This document shows, in pieces, positions 1 to 64,000 of a stretch of DNA of 64,000 bases. Where the stretch lies: the NCBI GenBank assembly GCA_034440575.1, contig JAOTOL010001636.1:1150501-1214500 (forward strand), read 5' to 3'. The position numbers were made by a program, and so were the translations under genes. Numbering within the stretch: the first letter of the stretch is position 1; each line of letters opens with the position of its first letter. Source of the DNA: Imbricaverruca yamaguchii. Lineage: Eukaryota; Arthropoda; Thecostraca; Neoverrucidae. The notes under the pieces are model-generated. The model ran no database searches, had not been told where the DNA came from, and worked only from the letters and a program-made list of their open reading frames with translations.

Positions 1-314
1 ACCCAGTTGAAAATGTGTCCTGAGGATAAGGACCTGCACAGCTCCCTTCCCCTGTCTTGGTGAGAGATACCCAGCCTTGTTTGTGACCATGACTGAGCTT
101 GTGGTAACCCTTATGCGAATCCTTTCGCCGATGATGAGCCTGATACCCACCTGTGTCGACTGCTGCCCTGACTTGCGATGGCAATGGCCACGACCCTGAC
201 TTGTTGCCATAACCTGCGAACCAGCTTCGTTCAGACAATGACCATGACTGCGACCTGCGACCGTGACTTGCGATCCAGCTCTGTACTGACGACTATGGCC
301 CTGGTATGGGCCAT

Positions 315-650
315 GACCTGTGAGCCAGCCGTGTGCCAACGATGGTCATGGCCCTGGCCTGTGACCGTGACCTATGTGTTGGCCTTGTACCGACGATGGC
401 CCTGGCCGTGACTTTTGACGGTGACCTGTGAGCCAGCCGTGTGCCAACGATGGTCATGGCCCTGGCCTGTGACCGTGACCTATGTGTTGGCCTTGTACCG
501 ACGATGGCCCTGGCCGTGACTTTTGACGGTGACCTGTGAGCCAGCCTTGTGCCATCGATGGTCATGGCCCTGGCCTGTGACCGTGACCTGTGTGTTGGCC
601 TTGTACCGACGATGGCCCTGGCCGTGACTTTTGACGGTGACCTGTGAGCC
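315..650. repeat. 108-bp minisatellite, about three copies
   Basis: A 108-bp unit starts near 315, 423 and 531 and ends in a partial copy after 639; copies differ by only a few bases. More degenerate GTGACC/TGGCC-rich sequence extends back to about 170. Because 108 is a multiple of three, the minus strand stays open across the array, giving a long but repetitive ORF that I do not regard as a gene. Confidence 0.9.
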
Positions 651-726
651 AGCCCTGCCCTGACAATGGCCGTGACACCATGAGCCCGACGTGTGACGCT
701 CACCACGACCCTGCCTGCGCCGACAG

Positions 727-997
727 CGATTCCGCGGCCGTGTTCGCCGCCGTGTACGCCATGCTGGTGGCCGGCCTGTGCGGCGCCCTGCTGCTGCAGC
801 AGTGCCACCTAGTGTCGCGCGGAGTAACTGGCAGTGAGCGGCGCCGCCGTCTGCCGGGCGCACCGTCCGGCGGACTGGTCGACAACTGGCGCCTCTTCGT
901 CACCGGCCGACGTGCGCACGAGCGACCGTCCAGCCCTGAGCCGGCGGCACAGGTGTGCCTGAGCATGCCCTGCGAGGAGACGGGCGCTGCCATCTAG
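727..997 (+). CDS. possible last exon of an unidentified membrane protein
   Basis: I do not recognise the protein. After an AG at 725-726 the frame runs open to TAG at 995-997. It encodes about 90 residues: a hydrophobic alanine/leucine/valine stretch of some 20 residues right at the start, which would span a membrane once, followed by a basic, proline-rich and probably cytoplasmic tail containing RRRR and ending in GAAI. GC content is high and falls sharply after the stop, as expected for coding sequence followed by a 3' UTR. The frame is open upstream only to 644, at the edge of the minisatellite. The upstream exons would lie outside the window, and the acceptor choice is uncertain. Chance openness of GC-rich DNA is the main alternative. 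Confidence 0.33.
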
Positions 998-3900
998 TGA
1001 TGTGTTGGCAACGCGTAATGACGTCCGAGGAACGACCGAATGGACGCTGTGTGACCAACGCAGGGGATACGCCTCTGAACCCAAATAACCAGCCGACGTA
1101 CGAGGAACACGATTGGTGTCGAGGTTTTCATGCCGATCGCGCCTTGTGTGCCTTACCCTGTGTGTTCCTCGTTTGTGCACTTGTGCCTTGCCCTGATGTG
1201 GGAAGCCTTGCCGTATTTACATGGCATCTAGGTGTCATTCTCTTGGGTGCTGTGAGTGAGATTAGCATGTTGCATGTACAAAATTATGAATCAGTGATAT
1301 AAAACGCGCTTTTGAGGCAACCATAATCTAGTCCATTGATTCATGTCCAATTCTGTGATCAGTGTGCACTCGTTGATTTGTGTGCTTGCATGAATATTTA
1401 TTCTTATGGCTTTCATTCCATGATGGCATATCTTGGCAGCACAGTCAGTATTTTCTTACAATATTACAAGTGATCACATGCTACTGCATCTGTGCGTGCT
1501 GTGCGGCGCGATCTAGTGTTGCCAGATGTCTCGGGGCTTGCGGCGAATTTGCGTGTGGTGGTTATCGTAAGGCTGCTGTTTGCTGCATGTTTCAGCCACT
1601 TTAGATCCATGCTGTGCATTTACTGGTGTGCTAAATTGGTATTTACTTGGAATACGGAGTCCACTATGCGGCGAAGTTCACTCTGTTATCCAGCCTAAAA
1701 GGACGCTAAATTTGTGTTGGTGGATTAATATTGTGTGTCGTTGGGCCGGCAATTTCCGGCAGTTGACATCCACGGTATTGGGCGGGTGTCTGATGACCTG
1801 TCCCCACCGACAACAGTTCACAATACAACTGAGTGACGTGAGACGACTAAGGTGTCCCGAGGTCTATCTTGGAACAGGACAACACAGGTTGGAACTGTAC
1901 GTGGATGCTCGGGGGCAGTTGAAGGAAGCTTCAGGCATTTATTATGTGATCTCACCGCAACATATGCAGTCTTTCTTCCCTCTCAGTTCAGCACTAGGCA
2001 TCGTCTCCCCCGTCTTGCGGTCGGTTACAGCCTGCCTTCTTAACCCGCGCCGTCTTTCCGGTCAAATCCTTCCACCCAGTCTCGGGGGGGGGGGGTTGAA
2101 GACCCCCTCTAAAATCTAAACTAAGCGTCGCACGAAAACGAAAGCGGTATCATCGGAAAGCGCTCGACGAGCAGGGTCCAGGTCCTCCCTCCAAAACAAT
2201 TTTCCCCCAAAAGTGACGTCACCAGGTGGCTAGATTTTCACGACTTGCATTATGTTTTTTTACTCTGGGGAGTTCATTTTGGGTGATGTGAAAAGACAAG
2301 ATTTATTTGGAATGAGAAAAGGACAGCGAAAACGACCAGGGCTATAATTTTGTTTTCCCCCCCACCAATTTTTTTTGTTGAAAATTCAAATTTTTAATTT
2401 TCAAGTTTTCTTAAATTTTCCTTTTCCAATGGGTAGAGCAGACCAAGAAACGTTGTTGGAAGACAACTCGCCCAAATAAAAAAAATGCTTACTTTAGCCA
2501 GGATCCTGTATTTGAACTACAATTTGGAAAAATTTTAAACGTAAAATTTATATGTAGTCAAAAACAAAAAAATAAAAAATTCCACTCGTACGTTTTATTG
2601 CATCCGTAAAGCTAAGCAAACGCTGAAAGTTTCATTAAAACATATCCGTTGAAGCATGACGACTGATTGAACGTTTTTGGAGGTGACCTCACTTGACCTT
2701 GATTAACTCGTTGACCCTAGATGACCTGACCTAAAAATTTTGAATCAGCATGTCAAATTGATGTGGGAAAAGGTGTGCCAAATTTGGGCGCGCTGCCGCG
2801 CGCCGTTCGTCCGCTATCAGCGAAAAATCTGAGAGGGCGGTTGAACACCCACCCGAGACGGGACGGGTTAACGTACAGCATATAAACTGGTGTCTGGACC
2901 CGCCGGGCTCCCTGGCCCCGAGGCACTTCTCTACCAGATGCTGACTTTTCCCATCTCAATTTCCTCGACCTCATCGATCGGGATCGAGTGAAATCTTAGT
3001 CGGTGCCGCATTGCGGCACGGGGATTGCGGCGGATCCCTGCAGTAAAGTAACATCTTCCCCTTAGGCGGAGCTATGTAGATAAAAAGTCACACCAAGTAT
3101 GTTATGTGGTCTGGATCGATTGCTTCGATTACTGTTAATAGTTCTAATCTGATATTTCTTTTGCGAAGATGATCCTCGTATTCAGTTTATGCATGAAGAT
3201 GAGATTCATACTGCTGAGGACGTCGCTTACGCGGAAATATATCAAGCAAGTGTGCCGCGACTGAGCTCCACTGAAAAATCATGATTGGACTCTGGTGGAG
3301 CTTCTGGTCCACTGGTGGAGGTTGGTGGAGGGAAATATCCAAGATGCCTTTACTAGAAGGTAGATCGAACTTTTCCTTCGAGCCCGCCATACGTCATCCG
3401 AAGGTTTTTTAATATGGTAGTAATCTGGTTGCAGAGTTTTTTTTCGCAAATCATGCGCAATGGTTACTATTTATTTTGGGCAAGTAAACATTTCTTCCGG
3501 TAATCAGGCGAGTTATTATCATGTTCTGTTCTTTGCAGTGAACATCTCTTCGGGCCTTTTTCTCATGCATGGACAATATTGGACTTATTCATCGTGATCC
3601 TAGATATGGAGAGGAGTATTTTGTGGTCATCCAGTATGGATGGTATCTTTCTTCAAATATTATGCATCATAACTTGGTTCGCAACCATTCCTGTGAATTT
3701 GAAGCATATTTACTTGATAACAGCGGCTCATTACTAAATATTACCAACTTAAGAAATCCACCCTCGGATGAGGAAAATAAATCATTTTCTAGAGAGGATA
3801 ATGCTATTAAATCCAAAAATCCAGGACCAGTCTATTTTTCCGAACATGTGCCTACCTACATTGACATACAGCAGTTGTGGAAAACAACTTTTTCTAGCCA

Positions 3901-4195
3901 AGTTGGACCCAGAGCCAAGCATAGCACTGCATTCTTCCTTGATAAATTGTAAGTGGGTTATTAGTGATGCATGCATGCTTAAACATTCATCTACAATACA
4001 ATTGTTATTCCAGAAATACCTTCCTGAAACATTTCATGAGTCGCAGTCTGATTACCAAGGGTAGGAATTCAACATCCAGATATAATATTGGGATGCAGCA
4101 CATCTCTGATTCAGGTTTCATGCCTTACTGTGCAGTACCTCTGCATAGAAGTGGAACTGGGGCAAGCAAATTAAATCAGGAAGAAATCTGATTAC
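998..4195. other. non-coding stretch
   Basis: No recognisable gene. It holds a run of 14 G near 2082, AT-rich sequence at 2220-2750, a CG-rich patch at 2785-2815 and a short hairpin around 3004-3020 (GTGCCGC...GCGGCAC). An ORF of 127 codons at 3569-3952 has no motif I recognise and is not called. Confidence 0.6.
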
Positions 4196-4210
4196 ACCAT
4201 TTTGATCAGG

Positions 4211-4388
4211 GGGCGGGGATGGCCGAGTGGTTAAGGTGCCGCGCTATGGGTACCAAAGGTCCCTGGTTCGACTCTAGCGCCACTCAGGACATTTCCCAAT
4301 CCCGCGGCCCACCGGCGAAACAGTGTGGGCGGCGCCATTAGCCGTGAATGTGCATAAAGTGTGTCATGAACCAACCAATAAACCAACA
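4211..4388 (+). mobile_element. tRNA-derived SINE (family 1)
   Basis: The head resembles a tRNA with pol III promoter boxes: box A around GGCCGAGTGGTTAAGG and box B GGTTCGACTCT. A non-tRNA body follows (CAGGACATTTCCCAATCCCG...) and the tail ends in an AACCAACCAATAAACC-type sequence. The copy is flanked by 15-bp direct repeats at 4196-4210 and 4389-4403 with one mismatch, the target-site duplication of LINE-driven insertion. The tRNA-like part cannot fold as a full tRNA with a normal acceptor stem, so it is not a tRNA gene. Other copies lie at 48536-48712, 44905-45122 (minus) and, decayed, at 20138-20243. Confidence 0.9.
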
Positions 4389-4412
4389 ACCATTTTCATC
4401 AGGATACTGCTT

Positions 4413-5532
4413 AAAGACATAAAGACATAAAAGATTAGTGCAACTATGAGCCACAAGGGCCCTTCTTGGTTGCACTCTGTACACTAATCCAGTTGCCGAC
4501 CAAATCTGTCAATCAGCCCTCCCTGTAATACTGAAAAGCAAGCCCTCTATTCTTATAATGATTGTCTATGCTGTTTTTAAAGATGCTCAATGTGCTGCTA
4601 CTGACAATGTTTTCTGGTAGCTGGTTCCAGTGTTCCACTACCCTGTTGGTGAAGAAAGTCTGCCTTAACCTTGTTCTGCTGTGGTTAACTTTAATTTTGA
4701 ATTTATGGCCTTTAATTGCACCATGTCTGTTCAATTCAAACATTTCCCCAATATATCCCCTCTCCAGACCGTGGACAAATTTAAAGACCTCGATGAGATC
4801 TCCTCTCAGCCTTCTATATCTAGGTGAAAACATATTCAATTTCTTCAATGTTTACTCATATGCCAGGTTGCTTATGCCATTAACAATTTTTGTAGCCCTC
4901 TTTTGTACTCTCTCTAAAAGCCAACAATCTTTTTCATAGCTAGGAGACCAAGCTTGGATGCAGTATTCCAAATGTGGCCTGACATGTCCACAGTAAAGCT
5001 TCCTGATCACTCCCTCACTTCTGTATGATACATTCCTATTTATTGCCCTGAGCATTCTCAGTGCCTTCTTCTTGGCTTCCTTGGTCTGTTCTGATGCCCC
5101 CAATTTTGTGTTTAGAATAACACATAAATCCTTCTCCTGTTGAGTCACTGATAGCACTTTCCCACCCATAAAGTATGGAGCTGTCATATGCTGCTTACCT
5201 ACATGCATGATTTTGCACTTATCAAAATTAAATTTCATTTGCCATTCTTCAGACCACTTCACAAGTTTGTCTAAGTCTTTTTGCAGCAAGATGTGTTCAT
5301 CTTGACCTGTTATTGCCCTAAAGACCTTCAAATCATCTGCAAATTTCAAAACTTTACTGATTAGGCCACTTTCAATGTTATTTACAAATATAATGAACAG
5401 TAGTGGCCCCAGTACTGACCCCTGGGGGACTCCACTAAGAACATTTTGCCATGATGACTTTGTACCATTTAGCATCACTCTTTGCTGTCTATCTGAAAGC
5501 CACAACTCTATTCATTTTAAGATGCTACCTGC
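4413..5532 (-). mobile_element. old CR1-like LINE, 3' part
   Basis: Read on the minus strand this is the second half of a CR1-type reverse transcriptase. Visible are WLSDRQQRV, GVPQGSVLGPLLF and FADDLKVF (the catalytic ADD), then the C-terminal region with RPHLEYCIQAW and HWNQLPENIV. One stop codon replaces a sense codon just before 4852 and another precedes IELW near 5510. The 3' end at about 4413-4432 shows an 8-bp microsatellite tail (TATGTCTT repeated), as in CR1 elements. The element is interrupted at 5532 by a younger LINE and resumes at 9381. It is an inactive fossil. Confidence 0.88.
4513..5505 (-). pseudogene. CR1-like reverse transcriptase, C-terminal half, broken
   Basis: This is the coding part of the old LINE fragment. 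The frame runs from 5505 to a premature stop at 4852-4854 and, in the same frame, on to 4513. Its role was RNA-templated DNA synthesis primed at the target site. The endonuclease and the first half of the RT are missing here; a short piece of the RT with the motif DFSKAFD is found beyond the inserted element at 9323-9577. Confidence 0.85.
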
Positions 5533-8500
5533 AATGTAATGTAATGTAATGTAATGTATTTTCGGATCCTCCCGAGTAGGGTTTTTCAGTCTCCGTTACA
5601 GGTGCACCAATGTGCCGCACACACCATCGTCAAGAGCATACACTCATAACACGGAAACACTAGCAATATGAGCATACACGAAAATTAGAGCCTGGACATG
5701 CGCAGCATGACCGAAAGCCTCCTCCTGAAAACATTGTAGCCGCCTGAATTCCTCACATCTGGGGGCAGATTGTTCCACATTCGGCAAGCTCTCGGTATGA
5801 AGGAGCGGCGCGCGAATTCTGTGCGGCATCGTGGTACCTGGAGCTCACCGTTAGCCGTGGCTCTGGTGCTCCGTTGCGACACAGTTGATCGACAGTTAAG
5901 TTGCCCGCGAATGAGTTCTGAGCCAGTGAACTCGTTCATAATTTTGAAAACTGAGTGAGCATCTGCCTCGGATATGATGTCGTCCAATTTCAGCCATCCT
6001 AGTTCTTTCAACGTTGGCGACACATGATCCCGGTAGTGTAAGCCGGGGACAATCCTTGCACCAAAGTTTATGCATTTTTGAATGCGTCGTTTCTGGGTCT
6101 TGCTACAACTTCCCCAGACAGAAACACAGTATCTTATGTGGGGGAACACGAGTGCCTCAATTAGCACCCGTCTCGTATTGCGAGTAAACTTATGACGCAG
6201 TCTAGCGAGTCCGATGAGTATGCGGTTACATCGACGCACAACAGAAGATACATGCACATCCCAGGACAGCTGTGAGTCAATTTTCACACCAAGTAACTTC
6301 ACAGACTTCGTGGGTACTATTTCCAACTGCCCCATACGAACAGATAATTCCACAGGCGTATGCTGTCTAGAAGATTGGAGAACAATCATCTCAGTTTTGG
6401 AGGGATTTACTTTTAGTCGATTCTGTATGAACCAGTTCAGGGCGACTGACAGTGATATATTCAATCGTTGGCTAATGGCTGTGATTTCGTTTCGCTTCCC
6501 GGAATCGATGAACTGTACATCATCGGCATACATTACAATCTTGCCGTGTGGGATATGTTGCGGGAGGTCATTGGAGAATATTAGGAACATAACCGGGCCC
6601 AGGATCGAGCCCTGCACCACACCATGTGTTACCGACAGTGGGGTAGAATCTTTCACCGTTTGCGTACGACCCTCAAGCCACGCTCGAAACCATGCGGAGT
6701 TGACGCCGTACCATCCGAGCTTGTCCATGAGGCGATTGTGCTCCACGCTGTCGAACGCCTTTGAGGTGTCAGCTGCAACTAGTGCAGTGATCTCGCCTTG
6801 GTCGATTTTAAGGGTGGCGTGGGTGACCGTGTCAAGCAGAGCCATCTCGGTAGACAGGCCGGGCCGGAAGCCGTACTGTTCTGGGCACAGCAGATGACGA
6901 CTAGTCAGATAGTCTATCAGTTGTGTACACACGACACGCTCACAAAGTTTTTCGACCACTGGCAATATCGATATTGGCCTGTAGTTGTGTGGGTCGTCTG
7001 CGTTACCAGTTTTGTGCAGGGGTATTACCATCGCCGTTTTCCATGACGGTGGCAGTTCACAACTTGTGATGCATGAGTTAATGATGTTTAGCAGGTGCGG
7101 ACCCACCACGCTAAACGTCATTTTAAGCATCTGGATGGTGATGCCATCAGCTCCGGACGCTCGTGAGCCACCCATGCGCTGCAACTCTTTGGACAGCTCT
7201 GGCATCGTCACAGGATACGGTGTGAATGCGCCGCTACAGACACGTGGGGGTCTTGGCCAGAGGGGTTCTCCGGGCGGTACCATCGCTAGTTCAGCAGCTA
7301 CCGCGGCACCGACGCCGGTGAAATGCCGGTTGAGCCGTTCATGCCAATCAGTCGGTTGAATGGTTGTGCCAGGTTCTTCTATCGTTGACTTGCTGGAAGC
7401 GATAATAAACTTGCGAATGTCCTTCCACGGTGTGCGGGTACCAACTGTCTGAAAATATTCTGCGCATGCGGCATGTTGAGCCGTTCGGAGTGCGCTCTTG
7501 TGCTCTCGGTAATTCCGCTGGGCTTCATCGCTTCGTGCTGAATCTCTGTGCTTGCGCGCCTGCTTCAATGCTGCCCTTGCTGTATGTACGTCATCGTGCT
7601 GCAGCCAAGGCGGCGACCGGTGCTTCAGCTTGATTTGTCGAAGAGGCATGTGGTCGTCGATGATTGGCTGCCATGCAGCCAGCCATGCGTCCCATTTGTC
7701 CGAGGTGGTAGTCGCTTGATAAACGGCCGACCAGTCGGCCAACAGTAGGTCTAGGCACAAAGCATTTTGATCTAAGCGTCTTGTCGATCGGATGGTAATG
7801 ACGGTGGGTTGAGGGCGACGTCTGTCAATTGTGACAGATGCAGCGATGACGTCGTGGTCGCTGAAATCTGTGGGAATGACTTGAACTTCTGTGGTCAGGT
7901 CAGATCGATTTGTAATGAGATGATCGAGGAGGCTCGGGCTGTCTCCTTCTCTCCGTGGTGGGTGTGTGACGTTGGTTATCAGCTGGCTGAGAGACAGATC
8001 GCAGAGGGTACGCAAATAAGCCCGCACACCCGGTTTGTCGGGCTGCAGGACGTCGAAGTTGGTGTCACTGAGAAGAAAGATGGGCTTGCCAAGGCTTAGG
8101 ACGTGAACCAGTTGATCATATAGCTCTTCATTGGCCGGTGTCACTGCACTATTTGGGGAACGGTAGACAACTCCAATGATAACTGTTGTGAGATCAGTCA
8201 CAGTGATCCACAGTGACTCTAGAGATGAGTTCGGTGTAGGCACCCATAGTGGCTCAACAGTGAGACGATTCCGGGAGATAATAGCGACTCCACGCCCGTG
8301 CGACACTTCCCTCCGCCTGATGTTGAAGCCAGGTAAGATGAGGGTGCTGTCGTCCACATCCACAGAGAGCAGTGTCTCGGTGGTACAGAATATGTCAAAT
8401 TCCTCAGTCGATAACAGTTGATTGATGTCGTCTAGGTGTTTGGTCAGCGAGCTAACATTCCCGTGGCCGATTTTCATTCGGCGACAACGTCTCTGTTGCT

Positions 8501-9380
8501 CGACTTTGCGAACGTTCCGCGTTTGTCGAAGCGTCAATCGCGGAGGCTGCAAGAGGCCTCGGCTGAATGTTCGCCGTCGAGGTGGCATTGCACTCGCAGT
8601 GCTTTGTACTGCTGGGGGTGTTGGGCGGCACTCCACACGACGGGGGGCTTCCCCAGTGCCGGGAGTGGCATGCAGAGCAGCACTCCTTTGAGCTGATAGT
8701 ATTGCTCGTTCGATGACTCTCCTCTTCACTTGTTGTCCGCCCCGGCATCCTCGCCTCCTCAGCCGTCGCCGGCGTCCGACCGGGACCGATTCGGCGGGGC
8801 GGACCAGGCCAGGGGGCGGCTCGGCGCTGTTGTCTTTAGCGCCGGCCGCGGCCGGGCACGGCTGGCCGGGGTCGGTCCGGACCTCCGGACACGCAGACAT
8901 CTGCGGCGGCTGTTCTATGGGGCGGGGTTGACTGGGGTAGAGAGGTGCGAAACGATTGATGTTGGTATGGATGCGCGTTTCCGACTGGTGGCTGTTCTGC
9001 GGCGGTGGACATGGCGATAGTTCTGTTTGTTTTGCCGTTTTCTCATAAGCTTGCATTGATTATGAAATTTTGATGGCAGGGCCGGGAACTTGGCTTAATT
9101 GCGAATCTTGCCTCACGCTTCAGAGAGTTCTCTTGGGTAATGTGGCTCGCCCTCGCACATTAGAAGCGTCAGTGTCCGTTGAGGAATTCAAACTTAATAT
9201 AGCGGTTTTTCAGATGATTAAGGCACTCACAGTTTTTGGCGGCGTCACACATTCACGGTTCGATGTTCAGGATGCACGTAATCACACTATGACAAAACAA
9301 TGTTGTCTTGTTCCGGAGAAATCTATGAAAGAGTGTGGAGCGGCCGGGGGTCGCTGTCAAGCGCCCGCCACCGGCCGCGA
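5533..9380 (-). mobile_element. young non-LTR retrotransposon inserted in an older LINE
   Basis: A near full-length LINE of about 3.85 kb on the minus strand. Its 3' end is a short (ACATT)n tail at about 5533-5560, and the 5' junction is at about 9380. It separates two halves of a CR1-like RT frame that rejoin cleanly on either side, so both junctions can be placed to within a few bases. No target duplication longer than a few bases is visible. The 5' UTR is about 320 bp and the 3' UTR about 150 bp. Confidence 0.88.
5685..9056 (-). CDS. LINE ORF2-type protein: APE endonuclease plus reverse transcriptase
   Basis: A single intact frame of 1,123 codons. Residues 1-190 are proline- and arginine-rich with no domain I recognise. 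An AP-endonuclease-like domain follows from about 195: NVSSL, the catalytic-type TTETLL near 227, SDTNFD (usually GDFN) near 330, and SDHD near 405. The reverse transcriptase covers roughly 590-850, with an NYRPIS motif, AADTSKAFDSVEH, GVVQGSILGP (a V in place of the usual P of GVPQGS) and MYADDVQF with the catalytic aspartates. The C-terminal part contains RYCVSVWG. The protein would nick target DNA and copy its own RNA from the nick. The architecture fits the Jockey/CR1 group. Absence of stops suggests recent activity. A separate ORF1 is not evident. Confidence 0.93.
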   Translation of the reverse strand: MQAYEKTAKQTELSPCPPPQNSHQSETRIHTNINRFAPLYPSQPRPIEQPPQMSACPEVRTDPGQPCPAAAGAKDNSAEPPPGLVRPAESVPVGRRRRLRRRGCRGGQQVKRRVIERAILSAQRSAALHATPGTGEAPRRVECRPTPPAVQSTASAMPPRRRTFSRGLLQPPRLTLRQTRNVRKVEQQRRCRRMKIGHGNVSSLTKHLDDINQLLSTEEFDIFCTTETLLSVDVDDSTLILPGFNIRRREVSHGRGVAIISRNRLTVEPLWVPTPNSSLESLWITVTDLTTVIIGVVYRSPNSAVTPANEELYDQLVHVLSLGKPIFLLSDTNFDVLQPDKPGVRAYLRTLCDLSLSQLITNVTHPPRREGDSPSLLDHLITNRSDLTTEVQVIPTDFSDHDVIAASVTIDRRRPQPTVITIRSTRRLDQNALCLDLLLADWSAVYQATTTSDKWDAWLAAWQPIIDDHMPLRQIKLKHRSPPWLQHDDVHTARAALKQARKHRDSARSDEAQRNYREHKSALRTAQHAACAEYFQTVGTRTPWKDIRKFIIASSKSTIEEPGTTIQPTDWHERLNRHFTGVGAAVAAELAMVPPGEPLWPRPPRVCSGAFTPYPVTMPELSKELQRMGGSRASGADGITIQMLKMTFSVVGPHLLNIINSCITSCELPPSWKTAMVIPLHKTGNADDPHNYRPISILPVVEKLCERVVCTQLIDYLTSRHLLCPEQYGFRPGLSTEMALLDTVTHATLKIDQGEITALVAADTSKAFDSVEHNRLMDKLGWYGVNSAWFRAWLEGRTQTVKDSTPLSVTHGVVQGSILGPVMFLIFSNDLPQHIPHGKIVMYADDVQFIDSGKRNEITAISQRLNISLSVALNWFIQNRLKVNPSKTEMIVLQSSRQHTPVELSVRMGQLEIVPTKSVKLLGVKIDSQLSWDVHVSSVVRRCNRILIGLARLRHKFTRNTRRVLIEALVFPHIRYCVSVWGSCSKTQKRRIQKCINFGARIVPGLHYRDHVSPTLKELGWLKLDDIISEADAHSVFKIMNEFTGSELIRGQLNCRSTVSQRSTRATANGELQVPRCRTEFARRSFIPRACRMWNNLPPDVRNSGGYNVFRRRLSVMLRMSRL

Positions 9381-9603
9381 ACGTCAATACCATGGGACTG
9401 AAGCTGTATCATTAACCGTTTATGGAGTACCTTGTCAAAGGCCTTACTAAAGTCAAGATATGCTACATCAACCTGATTTCCCTGATCAAATTGTTCTGTG
9501 GCGAAGTTCAAAAAGTTCAAGAGATTTGTGAGACACGATCGTCCTTTTCTAAACCCATGTTGAGTATCTTGAATCAATCTGCCACCTTAAGCAAAATGTG
9601 TTA
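9381..9603 (-). mobile_element. old CR1-like LINE, 5' part of the split copy
   Basis: Minus-strand translation gives the RT stretch before the interruption: QDTQHGFRKGRS, then VAYLDFSKAFDKVLH with the first catalytic aspartate, ending at SHGID. The next expected residues (GSILK, then IELW after a stop) are found at 5532 and below, beyond the inserted LINE. Upstream of 9603 the similarity stops, so the copy was 5'-truncated when it inserted. Confidence 0.85.
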
Positions 9604-11240
9604 ACACACAATAAAACATGTTTCTGAAATGCTGGATGTTGGGGAACCAAGAGTATACTCCAAGCATTTCCAAGAAATTGGTAACAAAAGAAACATAAAA
9701 GAACTGCCTAAACCTGTCTCTTTGCTGAGAAGCATATGTCGTCTACAATCAGCTGTTCCTACCATAATATTCCTACCAGGTAAAACCCTTGTCAATCCTG
9801 AAACTTCATGATATTATTGCTGTTTATATCATTTGTGGGATCACTTTGTTTTGCTTTGCCTGTTTTGTTTGTATGGTTGCCATGTTTTTGTTTCCCATAC
9901 CAAAGAAAAAGATGGAAAGGCCTGGTTAGGTCAATGTTCTTTTATTTCAAGTTTTTTATGCTTTTCTCTAAGAAAATGGATTAGGCTGACTAATTTTAGG
10001 TTAGGTTACCATGCAATTTCTAAAGCTTGTAATAATTAGTGCTTAGATATGACTTGTTTAAAAGCTGTGTTTGGTATTATTTTGATATTTGACCAAGATT
10101 AGGCTTATGCAGTGTAAATGCATGGATAAGCTATATTTGTCACGTTAATAAGTATGCATTCAAGCATCTTTATCAAAACCTTGTTTGTGACCAAAAATAC
10201 CAATTTGTGTGCTTGTTGGTATCAAAATGCATACTTATTGCAAAGAAAAAACAATCGTGATAAAGCCCTCGTGTCAACCATTTACCACTAAGTTATAGTT
10301 GGAATAAGCTAAGGTCAGAGTTAAGAAAACCAGATTATTTGGATCAGATTTGCTGACTGAAATGGTGCACTTGTGAGCCACATTTTTACAGATACCAAAT
10401 ATTTGTATGATACATACGTGTTTCCTCCTATTGATGAAGACAATGTGGGCTGGATGTAAAAATACAATATTTGTATACATCTTATCTGTTCTATCTTTAT
10501 AATTAGTCTGGAATACGAGTGTATGCCTTAGTGCTGAAAATGGCATTCTTGTGATATGAACACATGTATAGCTTTATTGATGCAACAGAAGAAATATTTT
10601 GAAATGTGTGGCATTATATTTTTTTTAAAGATGGTTTGAACATAATGGTTGGAAGTTCTGACCTGTGTTATTTAAGTATGTATCACACTTAGTATAAAGG
10701 GGAGGTTATCATGAGATAAGTGAGTAATGCCTATTGATTGATTCTTTCCATTGACAATGATAGGATGTGTGTAAAATTGTGAAAATGGATAATGAGTCCC
10801 TGGACCATTTCTGATCACAGTGTTGCTTTCCTGGTGCTTCCTGAGGTCATTTGAATTAATTTGACAGCCATTTCTTTGGGAAATAAAAACTTCCCAATAT
10901 ATAAGCACTTCAGGTTAGCATAGTTATATTATAGAAATCAGTCCAAGACCAGAATATCAACACCATTGAAATGCATTTTTATTAAACAGGAAAATAAATT
11001 TGACAATGCAGGTGCATGCTATCCCACCTAAACAGCAGATGGGAAACGGTTTTGGGTATTGTGGTATATGATGAAAAATAGCATGCAATTTTAATCAATG
11101 AAAAGTGATGTAACATAATCTAACCTAGCCTCCGTATGTTGGATGGCCTAAAACCGACCGATGTTGAATCACATAAACACACTGCTATCGGGTTGCTTAA
11201 AGCCTACGGATGTTTGATTACCTAAATATGATTTTAAATC
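9604..11240. other. AT-rich non-coding stretch
   Basis: No exon, RNA gene or known repeat recognised. All ORFs are short and AT-driven. Confidence 0.6.
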
Positions 11241-11288
11241 GTGATTTAAAAAAAGGAAATGGAAGAGGAAGACGTCAGCCTTCCACAG

Positions 11289-11361
11289 CCGCCGGCTGCC
11301 AGCGACCGACGTGCAGACAGAGGGTCAGGCGTGCACGGCCCTGTTCGCGGACCGTCGACAG
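11289..11361 (+). pseudogene. possible relic of a ZFR zinc-finger exon
   Basis: A 73-nt segment sits between an acceptor-like CCTTCCACAG and a donor-like GACAG|GTCATC. Its nucleotides roughly follow what the ZFR exon coding for the second C2H2 finger (the CDVxCTGxDAYAAHxRGxKHQ region) would look like, but the reading frame is broken and the zinc ligands are not preserved. In ZFR that exon directly precedes the exon found here at 22711. The alignment was made by eye over a short GC-rich stretch and could be chance. Confidence 0.22.
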
Positions 11362-11364
11362 GTC

Positions 11365-12858
11365 ATCTCCATAGTGGCCAGCTCAGGTCGCGAGTGGTGC
11401 CGTTGCTGTATTCGCTCCCGAAGCCGTCACCGTAGGCTCCTGCGACGTCATTAGCGCGGGTGGCATCTCAGCCGAGACCACCATCAGTAGTAGCCTTATC
11501 CGCTGGCGTGTGTTCTCCCTTGCCGCCCCGGTTCAGTACACAGGATCGAGTTCAAGCCGCCCTGCGACAGAGACGGTCACCACGTGTGCGCCGATCACTC
11601 GTCCATTAAGGCTGCGATGCAAGTGATTAATGAACGCAGGCAAAGCCACAAGTGGATGATTCTTATATTGTTGGTTCATGATGTTTTTTTCCAGCCACAG
11701 TTCCCTCACTGGACCGGCGTGAGCTGCCCGGGAATTTCGGTACCTGTAACTGGGAGCAAGTAGTCTGCAGTTTTTAGTAGTTATTGGCGCCACTGCGCGG
11801 CCATCGGTCGGCCACGCAGGTCATTGTGCTGCTGCCGTCGTTACTTGCTTCTGTTATCAGTTCGCGATACATTCGTACTTGAAATACGTATGCGCAAATA
11901 CACGTGAAAGTTGTACTACGAATATATTCGTACGCGACATATTCGTATTCGGGGAGTTGTATGAACCAGGCAAGAAGGATGCTACATCTGCAGTTGGGTC
12001 GGAGGTGCTGTTTTTATGCAATTTTCCAATTTGTGACTTGTATTCACAAGGACAGGTGCAGCAAGCTTCCTGCATACAGACATAGCGAACAGATTTCAGC
12101 ACCGGGCATGGACAAACAGTCCCTGCCACACCCATTTGTTGTGTCCTGAGCACAGCCCACCTAGCGGCCGAGTGAGAAACTCGGGATTTCACGCCCAGCC
12201 GGCAGACAGGTCATCCGGTGACCCCGGCCGGCCGGCGGAGTGATGTGGCGTGAGGAGCCGAGAGCGGACTGTTGTCGGAGCGTTGGATCGTGCTTCGCGT
12301 GGATGTAATACTAAGTGTCTTGCCCGCCGCTGGTGCGTGTCTGTGACCGATCGGAAGAGGAAGGAAGGGATAGAACACTTGGCGACCAGGATAGTTCGGA
12401 ATCGCGGAGGACTGCATACCTGTTCGGACTGGCGGGTGCTGCGTTTGGTCGTGACGCGCCTGTGCGCCTGCCGGAGGGCTGCGTTTGGTGAGGAGACGCA
12501 CCTGTTGCAGGCACTGCGGAGCGTTCTACCCGCGGTGTCGTGCGTGCGAGTCACCGGGACGAGGCGTCTGATTGTGGCAGAGCCGCTGGAAACGTCTCGC
12601 GGATCGTCCCGCGTCGTACGTGGACGAGGTGGCCGCCATTTTTTCCGTCCCGACGTCCCCGCTGCGTGTATGGCGGGACAGTGCTCGACTCGCGCGTAGG
12701 CGCAAGGAAGAACGCCGCAGGCGCTCCCAGCTGCAACGCGACCTGAACGAAGGCCAGTGGCTGCGGGGGTGTGGTGGTGCGTTCTGTGCGGTGCTGTGCG
12801 TGCTTAGCGCATCTGGGAGGACTGCAGATCGGCTGCTGTGACGCCGTGACCACATCGC
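11365..12858. other. GC-rich leader region upstream of gypsy element 1
   Basis: GC content rises sharply from about 11270. The sequence TTGGCGACCAGGAT near 12380 resembles the leader found just after the primer-binding site in many animal Ty3/gypsy elements. I could not delimit an LTR here or find a matching 3' copy. No cellular exon is supported. Confidence 0.4.
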
Positions 12859-14000
12859 ATGGCTACTGCTGCTCTGGGTCTGCCGGGTGGCACCTTATCA
12901 GATCGGCCATGACTTCGAGCGGTGGCTACACAGCGTCGAAGTCTACTTGGCCGCACTGGACATTGTGGCTGAGGGGCGGAAGACGGCAGTGCTCCTGCAT
13001 TTGCTGGGTCCTGAATTGCAGGAGGTTTATACCACGCTACCAGCACCTCACGGGGTGCAAGGGAGTATGCTACATGCGTCTCCAAGCTACGGACTTACCT
13101 TGCACCAGATCGTAATGCCATCGCTGTGAGGATGGCGTTCCGGCGCATACGGATGCAAGAGGGGGAATCATTTGAAGGCTTCCTCGCACGGCTGCGGGTG
13201 CGGCAGGGAGGTGTAACTTCCCTGGTGAGCAGCTCACAAACGAGCTCAGGGATCAGGCCATCGCAGGCAGCAGGTCTCGCCTGCAGGAGAAGCTGCTCCA
13301 GCGTGCTGCTGAGAAGGGTGATGGGTTGACCCTACAGGAAGTGGCTGCCCTGGTGCGGGCAACTGAGCAGACGCAAAAGCTGGTACTGGAGATGCAGCAG
13401 GCCAGTGTGGCGGAGTACCAGCCACAACAGCATGTTCAGGCAGTTCAGCCACAGCGAAGGCCGCAACCAGCGCCAGGTAGGGCCCTGACAGGTGACAAGA
13501 AGGCCTGCTTCAAGTGTGGGCAGTACGGACATAGGAAGCGGGACTGCCCGGAGGAGGCAGGGCAGAGAAGGTTCAAGGGTCTGCGGTGTTTCGAGTGTGG
13601 ACGGATTGGACATATGAGTCGCAACTGCCATCAGCAGAGCAAGGTGAAGCTGGTGCAGCAGAGCAGTGGCGAGGAGACCAAAGCTGGCGATTGGCAAGTG
13701 AATGCCATTCTGCCCGAAGGGGCGGAGTATGCCAAGGTCCGGGTCAACGGGCAGCATCTGACCATGCTAGTGGACACTGGGTCTCCAGTAAGCATTGTCA
13801 GCAACTGCACAGCCCTCCCTGCCCTCAAGCTGCGACCCTGTAGGCTGCGACTGACCTCCTTCACAGGCCAGACCATCCGCCTGCGGGGCGAGGGGAGGTG
13901 CTGGTGCAGGCAGGTGGTCAGTCGGTGCGCCTGCGTCTGGTGGTGTCGGACATCGGTCCACACCGCCCTCTGTTGGGACGGGAGTGGCTCAAGGTGCTGA
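12859..14000 (+). pseudogene. gypsy 1 gag with two CCHC knuckles and protease start
   Basis: gag begins around the ATG at 12859 and shifts frame at least twice before 13326. The capsid-like part contains GHDFERWLHSVEVYL and EGESFEGFLARLR. Two zinc knuckles follow, CFKCGQYGHRKRDC (about 13508-13549) and CFECGRIGHMSRNC (about 13586-13627), which would bind the element's RNA. The protease active site LVDTGSPVS lies near 13770. Frame lesions mean no functional polyprotein. Confidence 0.85.
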
Positions 14001-15116
14001 AGAAGAGGTCAGAGCTTGATGCACCTGCGGTTTGCCCAGTGATGCCCGGGCTGACACTGCAACAGGTGATTGAACGACACAAGAGTGTGTTCGGGGAGGA
14101 GTTGGGCAGGATTCCCACCAAGGTGTCACTGAAGCTGAAGCCGGGGGCCCAGCCAGTGTACCGGCGGGCCAGGCCTGTTCCCTTCGCCCTCCAGGATGCC
14201 ATCGAGCGCGAGCTGGACAGATGGGTTAGCCAGGGCATAGCAGAGAAGGTGCAGCCTGGCGACTTCTCTGGCTGGGGCACACCTCTGGTGCCTATCCCCA
14301 AGCAAGATGGAGTGCGACTGTGTGCAGACTACCGGATCACAGTCAACCCTCAGCTGGAGCCATTGAAGTACCCGATGCCCACGCCAGAGGCGCTCTTCGC
14401 CAGCATCAAGGGCAAGAAGTTTGCCAGTTGGACTGTCGGAACGCTTATTTGCAGTGCGAGCTGGACGACAAATCCAAGGACGTGATGACAGTCACCACGC
14501 ACCGAGGTGCGTTCCGTATGAACCGACTGCCCTACGGCATCAGCATCTGTGGGGCGGTGTTTCAGGCCATCATGGACCGTGTGCTGGATGGTCTCCCGGG
14601 GTTGTGAGCTACCTCGACGACATCCTGGTCACGGCATACAGTGACCGTGAGCTACTCCAGCGGTTGGACAGGGTCCTAACGCGACTGGAGGACAACGGAA
14701 TGCGGCTCAAGAAGGAAAAGTGCGAGTTTGACTTGCATGAGGTGGTGTACCTCGGGTGGAGGGTGTCGGCAACAGGATTGCGCCCTCTGGAGGAGAAGAC
14801 CAGCGCCATCAAGCGGGCACCGGAACCGCAGAACGTCCACCAGCTGAAGTCTCTGATCGGCTCCATCAGCTACTACCAGCGGCTGTTGCCAAACCTGGCG
14901 ACGGTCCTGGCTCCGCTGTACGCTCTGCTGAAGAAGGACGTGAAGTGGAAGTGGACCGAAGCCTGCTCAGCGACCGTGACCCGCATAAAGCAGATGCTGG
15001 TAACAGCACCGGTTCTGGTGCGGTACGATCCGGCTCTGCCTCTGCGGCTGGTCACAGACGCTAGCTCAACCGGCCTGGGAGCGGCTCTGGTCCAGGCGAT
15101 GCCGGATGGGATGTAA
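13898..15116 (+). pseudogene. gypsy 1 reverse transcriptase
   Basis: The RT lies in three overlapping frames (13898-14485, 14320-14607, 14421-15116), so it carries at least two frameshifts. Recognisable blocks are GWGTPLVPIPKQDG, LCADYR, the NRLPYGI segment, and SYLDDILV around 14607-14630 with the catalytic YLDD. RNase H begins with LRLVTDASSTGLGAALVQ near 15050. Confidence 0.88.
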
Positions 15117-15172
15117 CGACCAGTACAATACGCTTCGGACCCTGAGCCCCACTGGAGCGCAAGTACGCCCAA

Positions 15173-16490
15173 GTGGAGAAGGAGGCACTGGCCGTGTCCT
15201 TCGGGGTCAAACGGTTCCACCAGTTTGTCTTCGGGCGGCCATTCACCCTGGTGGTGGACAACAGGACTCTGTCACGGATCTTAAGCCCTGACCGGGAGCT
15301 GCCGTGCCTGGCCGCGGCACGTTGCAGCGCTACGCGCTCCAGCTGCCTGCATATCAGTACCGGGTGGAGCGTGCGACGACTCGCATCGCATCGTCCACTA
15401 CGTCGCACCGATGCGATGAGGGTAGTGGACACCCTGTCGCGGCTGCCGGTCTCCAACCCGGCGGACGAGCGGGCGGCGGCAGAAGAGGAGGCGGAGCATG
15501 GCAGTGGCTGCGTGCTTTTCGTCGCGGACGATGGACCAGCTCTGACTGCACGCGACATCGCCACGGCCACGCGGCGGGATCCAGTGCTCGCCCGAGTACT
15601 GGCGGCGGTGCGATCCGGCTGGCCGGCGGTGGTGGACCCCGACCTTGTTCCGTTCAAGACTAGACAAGAGGAACTCTCCACAGACGCCGACTGGGTGCTC
15701 TGGGGCGGTCGGGTCGCGGTGCCGCGCGGGCTTAGGAGTGCCGTGAAGAAGGAGCTTGCACGAAGGGCACTTCGGATCCACGAAAATGAAGCAGCTGTCG
15801 CGTCGGTTCGTCTGGTGGCCGGGGCTGGACGCCGAGCTCGAGGCGCTGGCGCGCGACTGCGACGCCTGCGCCGCCAGGAGGGCAGCGCCCCTCACGCGGC
15901 TCGGCACGCCTGGGAGACCGCCAGCTGGCCATGGCAGCGGATCCATGCCGACTTAATGGGCCCGATGTTGGGCTGTAGCTTCCTCGTCGTCGTGGACAGC
16001 TATTCCAAGTGGCTGGAGGCGGTACCGATGACGACAACGACGGCCGGCCGGACAGTGGCCGTAATGAGGAACATGTTCGCTCGGCTGGGGCTGCCACTGC
16101 AAGTAATAACTGACAACGGCCCTCAGTTCGCCAGCCACGAGTTCGCCATTTTCATGCGAGCCAACGGCATTCGACACATTCGCGTCGCTCCGTACCACGC
16201 CTCATCAAACGGGTTAGCGGAGCGGGCGGTCGGCACATTGAAGAACGCTCTGAGGACGACTGTGGCTGCGGCGGCGGAGTGGACCTCGCGTTGGCCCGCG
16301 CTCTGATGGCCTATAGGGCGACTCCGCATGCGGCCACAGGGCGTACGCCAGCAGAAATGCTGTACGGCCGGGACATCCGCACACGGCTAAACCTGCTGGT
16401 GCTGAGTGCGGACACAGCCCTGCAAGGGGCCGGCCAGCGGCTGCAGGAATCATCAGGTGGCAGGTGGAGAGAATTTCGGGCTAGGAGCAG
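15173..16490 (+). pseudogene. gypsy 1 RNase H end and integrase
   Basis: The frame 15173-16306 carries the end of RNase H (EKEALAVSFGVKRFHQFVFGR) and the integrase core with ITDNGPQFASHEF near 16110. The zinc-binding H2C2 part (HEGHFGSTKM...FVWWPG...CDACAA) lies in another frame at 15756-15870, so a frameshift pair separates them. The copy ends shortly after ALMAYRATPHAATG...TPAEMLYG and lacks a clear 3' LTR. Confidence 0.87.
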
Positions 16491-16749
16491 CCGTGTGGGC
16501 GCGGTGTTACACCATTATTTCCACAACTATCCACCAATATATGCAGACTGCATATGCACCCACAAACCAAACGTGCACATTCAATCACGTGTAGGCTTAT
16601 GGTTAACACTAGTCCATATTGTTCCATACTTATGGACCGGGAAGCAGATATTTGACAAAGAAATATTCAAGTTGTAAAGGGCTGCGCATTTGCAGTGCCT
16701 TTGTTGTGGCCCACTGGTGCAGATTGGTTTTGTACCCTTAATGCACCAG

Positions 16750-16750
<1 letters not shown>

Positions 16751-16806
<56 letters not shown>
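16751..16806. repeat. (AT)n microsatellite
   Basis: About 27 uninterrupted AT dinucleotides. Confidence 0.98.
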
Positions 16807-16809
<3 letters not shown>

Positions 16810-16811
<2 letters not shown>

Positions 16812-18375
16812 AATATATGTTACGTCGGCTGTCTGAGGGCCCTCCATCCGAAGGGGGCCTGCAGCAGAGTAAGGAGCCTCTTGCTCCCGCTATATGGTGC
16901 CTCCTGTCGGTGACGGGTCCAAGGAGGGAAGTTGGGGCATGCCCCCCCCCCCCCGTTGAAGGTAGCGCCTCTTCAACCAGGAAAATGCGTCCCTCCGAGA
17001 AGTCTCGAGTGAACCTCATCATCGAATTTTCCAGGCAGAGGCGCCCCTCGGCAGGAAAGGCACCCCTCAAGATACTTTCGCGGTGGCACCGATCTAGACA
17101 CGTGTCCCCTCCCCTGATGGCAATTCTCGAATCCGCCCCTGCCTTCTGTGGCAGTTATGGGTTCTCCATGGCGGCTATGGGACCTCTTATAACGACAGTG
17201 GGCCTCCTGTTGCGGTCTGTGGGCGTGGTTGGATCATTTCAAGCCACTGAGGGGAAGAAACTATGGCGGACTTAGCCCCCGCCCCCGAACTGCCCTTTCT
17301 TCCGCTTCCGAACGAGGGTGACAACCTGGCGGGGTAAAATGGACGGTAGAGAGAGCCTATCAATATCGGGAAAAATCCCTGTATTTTGGAGGCACTTGAT
17401 GGTCAGCCTGCTGGAAATGACACTTTGTTGGGCAGGTCGATTGCTACTAGGCCATTTGAGATCCATTTTGATGAAGCTGAAGAATTGGTCTTTCAATTGG
17501 CATACGTCAAAGTACTCTGTACCACCATAAAACGTGCAAGATAGCGTAGAGAAAATTGGTAAAATTGCATGTAATCCAACGGTGAAGGGAAGCCTTCAAG
17601 CCCGCTACCAAATAACTTCGTGGGGGCCGGAAATATCCGCGTGGTTTGCGACAGGAACAACTAGTGGGGGTTAGTGGAGCCACGGAAACATAACTAGACT
17701 TTAGCCTGCATAGTGTTCATTGGAGGAAATTAGTTGATTAATATATAAAATGTATGCATTTATTTAAATTATTATTAGTGTATGCATAAATTGTAAAATG
17801 CACTTTCAGAATATGTTTGGAAAACTGGCGAGGAGTAGCCCAAGAGAAACTTCCGTGGTTCAAGCTCGGCCCATTCGTCGATTGAGCTGCCGGTGGTCGG
17901 CCGCGTTTTTGCGCTCCCGTGGCGAGAGAAACCTGTGAGTATAATATTAGGCACAGATGGTTAGTGGAGGAAGGATTTGTTCTATTGTAGCCCTAGTTCA
18001 AGGAGGAGAGATTGTCTAATTGTTTTATTAGACATCCTAGGTATTCTGAGCTAGAATTAGCTGTCGGCCACGTGGCTTAGGTTTCTGTTAGCACAGAGGA
18101 ATAAGTTGTCTACTTGGTGTTTACGTTAAGACAAAATAGTGTGATGGACTACGCTGGGTGGCAATTGAATTATCGATCGGCCAGGTGAATGCGTCGTGGA
18201 CGGGTGGCGCGGCAGCGTGGCTTAGGCTTCTGTATTGTAGAGTAAGTTCACCTTTCATGTTGAGGTTTATGATCTTGCTTAAGACTGAGATAGCTGGCTT
18301 AAGTCTCTAGGTGTATGTTCATATACTGATGGAATTGTAGACATGAAGCTTTTTAAAAAATATATTAGGGAAGAG
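16810..18375. other. non-coding stretch
   Basis: No gene supported. Contains a C run near 16950. An element of the type CGTGGCTTAGG(T/C)TTCTGT occurs twice, near 18071 and 18217. Confidence 0.55.
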
Positions 18376-18378
18376 GGG

Positions 18379-18902
18379 GCATCTGAACACAGTATTTCCT
18401 GAACACCTACCTTTTGATGTTTCCCTCATGTTCAGTACATAAATAACAAATATTATGGTATTCAGAAATGATGAAGTATCTACCAAGATATGAATGTCTG
18501 ATTGCGTATATGCACAAATTGGCAGAACTATAGTTCTGCCAATTTGTGCAGAGCAATTGCTTTAAGAAAACAATGGGGTAGTGATTTACTTTTTTGCAAT
18601 TACACCAGCATATTTTAGACATTACTAATAGCTTGTACCACAATTGATAGTGAGGATTCCTGCACAGCATTTTCCTGTTGAGAATACAGCACACCACACC
18701 ACTACAAAATAATTATCTATTTTAAAGTTGCTCTTTACAAGTGGTTGGATGATTTTCATTGAAAGGAATTGGCTGAATATGGATAGCTTGTTCATTTTTG
18801 TATTCAGTAAATACAGTGGAATTACTGGTTCAGCCATACAAAAGCAACAGTGGGGCTATCTGTTGCATGGTGCCTTAAGTGTTCAACTCCTCTCCCCCTA
18901 TT
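18379..18902 (+). repeat. diverged dispersed repeat, copy A
   Basis: About 520 bp are alignable by eye with 63174-63697 in the same orientation. Shared blocks include CATAAATAACAAA, GTCTGATTGC, ATGGATAGCTTGTTCATTTTTGT and a final pyrimidine-rich CTCTNCCCCTA. Divergence is considerable, with many indels. The family is unknown and no coding capacity is conserved between the copies. Confidence 0.75.
18511..18550. repeat. perfect 40-bp palindrome
   Basis: The left half TGCACAAATTGGCAGAACTA is followed directly by its exact reverse complement with no spacer. It lies inside dispersed-repeat copy A and is absent from copy B. Confidence 0.97.
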
Positions 18903-20137
18903 TAGCTTGGGTCTAGTTTTAGTAGCTACAATTATATTTGTTTAGTTTGTGTGAGCAGATACATGCTTTGTTTATTCAGTTAATGTTGCTGGATCAGGTG
19001 TTCATATCAAAATGGACTGATCATGATCCAGTACAATAAACTAGATGGCTCATTCACTGATCAGTTACATTAGTTACTAGCTAGGTTTATAACTTGGTTA
19101 ACAAAGGTACCTTAACTAGCAGGGTGGAAATTGTGGCAATTAAGAGATTTCATCTCTTGAAACATTTTTGCACTCCAGATTCATACTAGATATAATGGGC
19201 TCCACATGTACTCTGACAAACATGCAGAAGGAACAAAAATACCACTAAAAACTAATAGGAGATTGATTAAAACATCCACCAAACATGTTATTCTACTTGT
19301 TATTACCAAATAGACCAAATCACTTCACACCATCAAGCACACAAACACCTGAGCACACACCAGACCAAACCACAACCAGCAGAGATCCCAACAATGTGCC
19401 AGACCTATGTGACTGCACCAAACAGTGGCTTCCAATTGCTACAGATATGGCTGATGCGTCTAGAAACCTGCTTTCGAGCCACCCTATAGTGAGAAAACTG
19501 ACTTTTAAGAGACAACTTCCAGAGTCCTGTAGGCCACCTATCAGAATTTGCTTAGTTAGCATTTTCTGTTCTGAAAACTTAGTAATAAGTATAGGAAAAA
19601 TGGATAGTGACTGGGAGGGGGGTTGTAAGTTGGTAATCTTTAAGTATTGCCCCTTGCACATTTACATGATGGGTAACAGTGCATTATGGTGTGCATGTAT
19701 GCAAGACCCATGTGGGTTTATGTCAAGTCTATGATGAATACTGTGGTTTATGGTGGTATTGTTCATCTATATACACATGTATGTGCTCAGGTACTTATGG
19801 CTGCATGCCCCTGGCATCCTGGTATTCCAGTCTGCATAATTTCTTGATTTGACTGGTTGTTTTGGATGCAAAAGTGTATGTTGCTGAGCTCAATGGTTAC
19901 TGATGCAGTATGTGACCTGGGTTCTATAACAAACAGCCACCAATGTGTATTGCAGTATGGGCATCCAGCTTTAATAGTTTGGGTAGGCAATTACTAGTCT
20001 AGGTTTGTATGGTCCATTCATATATTGTAAAGTAGAATTAGTCTTGCTTTTTGTATCAGTTAACCTCCACAGTGAAAATGGTTTTGTTCGGAAGAAACTG
20101 CATTACCCTCTAATTATTCACAACACATTTGACTAGT
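18903..20137. other. non-coding stretch
   Basis: No recognisable exon, RNA or repeat; ORFs at 19285-19734 on both strands look like chance. Confidence 0.55.
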
Positions 20138-20243
20138 GCTGCCCAGGACATTTCTGAATCCTGTGGCCCACCAGTGAAAGTGTGTGCAGTGCCATCAGCA
20201 GTGAATGTCCATAGTGTGTTGTGAACCACCCAATAAACAAGTC
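20138..20243 (+). mobile_element. decayed, 5'-truncated SINE of family 1
   Basis: Matches the body and tail of the family-1 SINE (CCCAGGACATTTCTGAATCC ... GTGAACCACCCAATAAAC) but lacks the tRNA-like head. It is clearly older than the copies at 4211 and 48536. Confidence 0.8.
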
Positions 20244-20552
20244 TAACTGAACTGTCCACAAGAATGTGTCACTGTTGTGCTGGTTTATAGTGGTGATTTA
20301 ACCTTACAGCAAAGGCCACATACATAGTGGGCTACCAGAATGCCACTGCACATCCTGCTGGCCAGGTGGCAGCAAAGACATAGTTACCCTGCAGCTGTTG
20401 CCACCCAGTCCTGCACTTGTCTGAGCCAAGCCACAGCTGCTACTGCCAACAAAAGTTAGTCCCCATCAGGTGCTACTCATCTGTTGGATGGCATGGAGTG
20501 TTGCTCAATGCTACCTCATATATTCAGTGCCAATGCTGTGCCATCTCAAATG

Positions 20553-20632
20553 GTTGTGTATATATGATATATATACATATATAGATGGTTGTGGTTGTGT
20601 ATATATGATATATAATATATATAGATGCATGC
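20553..20632. repeat. short tandem duplication of TA-rich sequence
   Basis: GGTTGTGTATATATGATATAT occurs twice within 80 bp, with ATATAGAT after each copy. Confidence 0.75.
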
Positions 20633-20654
20633 ATATATGCACACAATGTATGTG

Positions 20655-21050
20655 CAGTAAGGTGGCACTTGGTATGGGTGTGAATTTTCAACTTTTGAAT
20701 TTCGACCTCATTTGTACCATATTTTGTATGGATGAGGAAACTCTAAATATGGAATTTCAGCCAGATCCGATAATGTTTAGACCTGGTGCCATGACCTTCA
20801 AGTTTTATACATACACTAGCTGAAAATGTAGTAGTACATATGAACATATGTACTAATAATTCTTCATTTTCAGCTAGTGTATATGTAGGTTTTTCATATG
20901 GTGTATGTATAAAACTTCAAGGTCTTGGCATGAGGTCTAAATATTATCCGATCTGGCTGAAATTTCATATTTAGCATTTCCTCATCCATACAAACTACCA
21001 GGCAAATGAGAGGTTCAAAATTCGAGCATTGAGAAAATAAGTGCCACAGT
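20655..21050. mobile_element. foldback/MITE-like element with long inverted arms
   Basis: The left arm (about 20655-20826) is matched by its reverse complement in the right arm (about 20874-21050) around a central loop of roughly 45 bp. The outer ends are GTGGCACTT and AAGTGCCAC. Both outer flanks carry AGTAA, a possible 5-bp target duplication. Arms differ by small indels. There is no ORF, so it would be a non-autonomous DNA transposon or a foldback element. Confidence 0.8.
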
Positions 21051-21054
21051 AATG

Positions 21055-22710
21055 TGCTGGTATATTATTTGTCAGAATCCCTGGTCCACAGAAGTCAGCT
21101 GCCAGCCTGGGCTTCCGGTCGGCCGTGTTATGTCTGTGGCAGATGAGGGCCGGCTCAGCCCGTGTCGCGTGGTCGCCGTTCTGGCGCACCTGCGTCGCGT
21201 GGCCGCCGTGCTTGCCCCGAGAGTAGGGCCAGTTGCCTGTCCATGGGTCTGGCTCTTAGTTTGTGGGCACACATTTAAGTTTGTGGTTGTGATCCCTCAG
21301 AACTACAGTCTATGATATCTTGTAGGTGTGTATGCATTATATTTATATAACGTGTTTAGATTGTTAGTGAATTTGTTCTGGGATTGTGGGACTTGTATGA
21401 CATGTCCATTTCTGTGCACTTCCAGACACCAATGGCTATGATGCAGTGTTGTGCAATGCTGTGCATCCAACAGTGGGTGCACACAGCACCCAACACCCAT
21501 AGGGCACTGCCATGTGGAATTCTGTGTGGTCCGGTGTCAGCGGTGCAATCAGCCAGAAGCCTAAGCAGTGGCAGCAACTGCATTATTGCAACATCTGCAA
21601 GATGAGCCGTGCCTGCCTGCAGGTGGGTCGCGCACGCCGCGGCGAGGTCCGTGCTACAGCTGCTGGTATTTCCCTGACACGCTGAAAGTGGTTGGGCTCC
21701 ACTAACCTCATTTGAACCACATTGAAATTTATATTAGTTTATTTTTCTTGGCTTGCTTGGCACCCTAGCTTTTCAGCTTTGTCCAGTATGTGACACAGTT
21801 GATATACAGTGGTGCAATAGGACAATGAGAACACTGAACATGGCAAAGGTGTAATTGTCATGTTCCAACATTCTCGCACATGCCTCGCGTAGGTGAGGTG
21901 ACTTCCATTATGATGTTGGGTATTGGTATACATCGAGGTTAGTTATACATTGATCACTGGGATGGCAGCAGTCAGTCCTGTCATTGAATCATTCAATGTT
22001 GCAAGGGTGGTGTGGTTGATCGTGCATTTTGCATGCATCCTGTAAAATTGTTTGCAATTTTTGTTTTGTGCAGTGCACAGTGCTTGGTGGGTGGAGTGTG
22101 GTTAGGCATATGTCATTTTTGAAAGCTTTGGTGCAGTTTGGTTTCAGTAAAATTTGGTTTATGAGCTTGGAATTAAGTATTTCTGGTCCATGGAATTTGT
22201 CATTTAGGGACAGCCTTTGCTTTGCATTTATCATTTTTGTGTTGCACCATCTGGCAAAATACTCGTTCACCATGTGCTTAAATGGCCCGCGATGTCACCG
22301 CGCTGAAAGCCACTCGGATAAATTAATTCGTCCATACATTTGCACTTGTCCATTCATCAAGTTTATTGTGCCCATGACATGCCCACTTTTCTTCTGTATT
22401 GGCATGTTGCCATTTTCCGTCTTGTTCTCCCATATCTATGCTAGGTATCATGCATGTATGTCATGCGTCAATGGCGAGATTGTGGAGCATGCACACAAAG
22501 TTGGTCATAAAAGAACCCAATGTTCTTCAACTGGAACATATGGTAGCCCACCCCCTGCAGCATTCTGGCTGTGCATATCCATGCAATTGTGTGTAATTGT
22601 ACCATAGCGTCTGCATTGGACAACAGCTGGGAGCATTCACTTGTGGTTTCGATCCTCCAGTCATTAGTGTTTTGTACAGGTGTTGACTTGACCTGATCCC
22701 ATTACGATAG
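21055..22710. other. mostly non-coding stretch
   Basis: A GC-rich patch at 21100-21240 has an open frame on the + strand, but its borders and product could not be supported. The rest is AT-rich with no recognised feature. Confidence 0.45.
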
Positions 22711-22879
22711 GTCGTGAAGCTGCACACTAAGCTTGGACCAATCCCCTCCACGGAGCTGGTGGTGGTGCCCGGCAAGATGGCCACCACCACTGCCAAGACC
22801 AGCGCAGCGGCCGCCACCACCGTGACCGAGGCTACCGAGACGGCCTGGGTGGTGGCCACTCCGGAGACAAACTTCATCG
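22711..22879 (+). CDS. ZFR: ZFR-like exon after the second zinc finger
   Basis: The exon starts after ATTACGATAG and ends at ATCG|GTCAGT; 169 nt, ending in phase 1. It begins VVKLHTKLG-PIPSTE, which matches the segment following the second C2H2 finger in the animal zinc-finger RNA-binding protein ZFR almost residue for residue, and at what I recall as an exon border of that gene. An alanine/threonine-rich linker of about 30 residues follows, ending TPETNFIG, like the low-complexity linker of ZFR. ZFR binds double-stranded RNA, acts in pre-mRNA processing and is mainly nuclear. The preceding finger exons were not found intact nearby. As exons further on are missing or broken, this is probably part of a decayed or partial ZFR copy rather than the main gene. 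Confidence 0.7.
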
Positions 22880-23867
22880 GTCAGTTTTCCGGCCGGCGCT
22901 CGTGTGCGTGGGTGTTGTGTTGTGTGTCGGTGGTGTCGAGAGGCGTGCCGGTATCTCCGGCCAGCGCTGCTGCGCTGATCGGTCGAAGTGTACGCGAGAG
23001 CCAGCTGCGCCGCGCGCCAATCGTTGCCGTCCGATCCGCTCATGGGTCCGGCGGTCGGCTGTTGTGCGGTACATGCGTGACGGTATAGGGTTTCCATATT
23101 TCTTAGTGGAAACTCCAATCCACTGTTCCACTCCACTCCACTGTAGTGTAGTGGAGTACAAAAATAGCTTTGCACTTCCTGACAAGTGTGGTACATGCAT
23201 GATCCCACTTGATACGCAGAGCATGAGTTGTTGCCACCAGGCTGTTTTGGATGTGATGGCTTCATGTTGGTTTAAAAATTGTGTTGCACCTTTTGACTGG
23301 AGTAAGTGAAATGTGGACTGGATGACTGGAAAACGAGGACCAGTGAGTTGCGTGGTGTGGTTTGGGGTGGCATTTGACTATGATGGTTAATCTGGGTTGG
23401 TCGAGTGTTTCCCAAAGTAGAGGCATGCAAGGGGTAGTTGTTGCTAACCATGTCTACTGCCAATTACAATATTTTTTGGTGAGATGAAGCTTGATTTACA
23501 ATGGCAGCTGCACCTGTTTTCATACTGACCCAGCATTGGTATTTAACTGCTGCTGCTGTAGTCTAAAAATGGCATATAAGTTGCTACTTGGAGATGTACA
23601 TATGTTCTGTGCATGAGCTGGTATGGTCAGTGTCCTGAAATTGATCTTCAAAACCTGAAGCTTTGAAGATCAATGCAGGACACTGATCATGCAGCTTTTC
23701 CATGTAAATTGAAAAGCTGCACTTAATGATGTAAAGACAGTGATATCAAAAAGCTGTCCGTGTGTGCCTCCACTCAATCTTCGGAATTTCATGACTGGGA
23801 TTAAGGTTGGGTAAGTATTTATGTATTTTCCGTGACGTGATTAATTGATTGCTTCGTGCCTTTCCAG
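22880..23867. other. presumed intron; expected third-finger exon not found
   Basis: The ZFR exons for the third finger (the FHCKLCxCxFND region) and the coiled region after it should lie here but I see no trace of them. The first 200 bp are GC-rich. Two hairpins lie at 23627-23687 and 23691-23720. Confidence 0.5.
23627..23720. repeat. two adjacent inverted repeats
   Basis: The first pairs CAGTGTCCTGAAATTGATCT with AGATCAATGCAGGACACTG around a loop containing AAACCTGAAGCTTTG. The second pairs GCAGCTTTT (23691-23699) with AAAAGCTGC (23712-23720). Confidence 0.85.
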
Positions 23868-24025
23868 AGATGGTAAAGAGCTGCCGCGGACCTTGAAAGG
23901 AATGATGTGCTTGGGCCTGCTCGCAAAGGGTTTGTTGCTGATTTGGATGTTCAGCTGGTGGTGCTGTGTGCTGAGAAGCCCACGAGGACGTTACTGGAGT
24001 GCATCGCCAACTTGAACATTTATTG
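23868..24025 (+). pseudogene. ZFR: ZFR-like DZF-domain exon, frameshifted
   Basis: After the acceptor GTGCCTTTCCAG the frame reads GKELPRTLKGMM then LGLLAKGLLL, the start of the DZF domain shared by ZFR, ILF3 and STRBP. The match then continues one frame over as DLDVQLVVLCAEKPTRTLL and ECIANL. The join needs a net frameshift around 23945-23950, where the GD of the family consensus is also missing. The donor is TATTG|GTAGGTG. The DZF domain is a nucleotidyltransferase-like dimerisation fold. Either this exon is a pseudogene or there is an assembly error. It is co-oriented with the exons at 22711 and 24587. Confidence 0.65.
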
Positions 24026-24586
24026 GTAGGTGAATGGTCTGCATACTTGCACAAAGCTGTCGATGTGCTGGATGGTTGCCGTTGGTTGGACTATGGGGTC
24101 GTCAGGGATGCTATGAACATTATAGTGGAAATGTGCCTTGAAAACTTGGAAGGAATAATTTTAATTCATTTTCTAATGGCTAGATCTTTCGGCTAAATCA
24201 GTGCTGATCAGGATGATTGAGCAATACGATTCGCGTTACCTCATCACCCGTGTGCGCAATTCTGCAGCTTAATTCATGTCCAGCCATAGCCTGTTAACGG
24301 TGCCGTATTCGTGATATTTCGGTGGCCTTCCGGCTAGTGGCGAGAGTAGCTGTGTCGACGGTCCGATAGCTGTGGTGACATGTGCCCCAGCTTATTTCTT
24401 AGTTCGACCTCACCCGCGGTGTGTGCTGTGCCTTTGCTGCTATTACGATTGCTAGGCTAAGGTGTACGCAAATTGGATGTAAGGCAACGTTGTCCCTTCC
24501 ATCCTGTGTAGCGACTGGAATTGTGGCAGCTTTGTTAGTCACATGCGTTAGAGGAGAGGTCACTGAGCACGTCCGTGTTACCACAG

Positions 24587-24732
24587 GCGCCAACTCCGGG
24601 CGAGAACTACGCGCTGAAACTGATCGTCTGGAGCGCGTCGCTCATCAGGAGCCAGACTGGGCAACGGACCAACGTGACTGTGACGCCGACGTCCCAGTTG
24701 ATGCGCGAGGGTGCGGATCAATTTTCACTTCT
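24587..24732 (+). CDS. ZFR: ZFR-like DZF-domain exon, next segment
   Basis: The acceptor is GTGTTACCACAG and the donor CTTCT|GTACGTCTG; 146 nt, open in the frame starting APTPGENYALK. The middle IRSQTGQRTNVTVTPTSQLM and following REG match the DZF segment of ZFR that reads roughly I..S..EP...VTITLTSP..RE. It follows the segment at 23868 in the correct order. A second frame is also open (GANSGRELRAE...), but it has no family match. Conservation of this frame suggests the copy decayed recently or still has some coding role. Confidence 0.62.
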
Positions 24733-24942
24733 GTACGTCTGACCAGTTTGAATCAGTTGTCTATAATCACTGAATTTGTTGAGTTGAATTGCACCTTTAC
24801 CGCAATGTGCCGTGGACGTAAAGGCATAGTTTCCAATGATTCCACAGGGGCCTCGTGCAGTTTTTCCATTGGACAACGGAAATTGATAATGACTTGATGA
24901 ATATGAATATATAACGAAATATATGAAATGAAATATGTCTAT

Positions 24943-25011
24943 ATGAAATGATGATAAAACAGTCTCGTTCGTATGATATACAGTGCTTACAACAATCATA
25001 ATCTGAACCAT
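24943..25011 (+). ncRNA. C/D-box snoRNA, U30-like, copy 1
   Basis: Box C ATGATGA is at 24948-24954 and box D CTGA at 25003-25006. Between them the 12-nt guide AGTCTCGTTCGT (24961-24972) sits directly before a D'-like ATGA (24973). The guide is perfectly complementary to ACGAACGAGACT of 18S rRNA. The fifth base upstream of D' (24968, T) faces an A, consistent with the 18S adenosine methylated under the direction of vertebrate U30/SNORD30. It lies in an intron between consensus splice sites on the same strand. Confidence 0.8.
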
Positions 25012-25073
25012 CATCTATGCTATTTCATGCGGTGTCTGGCGTTCTTCGTGACAAATAATGTGTGCCTTTTCAG

Positions 25074-25137
25074 GAAGATGTCCCTTCCCGGGACGTATTC
25101 ACAGCATCTATGGCTTCCGGAACTAAATCTGGAATCG
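25074..25137 (+). ncRNA. host-gene exon between the U30-like snoRNAs
   Basis: Acceptor GTGTGCCTTTTCAG, donor ATCG|GTAAGTG; 64 nt. More than one frame is open but none encodes a recognisable protein. The short length and the one-snoRNA-per-intron pattern resemble the non-coding exons of snoRNA host genes such as UHG/SNHG1. Confidence 0.6.
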
Positions 25138-25189
25138 GTAAGTGATTCGAATTTAGCATGCGTTGCATAACTTTGGCAAATTAGTCATT

Positions 25190-25258
25190 GTGAAATGATG
25201 ATACACTAGTCTCGTTCGTATGATATACGGTGCTTACAAATATCGTAGCCTGAGCTGT
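25190..25258 (+). ncRNA. C/D-box snoRNA, U30-like, copy 2
   Basis: Box C ATGATGA at 25195-25201, the same 12-nt guide AGTCTCGTTCGT at 25208-25219, D'-like ATGA at 25220 and box D CTGA at 25250-25253. The guide is identical to copy 1 while surrounding bases differ, which is the pattern expected of selection on the guide. The intron around it, down to the acceptor, is a tandem duplicate of the preceding intron. Confidence 0.8.
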
Positions 25259-25318
25259 CATGTGTGCTATCTTGTGCGGTTTCTTGCGTTGTCAGTGATG
25301 AATGGTGTGCCTTTTCAG

Positions 25319-25379
25319 GGAAGTTCACTGTCCGGTGGTCGTTTTTGCGGCATCATACTTCGGGCGCTCGGGGACTGCG
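25319..25379 (+). ncRNA. host-gene exon after U30-like copy 2
   Basis: Acceptor GTGTGCCTTTTCAG, donor CTGCG|GTAAGC; 61 nt. Its acceptor and upstream intron are near-identical to those of the exon at 25074, but the exon bodies differ, so only the snoRNA-bearing intron was strongly conserved. Confidence 0.58.
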
Positions 25380-26185
25380 GTAAGCTATAGCACCATAGCA
25401 CTTAATGTGTTTCTGGCCAATAAAAAATTTCTATTATTTCAGCGTCTGAGCATTGCCGGTTCCCTTGTTCTCTCACTTTTTATAATGCTAAGTAGACTTC
25501 AAACAGCGTAGGTTTTCGGTGTGCTCTACCCATTTCGAAAATTAATTCAGATGTTTTACATTTTCAAAATGTGCAAGAGTAATGTATAAAAATATAAACT
25601 TTTTGAACAGGCAAATAAGGGTCATAGTCGTTTTTTCCTGCCTTTTCTGATACAATATTTGTTTGTTTGTTTTACAATCTCCCACAAAATGGACTCCCAC
25701 AGCCAATAACAGTTGTGTTCCTCCATACCCCTCACCCCTCCCTCGTCATACTAGTGTCGCCTTTTGGAGGGATAAAGCATTTTTGTAGCGGTTTCGGGCC
25801 CCGGGCGCTTTCTGATCCGAACACCACTCCCGTTTTCATGAAATGCTTTGTTTGGAGATTGGGGTCATAAAGCAACCAACACCTGAGAAGTGGGTGTGAG
25901 GACCTTACCAGAAGGAAGACAGTGCGGGTTGAGGTCGCCGCTGCTTGCACATTTCCTCATCAGAAACAATTTGTTTATATTTACCACGGTTGATTTTTAC
26001 CCCTTCTCAAATTTCTAACCTGACGACACCAGTCTGACCCAACTCACGAAGTGTACATCATAAAACAATAATGCAGGAGCCAAACTTTGATAATCATGTC
26101 TTCCCGCTCTGTGGCCAGTGGCCGCTGAACCCAGCCCGGTTGTTGATGCTCTGTGATGACGCTCGTGACCTATGGCTTGTTTCAG

Positions 26186-26242
26186 ATCGCTGCCGGTTCG
26201 CCGACTCCCGGCGCAATGTGTGCTGCTGGCCGGAACAGACTG
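26186..26242 (+). ncRNA. possible host-gene exon
   Basis: Acceptor GGCTTGTTTCAG, donor AGACTG|GTGAGT; 57 nt with no protein match. I could not find a convincing snoRNA in the preceding intron (25380-26185). Confidence 0.4.
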
Positions 26243-26749
26243 GTGAGTGTTCGGCGCGGCCGGCCGGCGCTGCGCAGACTAGCCCCGATGTGCTATATAC
26301 TTTGGCTCGTCGGCGAAAGTTCTGCAAGAGCGATGCTGGCCAGCGGCGCTGTGGCCGCTGTATGCGTGTAGCGGTCACCACGAGCCCGTCCGCATCTGTG
26401 GACGTAAGGCTGAGCCTACAGATGCCTTGTTCGAATCCATCAGTGCGGGTTGGAAGGATTTAGCTCCTAGAAATGCTGCATATTGGGTAGACGGTTACCG
26501 GTTTCGGACTGGTGATTAATAGTTTTTTTTAGGGAGGAATCTACCCGATTCGCGTAAGCCCTGTGTAATGTATTTGCTGCGATTCGAATACCGCTCCCGA
26601 GCGCTGTATGGCCGTCTTAGTCGATGCGCCCTGAACTCCAGTGACCAACCAACCAATCGAACACCACCCTTTCGATTTCCTCAGTATCGCTGGCACGCCA
26701 CAGGATTTGTTTCTTGGTTGGACTTTGCTCATTGGCATATTGTTTTCAG

Positions 26750-26808
26750 GCTCGATGATGTGGCTTAGTGAGTTTTGGCCAATCTGCAGGAACCTGCATT
26801 GCACCATG
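26750..26808 (+). ncRNA. possible host-gene exon
   Basis: Acceptor CATATTGTTTTCAG, donor CACCATG|GTGAGT; 59 nt. In-frame stops occur in two of three frames, supporting a non-coding exon. The following intron contains diverged copies of the array-1 segment ending in CCGCTATCCTGG (near 26940-27030 and 27370-27455). Confidence 0.42.
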
Positions 26809-27873
26809 GTGAGTACGACTTTGCCGTCCGTGTTTTACCAAAACTTGAATTCGCATGTTTAGTGAGCGTTTCCTGACGAGGACTCTGAAGTCACATTGGC
26901 GCGTCCCGACAAATTGCTCTCATCGCAACCTTTGCCCCGGCCTGATCTCATCAGTGGTGCAGGCCGGCTTTCCCTTGTTGCGAACATCAAATTCGGCCAA
27001 ACCGCTATCCTGGCGGCCGCCCCTTTTGTGGCCGTTGGGACGAAGTTTGACCACATCGTTATTTCTAGAGCTGAAATGCCGTGCTAGACGGTGGCTATTG
27101 TGCATTCTAATGTGTTATTCGCTAATGCTTCCAAGCTACGGTCATTGCTCCATGCTCGATTCCGCTACTGGTTGGTCTAATCACGCAGAACACGAATGTT
27201 CCCTTCAGGGTCGAGTAGCACGAACCAATGAGGCGGCGTGTTGAGGCTGGCGTGCACGGCTGTGGCCAGCTCGATTGTCTTGCAATACCTTACCTCCGAT
27301 AGTCGAAGAGACATTGTGACACCAGCTTACTTGGCTATTGCCGTGTATTCTATTTTTCGCGACCTTTGATCAGATTTGGCGTCACTAGTGACAGAAGTCG
27401 GCTTTCCCTTGTCGCGAACACGAGGCAAGTCCGTGCTACTATCCCGGTATTCGTCAGCCTTACGGTTGTCGAGGAAAAGTTTGTCCAATGTTGCTACATG
27501 ACCTCGCTGTGTCTGTAAAGTGGTTCGAGTGCGCCTCGCTCAGTCATTTCTCAGGGCACAGGTCCGGTCTAGCTTCAAGCTGCAGTTGGGCTGGTTCAAG
27601 TCCCTGTGATTTTATGGTCAGACCAGTATGTATCCTCTACGATGTGGTCGCCAGGACCAAGTTACCTTTGCGCCTCGCGAGACCAGCAAAAACTTGTGCT
27701 TATGACTGTTGTTAATTGCAGATTGGTCTCCGTGGACGGATGGATTCCGATCTCCTGGGCTATGTTGCGTTGGTCAGTCAGCTGGTCTGTCGCTGCTGTT
27801 GAAATTCAAACGAGCGTTCTGCAAAATGGTGAGTGCAGATCGCGCCGATCTACCCACGTTTCGTATGTTTCTC

Positions 27874-27944
27874 GTTTCTGATGACTCACCCAGCTCGCTT
27901 CAAGCCACGGCGATGCAGAAAGTTTCCCTGTTAGCCTGAACCTG
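27874..27944 (+). ncRNA. C/D-box snoRNA, 28S-guide family, copy 1
   Basis: Box C CTGATGA (27878-27884) and box D CTGA (27936-27939). ACCCAGCTCGC at 27888-27898 can pair over 11 positions (one G-U) with GUGAGCUGGGU of 28S rRNA. It is intronic, 50 bp after a GTGAGT donor. This guide region resembles that of U29 as I remember it, which shares a host with U30 in vertebrate UHG. Confidence 0.68.
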
Positions 27945-28799
27945 ATTATATATACATGGTCAGTCATAGATTGGAATCATGTACTTACGACTGTTGTTTC
28001 TTGCAGATAGGTCTATGCGCCCTGAAGCCAAATATCAGATTGGTCGGTGTTGCTTCATGGATTTCGATTGCCTGGGCTAAGTACCATTCACCTGGTCTTG
28101 AAGCAGGCGTCAATCATACAGTGAGTAACGTGAAAGGCAAGTGTTTGGTGATGTCACGAATCTTTCGTTTTGTGCTCCGTGCCTGTCCGCATGACTATCG
28201 ATGGTGTTGCGCAGACTAGCTTTGATTGACTGGTATCAGTGCTCCGTCGGCGTTCCCATTCTGCGGACAAAAACTGGGGCAAGCCGCTATCCTGGTATGT
28301 GCCTGCACTGCGAATGCCAGGACGAAGTTTGTTTATATCTGTTCAGTTGCCGACGATGTTTTTTTCTGCGTGTTCTGTACTGATGGACATGAGAAGACAA
28401 AGAACGGTTTTCTGTTTAGTAGTGCTCGGGGTAAGACTTTAGCGCCTCAGACCATTCAGTCTTCAATTCTGCTTCTGAAGTTTTCGCTCACGCCTTGTAC
28501 CTATCAAGCTGGAAGTAGTCTTGACACGTATCGGCGAATGCAGAATGTTTCGACCACCTTTATTGGCGAATCAGTTAAGCTTGCCAATCTGTGTCCGAAA
28601 TCTCATAAATATTAGGTCCAGGTCTGTGCAGTTGCCTTGTCCGAAAGCTCAATTAGGTGACCCATTGCCACCCATGCTTACAGGCGGTCGAAGTTCGCTG
28701 GAGGACTTGGCCGTCGCTGCTGCTGAAATCCCACAACGGGCGTTCTGCACGATGGTGAGTGCAGATCGCGCCGATCTACCCACGTTTCGTATGTTTCTC

Positions 28800-28870
28800 G
28801 TTTCTGATGACTCACCCAGCTCGCTTCAAGCCACGGCGATGCAGAAAGTTTCCCTGTTAGCCTGAACCTA
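28800..28870 (+). ncRNA. C/D-box snoRNA, 28S-guide family, copy 2
   Basis: TGATGA at 28805-28810, box D CTGA at 28862-28865. The body between the boxes is identical to copy 1. Confidence 0.68.
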
Positions 28871-29717
28871 ATTATATATACATGGTCAGTCATAGATTGG
28901 AATCATGTACTTACGACTGTTGTTTCTTGCAGATAGGTCTATGCGCCCTGAAGCCAAATATCAGATTGGTCAACATCGCTTGATGGATTTCGATTGCCTG
29001 GGCTAAGTACCATTCACCTGGTCTTGAAGCAGGCGCCAATCATACAGTGAGTAACGTGAAAGGCCAGTGTTTGGTGATGTCACGAATCTTTCGTTTTGTG
29101 CTCCGTGCCTGTCCGCATGACTATCAATGGTGTTGCGCAGACTAGCTTTGATTGACTGGTATCTGTGCTCCGTCGGCGTTCCCATTCTGCGGACAAAAAC
29201 TGGGGCCAGCCGCTATTCAGGTATGAGCCTGCACTGCGAATGCCAGGACGAAGTTTGTTTATATCTGTTCAGTTGCCGACGATAATTTTTTTTTTCTGCG
29301 TGTTGTACACTGCGGGACATGAGAAGAAAGAAGTTTTCTGTTTAGTAGTGCTCGGGGTAAGACTGCGCCTCAGACCATCCAGTCTTCAATTCTGCTTCTG
29401 AAGTTTCGCTCACGCCTTGTACCTATCAAGCTGGAAGTGTCTTGACACATATCGGCGATGCAGAATGTTTCGACCACTTTATTGGCGAATGAGTTAAGTT
29501 GCCAATCTGTGTCCGAAATCTCGGTATTAGGTGCAGGTCTGTGCAGTTGCCTTGTCCGAAAGCTCAATTAGGTGACCCATTGCCACCCATGCTTACAGGC
29601 GGTCGAAGTTCGCTGGAGGAGCCGTGGCCGTCGCTGCTGCTGAAATGCCCACAACGGGCGTTCTGCACGATGGTGAGTGCAGATCGCACGGATCCACCCA
29701 CGTTTCGTATGTTTCTC

Positions 29718-29788
29718 GTTTCTGATGACTCACCCAGCTCGCTTCAAGCCACGGCGATGCAGAAAGTTTCCCTGTTAGCCTGAACCTG
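29718..29788 (+). ncRNA. C/D-box snoRNA, 28S-guide family, copy 3
   Basis: TGATGA at 29723-29728, box D CTGA at 29780-29783, with the same guide and spacing as copies 1 and 2. Confidence 0.68.
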
Positions 29789-30658
29789 ATTATATATACA
29801 TGGTCAGCCATATAGTGCAATCATGTACTTACGACTGTTGTTTCTTACAGATAGGTCTATGCGCCCTGAAGCCAAATATCAGATTGGTCGGTGTTGCTTC
29901 ATGGATTCCGATTGCCTGTGCTACGTACCATTCGTCAGTCATCTGGTCTTAAAGCAGGCGCCAAGCATACAGTGAGTAACATGAAAGGCCAGTGTTTAGT
30001 GATGTCTCGAATCTCGTTTTGTGCTCCGTGCTTGTCCGCATGACTATCAAGTGTTGCGCAGACTAGCTCCGATTGACTGGTATCAATGGTCCGTCGGCGT
30101 TCCCATTCTGCGGACAAAAACTGGGGCAAGCCGCTATCCTGGTATGTGCTTTTACTGCGGGTACCAGGACGAAGTTTGTCTACATATGCTCAGTTCCTGT
30201 TGAAGGATTTGTGGGTGTTCTAGTGTATTATGTGACATAAGGACAAAGTACGGTTTGCGGTGTATGCAAGGGTGCTTCAAGGGAAATATTTCAAAAGCCA
30301 TGCAACATTTTTTTTTTCTTAATTCAGTCTGGTTTTGCTAATGCCTTGCACATCGCTCCCAAAATGCCTTGGTTGGCTAACTCAGGTTCACACAGATGGG
30401 CGCAATATTGACTGGCGCCCCTAAACAGCTTGGCACATCTGTATATCAGACATTTCATAAATATTCGGTGCCGTCCAGTCTACAGTCAGCTTGTATGAAA
30501 GCTCAAATGGTCAACCAATTGCCACGTGTGCTTACAGGTACTCGACATGGGTGGGGGAGTACATTGATCCGTTGCTGCTGCTGAAATACGAATAACGAGC
30601 GTTCTGCACGATGGTGAGTGCAGATCGCGCCGATCCACCCACGTTTCGGTTGTTTCTC

Positions 30659-30729
30659 GTTTCTGATGACTCACCCAGCTCGCTTCAAGCCACGGCGATG
30701 CAGAAAGTTTCCCTGTTAGCCTGAACCTA
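30659..30729 (+). ncRNA. C/D-box snoRNA, 28S-guide family, copy 4
   Basis: TGATGA at 30664-30669, box D CTGA at 30721-30724. The snoRNA is unchanged although the unit around it has diverged more than the first three. Confidence 0.68.
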
Positions 30730-31387
30730 ATTATATATACACGTTCAGTCGTAGAGCGAAATCGTGTACTTACGACTGTTCCTACTTGCAGATTGATCGA
30801 CGCTGCTGGTTGGATTTCGATTGCTTGGGCTATCTTGCATTCGTTAATCATCTGGTCTCGAAGCAGGCGCCGAGCATACAGTGAGTAACGCGGAAGGCCA
30901 ATGTTTAGTGATGTCCCGAGTCTTTCGTTTTGTGTTCTGTACTTGTCGGCATGACTATCAATAGTGTTGCGCAGACTAGCTCCGATTGACTGGTATCAGT
31001 GGTCCGTCAGCGTTCCCATTCTGCGGACAAAAGCTGGGGCAAACCGCTATCCTGGAATGAGCTAACACTGCGAATGTCAGGACGAAGTTTGTCTACATCT
31101 CGTTTCCTGTTGACTGAGGAAATATGGACGTTTTCTCTGGGTGTTCTCAGGCACTTCGCGACACGAGGACAAAATATGGTTTGCGGTTTATGCAGGTGCG
31201 CTCGAGGGCAAAATTTTGAAACGTCGCATGCGTTTTTTTTTATAGTTCACTGAGGTTTTACTTATGCCTGGCACATCAGTCTGAAAGTGCCTTAGTTGAC
31301 TAACCCAGATTGGCACAATCTGTATATCCGACATCTCATCAGTAGTTAGTGCCGTACAGTGTACAGTCAGCTTGTCTGAAAATTATA

Positions 31388-31434
31388 ATGGTGTCTCGGC
31401 GGTCTATGCGTCGTAAAGCCAATAACCAACCAAG
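31388..31434 (+). mobile_element. tail fragment of SINE family 2
   Basis: CTATGCGTCGTAAAGCCAAT followed by AACCAACCAAG matches the 3' tail of the SINE at 37327-37487. The tRNA-like head is absent. Confidence 0.55.
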
Positions 31435-31978
31435 AAAACTCATTGTCAACTAATTCCCATGTATCCTTGCAGGTACTCAACATGGGCGGGGACAACATTG
31501 ATCCGTTGTTGCTTCTGAAAATTCAACGAGCGTTCTCCAGAATGGTACGTGCAAATCGTGCCGATACGTACGTAATACGTGCCGGGTGCGGCTACACTTC
31601 GACATACGTCCAAAACTGCTGAATCATAGATTCCAGGTTTTGTATTCGTCGCAGCCCAGCTCCGTGATATCTCAATGTTGATATTCTTGGCGTTTTTGCT
31701 GCGGAAATTAACAGGGCAAGCCTATCCTGTCTCATCAGTGTCCGCTGATGGGGCCTGGAAATGTTTGCGCACAATGTTTTAGATGATTACCTATTTGAAT
31801 AGCGAAGTCTGGCCTTGTATGCTCCATGTCGATCAGCTGAAGCTTTTGGTCGTCTTGCTAGTCTTACTCTTAGGATGTGCTTTGATCATACTAGAGCAAT
31901 TTTTCTCTTTTTTTGTTTGTTGATAATTTCCATCATGAGCTATGGTTGACGTAATTTTATTTCCTTAGGTTTTGCGGT

Positions 31979-32037
31979 TCTTATGTTGGCGAGGAACTGC
32001 CATCCCCGAACCCCTTTCGGAACGTCAGATCTGCGTG
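31979..32037 (+). ncRNA. recurrent host-gene exon of array 2
   Basis: 59 nt between TTATTTCCTTAG and GCGTG|GTAAGTTGACG. The equivalent exons are at 33565-33633, 35161-35229 and, more diverged, 37570-37639. Splice sites are kept in all four while the exon body changes, and no shared protein frame is conserved, which fits a non-coding host transcript. Confidence 0.55.
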
Positions 32038-32096
32038 GTAAGTTGACGCAAGAGATGCTATTGAGTCACCACGGATGAAATATGCGTCGCTCTTTC

Positions 32097-32170
32097 ATTG
32101 AATGATGATACACCCAGCTCGCTTCCAGCTTCGGCGATGCAGATAATTTTTTCCCAAGTAACTGATCAAT
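32097..32170 (+). ncRNA. C/D-box snoRNA, 28S-guide family, copy 5
   Basis: A perfect box C ATGATGA (32102-32108) and box D CTGA (32162-32165). TTGA before C and TCAA after D can form the terminal stem. The guide ACCCAGCTCGC is at 32112-32122. Confidence 0.75.
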
Positions 32171-33692
32171 TTAGTTACATGCAGTTCGTTGACATGTTTT
32201 TTGCGTAGTATTTGAGACTATTTCTTTTCACAGATTGAAGAGCATTTGGAGGTATGAGGACTAAATCAAGCCAGCGAAATGGTAGGAACTTACTAATTAA
32301 ATACTTGTTCCTTTTGTGTAATCTCCTGTGTATTGCGTTTGTATCATCGGTGATACACCGGTAGCCCAAGCAATTTTTATTTTGGACTTTCAGCACGGGA
32401 ACCCCAGAGTCCCTATGCCTTGCCCTTGCATTGAACTTGCCCGTCGTGTCCAGGACCTCGCTTGTGCGCGCTCTACGGCGGTCGGTGGGGCATTGGTATG
32501 AACGTTTTTCTGGCTGCCTGCAAATTATCAATGGAATGGATGGTCGATGCCATGCTAATGTTTCTCTTTCGCCCACTGCATACCAGCTTTGCTAGTAGTC
32601 TTTCATTCCAATCTTCTGTTCCAGTAGTTCATGCTATTCCGTCAGTATGATTTGGTAGCCGAACTGTAATATCTGCCTGAATATGATGCACATTTCCACT
32701 GTCTAGGTCCGTCTGAAACGAGGCCGATGTGTTAACACAGTATTCGTACTGTCTGACAAGGTCCATTGGTCTCTGGTACCGTATCACTGTCGGCCCATGC
32801 TGACGGTATCTCGCCCTTAGGTCCCCTGTGGCGTGCTACGTGCAAGCAAAACAACCGGTTTCGCCACAATTGGTGAGAAGCCTGTTGTACTTTTCTATTG
32901 GTGTGTTGTGTGCCTGTTGATGCCTATGCGATCCGATATTTGGTCCGTTTTTGCCTGCTGAATCTGTGCAAAAGAATGGTCACAAGCATTAGGGCTGGCT
33001 TTTTCTTTCTTGTTTTAACTCCTCTTCAGGTGTTTTCCCAGATTTGCGGCACCGCCCGTTAGTACATTTCATAAATCGATGTTGGATTAAAGCGCGACAA
33101 CTTTACTCTTCGCTGCATTGTATGTCTTCTTCTATCGGTAATGCGTATGTCATGATAGTATTCCATGCATTTTCTGCCCCTGTGGATACACTTCGAAGGA
33201 CTTGGACGCTTCCAAAACTGCTCAGTCATATAATCAGTTCTTTGTTGGCCGCAGCCCAGCTCCGTGATATCTCAATGTTGATATTCTTGGCGTTTTTGCT
33301 GCGGAAATGAACAGGGCAAGCCTATCCTGTCTCATCAGTGGCTGCTGATGGGGCCTGGAAATGTTTGCGCACAATGATTTAGATGATTACCTATTTGAAT
33401 AGCGAAGTCTGGCCTCGTATGCTCCATGTCGATCAGCTGAGGCTTTTGGTCGTCTTGCTAGTCTTACTCTCAGGATGTGCTTTGATCATACTAGAGCAAT
33501 TTTTTTTTTTGTTTGTTGATAATTTCCATCATGAGCTATGGTTGACGCGATTTTATTCCCTTAGGTTTTGCGGTTCTTATGTTGGCGAGGAACTGCCATC
33601 CCCGAACCCCTTTCGGGACGTCAGATCTCCGTGGTAAGTTGACGCAAGAGATGCTATTGAGTCACCACGGATGAAATACGCGTCGCTCTTTC

Positions 33693-33765
33693 ATTGAATG
33701 ATGATACACCCAGCTCGCTTCCAGCTTCGGCGATGCAGATAATTTTTCCCAAGTAACTGATCAAT
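33693..33765 (+). ncRNA. C/D-box snoRNA, 28S-guide family, copy 6
   Basis: Box C 33698-33704, box D 33757-33760. The internal sequence differs from copy 5 only by one T in a T run. Confidence 0.75.
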
Positions 33766-35288
33766 TGAGTTACATTCAGTTCGTTGACGTGTTTTTTGCG
33801 TAGTATTTGAGACTATTTCTTTTCACAGATTGAAGAGCATTTGGAGGTATGAGGACTAAATCAAGCCAGCGAAATGGTATGAACTTACTAATTAGATAAT
33901 TGTTCCTTTAGTGTAATCTCCGGTGTATTGCGTTTGTATCATCGGTGATACACCGGTAGCCCAAGCAATTTTTATTTTGGACTTGCAGCGCGGGAACCCC
34001 CGAGTCCCTATGCCTTGCCCTTGCATTGAACTTGCCCGTCGTGTCCAGGACCTCGCTTGTGCGCGCTCTACGGCGGTCGGTGGGGCATCGGGATGAACGT
34101 TTTGCTGGCTGCCTGCAAATTCTCAATGGAATGGATGGGTGATGCCATGCTAATGTTTCTCTTTCGCCCACTGCATACCACCTTTGCTAGTAGTCTTTCA
34201 ATCCAATCTTCTGTTCCAGTAGTTCATGCTATTCCGTCAGTATGATTTGGTAGCCGAACTGTAATATCTGCCTGAATATGATGCACATTTCCGCTGTCTA
34301 GGTCCGTCTGAAACGAGGCCGATGTGTTAACACAGTATTCGTACTGTCTGACGAGGTCCATTGGTCTCTGGTACCGTATCACTGTCGGCCCATGCTGACG
34401 GTATCTCGTCCTTAGGTCGCCTGTGGCGTGCTACGTGCAAGCAAAACAACCGGTTTCGCCACAATTGGTGAGAAGCCCGTTGTACTTTTCTATTGGTGTG
34501 TTGTGCCTGTTGATGCCTATGCGATCCGATATTTGGTCCGTTTTTGCCTGCTGAATCTGTGCAAAAGAATGGTCACAAGCATTAGGGCTGGCTTTTTCTT
34601 TCTTGTTTTAACTCCTCTTCAGGTGTTTTCCCAGATTTGAGGCACCGCCTGTTAGTACATTTCATAAATCGATGTTGGATTAAAGCGCGACAACTTTACT
34701 CTTCACTGCATTGTATGTCCTCTTCTATCGGTAATGCGTATGTCATGATAGTATTCCATGCATTTTCTGCCCCTGTGGATACACTTCGAAAGACTTGGAC
34801 GCTTCCAAAACTGCTCAGTCATATAATTAGAGTTCTTTGTTGGTCGCAGCCCAGCTCCGTGATATCTCAATGTTGATATTCTTGGCGTTTTTGCTGCGGA
34901 AATTAACAGGGCAAGCCTATCCTGTCTCATCAGTGGCTGCTGATGGGGCCTGGAAATGTTTGCGCACAATGATTTAGATGATTACCTATTTGAATAGCGA
35001 AGTCTGGCCTCGTATGCTCCATGTCGATCAGCTGAGGCTTTTGGTCGTCTTGCTAGTCTTACTCTGATGTGCTTTGATCATACTAGAGCAATTTTTTTCT
35101 TTTTTTGTTTGTTGATAATTTCCATCATGAGACATGGTTGACGTGATATTATTTCCTTAGGTTTTGCGGTTCTTATGTAGGCGAGGAACTGCCTTCCCCG
35201 AACCCCTTTCGGAACGTCAGATCTGCGTGGTAAGTTGACACAAGAGATGCTATTGAGTCACCACGGATGAGATATGCGTCGTTCTTTC

Positions 35289-35362
35289 ACTGAATGATGA
35301 TACACCCAGCTCGCTTCCAGCTTCGGCGATGCAGATAATTTTTTCCCAAGTAACTGATCAAT
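35289..35362 (+). ncRNA. C/D-box snoRNA, 28S-guide family, copy 7
   Basis: Box C 35294-35300, box D 35354-35357, with the guide unchanged. Confidence 0.75.
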
Positions 35363-36175
35363 TGAGTTACATTCAGTTCGTTGACATGTTATTTTGCGTA
35401 GTATTTGAGACTACTTCTTTTCACAGATTGAAGAGCATTTGGAGGTATGAGGACTAAATCAAGCCAGCGAAATGGTAGGAACTTATTAATTAGATAATTG
35501 TTCCTTTTGTGTAATCTCCTGTGTATTGCGTTTGTATCATCGGTGATACACCGGTAGCCCAAGCAATTTTTATTTTGGACTTTCAGCGCGGGAACCCCCG
35601 AGTCCCTATGCCTTGTCCTTGCATTGAACTTGCCCGTCGTGTCCAGGACATAGCTTGTGTGTTGTGTGCATGTTGATGCCTATGCGATCCGATATTTGGT
35701 TCGTTTTTGCCCTGCTGAATCGGTGCAAAAGAATGGTCACAAGCATTAGGGCTGACTTTTTCTTGTTTTAACTCTTCTTCAGGTGTTTTCCCAGATTTTC
35801 GGCACCGCATGTTAGTGCATTTCATAAATCAATGTTGGATTAAAGCGTGACAACTTTACTGTTCGCTATATCGTATGTCCTCTTCTATCGGTAATGCGTA
35901 TGTCATGATACTATTCCATGCATTTTCCGCCCTTATGGATACACTTCGAAAGACTTGGACGCTTCCAAAACTGCTCAATCATATAATCTCAGCTCTGTTG
36001 GCCGCAGCCCAGCTCCGTGATATCTCAATGTTGATATTTTCGGCGTTTTTGCTGCGGAAATTAGCAGCGCAAGCCTATCCTGTCTCATCAGTGTCCGCTG
36101 ATGGGGCCTGGAAATGTTTGCGAACACTGTTGGTCTCGGTGGCAGCCTCTTCGAAGGGATCAGTAATAATTAGAC

Positions 36176-36434
36176 ATGGCGGCTTTAGTGGACCGGCATC
36201 AATATGGCCTGTCTTCGCAGCGACATTTGATGGATATCAAGAGTGAATTGTTCGTGAAGCTCACGGATTCGGCATTAAGGGATATGGAAGATAATGTGCG
36301 AACGAGGGGACTACAATCCTCCTTGACAAGACTGACTGGATAAAGTCTCCTTCGACAATGGGGCACAGTTCCTGTTCAGCATTTCTGCCAACCCGGACCA
36401 GGGCAGCTTCGAGTGTCCAGCAGCACTGTTCAAA
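36176..36434 (+). pseudogene. ELL: ELL-like first coding exon, frameshifted
   Basis: ATG at 36176 opens a frame beginning MAALVDRHQYGLSSQ and containing ELFVKLTDSALRDMED. This matches the amino terminus of the ELL family of RNA polymerase II elongation factors (MAAL...YGLS...VKLTDSALR). That frame ends at TAA 36341. The expected continuation appears one frame over from 36345: VSFDNGAQFLFSISANPDQG and SFECPAALFK, matching the ELL segment FSFYLSN...PQGSFDC. The exon then meets a donor AAA|GTAAGC at 36435. ELL raises elongation rate and is part of super elongation complexes. The internal frameshift points to a decayed copy or an assembly error. No further ELL exon was found downstream. Confidence 0.68.
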
Positions 36435-36439
36435 GTAAG

Positions 36440-37217
36440 CCCCCCCCCCCCATTCGTACGTGTTGTATGTAAGACATTGGCCAAGTTTAGGTGCGGGCGG
36501 CAGCGCGTCGGGCTGCTAAGCTGGGCGGCGGGAGGCGTGCCACATCCGGATACAGCTGTGTGCGGCGGCCACTGACCGACCAACGCGGAGATAGTGGCGC
36601 AACGCTGCCGCCCGCCAGCCGCGCTCAGCTGGCGCATGGCCGTGTTGGCCCGTGTTTGCGGACGGCAGCTGAGCCGGTCTTGCGGTCGTGGTGTCCTGCC
36701 CGTCCCCTCGGCCATTGTGTCCGCAGCCCGTCCCCTCGCCATTGTGCCCGCTGCCCGTCCCCTCTATCAGTCATTGTGTCCGCTGCCCGTTCCCTCTTGC
36801 GGCCGCGGCCCATCCACTATCAGCCATTGTGTCCGCGGCCCGTCACATCGGTCAGCCGTGCAGGTGTCGCCGCCGATACACGGTCAACATGACCCGGGTC
36901 AGTGGTGACCTCTGCTACAGTGTCAGGTGGACTCGGCACCTGCAGACGAGCCAATGGTCTGACAGGTGTAATACTTCACCGACAGTGGTGTGTGGCGGCG
37001 GCTGTACGATGGGTCCACTTGTGAAGTACGATCCCAACTACGTGGCGGCCTTTTTTCGCACGGGTGATGTAGTTCAATGTGGGAGGGGAGCCCAGCGTGA
37101 ATTCGCACAAATGTCTGCCCGGTTTTTGGTTGGTTGAGCGACTAGCAGTGTATTTACCTTCAATTGTGGAGGGCAAGGCAATGGGCGCCAAACGACCCTG
37201 TAGTCGGCGCGCCCTTG
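36440..37217. repeat. GC-rich block with a 26-31 bp minisatellite
   Basis: After a C run (36440-36450) follows GC-rich, CpG-rich sequence. CATTGTGTCCGCNGCCCGTC recurs about four times between 36712 and 36850. Open frames on both strands here are a by-product of composition. Confidence 0.7.
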
Positions 37218-37326
37218 TCTATGTCTACCTATTGGAATAGCGAAGTCTGGCCTCTTATGCCTGATCAGCTGGGACTTTGTGGTCGTTTTGCTCTGACGTT
37301 TTACTCGTGTGCTGAAGTGTGCTTTG

Positions 37327-37487
37327 ACGGGACGAGTAGTCTAGGGGTAAGTTGCCCATCTCACAATCGAAAGATTGTGGACTCTAGCTTCACCTGTTGC
37401 TACTCTGCGACCCTAACCAATCGGCGTGAGAGATTGACAACGCTACATGACTTAACGGTCGGCGCGTTGTAAAACCAATAACCACCA
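37327..37487 (+). mobile_element. tRNA-derived SINE (family 2)
   Basis: The head reads GAGTAGTCTAGGGGTAAG (box A-like) and a box B-like GTGGACTCTAGCTTC. The tail is CGTTGTAAAACCAATAACC. Imperfect 11-bp direct repeats (AGTGTGCTTTG / AGTGTGCCTTG) at 37316-37326 and 37488-37498 form the target duplication. It lies inside the fourth unit of array 2. Confidence 0.82.
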
Positions 37488-37704
37488 AGTGTGCCTTGGC
37501 CATCCCAAATGACATGGATTTTGCTATTTTCCATATTGAGACATGTCTGATGTGATTTTGTTTCTGTAGGATTTCCAGCTCTGACTTCGCCAAGGACTGC
37601 AATATCTAGATCTCGCTTGGAATGTGTCAGATCTGCGCGGTAAGTTGACGCGAGAAATGCTACTCGTCACTACGGGTGTGGTGTGCGTCGTTCTCTTTCA
37701 TGTC

Positions 37705-37778
37705 ATTCAATGATGAGACACCCAGCTCGCTTCCAGCTTCGGCTATGCAGATAATTCTCTCCCTAGTAACTGACCGAT
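37705..37778 (+). ncRNA. C/D-box snoRNA, 28S-guide family, copy 8
   Basis: Box C ATGATGA 37710-37716, box D CTGA 37770-37773, guide ACCCAGCTCGC unchanged. The surrounding intron and the exon before it are much more diverged from the other units, so conservation of boxes and guide here is good evidence of selection. Confidence 0.78.
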
Positions 37779-38624
37779 TTAATTGTATTGAGTTCGCCCA
37801 GAATGTTTCTTGCGTAGTAATTAAGACGGCTTCTGTTCAGACTGAAGAGCAGTTGGAAGTGAGGACGACTTCACATTTGTGAAGTGGTAAGAATGGCCGC
37901 TAAATGTCTTTGTAGCCGATGCGCCCTAGTGATCAATTCTAATTTGGAATATGGCAGTATATTACTGCTGGATTGCTTTTGCTTTATCAATTTCCCTTTG
38001 GTGTTTCTCATGCTCGTGTCGTCCAGTCGCTGGTGCTCATGTGCTTATGTCGTTCACAGTTTCACGTTTATTCTTATGGTATATTTTTGTCGCTGTATTT
38101 TCGGTAGGTTGAAAAGAATATTGCGAGGTGAAAGCAAAATACATTAAAGTATACCATGTATCTGTCGTATCAGTCATGAAATATATACTACACAAGATGG
38201 CTACCTGTTTGCTTGCCTGCATGGAGCTGGTGGATTACAGCAGCAAGTACTAACTACGGTGTTAAAATGAGTTACAAGTTCCATCGCAATAGGCAACCAT
38301 GCTTTCGTATGAAGCATCTCGTAGTAGGTGACAGCACGTTCTGTTGTCTGACCACACGTACTGCCGCTGCCCGGCCGCCTCGCGCGCGCGCTCAGCCTAT
38401 GCGGCTGTCTTGAGGGCTACGTTTTACTGCCCGGTGCAAGCCTGCTTGTCGGCCTGGGCACAGGAATAATTTTACTATGAAGGGGCCATCGTCTGCAAGG
38501 AAAAAGAGCAGCCGCAGTAGCGTGACAAAGTGGAGTGTCCCTCCTCCCCCTTTCTGGGTGGATGGCCTCCCAGGAATCGTGGCCGTCAAAATTCGCGTGG
38601 GAACTCGAATTGAATAGAACAGGG

Positions 38625-38830
38625 ACGAACGGTCCATGGGTAAGTTGCTCGTCTCACAATCGATATGTTGTGGGTTCGAGTCTCGCATGTCGTTCTCTTC
38701 GCCCGTGACCGATCGGCGTGAGAAATTGGTGACGCTATGTGACGTTCACCATCTCTTAGGGGTTTCTTGGTGGTGACAGAAATTGGTGACTACGTGAGGA
38801 ACGGTCGACGTGTTGTAAAACCAGTAGCTC
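38625..38830 (+). mobile_element. tRNA-derived SINE (family 2), second copy
   Basis: The same head as the 37327 copy (CCATGGGTAAGTTGCTCGTC, box B GGGTTCGAGTCTCGC) and tail (CGTGTTGTAAAACCAGTA). An internal duplication (GAAATTGGTGAC twice) makes it longer. Confidence 0.82.
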
Positions 38831-38849
38831 GGGGCCGTCGCTGGGGGTG

Positions 38850-40710
38850 CCCCCACCCCTGAAATTTGAGGGGGCCCCAGGACGGAAAGGAGCGAAAGAG
38901 GAAAAGGAGGCCCTTCAGGACGAAAAGGATTCCCTCCAGGGTGGAAAGGAGGTCCCAGAACGAGAGGAAGGCTCCCAACACGAGAGAGATTCTGCAAATC
39001 ACCGGCCTCCAGGAGGAAGCCCATTATTCGGAAGAGGTCGCTTCAGGGAGGGTAGGAGGCCCAAGAAATCCCAGTGCCAAAAATTGGCACTGAGGCCCAC
39101 AGCATTGGAAAGGTCTCTGTACGGGAAGGGAGGCCCTGAGCCTGAAAAGAAAGCCAGTGGATGCGAGATGAGGTTTCGGAGCAGGGACGTTGCTATCGCG
39201 GTACGGACAGCGGGGCAATCCTCTCCACCACTTGCCTTGAGAGTGGGGGGTGCGCCCCCTGCAATTTGAGGAGACCACTATTCGGAAATGCATAATACAA
39301 AAAGGTGAGCAAGGAGCCCGAAGGGACAGAAGGTGATGCTGTCAAGGTGGATCAGACTGGTAACGAGGCCCCCAGGAAATATCAGGTTCCTGTAAGCGAC
39401 AAAGCAGATTGGCCCCAGGACGAAAAGGCTGCCACCTAGACGGGCAAGAAGCCACCCAGGGTTACACGGGAGGGCTTCCGATGGGTGGCAGGATTTCCTT
39501 AATTTGGAAAACGAGGCACCCAAGATGGAAGAGGACCCTGCAATAGAAAATAATGGCAGGTATTTATCCGGACGCAAGAGGGGGCCCCAAGATGGGTAGG
39601 AAGGTCCGCCTACTAGGGGTGAAGACCACAGACCAGTCGGATGAGGCCAACATTTTACAAGACTAGTACATTAGGAGGACAAATTTAAGGCTGGGACGCA
39701 AAAGCAACCTGAGGGGATAATGCAGTTCCAAACACAGATGAGGGTGCATCCAAGACGGAAGGGGTCCCATAATTACAAAAAGGAGTCCTAGGAGAGGGTA
39801 GGCCCCAGAAATCAACCCCAGAGTGCCAGAAATTGGCACGGAAGCCCCAATAGGGGAAGGGAGGCCCTATGACTGAAAAGAAAGCCAGCGGATGTGAAAT
39901 AAGGTTTCGGAGACGCAAGAATAGGCACCAAAGAGAGTAGGTTTCCGCCAAAATAGAAAAGGATGATCCAGAGACATGGCAGGAGGCACCTAATGCGGGA
40001 GAGGACGATACAAGGTTGGAAATAAGACTCCATGATGAACGAGGAGGCCCTAAAATTGGAGAGAAAGGCCATTGGATAAGAGATAGTTCCTGGGCGGAAA
40101 AGAAGCTTCGCAGATGGCCAAGAAGGTCCCCGGGAAATAATACCACTGAGATAAGAAAGGTTGTGTGTAATTTGGAAGAGGAGGGACCTGGGAGAGAAGA
40201 GTCCACCAGGAGATAAGATACCACCCTTAAGATGGGCGATGTTCGAATCAAAACGCGGAGCAAGAGGTCCCCAAGACGTAAGAGGAGACCACTAATTTGA
40301 AAAAAAGGTTAGAAGAGAAATGAGGGCCCTACCGGACTCGAGAGGAGTTTCCAAAAAGGAGTAGGTCTACAGAACTGAATGAGGTCCCGAAGACCAGAAA
40401 GACTTCCAAGAAAATGAGAGGAGGCCCGTTGATGGGAGTCGTAACGGATATGAAGGGGTGTAAGCTTTCCAGAATTGGATTCCCTCGACTGGTAAGACTG
40501 CCAGGATAAAGGAGGAGGCCCACGAGGCGTGGCAGGAGGCCCCTAATTTGGCAGATAATGTCCCTGGGACAGAGAAGGAGCCCCATACCATGGTAAAGGG
40601 CCCAAGGATGTAAGACAAGGCCCTTCAAGACGAGAGAGGAAGACATTGAATATAGAGGAGGGTAGGACAGACGTTGAAAACCGGTAGAGTTCAGGAAATG
40701 GGACTAGATA
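38850..40710. repeat. 1.85-kb purine-rich degenerate repeat
   Basis: Endless variants of GGACGAAAAGGAGGCCCC with an irregular period near 30 bp; the + strand is strongly purine-rich. A larger copy is also visible: 39068-39185 and 39818-39925 share AATTGGCAC, GGGAAGGGAGGCCCT and GAAAAGAAAGCCAG. Minus-strand ORFs here are leucine/serine/proline-rich translations of the repeat, not genes. Confidence 0.8.
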
Positions 40711-42840
40711 TTTATGACGCGAGATGGAGCCTATAATTTGCAACAAATCCATAAGAGATGGTAAACGTCGTGCCAGGGTGTTTCACATTTACGGCATGGA
40801 CCAAAACAATCCGGCCGGGGATTCTGAAAATCACGCTGAGCCTGGGTGTACCAAAAATGTACGACCGGACCATGAAAATAAATATAGTGAGCTGGGCATG
40901 TTTATTGGGTTTGGCTTTGCAGCCGGTCACGTCATAAAGCTCAGAGTAGTCCGCCTGGTGCGCCACACGAATACATTTTACTACAGAGACCCAGCCAAAC
41001 CAGATTTATTGTACGTTGATGTCCTTGGCACGGGCTTATAGCAGTGTGTACTGAACTGATGTGCTATCCCGTTAGACAATGTTAAATTTCATGGTATGCG
41101 ATACAATTATGCAATCGAACACCAAATGTAAAATGTATCACCCATCGCGGGTGTTTTTGTGATACCTCTAGATAGCGCTGGTGCAAATACGGAGCGACGG
41201 ATTTTCATTGGGGAGATGAATTGAGCGAAGCTACTTCATAAAAAACTGGGTGCCGTCGTGCCAAAAGTTAACACGGCTCTTCATTTCTGTTGTTTTTATA
41301 GGTAAAAGGAGCACAAAAGTTCAGCATGTCCCTTTCGCAATCCCTTCCGTGCGATCAATGCTGCCGTTTCTGGTCTCTGGATAAGATTTTGACTGACACA
41401 CGTAGTTGACTGCAACGTAACGCATCCCGATTCTTTGTTTTGTTTGACAAAGCTCGACAATTCATCACATGAAATGCACGAAAACTCGGACGGTTCGTAA
41501 GCTGGCCAAAAAAGTTGGGCCGGTTCGTGCTGAAGTGGGGAGGAAGGGGAATCATCACCCTATTATTTGGGCTTTTGGGTACATCGGCAACAACGCTGCA
41601 TGTCTACTGCAGTCGAGGCGCCCCTGCCGCCCCCCCCCCCCCCCCATCAACAACCATGGCTGTACAGCGCCCATTATTCCCATCCTACTACCGGAGCGCG
41701 ATGTTCTAATCTGACCCAGCCAATACCATGTGAAGCACATGTACGGCGAAAATGATTTGCCTTCATACGCCGTGGGTAGCGTTGTATCGATGAGCTACCT
41801 TGTTAGACATTTCCACATACCTGACGCGTCCAACTATCAACCATAAGCTATCACGTTAACGATCTAACGAGCACCATATGGTGCCGGTAGGTGCGCTGGA
41901 CCGGCGAGGCGGATAAGTGATGAAATGTTGCGTGGCTCGGCGTGTCTGTTCACGCGTCTCACCTGGCCGACCGGCGATCAGTAGCGGTGCGAGGTTCACA
42001 CAGAACGCGTGCGGGCTGGATCGCCACACCGACAGGAAGCCTTCCCTAAAACAACCAGTGCAAGTACTTCGGAGGGAATGTGGTGAAAAGCTGACTCCCA
42101 TAGAATCTAGAGATCAAGTCCGCTCGCTGAAGAGAGCAACACTTGTGGCGCTGCAGCGAATGATTGACATTACCAAAGCGCGGATGGCGGCGCCCGTCGC
42201 TCGCAGACACCTTGTCACGTGCATGTGCACGGCAGTGGTGCGTCCGAACTCACCCTCGCTCGTCATTCGAACGTTCGCTCGTGAACACCTCGTTTATTAA
42301 AAACCAGAAACAGCATTGCGTACGACGCCGTCGACGTAACATTTCAGCGATTAGCATATTAGCGCATACCAAATGCCTCGAGTAAACAGCACATCAGCGA
42401 GTTATTATCGATCGTCCGGCGGACCGGGCACTGCATTGTTGTGCACGTGCCATGTTCCTTCTGCAGCGCCTCCAACACCCGTGGAGACACCTACGATGTG
42501 TGGCAGCCCACAACAAGAGACGACTCGTACAGGCTCGACGAGGTCAACTCCCCCAACACCTCCGACGATCTGTGGACACACGCGACAGTGCGTGCGTCAA
42601 CGAAACCGTCATGCACGTCAAGCTTGTACGTCACCATTCCTACGACTGCAGATTAACAACCTTGGACTGCACTTAAACGCGTGGGTGGGTACATTGGCTG
42701 GGCTTATCGACTGAAGAGTCCTATTTCGATGCTTTCCATGTATTTCTAGGCTAGGACTATTCTCCGTGTGCGTTTTTTTGATGTGTTTGTTTTTATCTCA
42801 AATCCCCTTAAACCTCGATCACGAAAATGTCCCACACCGA
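40711..42840. other. no supported gene
   Basis: A 105-codon ORF (40724-41041, +) and a GC-rich 127-codon ORF (41917-42300, +) have no family match or splice support. There is a C run at 41628-41644. Confidence 0.5.
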
Positions 42841-42844
42841 CACT

Positions 42845-42846
<2 letters not shown>

Positions 42847-42900
<54 letters not shown>

Positions 42901-42902
42901 TT

Positions 42903-42940
<38 letters not shown>
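42847..42940. repeat. (AT)n microsatellite, two blocks
   Basis: AT dinucleotides at about 42847-42895 and 42903-42934, separated by GTATATTTTGT. Confidence 0.97.
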
Positions 42941-43190
42941 TATATCCATCTCGCTATTGCACACATAACCCTACATGCCAAGGAAATTAACAAGAGGCCA
43001 GTGGTACAGCACTGTATGACACCAGCTGTTCGCCTTGTACAGTCATGCCGGGTCTGCTCTGCCCCTGCTCAGACTCGGTCGGTCGCGTTTACAGCTAGTT
43101 CATGTCACATCGGCAGCCGTACACCGCCGGCCGTCAGAGGCTACGGCAACGTCTCACCGCCGGCCGACAGCGGCTACGGCAGCGTCTCAC

Positions 43191-43341
43191 CTTCTCAGGT
43201 CGTGCACGCCGTTGTGCAGCGCCTGCTGGAGACGCTGTAGAGACTGGGCGGTGTGCCGCAGCAGGTCGGCGTCCGGCGCGGTCGCGTCGTTGAGCGCGTC
43301 GATGCCGTCCCTGCACTGCTCGGCCACTCTCAGCAGATCAT
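43191..43341 (-). CDS. HAUS8: HAUS8 exon: C-terminal coiled coil
   Basis: Minus strand; acceptor GTGCGGCGGCAG, donor GAGAAG|GTGAGACG; 151 nt. It starts with two bases that complete an Asp codon from the exon at 46364 (phase 1), reading DDLLRVAEQCRDGIDALNDA and then DLLRHTAQSLQRLQQAL. The spacing of EQ-R...AL-T...LL-AL matches the region near the end of the conserved part of HAUS8. The exon ends in phase 2, so at least one further exon lies below 43190; I did not find it. A partial duplicate of the donor (GTGAGACG) lies 39 bp further on. Confidence 0.66.
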
Positions 43342-43387
43342 CTGCCGCCGCACGGACAGGCATCACAGCCGGCCGTCGGTCATGCCG

Positions 43388-43690
43388 CACGGGTACAGTT
43401 AACACGTTAACACGGGTACAGTTAACACGTTAACACGGGTACAGTTAACACGTTAACACGGGTACAGTTAACACGTTAACACGGGTACAGTTAACACGTT
43501 AACACGGGTACAGTTAACACGTTAACACGGGTACAGTTAACACGTTAACACGTTAACACGGGTACAGTTAACACGTTAAACACGGGTACAGTTAACACGT
43601 TAACACGGGTACAGTTAACACGTTAACACGGGTGAACTAACAGTTAACACGTTAACACGGGTACAAAGCAGGGTTAACACGGGTTAAAAT
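43388..43690. repeat. 23-bp minisatellite
   Basis: ACGGGTACAGTTAACACGTTAAC repeats about 12 times, with some shortened units towards 43690. It begins about 45 bp upstream of a HAUS8 acceptor, so it fills the 3' end of that intron. Confidence 0.96.
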
Positions 43691-43699
43691 TAAGGGTAC

Positions 43700-44900
43700 A
43701 CAGTTATTACACGGCGTAGGGAGCATAGTTAGCAGACAGGTGAATAACTTTTTTAGAGACGAAGTTTTTACATACGGAAATCATGTCTTCTGTTTCGTAT
43801 ATGAAGCCTTTATGCATATGAATTAACATGCCCGCTACGAAACTATGCGAGCGTTGTAGACAGCGGAAACTTTGGAAAAACAACTTGCATCAATGCTTTT
43901 CATTTGCACATGGCTTACTCATAACTAACATCGCTGACGCGCGCCAAAGCATTGGGTACAATTTACTTTTAGCCAAGTTGCATAACAAACTAGATGAAGC
44001 TAGGTTTGCTCGGTCTGTCACAACCATGGCTTTAACCAGCTTTAATCACGAGGTGATGAAAACCACTTAAGGCAAGGACGATAGACAAAGCCAAACACGC
44101 GAACCCTGAGGAAATTTTTTGATAGTTGCGGAGAAAGTAAACATCACAAAGCGAGTAACCATAAGGAACAGAGCTACTCATCCTTGAATCTAATGACCAA
44201 GGTCGTTAAAAAAGATCACGGTCATCCTGATCCAACCCATTCGCTGTATTGGCCAGCAGAGCAACGCATACGCAAGACTAGGCGCGATTAGGTGGCACCG
44301 AACGGAGCGTGCGAACGTCCAGCGCACCCTTCCCCTACTCGTGACTGCCATCCATGTGCCAACTGCTGAGCATCGATGGCCGTGATGCGCAGCAGTGTCT
44401 TGCAGCCTGGACTTACTGGGGGAGAGCAATCGCTACTGTTTCTCAATCATCAACCATTCACAGACAGCTGAGCCATGACAGTGTTTAACCGACTTCACGA
44501 CATAAGGTTTCCTGTGATTAATATTTCGAATTGATATGCATCAAAACATGCTCATGCTGCATCTTACTTCAAGAATGAATAGTTCTCTACTGCGATGTTG
44601 GCTTTATCACTGATCCTCCTGTAGGTGGGGTGAGGTGGAATGGAACGGAGAGCGAGAGTCGTCGTATGAGTAGGATATGTGTGGTATGCTTCAGGCAACT
44701 GAATAGTAAATCTGACTATCGATCTGAGCTGCTGAAACATTCCGCTCCCTATCAGTGCTTATAAAGTTGCAAACATTCGACAGCTTGCTTGCATATTTAT
44801 ACAGCAAAATTACACGCAAAGACATCGGAGTCTCCAAAGCTTTTACCAAAGACGTACCGTTCTCCCGTGACTGTTTCACCATACGCGCACCGGAGTAGCG
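43700..44900. other. HAUS8 intron, nothing else seen
   Basis: An 80-codon ORF at 43828-44070 (+) has no recognised motif. Confidence 0.5.
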
Positions 44901-44904
44901 TTTA

Positions 44905-45122
44905 TTGTTTGTTTATTGGGTGGCTTACGACGCACTTTATGCACATTCACAGCTAATGGCGCCGCCCACACTTTCGCCGGTGGGCCGCGGGATTGGGAAA
45001 TGTCCTGAGCGGCGTTAGTGTCCAACCCGGGACCTTTGGTACCCATAGTCCGACACCTTAACCACTGGGCGATCCCCGCCCCTACGATAGCACGCGACGG
45101 CGCCGAAGCGCCGCCGCTCGCC
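44905..45122 (-). mobile_element. tRNA-derived SINE (family 1), minus strand
   Basis: Reverse complement of the family-1 SINE, with about 40 bp of extra GC-rich sequence beyond the tRNA-like head. Perfect 12-bp direct repeats GAGTAGCGTTTA at 44893-44904 and 45123-45134 define the insertion. Confidence 0.88.
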
Positions 45123-45134
45123 GAGTAGCGTTTA

Positions 45135-46040
45135 AAATACAAGGCTATCCAGGATTGAAGCTGCGGGAACGACGAGTGGACACATCAGCTCTTCTTCTCA
45201 GCGCGTCCTGATCTGGTCGGCAGAATGGTCTTGACCGGTCACCAAATGACCTGGTCGCGCGAGGCTGCAGGTCGGTCGGGTGGTGGCGTGCAGGAGGGAT
45301 CACCAGACTACTTTTGTGCTCCGGAGAACCAAACAATGCTCCAGTAATGCTCAGAATCTTCCACCCAGCACAGGAGTCTATGATTCCTTTACTATTGCAC
45401 GTCACGCAACGAGCACCACATTGCTTCGGGTGAGTGCGTTCACAGTGCATACATACCAATGAGGCGAGAGCCATCTGTCGGTTCCGTAAAGCACTTGAGT
45501 TGCAGTCGGTTCCGCGTGGCGTCCAGAGTCGTCGTCAGTCTGCTCAGGTCCCCACGCACTGAGTCGGCAGAGGCTGACAGCAGAGACTGTGTCAGGACAC
45601 TCAGAACGTCCACGGCCACCGGCCATCACCACCATGTCCCGCCAATTGGACGATTATCTCGTGACGGTGCTCCGGACGCCTCGGCGTGGCAAGAAGTGAG
45701 CCGGCTCATTGATTACCGGAGCTTAAAGGTACACCGACAGCGAGGTTCTGCGGTACCTGCCACAGTCGTCACAGAGACAGTCGTCAACAGAGTTAACGGT
45801 GAAATTTCACCCGTGATGCAGATTGCCAGCAAGAGTGCTGGCAGACGTATTCAAAATGATCAGTTGAGATCAGATCAATTGAGGGAAAGTTCGAGTACGT
45901 CACAACCTGTCGCACTACTCTCCGCCGAAGGCACTATGTCATACTCACGCGGCCAACGCATCTACAAGAGTACACCTACGAGCGGGACCAAATACACCGA
46001 TAATAAAGTCCACTACGAAAACCGATAGTCCACTTCAGTC
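45135..46040. other. HAUS8 intron, no feature assigned
   Basis: A GC-moderate open frame of 189 codons at 45459-46028 (+) lacks any recognised domain. Confidence 0.45.
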
Positions 46041-46069
46041 GGACCAAGCCGGTAGCGGGAGGGCCGGGT

Positions 46070-46360
46070 TCAGCAGCGGGAGGGTGGGGTTCAGCTGCGG
46101 AATGTGGGGTTCAGCTGCGGAGGGTAGGGTTCAGCTGCGGAAGGTGGGGTTCAGCTGCGGTGGGTTCAGCTGCGGAAGGTGGGGATCAGCTGCGGAAGGT
46201 GGGGTTTAGCTGTGGAAGGTGGGGTTGAGCTGCGGGAGGGTCAGGTTCAGCTGCGGAAGGTGGGGTTCAGCTGTGGAAGGTGAGGTTCAGCTGGGGAGGG
46301 TGGGGTTCAGCTGGGGAGGGTGGGGGTTCAGCTGCGGAGGGTGGGGTTCAGCTGCGGCCT
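46070..46360. repeat. 20-21 bp minisatellite abutting a HAUS8 donor
   Basis: GGTGGGGTTCAGCTGCGGAAG and variants, about 14 copies. On the minus strand the array starts within ten bases of the splice donor at 46363, and each unit reads CCGCAGCTGAACCCCACC. Confidence 0.93.
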
Positions 46361-46363
46361 CAC

Positions 46364-46550
46364 CGTTGACGGTGCTAAGCGCGTGGCCGACGTCACGGTC
46401 CAGCTGCACCATCTCGCGATACAGCGTCACCGCCTGCAGCTTGCGCTCCAGCTCCAGGCTCTCCTGGCACACGCGCTCCACCAGCTGACTCAGCTGGCGC
46501 GCCTGCAGCTGTGACGTCATGGCGTCAGCTGATGGTGGTGCGGCAGTGTC
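46364..46550 (-). CDS. HAUS8: HAUS8 exon: central coiled coil
   Basis: Minus strand; acceptor GTAATTTTAG, donor AACG|GTGAGG; 187 nt, phase 0 to phase 1. It encodes about 62 residues: a short DTAAPPSADAM linker and then a leucine heptad region with ARQLSQLVERVCQESLELER and KLQAVTLYREMVQLDRDVG. This fits the coiled coil after the QWRF-like region in HAUS8, through which the subunit joins the augmin complex. Its entry phase matches the exit of the exon at 55006, so the two may be spliced directly across an 8.4-kb intron holding gypsy element 2. Confidence 0.7.
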
Positions 46551-46903
46551 CTAAAATTACTTCACCATTAACTGTGTGGATGAAGAAACAAGTTGCTTGG
46601 GAATAGTGAAAGATTGGAAGAAACTAAAGGATTGCCACTTAAGGATTAAAAAAGCGGAATGCCTTCAGTCACATGCATTTTACATTACTTAGCAGTCGTG
46701 TGTATAATGACTGCCCACACATATGGCAAAATGGTAAAAACCTAAGACAAGGATGAAATAGCACAATTCAATTAACTGTGAATTTTCAGGCCACATGGTC
46801 AATTATTTTACACTGTGGTGGGGTGGTGGTGGTGGTGGGATGCACCGGTGGTGGACGGCCGCTGTCGATGCCACCAATTACTCACAGCTGGACGCAATAA
46901 CAG

Positions 46904-47106
46904 TTCTTGTTGTGCTCTTGTTACCTTTCCCTTCATTCCCTTTCCCTTATATATATTTCCAGAGTTGCGCTGCCAAAGCTCAAATATATGGCAGCACGCC
47001 ACGGTTCGCAGCCGAGACAAATACACAGTATACACCTTGAGGCCTGCGTGTTCGCTTCACTCCAGCGGCCAGGCACTGCGCAAGAAGTATCGGAGTTCCC
47101 AACACA
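46904..47106 (+). repeat. 5' LTR of gypsy element 2
   Basis: About 200 bp, starting TTCTTGTTG and ending CCCAACACA. It contains TATATATTTCC and matches 52419-52589 apart from short indels near the start and in the middle. Confidence 0.87.
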
Positions 47107-47248
47107 ACATGACGCGGTCAGGTTACTTGCGTTGAATGCGTGCACTTTGGATAGCTCGCAGCACACCCGGCAGTGGTGATAGAAAGTGTGAATAGTGCAA
47201 ATAGTGGTTTTGGAGCCGTGGTCGCGCCCATTCCACCACTGACTCGGC

Positions 47249-47926
47249 ATGCCAGGCGGATCAGAGGAGTCTCCAGGTGACAACGCCAGGGAGCAGAAGC
47301 CATCTGAGGTGGAGCTTCTCACTCGTATGCTACAACAGCAGATGGAGCACGCTGCGGCATCGGCACGGCGGGAGGAGCACCTGGCAGCTTTAATGGAGCG
47401 CGTATGGGCTGCTGGCCCGCCAACGGTGCCGCCCGGCTCAGCCCCCGACGGCCCAAGGACTGGCACCGCCGCTGATGCCCGACCTCGCCCGAGGCCGTCG
47501 GCCGCTGCCACCCCGGCACCCCGACTGACATCATCTGCCTTGCTACGGGAGTTTGAGGCATGGAGAAGTAAGTTCAGCGGATATTGTTTGCTCACAGGAA
47601 TCGACCAACGGACACACGCAGAGCAGAGAGCCGCTCTGCTGTCACTCCTGGACGATGACTGGGCTCGTGTAGTTCGGTTTGGACTCCCAATCTCGGACGT
47701 AGTTGGCATGGGTGACATTATCTCAGCCATGCACATGCATCTCAGGCGGCAGCGTAACGTCGTAATCTACAGGTGGGATTCCCATGTGCGTGTTCAGCAG
47801 CCTGGGGAGTCAGTGGACGACTTCATCTGCACGCTGAAAGAAATCGCGTCGTGCTGCGATTTCTACACACACTGCGTGGACGATCGGTTTCGTGACCATC
47901 TAGTCGTCGGTACTATCGATGACTAA
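47249..47926 (+). CDS. gypsy 2 gag, capsid part
   Basis: 225 codons. A proline/alanine-rich amino-terminal region (about 1-95) is followed by a capsid-like helical domain with FEAWRSKFSGYCLLTGID, QRAALLSLLDDDWARVV and ESVDDFICTLKEIASCCDFY. It would coat the element's RNA. The frame closes with a TAA-type interruption at 47924 before continuing at 47939. Confidence 0.82.
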   Translation: MPGGSEESPGDNAREQKPSEVELLTRMLQQQMEHAAASARREEHLAALMERVWAAGPPTVPPGSAPDGPRTGTAADARPRPRPSAAATPAPRLTSSALLREFEAWRSKFSGYCLLTGIDQRTHAEQRAALLSLLDDDWARVVRFGLPISDVVGMGDIISAMHMHLRRQRNVVIYRWDSHVRVQQPGESVDDFICTLKEIASCCDFYTHCVDDRFRDHLVVGTIDD

Positions 47927-47938
47927 GCTCGGCGGCGC

Positions 47939-49375
47939 ATGCTGGAGGTCCCCAACCTAACATTTCAGACAGCGACCGACATTTGTCGCGTGTCCGAAAA
48001 CTCGGCCAGCAACAGCCTGGAGATCTCCAAGTCGGCCAACCCCGCCCTGGGCAAGGTCACGCGACAGCGTTCCGACCGTAGCCGGCCGATGCACCGCGGC
48101 GCCGAGAGCAGGTCACCCGCCCCAGGCGGTAGGAAGTGTAACTGCTGTAGTGCGGCACAGCATGCTGACGCGCGGGACTGTCGCGCGAAAGGCCGCACCT
48201 GTCACTATTGTCATCAGAAGGATCACTTCTCGTCAGTTTGTCGACGAAGACAGGACAGCCGTGGCCGCGCACAGCGGACGACTATTATCAGCCGAGGCCG
48301 CGAGGGAAAACCAGTTGCCAGTGGTCCCCGACAGATGTCAGTAATATTTGCAGATCTGGACGAACATGCATCGCCACGCCAGGCAGACACGGCGAACAAG
48401 TGCATATCAGACGTGCTGCTGCAGGGCGTTCGCATTCGGCGGTCACCTCGGGTGAAGTTGCAGCTGCACCATCTCGATGGCAGCAAATATACAACCGTCT
48501 GGACGCCCGATACCAGTGCTGAGGTATCTGCAATGGGGGCGAGGATGGCCGAGTGGTTAAGGTGTCGGGCTATGGGTACCAAAGGTCCCGGGTTCGACTC
48601 TAGCGCCACTCAGGACATTTCCCAATCCCGCGGCCCACCGGCGAAACAGTGTGGGCGGCGCCATTGGCCGTGCATGTGCATAAAGTGTGTCGTGAACCAA
48701 CCAATAAACAAAGAGGTATCTGCAATGTCTGTGCGACAGGCAAAAGCGATGGGGGTGAAGATCAATGGCCTCGCCCCGTCCCCGTCAGCGCTGTGGACTG
48801 CTGACGGCCGCCAGGTGAAGACTGTTGGCGTGTGCAACATGAGACTTCAGTTGGATGACGTCACACGTACGGTCGAGGTTACAGTTCTGCGGGAGCTGCA
48901 TTCGCCGCTGCTGTCCTGGTACCACTGTGTCCAGCTGGGAATATTGCCGGACACGTTCCCGACACCGATCAAGCGCGCCTGCGACCATCCTGGATCGGAA
49001 ACGTCGATAAATCCGGATCCAAAGTTCTACTGCAAATCTGCATTGGAGTCGCCGCTGCCGAGTGCAGCGTGTGTAGACAGCACCGTCTACAGTCCAGCAT
49101 GCATGCCGAACCGACGCCGATCGAGCAGGCGTGCTGCAGCGGCTGCACAGCGAGAGCTGGACACTGCAGTCACTGCTGGCCAGCGTGATATGAACACGAC
49201 GGACACCAGACAGCCGCCCACGTGGCACCCCTCCTGTGATGCCGAGTGTGGAGGTGTCCCCTCTGTGGAAGTTCGACAGGCACATTTCGATGCTATGAAG
49301 GCCGACTGTTCGCACGTCTTTGACGTGACGTCCAGCTTACGAAAAATGGAGGGGAGCAGATGCGGATCGAGCTGA
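47939..49375 (+). CDS. gypsy 2 nucleocapsid and protease with an in-frame SINE
   Basis: 478 codons. It starts with the end of gag, then a C-rich knuckle region (CNCCSAAQHADARDC and CHYCHQKDHFSSVC). The retroviral-type protease follows with the active site TPDTSAEVSAM. Immediately after EVSAM the frame enters the SINE, reads through it as about 64 extra codons, and re-enters the protease at EVSAMSVRQAKAMG. The extra segment would almost certainly destroy protease folding. After 49375 the RT continues in another frame. Confidence 0.85.
   Translation: MLEVPNLTFQTATDICRVSENSASNSLEISKSANPALGKVTRQRSDRSRPMHRGAESRSPAPGGRKCNCCSAAQHADARDCRAKGRTCHYCHQKDHFSSVCRRRQDSRGRAQRTTIISRGREGKPVASGPRQMSVIFADLDEHASPRQADTANKCISDVLLQGVRIRRSPRVKLQLHHLDGSKYTTVWTPDTSAEVSAMGARMAEWLRCRAMGTKGPGFDSSATQDISQSRGPPAKQCGRRHWPCMCIKCVVNQPINKEVSAMSVRQAKAMGVKINGLAPSPSALWTADGRQVKTVGVCNMRLQLDDVTRTVEVTVLRELHSPLLSWYHCVQLGILPDTFPTPIKRACDHPGSETSINPDPKFYCKSALESPLPSAACVDSTVYSPACMPNRRRSSRRAAAAAQRELDTAVTAGQRDMNTTDTRQPPTWHPSCDAECGGVPSVEVRQAHFDAMKADCSHVFDVTSSLRKMEGSRCGSS
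48536..48712 (+). mobile_element. tRNA-derived SINE (family 1) inside gypsy 2
   Basis: A 177-bp copy, about 95% similar by eye to 4211-4388. The 15-bp direct repeats GAGGTATCTGCAATG at 48521-48535 and 48713-48727 are perfect, so the insertion is recent. Insert plus duplication is 192 bp, a multiple of three, and the SINE has no stop in this frame. Confidence 0.95.
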
Positions 49376-49405
49376 CCGACGACGCCGTGCCGCACGCTGT
49401 TCACT

Positions 49406-50290
49406 GTGCGCGACCCCGTGCCGCACGCTCTGTTCACCGCGCGGAACATTCCATTCTGCTGGAGGGAGGAGGTGCGCAAACAATTGGATGACCTCGTTGC
49501 CAAGGACGTCATTGAACCGGTGGAGCACCCCACGGCCTGGTGTCATCCCATCGTGGCGGTGGCGAAGCGGTCATCTGACGGTACGGTCTCAGGCTGTCGT
49601 ATCACCACGGACTTCACAAAGTTCAATCGCTTCGTGAGAAGGCCAGCATATCCAGTCCGATCACCGCACGATGCTGTGGCATCGACTGAAGGGAGATCCA
49701 TGCTCTTCAGCAAGATGGACAGCAAATCTGGTTACCACCAGGTTGAGATCCATGAGAGCGATCGTGACCTCACGTGCTTTATCACACCGTGGGGCCGGTT
49801 CCGTTACAAAAGGGCTCCTATGGGCCTCAGCTACGGCGACGTCTCCAACATGCATGGTGATGCAGTAGATCTTCCGAAAACATGCAATATTGTTGACGAT
49901 GTCCTGGCCTATGATTCTGACTACGGAAGTCATCTGAAGCATGTCTTCAACATCCTGAAGAGATGTGACCAGTATGGTATCACGCTGAACCCAGATAAGC
50001 GCGTGTTTGCCGAAGAGCAGGTGGACTTCTGCGGGTTCAGTATCAGCTCTGCTGGGTACACTGCTGATCAAAAGAAGGTCAAAGCCATCGCAGAGTTTCC
50101 GCAGCCCACCAACGTCACAGATCTGAGATCTTTCCTCGGTCTGGTAAATCAGCTCGGAGCATTCTCTACTGAAGTCGCCGCGGCGACAACTACTGAAGAA
50201 GAACGTGTGGATGTGGACTTCGGAGCAGACGAAGTCGTCCAACGAGGTGAAGCGGGCTCTGGTATCACCACCAGTACTCGACTTCTATGA
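49406..50290 (+). CDS. gypsy 2 reverse transcriptase
   Basis: 294 codons. Motifs: CRITTDFTKFNRFV, FSKMDSKSGYHQVEIHESD, FRYKRAPMGLS, and NIVDDVLAYD with the catalytic VDD. The connection region FCGFSISSAGYTADQKKVKA is followed by LRSFLGLVNQLGAFS. A frame change near 50205-50290 separates it from RNase H. A segment after YGDV appears shortened compared with typical RTs. Confidence 0.88.
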   Translation: MRDPVPHALFTARNIPFCWREEVRKQLDDLVAKDVIEPVEHPTAWCHPIVAVAKRSSDGTVSGCRITTDFTKFNRFVRRPAYPVRSPHDAVASTEGRSMLFSKMDSKSGYHQVEIHESDRDLTCFITPWGRFRYKRAPMGLSYGDVSNMHGDAVDLPKTCNIVDDVLAYDSDYGSHLKHVFNILKRCDQYGITLNPDKRVFAEEQVDFCGFSISSAGYTADQKKVKAIAEFPQPTNVTDLRSFLGLVNQLGAFSTEVAAATTTEEERVDVDFGADEVVQRGEAGSGITTSTRLL

Positions 50291-51104
50291 CCCCCGGCGC
50301 CGTACGGTTCTAGAGACTGACGCCGCTCGCCTCGGGGGCCTCGGATTCTGTCTCCGCCAGCAAGATGACGGTGGGCAGTGGCGCCTCGTCCAGAGCGGAT
50401 CCAGTTTCTTGTCTGAAACTGAGTCAAGATATGCCGTGATCGAGCTTGAGCTGCTCGCTCTGGTATCGGCATGGAAAAAATGTGCAACATATCTCACTGG
50501 CATGCAGCAGTTTGAAGTGATGACTGATCACCGTCCGCTCGTCCCGTTGCTAAACAGCAAAAGTCTGGCGGACATTGAGAACCCCCGGCTTTAAGGATTA
50601 CGTGAACGGTTGACACCCTTCAACTTCGTAACAGTATGGCGGCAGGGAAATCTTGACGCTGTGCCAGACGCTTTGTCCCGTGCTCCGGTAGACAACCCCA
50701 CCGAGAAAAACGACGAAGCGGAGCGAGATGTCGGTCACCAGATCGGCAGCCTGGTGAAGAGGTTAGTATCTGAGGTATTTGAAGACGGCGCTAGTACCTT
50801 CAAGGACATAATATTGATAGAAGTGAGAGCTGCCGCCGACAGGGATACAGAAATCATCGCGCTTCGAGAGGCAATTTTGGCTGGATTCCCGGAACATAAG
50901 TCACATTTGAACCCGATACTGCGGCCGTTCTGGGGTCTCCGAGACCGACTGGCGGTAGATGATGGCCTGGTGGTATGCGGCCAGCGGCTGGTCATACCTC
51001 TTAGTCTCCGCAGAGCCACACTGCAGAGGCTCCGCGCCAGCCATCAGGGGCTCGAGCGCACCAAGCGACGTGCCCGTCAAGATAATCTACTGGCCACGGC
51101 TTGA
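50205..51104 (+). pseudogene. gypsy 2 RNase H and linker to integrase
   Basis: RNase H: VLETDAARLGGLGFCLRQ, SRYAVIELELLALVSAWKK and FEVMTDHRPLVPLLNS. An in-frame TAA at 50592-50594 interrupts it where a glutamine codon is usual, and the frame continues as VWRQGNLDAVPDALSRAPV. Integrase begins near 51000. Confidence 0.83.
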
Positions 51105-52281
51105 GCAGGACATCGCCGACCTAATCGGTGCCTGCAAAACCTGCCAACTACGCCTGCCCAGCCAGCAGAGGGAGCCGTTGATGGTGCAGAAGACGCCTTC
51201 GATAATTTTCGAAGCAGCTTCAGCTGACTACTTCGCCTGGGCCGGCTACACGTTCTTGGTATACGTGGACCGCCTGCCCGGGTGGCCGTTCGTGTCACAC
51301 GTAGCTGGTGAGGCGACAGCGCGGGATCTGGTATCCAGTCTGCGCATCATGTTCGCCGCCACCGGTGTGCTCAGCGCGATGCGGACTGATGGTGGAACTC
51401 AGTTCACTGCTTAAGTCACCCGTGACTTCCTGCGACGATGGGGTGTGGACCATCACATTTCTACGCCTTACCACCCACAGTCAAATGGCCACGCGGAGAA
51501 TGCCGTCAAGTCCGTGAAGCGGCTCATCAAGAAAACCACCACGAGAGGTGACTTCGACACGGACGCATTCGCACAAGGGCTACTAGAACTTCGCAACACT
51601 CCACGAGCGGACAGCCGCTCACCAGCACAGGTGCTGTATGGGCATCCACTAAGATCAACAGTGCCAGCCCACCACCGTGCGTTTGCCGAGTGCTGGCAGC
51701 GGGCGGCAGACGAATGTGACGCTAAAGCCAATGAGCTACTTCAGCGCGCGACGACAAGATATAATGTCTCATCGCAACTAAAAACGTCGCTTCGTATCAG
51801 TCAGCGGGTCCTCCTTCAGAATCCGCGGTCCCGCATGTGGGACAAGGCCGACGTCGTCACTGGGTTTGGGAGGCGACCCGATTACCTCGTTCGATTGCCA
51901 AGTGGACGCATATACTGGCGGAACCGCCGGTATCTCCGCCCCCTGCAGTTTCCCATTACAGAGCGCACCGGGCAATACGGCGCACCACCTGCTGGGAGGT
52001 GCGGTGTGTCATCAGACAGTCACCAGGCGGCGCCTGTCACGCGACAGGAGGCGCCATCTGACGGAGCTCGGGTAGAACAGCGGGACACATCGTCAGCGCA
52101 CGACAGCCCGACGCACCGCCAACGCAGCTCGTCCCCCATCGGCCAGCCGGTAGCGCCGCCGGAGACACCTGATGTTCCTATGGACCGCGCCCCGCCTCCG
52201 CGGCAGGGGACCAGACGACGCGAAAAGCCCAAACGGCTATGCGTTAGGTGGGGAAAGAACCAATTGTACCACTACGAGTAA
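50959..52281 (+). pseudogene. gypsy 2 integrase
   Basis: The zinc-binding part includes IADLIGACKTCQLRLPSQQ. The core contains AMRTDGGTQFTA, closed by TAA at 51412-51414, then HISTPYHPQSNGHAENAVKS in the next frame. The end has the GPY/F-like module GRRPDYLVRLPSGRIYWRNR. The frame closes at 52281, shortly before the purine tract. Confidence 0.87.
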
Positions 52282-52418
52282 ACGGGTGGTCAATGGCTTG
52301 CAATTATTTTTTAGTTGCCTTTGTTGTTGTGAAGACGCGGTCGGTCTTTCAAGCTTGTCTTTGTTGTTTTTAAGACACTGTTAGCTGCAAACGTACCAGC
52401 GTCTTGGGGGAGGAAAGG

Positions 52419-52589
52419 TTCTTGTTACCTTTCCCTTAAATATATTTCCAGAGTTGCGCTGCCAAACCTCAAATATATGGCAGCACGTCACAGTTCGCAG
52501 CCGAGACAAATGCACAGTATACAGCCTGCGTGTTCGCTTCACTCCAGAGGCCAGGCACTGCGCAAGAAGTATCGAGAGTTCCCAACACA
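52419..52589 (+). repeat. 3' LTR of gypsy element 2
   Basis: Directly follows the polypurine tract. It shares CAGAGTTGCGCTGCCAAA, ATATATGGCAGCACG and GCCAGGCACTGCGCAAGAAG with the 5' LTR. Confidence 0.87.
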
Positions 52590-52599
52590 ACAGACGTAT

Positions 52600-53449
52600 T
52601 AACAGGAGCGGACTATATGTTTAGCTGTGGGGTGATCACCGCAATGCCAAATTGCGTATCACAAATATGAATGGGATTACATGGCACACTCAATGCGATG
52701 GCACGGTAAAAATGAAGCCACATATTGCTTCCGCTACACTTGTGTGACAAGGCGTGAGCGACAACATAATGTATGACATAGATACCATTGAAATAGCATT
52801 GCATCCATGATTGTTGCATGGAATGGAGGGGCGAAGAACAACCATGATTGTTGCCTATGCTAAAAAGCTACTACTTCACAAATCATAATGTCACTTAGCG
52901 TGACTAAAATCCACCATCTTGGCTCAGTTAATTCCAGAAGTGGAAGTAACATGGGGAAAAATGGTGGTACATTATCTACCGCAAAACGTATTTTCATGGT
53001 TCAAACACCGCAATGAAACGCCTCAAATGCACAGTACTCTGTCTCCACTAACTTGAAGGACCTGTGCCTATTGACTGATCGGGTGGAGAGCTTCCCCCCC
53101 CCCCCGAGGATTCTCAGGCGAACCAACAATTGTATCGTAAAAACGGCGATGTGTTCCTGGTAACGTAATCTACATTTCTGGAGAAGAAAAGCTTTGAAAG
53201 TTTGATATAGGCGGGCGCATGAAACTATAGCAAGGAAATCAGAAATTTGCTAAAACTGCTTACCTGCCCAAATATACAACATGATCTGCTTATATTTACT
53301 TTTTTCAAACTAAATGCTTCATCTCGTGAAGCTACATCCCTTTCACCATACGGATATGTTCATAGTAATTCCGACTTTTTGTTTTTCTTCACTCACATGT
53401 GTTGGCTATAATTTGTCAAGTTACCAAACTCCCCAAAATGCAATGCCAG
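52600..53449. other. HAUS8 intron, nothing seen
   Basis: AT-rich with a C run at 53095-53105. Confidence 0.5.
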
Positions 53450-53600
53450 GGAGCATCACATCAGCGGAGTTATGCGCCGATGTCACCAGCGTCCGCGCGC
53501 GCCACCGGCCCCACCACCGACCACAACATCTCGGCCCTGGCCGGCCCCGCAGAGACTGCTGGCCAGCTGACGCTGCACCGGCCACTCTCCGACTGCTCTG
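53450..53600 (+). other. GC-rich island, possible exon of unknown gene
   Basis: On the + strand GCAATGCCAG and CTCTG|GTGAGC bracket 151 nt with an open frame rich in Pro, Ala, Thr and Ser. I do not recognise a protein, and the strand is opposite to HAUS8. A (GGC)7 run lies nearby at about 53797-53817. Confidence 0.2.
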
Positions 53601-55005
53601 GTGAGCCACTCTGGTCCCGGGCCCACAGACCTCACATCGGCACCACCTTTACCGGCGTGGCGGCGCATGCGCCCGAGGCTTGACGCCTAATAAGCGGAGG
53701 TCTGGGGTGTGCCTTCGCCACAGCAGTTGCTCTGTGCGCTACCTACACTGACCCAGCGCAGTGCCCGACTGGCTGACCTCCCCACCGCTGGCGACGGCGG
53801 CGGCGGCGGCGGCGGCGGTTGCTCACGCTACGGCCCCCTCTCACCTGCACAGCCAGTGCCCACTGCTATCTTACGCCAGACTCCTACATATTGTTCCTCT
53901 ATCGTACTTCTTCGCTTTGTTTCATTCTTAATGATACCCCAGCAACTCCCACAACTCAAACAGCAACATTATTGCGTCCAGCCATGTCGTCTACTCTGTT
54001 ATTTGTCCTAAAAGCAAAAGCCCCTTGTAGGTGCCACTTACGTAAAACCCCGCGGGTCCCCTGTGCTGGTACCATGCAACACTGTACACATAAAAATCAA
54101 TACATTTCGGTGAAAGCAGGTCCAAATTTCTTTGGTTTTATGTACCCGCAGAACCAAACCCAGCCACGCCACCGCATCCATTTTGCATCCGCCCTTGCTA
54201 AGGACAAAGGTTGTAGTTTATGGGCTCACCGACTGCATAGGTCGTATAGCTAAGCATGCAAGTTCTAAACTTTCAAACACCTTAAGCAGTAGCCCTACAA
54301 TATGTGTTGCAAAGTTATAGGTTGTCAAGTAATGTTTGAAGACAATTTGAGGGAATCGACAAAGGAAGACACCAGTCTCCATTGGCCTTCCTCCCAAGGT
54401 ACCTGGAGCCGCTCATGACGAAGATGCACTCACGAAGTTCTGTTGAACTTTTCCAAATACGCCACAATCGTTCGTGTAGAACCATTAATTATGAATATCA
54501 CTAACCACATGGGCTTCCGTAATACAACTTTGATCGTTATCAATTATGGGCATGACTTTGGCAAGCATATGTACTATGAGCTATAAATGCAAGCTAAGGC
54601 AAACGGCTTCTCAAAATTGGCTGCGTATTTCGGGAAAGAATGGTATCATACTTTGAAGAATAGACGCCAAAAGCCATGCATGTTATGACGTGAAACAACA
54701 AAACTGACGAAGTATTCCGAACAGACGTTTGAAAACTCGCTCCTGACCAGACCAAAAACAATGCACCATATGCAAAAAGATGCTGATAAAAGTCATCAAG
54801 TTTCAGGATGATCGCTATGACTATTATACAACGACTGCAAATAAAAAGCCACTGCGGGAGTCGAGGAACACTTTGCACCTCATCCTGCAATATGATTAAA
54901 TACATGTATTAGTGAACCATGCCCAAACAGATCCATCACCAAAACCGTTCTCGATACAGGGGATCTTCGAAAGGAAATAACATTCGCCGTGCACGGTGAC
55001 CTTAC

Positions 55006-55125
55006 GTTGAGCACGGGCGCCTCCTCGCTGATGGACTTTTCGGTCATGCGGCAGAGGTACTGCCACTGCAGGTACTGGTTGTACAGTATCTCGTGCTCAG
55101 GCAACTGGTCCACGTCGCCGCCCGC
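55006..55125 (-). CDS. HAUS8: HAUS8 exon with QWRF-like motif
   Basis: Minus strand; acceptor CGTCCGTGTGCAG, donor CTCAAC|GTAAGG; exactly 40 codons, phase 0 to 0. It encodes LPEHEILYNQYLQWQYLCRM and then TEKSISEEAPVLN. The pattern LYNxYLQWxYL is the QWRF-type motif at the start of the conserved coiled-coil domain of HAUS8 and the plant AUG8 family, the strongest family marker here. HAUS8 is the augmin subunit that contacts microtubules and so places gamma-tubulin on spindle fibres. An 83-bp tandem duplication follows upstream at 55130-55290. Confidence 0.8.
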
Positions 55126-55129
55126 CTGC

Positions 55130-55290
55130 ACACGGACGGGGGCCGGTTACCTCTCACTGCGTCCACCACCGGCCGGACAGTCTACACACTGCACTGGCGC
55201 CTCTCCGTCTGTACACAGACGGAGGCCGGTTACCTCTCACTGCGTCCACCACCGGCCGGCCAGTCTACACACTGTACTGGCGCGGCTGTC
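55130..55290. repeat. 83-bp tandem duplication next to a HAUS8 acceptor
   Basis: GGCCGGTTACCTCTCACTGC and the following 40 bp occur at about 55141 and 55224. The duplication carries a second copy of the CTGTGTACAG-type acceptor region. Confidence 0.85.
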
Positions 55291-55609
55291 CCTCCGCCTG
55301 CCAGTAATATGCCTTATTGGCATCGTGCGCTGACACAATTCAAGACAACAACCCAAACCATCCCAAACCAACAAACACTGCAACTCTTGCTTCGGTTTAG
55401 CTATTAACGTTCGACAATATCGTGGAAATGGACTGCCTAAGAAATCCAAAAATTTTCGCAAGTGTAAACAAGCATTGGGTTCTTAAACCCAGACGAAATA
55501 CTTTTGAAGTAGCATTCTACAACACACTTGACTGACTAGTTCGCTAAGAACAGAAGGCCGAGCGCCCTCAAATTTGGCTTAATTGCCATGAATTCCCTCC
55601 TTCGCAAAC

Positions 55610-55713
55610 CTGTGCTTTGGTTGCATCCAAGGCACGCATGGGCTTCGCCTTCAAGGTGGCAGACTTGCTAGCTTCCTTCATTTTCTTCACAACTTTCTGT
55701 CTGTCGGCCTTAT
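55610..55713 (-). CDS. HAUS8: HAUS8 exon, basic linker
   Basis: Minus strand; acceptor ATATCCTAATGCAG, donor GCACAG|GTTTGC (a weaker donor); 104 nt. It starts with two bases completing a codon, then reads KADRQKVVKKMKEASKSATL and KAKPMRALDATKAQ, ending in phase 0 exactly as the QWRF exon requires. The lysine-rich composition suits the microtubule-binding N-terminal half of HAUS8. The exon at 58494 ends in phase 2, so one more exon is expected between 55714 and 58493. Confidence 0.68.
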
Positions 55714-55899
55714 CTGCATTAGGATATAAGGTCAGTGGCTCCCGTCGGGCCAAACTATACACACATTCAGCGAACACCATTGCAGTCTTCTCGAGACTAT
55801 TCAAACAGTTAAAAACCGTTCACCCCTGGAATATGTTGATAACATCAAATGCGGTTGGTGTGCAGTTATTATGTCGCCCAATGTAAGTCTAACACAATC

Positions 55900-56985
55900 T
55901 GAAACAACCTGTGGCATGATTCACAATAAAACAAAACAGAGCACACAAGCCGATTTATTTATTCATTATGTGCTTTCACAGCATGTAACAGCAAAAGGTT
56001 TCTAGCGGCAAACAGTGCCACTTTAAAACTCAAAACCTTTGTCGTCGTCATTCTACACCGAAGGCGGTGGCTGAACTTATGTCAGCTTGGACTAAAATGA
56101 CAAAATCAGCAGAACTTAGAAATGTTGACAAGTCCGCCGGACCATAATATGCCGGAATATGAAACCATGAAGGTCTGAATGTATAGCTAAGAACGGTCAC
56201 CATGAAGGAGGTTTTATAAGCATCTCTATGGTTGGATCACCCACCAGAAAACATGTCGTTTTTGACGCACATACTTCTCGCTTTATCACAGTTTCACCGG
56301 TCATCACTAATCTAATATCATAACAATTGCACCTAAACACCAATGCAAACACCCCGGCGGAACAATGATAACGATAAAATACTTGAAGGGGAGGGGAAAG
56401 TGAACAGACAACTTTTGCACACTAAAGTTTCATACAACCATATATGGTTAATGTATTCCGGCCAACACAGGACGGGACAGGCTCTAGGTCCCGCCACTCA
56501 TGCCGTTCCTAGTCAGATGGCAATGCATACGTGAACAGAATTATCCGATCTTGTAACAGGTATTTTGCATCAAATAACGATACAGTTACAGAGAGAAGTG
56601 TCTCTATTGAGGAGTTCGCCCAGTCGAGCTCGCACAGTGGGTAATGGTCGATTTCCTATCACGCATTCAATTGGATATGGTAAATTTGGACACGAAGTAA
56701 GAGACAAAGATAGTGCAAAAAACACAATGTTCAAGTTGGTCAGCTAGAATTAACATCCAACGTGCAAATGGTGGTTAAACGGTATGGATGAGCACAATCA
56801 GAGGGGAAATTATTTTCACTTTACCTGCATTTGGCAGGGCGGCCATTTTTGGCGGCGGCTTCCGATGATGGGTGAAGCCATCGTGAGATTTTCCAAGTTT
56901 CGCAGTAGAATTGGGTGTGCTGCTCTCCAGACAAAACGGCACCAGTCAGAGCACGTCAACTACACGGATGGGAATTCAGCTGCGC
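55900..56985. other. HAUS8 intron, expected missing exon not located
   Basis: Phase bookkeeping asks for an exon of length 3n+2 between 55714 and 58493; I could not identify it. Confidence 0.4.
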
Positions 56986-56989
56986 CCAA

Positions 56990-57485
56990 GGCGAGAAACG
57001 TTATCGGTCAGAGCACTACAACTACACGGAACGTCACCGTTCAGAGTACGTTAACGACACGGAACATCACCGTTGAAAGCACGTTAACTACACGAGTAGG
57101 AACTCAGCTGCGCCCGAGACGGAACGTCGCTGGCAACTACACAATAATTACACGACAATTACGCCAACGGCGCGATAACTACACGAAACGTCACCAATCA
57201 CAGCACGATAACTACACGAAACGTCACCAATCACAGCATGATAACTACTCGAAACGTCACCGATCACAGCACGATAACTACACGAAACTTCACCGATCAC
57301 AGCACGATAACTACACGAAACTTCACCGATTACAGCATGATAACTACACGAAACGTCACCGGTCACAGCATGATAACTACACGAAACGTCACCGATCAAA
57401 GCACGATAACTACACGATAACTACACGAAACGTTACCGATCACAGCACGATAACTACACGAAAGGCCACCGGTCAGAGCACGTGA
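56990..57485. repeat. 33-bp minisatellite
   Basis: CACGATAACTACACGAAACG plus TCACCGATCACAG, about nine good copies from 57165 and degenerate ones back to 56990. Because the unit is 33 bp, several frames on both strands stay open (for example HDNYTKRHRSQ repeated on +), so the 233-codon ORF at 56784-57485 is best explained by the repeat. Confidence 0.93.
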
Positions 57486-57537
57486 AATTCACGAATATGA
57501 ATTGAGCTGGAATGGGTTATTCGCTGCACCAATTATG

Positions 57538-57562
57538 CATATATATATATATATATATATAT
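57538..57562. repeat. (AT)n microsatellite
   Basis: About 12 AT units after TATGC. Confidence 0.95.
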
Positions 57563-58493
57563 GTACCATGTGTTCATCGTACAACACAGGGGCAGATTGA
57601 TTGATGCGATCCATCAGCGGAAGTTGGGCAAAAACAAGACTTTGAACGTTAAAGGTTATCAATATTTGATATCTTGCAACGAATCTAGCACTAGCAAATG
57701 GGCCGCCGGACGGGACATGTGCGGTAATAATGATGGAGGGAAGTGTGTGTAGTTGAAGCCCGAGGGTAATATGCGAACATGGTCTGTTCGTGGAGAGGAT
57801 TAACGTTCATCAGATGGGGAACGTATCTCTGTGTTCATTATCCGTTACTAGTGTATACTCGACATTAAATGCACACCACTGTGAGGCTTATCGTGTGTGA
57901 GTGAACGACATGACAACCCTTCATTGAAGGTTGGAACTAGCCTACGTGCAGCGAAGTAAGAAACGTTCCATTCGATTCCGAATCCCATATAAATTTAGGA
58001 ATATGAGAACATTAGATTGAGAGCTATTTGCTCATCTCCATGGAGAGAGCAGTGAGGCAACAAGTTACCTGTTGAAGCTGGAACCGGCACCAAGGAAATT
58101 CAAACGTAAAAACGCACTTTTTCACCGTATCGCATAAATGTAAGTTTTCCCGCATTTCCTTGTTTACTTGTTATCCTTGATAACAAAGTTTTCGCAGCTT
58201 CGTTAACTCACAGCAGCTGCCCAATCGATTCGATATAATGGAAAGGGCCACAGCTCAAGGCAAGACCGAAGCAAAAGTCAGCTTCATCCAGCAAAAACTA
58301 GCATCATTATTGGGCTTACGCATTCGTACTGTGTTGCGCCAAACATTATTGTATTACATGATAATTATTGTATTATATCACTAACAATATATACTGTATT
58401 ATTGTGTTGCATAGCAAATTGTAGTCTGTATTTTACTTCCCAACATTATGTTGCATGACAATGGCATTCATGTCAATCATGTATCCCTCGTAC

Positions 58494-58643
58494 CTGGCTG
58501 CGGCCGTGGAGAACAAATCGCTCTGGTTTATTGAAATGCACGACTCTTGTTTGGAAGGCACGGATACTGCACGACTCTTGGCGGCCTCTTTGTACCGAGA
58601 GGCCACGACTCGACCGTGACTGGAGCCCTCTCTCACAGTCGCC
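58494..58643 (-). CDS. HAUS8: HAUS8 exon with GRVxxSRY motif
   Basis: Minus strand; acceptor GTACTTTTGTTTTAG, donor GCAGCCAG|GTACGAG; 150 nt. Joined to the previous exon it reads RATVREGSSHGRVVASRYKE then AAKSRAVSVPSKQES. The GRVVxSRY signature near the amino terminus is shared with vertebrate HAUS8 (GGRVIESRY). Vertebrate HAUS8 uses this basic amino-terminal region to bind microtubules. The exon starts by completing an AGG codon with one base, agreeing with the phase of the exon at 58810, and ends in phase 2. Confidence 0.78.
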
Positions 58644-58809
58644 CTAAAACAAAAGTACCGGTCAGCTTGAAGCAATTGAGAACCGCTCTCGGAGATCCAC
58701 ACAAAGGAGCATACGACAGCCCACGGGCTGCGATTATTTTCAGCGTAAACCAAATGAAGCAACGGTCCGTACCTGAGAGAATACAATGCAATAATAAGCT
58801 CACACCTAC

Positions 58810-59173
58810 CTTTCCGAGGGAGCATCGGCAGCCGCTTTTCTAACAACCCCTGCAGGCGTGGTCACTTTTTTCATCTTCCTCGGGGTTTTGGTCTTCGCCA
58901 CATTAATCGTGACGTTCGATCGCGACACGAGCACCGAGCCGCGGGCCGCCGGGCTGTTCGCAGGAATGGCAGGCGTTCGCTTTTTCTTGGGCTTGTTTGT
59001 GGCTCCTGCAGACGTTTCCGCTTCAGTGCCGGTAAACCTTACCTCGGGCAGCGATTTCAATGTTGAAGCGTTAGCATCACGTGCACTAGTAGGCGCTTCC
59101 GTTTTGACTTGCTTGGAGCCCTTCGGTGTTTGCTGCTTACTCGGGGACACATCTTTTTCTGTCTCCGTGACAT
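58810..59173 (-). CDS. HAUS8: HAUS8 exon, basic Ser/Thr/Lys-rich N-terminal region
   Basis: Minus strand; acceptor TTTTCTTTCTTTACAG (an excellent polypyrimidine tract), donor GGAAAG|GTAGGTG; 364 nt. It encodes about 121 residues of disordered, Lys/Ser/Thr/Pro/Ala-rich sequence such as TEKDVSPSKQQTPKGSKQVK and TKTPRKMKKVTTPAG, ending APSER. Such low-complexity basic sequence is typical of the microtubule-binding tail. Several (S/T)P sites are potential mitotic kinase targets. The frame enters in phase 1, so the start codon lies in an upstream exon above 59174 that I could not identify. Confidence 0.74.
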
Positions 59174-59249
59174 CTGTAAAGAAAGAAAATATTGGCATCA
59201 TCATGATTACAAACACAAAGTGCAACGTACGATGTACTGCACATGGTTT

Positions 59250-61640
59250 CAGTTTTCAGGTTGCAAGTTTGCAAAAAAGAAGAATATCAATTATTTGGAC
59301 ACCTGCATCGTATTTGTATTTGACATATGACACCTGTATCCCTGTATGACATATGACACCTGTACTTGTGCAGTGTTGTCGTGAGAAACCCTGTTGTATG
59401 TGAAGTTGCTATACTTTCCGGAACATGAGAAAAATGAGCCCATTAAGGAGCAATCACAATATCAATTTCTCTTACAATCGCACCAAGCAGGGAATGGCAC
59501 AATAAAGCGTATATTATTGTACTTTGAATTTCATTGATAGCTGCTTAAGAAGTACGACTAGAAACTACCTAAGTGCGGAATCATATCCAATAGCTTTATA
59601 ACACAAACAAAAAAGTTTCATATTGCAGCCCTCAATCAATGAAAATGCACGTGTCCATGTCCACGACGTATCCAAAAACAGGTTGAGTGAGGCCCTCAAA
59701 AACATGTATGCTCCTAGAAAATAACTAAAAGAATGAGCACTAAATAAACACTTGGGGGTTTGCGAAATCGCGCCAATACCTTAAAAAATCGTCTGTGCAC
59801 AAAAAAAAACAATAAAACTTTAAACCGAGCTTTTGTCACAAAAGTGTGCCGGGCTCCTAGCAAAAATTAGCTGGAGCCCTAAATTACATCCTAAATTACA
59901 AAGAAAAACGGAAAGGTAAAAAAACAACAAACTAGAGTCCCAGTTTGATAGCCAATCTGGACACATTGGTATTTAGTCAGAGATGAGGTGCATCATAGTT
60001 AAGCGGTTATCCGGATTTTTTAGCCACCGGAAAACGTGGGAAGAGGAGAACCAATCATCGAATTGCATTCAGGATGGGCCCTTGTGGCTCGTAAGTCTGA
60101 ACACGTTATGACTTTATGAGGCACAGTTTGTTGTCACCTGTCACCATACCATGCATTTCTATTTCCTGCATTTTTCTTTGTCCCAGTCTGTTAATCTGCC
60201 AATCTTGGTCTGTCACATACCGAATCAAAGAATTTTCAACCAGCGATCACGTCTTTCCTGTTTGTCATCCTCCCCAGCATCAGTGATGATGCTTCTTTTT
60301 CCATGTGACAGTAAGCAAGCTACGCTCTTCCATACTCTTCCTCCTCACGAACATCGGTGAACATTTACAACAGGGGACATCTTAAAGACGTATTGTACTA
60401 TATCATGGGAACTAGGGCACACCACATACCCATGAGGAAGGCGTAATAAGCTTGTCACCCCCACCACACACACACACTCACCACATAGTGGAAGTTGAAG
60501 AAGTTTTGCTTGAACAGCAATACTAAATAGTCTCACTTGCACCAAGAAGATAAACCTACTATTACAAAAACAAAACCCGTCAGTCGTGAAAAGAGTTCCA
60601 AGTCCAGCTAAAAGTGTGAAATTGAAAGGGCTTCTACTGTGACGATTGTTCTTTGTGAGGACCACAAGTTACTGTTAGTCATAGGCACATCAAGGGGCCT
60701 TCCTGTCCCTTAGCATTGAAAATTGTGTGTTCACTATTAAACATATTGGGTTCTCTATTCAGAAGTGTTCAACCATAGTACCTTGCGAAATTTCTGGGTG
60801 TGCCCCTGCTGATGATCCTGGCCCTCCCACTTTTTAAACATCCCTATGCCTATACTGACTACTACTTGACAATAGGCCATGCACACATGCACACACACAC
60901 ACATTCAACAAACATAGGACATTGCATAAACACACCTTCATGAAATACATCCAAAATATCAACAATGGAGTGCTATCAACCAAGACAATATACACTAGGA
61001 ATTGATATTCAAATGCCCACATATGAGACAAACCAAACTCACTCATCCATGCATCATTCTAAAATATCCATGGCTATAGTGCACTACACGCTGCTGCCTG
61101 CTTACCATAAAACACATATATATCCATTGTGCCAAATACACCAATGAGATACAACATATCACAAAGTAATGCACTACAAACAAATATACTACAAACATCA
61201 TTCCACTAAGCATTGCCACCCTCAACAACAACCACCAAACATTGCACAAGTATTACTTCCATATTCTGTATTATCCACATGTTCCACTTTCTGAAATCCA
61301 CTTCCATTACATGCATTATTCATGAACTACAACATCAAAAAGAAATCAAACAATTAGAAATGATGGCATGCTAAAAAAAGAAACATATAAGCACCTTACA
61401 TAAGTCAAATATGACATTCCTTCATATTCTACTGTCCTCCACATGACCTCTTTACACTTCCTCTTAACCTTGAACAACTACACACTCACCACAGACCACA
61501 AAACAACATACAAGATTACTCATCATGAAACACAGCAACAGATGAAATTGTCAACATGGTAGCAGGATGGTCAACCAAAACACACACATACTGAGGTGTG
61601 GGAAGGAATCCCTTTTGTTGCCTTAAATGATGAAATATGT
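59250..61640. other. AT-rich stretch, no supported exon
   Basis: Upstream of the most 5' HAUS8 exon seen. It contains a short (CA)n near 60468 and another near 60890, but no recognisable first exon or promoter element. Confidence 0.5.
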
Positions 61641-61659
61641 TGAGCACATACATCCACAT

Positions 61660-61670
61660 GATATATATAT

Positions 61671-61712
<42 letters not shown>

Positions 61713-61731
61713 CTATACCTTTATAAAAAAA

Positions 61732-61771
<40 letters not shown>

Positions 61772-61772
61772 T
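61660..61772. repeat. (AT)n and poly-A microsatellite cluster
   Basis: (AT)n at about 61672-61706, a 28-base A run at about 61722-61749 and (AT)n at 61749-61772. TATA-rich sequence recurs at 61958-62045. Confidence 0.95.
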
Positions 61773-61799
61773 TTATTTATTTCTTTATCTATTTCACAA

Positions 61800-63170
61800 T
61801 GCATGCCCTCCATGTGCAGTGGCTGTTATGGACAGTCTGGGTATAACTCACAGATATTTACAAAGAAAGGATAGACTTGTAGTGAATAGTGGGAGCAGAT
61901 GCACAACAAACATTCATATTCCAACATAATACAATACCATATCACCCTCTGCACTGTACATATATCTATATATGTATATATACATATTTATATGTATACA
62001 TATATATGCATACATATACATATATGTGTATACATATATGCATACATACAGAAGTTGCAGGTGCCCAATAGTGTTCCAGATGTTGAATGAACAAAGCAAA
62101 CTCAGCAAGGTGACAAACCTCCATGTGGTGAGATGATATCAGAATCTCCCATCTTGTCTTCCAAGTTGCAAGCTGATGTGATGAACAGTGAACGATACCA
62201 AAAATGAAATGCTTAGTACTTGATCATTCCTGCTGAAAAAAAATACCTTGAAATAAAAAATAAATCATATGAGATAACAAGTATGTAGCAATGAACAAAG
62301 TAAGACATGCATATGACACAGAACAATATAATCAGTTCAAGGCAGGCCAACAGAAGCTTGCATAAGTGTGCAGAACAACTGAAGCTGCACCAGAGGTTGT
62401 AGTTTACCACCACTTGCACATAGTATTGAAGGGGGACTGGCACTAGCATCAACATACCTTGAAGGTTGGGGCATGCTGGAGGTAAGGGTGGTGGAGAGGT
62501 CATGAAGTTTGAACTGATATTCATGTAATATTTGTACACAAATGTGAAGGCTCAGATTAAAATCATACCATTTTGCTACTGGGGATGGGGTTAGGGCAAC
62601 TCACCAGGCTGCCTGTGCACATGGCAACACCTATCAGATTAGTGCACCACTTATTATTGTCAGAAAGTGTAGCCTAGGACAGTAGTTTTGTCTTCATGTA
62701 CTGTATCGTATCTTTGTCTTGTTGTACTATTTTTGTGCATGTGTTCTCATTGTGCATCCTGATTCTGCTTAGTAAAATAAACTTACATTATGAATGAATG
62801 TCATTTGATGAATGAAGCTTCGCACATATTCTATTGCAAATTCTGACAAATTATATCAAAAGCATCAGCTTTTACATCACTCTGGAATATAATGCAAACA
62901 ATTGACAGTTAAAATTAGTATTGATGTAACTTTTCTCACCACTTACAACAAACAATAAGGCACATGTCTGTGGCTGATGGTGTTGCATACTTGTGGATGA
63001 CTATTGATGACAGACACCAATATCCTGTATTGACAGAAAACATGGATCCATATGATGCATTGGTGTGCTGGGAGGGAGTAATGTCTGATGGCAATGACCA
63101 AACCAACACCAAAAAGGGGCTGTGAGTTGGTTAATGTAGCATAAAAGATCATGTAAACAAGGGGAAGTAG
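61800..63170. other. AT-rich non-coding stretch
   Basis: Nothing beyond microsatellite-like TATACA tracts. Confidence 0.55.
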
Positions 63171-63173
63171 GAG

Positions 63174-63697
63174 TATCTGAAAAACATTCCATTTCCAAAA
63201 CACCTATCTTTATGTCTTTCATGTCACCTTCAGCCCATAAATAACAAAAAGCTGGTAGTATGCATAAATTACGGACAAATATCCAATGAAATATGAAGGT
63301 CTGATTGCATGATTCTCTGTGTAGAGCTGGAAAAATATGCAGGCACCAATTTTTTGCTTCCTAGAGAAGTTGGCATTGGAAAACCATCAGCAAATGACCT
63401 CCAATAAACATTATTTTTAGCAGCCACTAATAGGTTGTACCACAACAGCTACAGTGAAGCAATCCTGCACAATATCTTTGTCCTGAATACAGCACATCAC
63501 TACAAAGTAATTGTCTGTTAAAATTGCTCTTTGCAAGTGGTTACAAGATTCTGATGAAAAGTAACTGTTTGAATATGGATAGCTTGTTCATTTTTGTGTT
63601 CAGTAAAAAAGTACAATCACCGGTTGGCCATACAGAAGTAGCAGAATAGCTATTTGTTGCATGTTGTAGGTGTTCGGAAACCCCCCTCTTCCCCTAC
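63174..63697 (+). repeat. diverged dispersed repeat, copy B
   Basis: Counterpart of 18379-18902. The best-conserved part is 63420-63697 (AGGTTGTACCACAAC, GAATACAGCACA, AATATGGATAGCTTGTTC). Confidence 0.75.
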
Positions 63698-64000
63698 GTA
63701 TACATACATAAGTAAGCAATCCCTCCATCTTCCTCCAACAGACAAAATATTTACTATTTGTGAGATGTGAACGAGTGTTAGAAAATACTTTTATCTTTAA
63801 AAACAGATTAGGCTAGCTTATGTTTTCATCTGAAAACTTCCTGAAAATAATTTAAAATACTCCATTTTCAAAAGAATTTGTCTTCTTATATGAAATGTAG
63901 ATTCAGGGGTTTGTATCACGCGCGCCTGAATCAAGGCTGCATATTCGAATTGCTTGACAAGACTCACTGGCACAAACACAGAACGGGAAAAAAAAACTGG

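Follow-up and report, generated by a model that had tools for sequence, protein, structure and literature searches.

The forward strand of positions 24943-37778 in the 64-kb window (the whole stretch of DNA analysed) very probably carries a UHG/Uhg-type host gene for snoRNAs, spliced and probably non-coding, in which a U29-like box C/D RNA and an H/ACA RNA occupy neighbouring introns in each of eight units. We draw this reading from the constant spacing to the proposed splice sites, the 1:1 presence of H/ACA partners and the 28S site that their pockets share with the C/D guides. Judged from sequence, the locus looks like a case of joint amplification of guides that serve a single peptidyl-transferase spot, some for methylation and others for pseudouridylation.

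Box C/D RNAs

Ten box C/D RNAs lie in the locus, two of U30 type and eight of U29/snR71 type, one per intron and all on the forward strand, just as an earlier note on this DNA had described them. The U30 and U29 labels are assignments by type. The elements are as follows.

24948-25006 (C to D box), + strand: U30-like C/D RNA, copy a, guide to 18S ACGAACGAGACU; from the C/D and rRNA scan
25195-25253 (C to D box), + strand: U30-like C/D RNA, copy b, guide as in copy a; from the same scan
27878-27939, + strand: U29-A1 C/D RNA; box, guide and copy comparison
28804-28865, + strand: U29-A2 C/D RNA; box, guide and copy comparison
29722-29783, + strand: U29-A3 C/D RNA; box, guide and copy comparison
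30663-30724, + strand: U29-A4 C/D RNA; box, guide and copy comparison
32102-32165, + strand: U29-B1 C/D RNA; boxes, guide, weak Rfam snR71 match
33698-33760, + strand: U29-B2 C/D RNA; boxes, guide, weak Rfam snR71 match
35294-35357, + strand: U29-B3 C/D RNA; boxes, guide, weak Rfam snR71 match
37710-37773, + strand: U29-B4 C/D RNA, the most diverged copy; boxes, guide, weak Rfam snR71 match

Both strands of the window were scanned for a C box, a D box, a terminal stem of at least 3 bp and complementarity to rRNA. Six matches were returned on the forward strand, all in the locus (the two U30-like RNAs and the four U29-B copies), and two on the reverse strand, both outside it. The four U29-A copies are missing from these matches; they have two contiguous stem pairs, and the other six RNAs have 3-5 bp. 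The D box is CUGA in all ten, and the C box fits RUGAUGA in six and reads CUGAUGA in the four U29-A copies. The rRNA sequences used for guide and target searches are incomplete and come from other eukaryotes rather than from the host itself; one of them (L002) was omitted from the counts of the C/D scan and the pocket tests because it repeats parts of another (L003). Searched against this partial rRNA, the locus contains no further recognised guide with C/D boxes.

Each RNA has a guide of at least 10 nt before D or D', and the targets agree with those first proposed: the U30-like guide forms 12 uninterrupted Watson-Crick pairs with 18S (1/60 shuffles as good), and the U29-like guide forms 11 pairs with 28S, one of them G-U. 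The 11-bp duplex alone is not significant, since 24/60 and 17/60 shuffles match rRNA as well somewhere. In the window, the U29 guide core (15 nt, at most two mismatches) occurs eight times on the forward strand, always in the locus, and the U30 core (16 nt) twice; neither occurs on the reverse strand. The D' box is AUGA in the U30-like RNAs and UCAA or UCCA in the U29-like ones, degenerate and far from CUGA. The D-side guide of U29-A also pairs with the 28S stretch just upstream (0/5000 shuffles), and it has an equally good 18S match, offset 4 nt from the D box; that of U29-B shows no significant pairing.

Rfam weakly backs snR71 alone among the C/D types: the model matches only the four B copies, at 25.6-31.6 bits against a gathering score of 60, and the U30-like and U29-A copies have no match even at permissive E-values. 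No family reaches its gathering score in the window, and a tRNA scan found none. Matches to miRNA-like families, ceN110, U82P and rox1, all far below gathering, were set aside. Retroelements are present elsewhere in the window; a protein search with the LINE near the locus gave 307 proteins, and among the 120 listed the only one with a named organism is from Lasius niger (33% identity).

What had been called eight near-identical copies are actually two subfamilies of four. The U29-A copies are identical (62 nt); among the U29-B copies three are alike apart from one T, and B4 is 92-94% identical. Between A and B, identity is 74-76% and the guide core is the same.

H/ACA RNAs in neighbouring introns

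The earlier note took the locus for a host of C/D RNAs only and so overlooked half of the array, namely eight H/ACA partners and an older H/ACA copy. In each of the eight units an H/ACA RNA lies in the intron neighbouring that of U29, giving a 1:1 ratio.

26268-26330, + strand: pre1, a diverged relic similar to the 5' hairpin of the A-type H/ACA RNAs, right guide element changed
26921-27058, + strand: H/ACA pre2; H box ACATCA, ACA; 3' hairpin akin to the A type
27356-27500, + strand: pre3, an uncertain, diverged second pre2-like H/ACA candidate (repeat family D20)
28207-28340, + strand: H/ACA-A1; H box ACAAAA, AUA replacing ACA; pocket for 28S U
29133-29266, + strand: H/ACA-A2; AUA; 3' hairpin changed, 5' pocket intact
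30054-30187, + strand: H/ACA-A3; ACAAAA, ACA
30967-31100, + strand: H/ACA-A4; ACAAAA, ACA
31649-31776, + strand: H/ACA-B1; H box AAATTA, ACA; weak Rfam ceN36-1 match
33249-33376, + strand: H/ACA-B2; AAATGA, ACA
34844-34971, + strand: H/ACA-B3; AAATTA, ACA; weak Rfam ceN36-1 match
36002-36129, + strand: H/ACA-B4; AAATTA, ACA

A scan for two hairpins in the order hairpin-ANANNA-hairpin-ACA recovers seven of the eight A and B copies as well as pre2, and misses A2; the three best scores in the window fall outside the locus. An H box is present in all eight copies and ACA in six, with AUA in A1 and A2, and one H/ACA copy looks decayed. The A and B RNAs are only 42-48% identical in a forced global alignment. 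When folded as whole copies, A1, A2 and A4 took on mixed global structures, and the hairpins were therefore folded apart; the right pocket element begins 14 nt ahead of the H box in B and 16 nt ahead of it in A. An alignment of the A and B RNAs with MAFFT/RNAalifold misplaced the right-hand strands, so the 13 pairs with both sides changed that it yielded were discarded as evidence.

The 5' pocket of pre2 fits 28S at GUGAGGGAAAG-UU-GCAAAG, and none of 500 shuffled pockets does as well. Neither the 3' pocket common to pre2 and the A copies nor the B 3' pocket has a target in the rRNA searched (the LSU model outside positions 1890-2921, and SSU from 774 onwards), and the pre3 pocket has no convincing rRNA target.

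A predicted shared target in 28S rRNA

The 5' pocket of the A and B RNAs fits 28S at GGGAACG-U-G-AGCUGG, with the pocket U two nucleotides before the A targeted by U29. The predicted site of the paired guides is GGGAACGUGAGCUGGG, within ...GGGAACGUGAGCUGGGU... of 28S. With pocket ends chosen post hoc, after the folds had been seen, this U scores best of 747 uridines for both the A pocket (12.4, next 8.2) and the B pocket (13.6, next 8.2); shuffled A or B pockets equal the score at any U in 2/1000 each, and at the target U in 0/1000. In the B pocket, 2 of the 16 pairs involve letters of the lower stem. When the pocket is searched at fixed offsets, one of two A variants is best at the target 28S site (12.4) and the other at an 18S site, and for B an 18S site comes first.

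On this pairing, the U29 C/D RNA would direct 2'-O-methylation of the 28S A, and the H/ACA 5' pocket would direct pseudouridylation two nucleotides earlier, at the U. As both guides bind overlapping 28S stretches, they would have to act one after the other. Mapping the site onto yeast sequence, we take the pocket U to be Psi2944 (snR37) and the U29 target A to be Am2946 (snR71). The entries concerned in a yeast table place Psi2944/snR37 and Am2946/snR71 in the PTC, with Psi2944 listed as <85% modified (PMC8307265).

Splice borders and coding signal

Ten donor sites score >5.5 in 24.0-38.3 kb, and eight of these each precede one of the U29 C boxes, at a distance of 49-70 nt. Eight of the ten acceptors pass the score; those of U30b and U29-B4 fall below it and were assigned directly from the sequence. 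Further AGs resembling acceptors reach the same score (8.3 per kb), so the choice of acceptor leans on agreement between copies. Measured from the D-box end, the AG of the proposed 3' splice site lies 67, 65, 67, 67, 67, 67, 68, 68, 69 and 67 nt away in the ten RNAs, which would place the locus near the optimum of ~70 nt reported in PMC1821038. Two of the short exons are:

25074-25137, + strand: short exon separating the two U30 introns; acceptor 25073 scored, gtaagt donor
25319-25379, + strand: short exon; borders read from the sequence, acceptor below score

The B units contain further introns in which no snoRNA is recognised. The absence of a recognisable product, also noted earlier, agrees with two results. 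Across 16 proposed exons between 25.1 and 32.5 kb, a set with some uncertain borders and without the later B exons, the longest ATG ORF is 77 aa; 500 shuffles average 73.7 aa, and 41% of them have an ORF as long. None of the 10 stop-to-stop frames of at least 120 aa from the locus that were compared with Pfam has a match. The gene would be transcribed by Pol II and its introns then spliced, debranched and trimmed to snoRNAs, the two U30 introns yielding U30-type C/D RNAs for 18S.

Growth of the array and alternative readings

The units form two tandem series, A and B, of four each. Repeat analysis agrees with the tandem duplication suggested in the earlier note, and the array was probably enlarged by two separate series with C/D and H/ACA held at 1:1. 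As forces behind this growth the note had offered selection for dosage or runaway unequal exchange, and sequence alone does not decide between them.

A two-enzyme cassette, in which Nm and Psi guides are held 1:1 because the animal needs a high, balanced supply of guides competing for overlapping 28S, is a possibility to which we give somewhat less than an even chance; U29-A would then be two-armed, reaching ~22 nt of target through D' and D. The greater conservation of U29-A than of its surroundings favours selection: with 4-nt flanks, 0/70 columns vary in the four copies, against 351/926 (38%) in the whole unit, gaps counted. Across B1-B4, 10/72 columns vary in U29 (14%), compared with 28-36% in neighbouring intron and exon parts. 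Guides and pockets are also unchanged between the otherwise much diverged A and B lineages, and the 1:1 count is true of all eight units.

These same observations count against runaway unequal exchange, which is plausible but tentative. It would leave one or two functional units and neutral, redundant copies, some decaying, with conservation reflecting youth and gene conversion. In its favour, the U29 introns of A1 and A2 are 99.4% identical and those of B1 and B2 97.9%, and the snoRNAs of the young B units do not stand out: in B1-B3, 178/1529 windows are as conserved as U29-B and 60/1473 as H/ACA-B. The AUA in two H/ACA copies and the changed 3' hairpin of A2, which escapes the two-hairpin scan, likewise speak for exchange and against dosage selection.

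As for origin, the locus could be an ordinary orthologue of vertebrate UHG/SNHG1 by descent that gained H/ACA introns, as opposed to a gene of independent assembly that resembles it, but we think this unlikely. U29- and U30-type guides share one host in both, and the exons tested give no coding signal; UHG, however, hosts U22 and U25-U31, eight snoRNAs that are all C/D (PMC7277114, as far as its account extends), and the locus has eight H/ACA RNAs and, against partial rRNA, no recognised C/D guide beyond the U29 and U30 types. That the repeats are mere repetitive intronic or mobile DNA with snoRNA-like motifs arising by chance is very improbable: the lack of an Rfam gathering match and the retroelements elsewhere in the window would suit it, but the proposed exons and introns of the units all point in the same direction, the guide cores fit rRNA in the right geometry and the spacing to the splice sites is constant.

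Returning to the host gene with co-amplified guides, an array that naturally offers eight paired copies for the Psi2944 site and its neighbour would permit a direct test of dosage, asking whether the supply of guides limits modification at rRNA sites that are only partly modified. It would also permit tests of the order in which C/D and H/ACA particles sharing a target act and of the co-evolution of the two guide classes within a single host gene. No comparable paired array is described in the open-licence literature searched by title and abstract, which is not proof of absence in print.

Comparison with known systems

The likeness to vertebrate UHG/SNHG1 drawn earlier extends to the shared U29 and U30 types and, by prediction from the ORF, Pfam and splice-border tests, to a non-coding host with intronic snoRNAs; it does not extend to the H/ACA introns or to the eightfold U29, the UHG described in PMC7277114 being C/D only. 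Drosophila Uhg also has no recognisable ORF and has up to 16 introns with one snoRNA each, and a 1:1 alternation of C/D and H/ACA RNAs for one rRNA spot is not described for it in the cited portion of PMC4430873. In Drosophila mfl/Nop60B, four tandem C/D isoforms (DmSnR60 a-d) lie one per intron, ~70 nt from the 3' splice site, and the H/ACA RNA snoH1 is in the same gene; that host is protein-coding, and snoH1 targets 18S and the C/D isoforms 28S, according to the sections cited of PMC1821038. The large eutherian tandem arrays SNORD115/116 and SNORD113/114 are also locally repeated C/D RNAs, but they are outlined in PMC11028025 as orphans in imprinted loci, whereas the RNAs here are predicted to guide on rRNA and are accompanied by H/ACA RNAs. 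Hosts that carry tandem copies of a guide are already known elsewhere, and the earlier phrase 'unusual for an animal' was too strong.

The yeast RNAs snR71 and snR37 are separate, whereas their predicted counterparts here are co-amplified in one host gene. Rfam snR71 is weakly matched by the U29-B copies, and on our mapping the targets predicted for the C/D and H/ACA RNAs of the locus are the same as those listed for the two yeast guides, Am2946 and Psi2944 (PMC8307265, in the entries cited).

Composition of the locus

The ten C/D elements named in the earlier note are all present where it placed them, and all on the plus strand: two U30-like copies and eight U29-like copies (U29/snR71 type), the latter divided equally between two tandem series, A and B. 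What it overlooked is an H/ACA RNA in the neighbouring intron of every unit, so that U29 and H/ACA stand at 8 to 8.

24948-25006 (+), U30-like C/D copy a, C box to D box
25195-25253 (+), U30-like C/D copy b, C box to D box
26921-27058 (+), pre2, an older H/ACA copy
28207 (+), start of H/ACA-A1
29133 (+), start of H/ACA-A2
30054 (+), start of H/ACA-A3
30967 (+), start of H/ACA-A4
31649 (+), start of H/ACA-B1
33249 (+), start of H/ACA-B2
34844 (+), start of H/ACA-B3
36002 (+), start of H/ACA-B4

The U29-A copies are spaced 918-941 nt apart; the first three U29-B copies lie about 1596 nt apart, and the fourth 2416 nt beyond the third. In the window, the U29 guide core (15 nt, up to 2 mismatches tolerated) occurs eight times on the plus strand and the U30 guide core (16 nt) twice, with none of either on the minus strand. 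A two-strand scan of the whole window for a C box, D box, terminal stem and rRNA complementarity returned six plus-strand matches, every one inside the locus, and two minus-strand matches, both outside; the four U29-A copies, with a contiguous terminal stem of only 2 bp, are absent from these.

Both strands of the 64 kb were scanned for two-hairpin structures (energy sum <= -34), giving 27 candidates: nine plus and one minus within the locus, 11 plus and six minus outside it. The nine are pre2, A1, A3, A4, B1-B4 and a GC-rich candidate at 36819; H/ACA-A2, with changes in its 3' hairpin, was missed. Because the top three scores all lie outside the locus, energy by itself does not set the locus H/ACAs apart. 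The H box fits ANANNA in all eight A and B copies and the ACA box is present in six, with AUA instead in A1 and A2. These two (28207-29266), the second with its extra 3'-hairpin changes, may be decaying copies or copies under relaxed constraint. At 26268-26330, a relic with an A-type H/ACA beginning (GCGCAGACTAGC) and a different right guide element could be a copy that has diverged or been re-aimed. About 435 nt present in B1 and B2 are missing from unit B3, and in B4 about 1.1 kb of other, partly GC-rich DNA (36130-37215), absent from the other B units, separates H/ACA-B4 from U29-B4 and the remainder of the unit.

Proposed splice sites and exons

Donors were scored over 24.0-38.3 kb with a weight table and a cut-off of 5.5. 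Ten exceed it, eight of them 49-70 nt upstream of the C boxes of the eight U29 copies, the remaining two at 26243 and 26809; the H/ACA-A intron donors (GTGAGT, A1-A4) fall below and were assigned by reading the sequence. In each of the ten introns, 65-69 nt separate the D box from the proposed 3' splice site; PMC1821038 reports an optimum of about 70 nt for C/D snoRNAs in vertebrate introns and the same spacing in the Drosophila DmSnR60 genes. Eight of the ten acceptors score above threshold (the exceptions belong to U30b and U29-B4), and since acceptor-like AGs at the same score occur at 8.3 per kb, their assignment leans on agreement between copies.

The host gene is probably non-coding, because the longest ATG ORF across 16 proposed exons joined together (25.1-32.5 kb, a span that ends before the later B exons, with some of the borders uncertain) is 77 aa, equalled in 41% of 500 shuffles; the exon between U29-A and H/ACA-A differs in length from copy to copy (114, 114, 121 and 89 nt in A1-A4) in ways that break the frame; and Pfam gave zero matches for ten stop-to-stop frames of at least 120 aa within the locus. 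One frame of that exon is open in A1. Additional short exons, with introns in which no snoRNA was recognised, appear to lie in B1 at 32283-33140 and in B2 at 33878-34735, and are cut in B3.

Predicted rRNA targets

The rRNA reference, three public contigs with eukaryotic rDNA rather than the host's own, spans SSU model positions 774-1831 and, for LSU, 1-1889 and 2922-3401. The U30-like guide pairs with 18S ACGAACGAGACU over 12 nt with no mismatch or G-U in both SSU sequences, a match equalled anywhere by 1 of 60 shuffles. The U29 D' guide pairs with 28S GUGAGCUGGGU over 11 nt with one G-U; by itself this duplex is not beyond chance, as 24/60 and 17/60 shuffles score as well somewhere.

The H/ACA 5' pocket, in A (CUAGCU / CGUUCCC) and in B (CCCAGCU / CGUUUUU), fits GGGAACG-UG-AGCUGG. 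With pocket ends set post hoc, after the folds were seen, the 28S target U tops 747 uridines at 12.4 (A) and 13.6 (B), the runner-up scoring 8.2 in each; shuffled pockets equalled the score in 2/1000 cases anywhere and 0/1000 at the target U. In the B pocket, 2 of the 16 pairs take lower-stem letters, and 12.2 is obtained without them at the same weights. In an earlier search with stricter offsets, the target site ranked top for a single A variant of the two tested; for the other A variant and for B, an 18S site ranked top.

From the yeast sequence, we take this 28S stretch to be yeast 2944-2946 and the pocket's U to be Psi2944. The guides listed in the PMC8307265 table are snR71 for Am2946 and snR37 for Psi2944, the latter modified below 85%. 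The U29 target place fits snR71/Am2946; the four U29-B copies resemble Rfam snR71 at 25.6-31.6 bits, short of the gathering score of 60.

The U29-A D-side guide also pairs with CUAAUAGGGAA, just upstream of the D' target, in a duplex of 11 bp that includes one G-U and stops 1 nt from the D box (0/5000 shuffles as good within that 31-nt stretch); it also has an 18S match of equal length that stops 4 nt from the D box. U29-B shows no such 28S pairing on its D side (939/2000 and 362/2000 shuffles as good). The pre2 pocket fits a different 28S site, GUGAGGGAAAG-UU-GCAAAG, with 0/500 shuffled pockets as good.

Conservation, mechanism and copy number

In series A (four units), 351 of 926 columns are variable (gaps included), compared with 0/70 in U29 and its flanks, 6/63 in the H/ACA 5' hairpin and 20/73 in the 3' hairpin. 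U29 is 74-76% identical between A and B (measured on A1 and A4, the four A copies being identical), and H/ACA 42-48% in a forced alignment, the guides nonetheless being kept. The invariant U29-A, and guides kept between diverged series, thus favour selection on the guides, clearest for U29-A. B1-B3 are young, aside from the B3 deletion, and their snoRNAs are not prominent in conservation: 178/1529 windows match that of U29 and 60/1473 that of H/ACA. Across B1-B4, U29 varies in 10/72 columns versus 15/53 and 21/63 in flanking intron parts.

Most likely, the host transcript would be spliced and its introns debranched and then trimmed, each unit yielding one C/D and one H/ACA particle targeting nearby nucleotides within one 28S stretch. 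The U29 duplex and H/ACA pocket overlap on 28S letters, so the two particles could not bind simultaneously; a balanced supply of both predicted particles is plausible. The repeat structure supports a gain of copies by unequal exchange in two series. Given the changed H/ACA-A2, the eight copies may be either needed or merely tolerated.

Rest of the window

Pfam matches mark four retroelement pieces:

4852-5511 (-), second reverse transcriptase piece
5685-9059 (-), LINE-like frame with endonuclease and reverse transcriptase
13176-16677 (+), zinc knuckle, RNase H and integrase matches
47243-52281 (+), reverse transcriptase match

The stretches 37329-37490 and 38620-38830 are similar by eye and resemble a tRNA-derived short interspersed repeat; ARAGORN found no tRNA anywhere in the window. 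On either strand, a long inverted repeat at 23614-23700 matches miRNA precursors weakly, with scores far under gathering.

Comparison with known host genes

Vertebrate UHG is described as carrying U22 and U25-U31, C/D RNAs exclusively (PMC7277114). The Drosophila Uhg genes, as presented in PMC4430873, lack recognisable ORFs and carry one snoRNA in each of up to 16 introns; snoRNA clusters are reported in Uhg1-8 (PMC13228274). Chicken snoRNA paralogs are said to originate almost always by intragenic duplication (PMC2653536), and large tandem C/D arrays are reported in eutherians (PMC11028025). The present locus would work in the same way as these; it is UHG-like and may, less probably, descend from UHG itself. 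What distinguishes it is the paired amplification of C/D and H/ACA RNAs predicted to be aimed at one rRNA spot.
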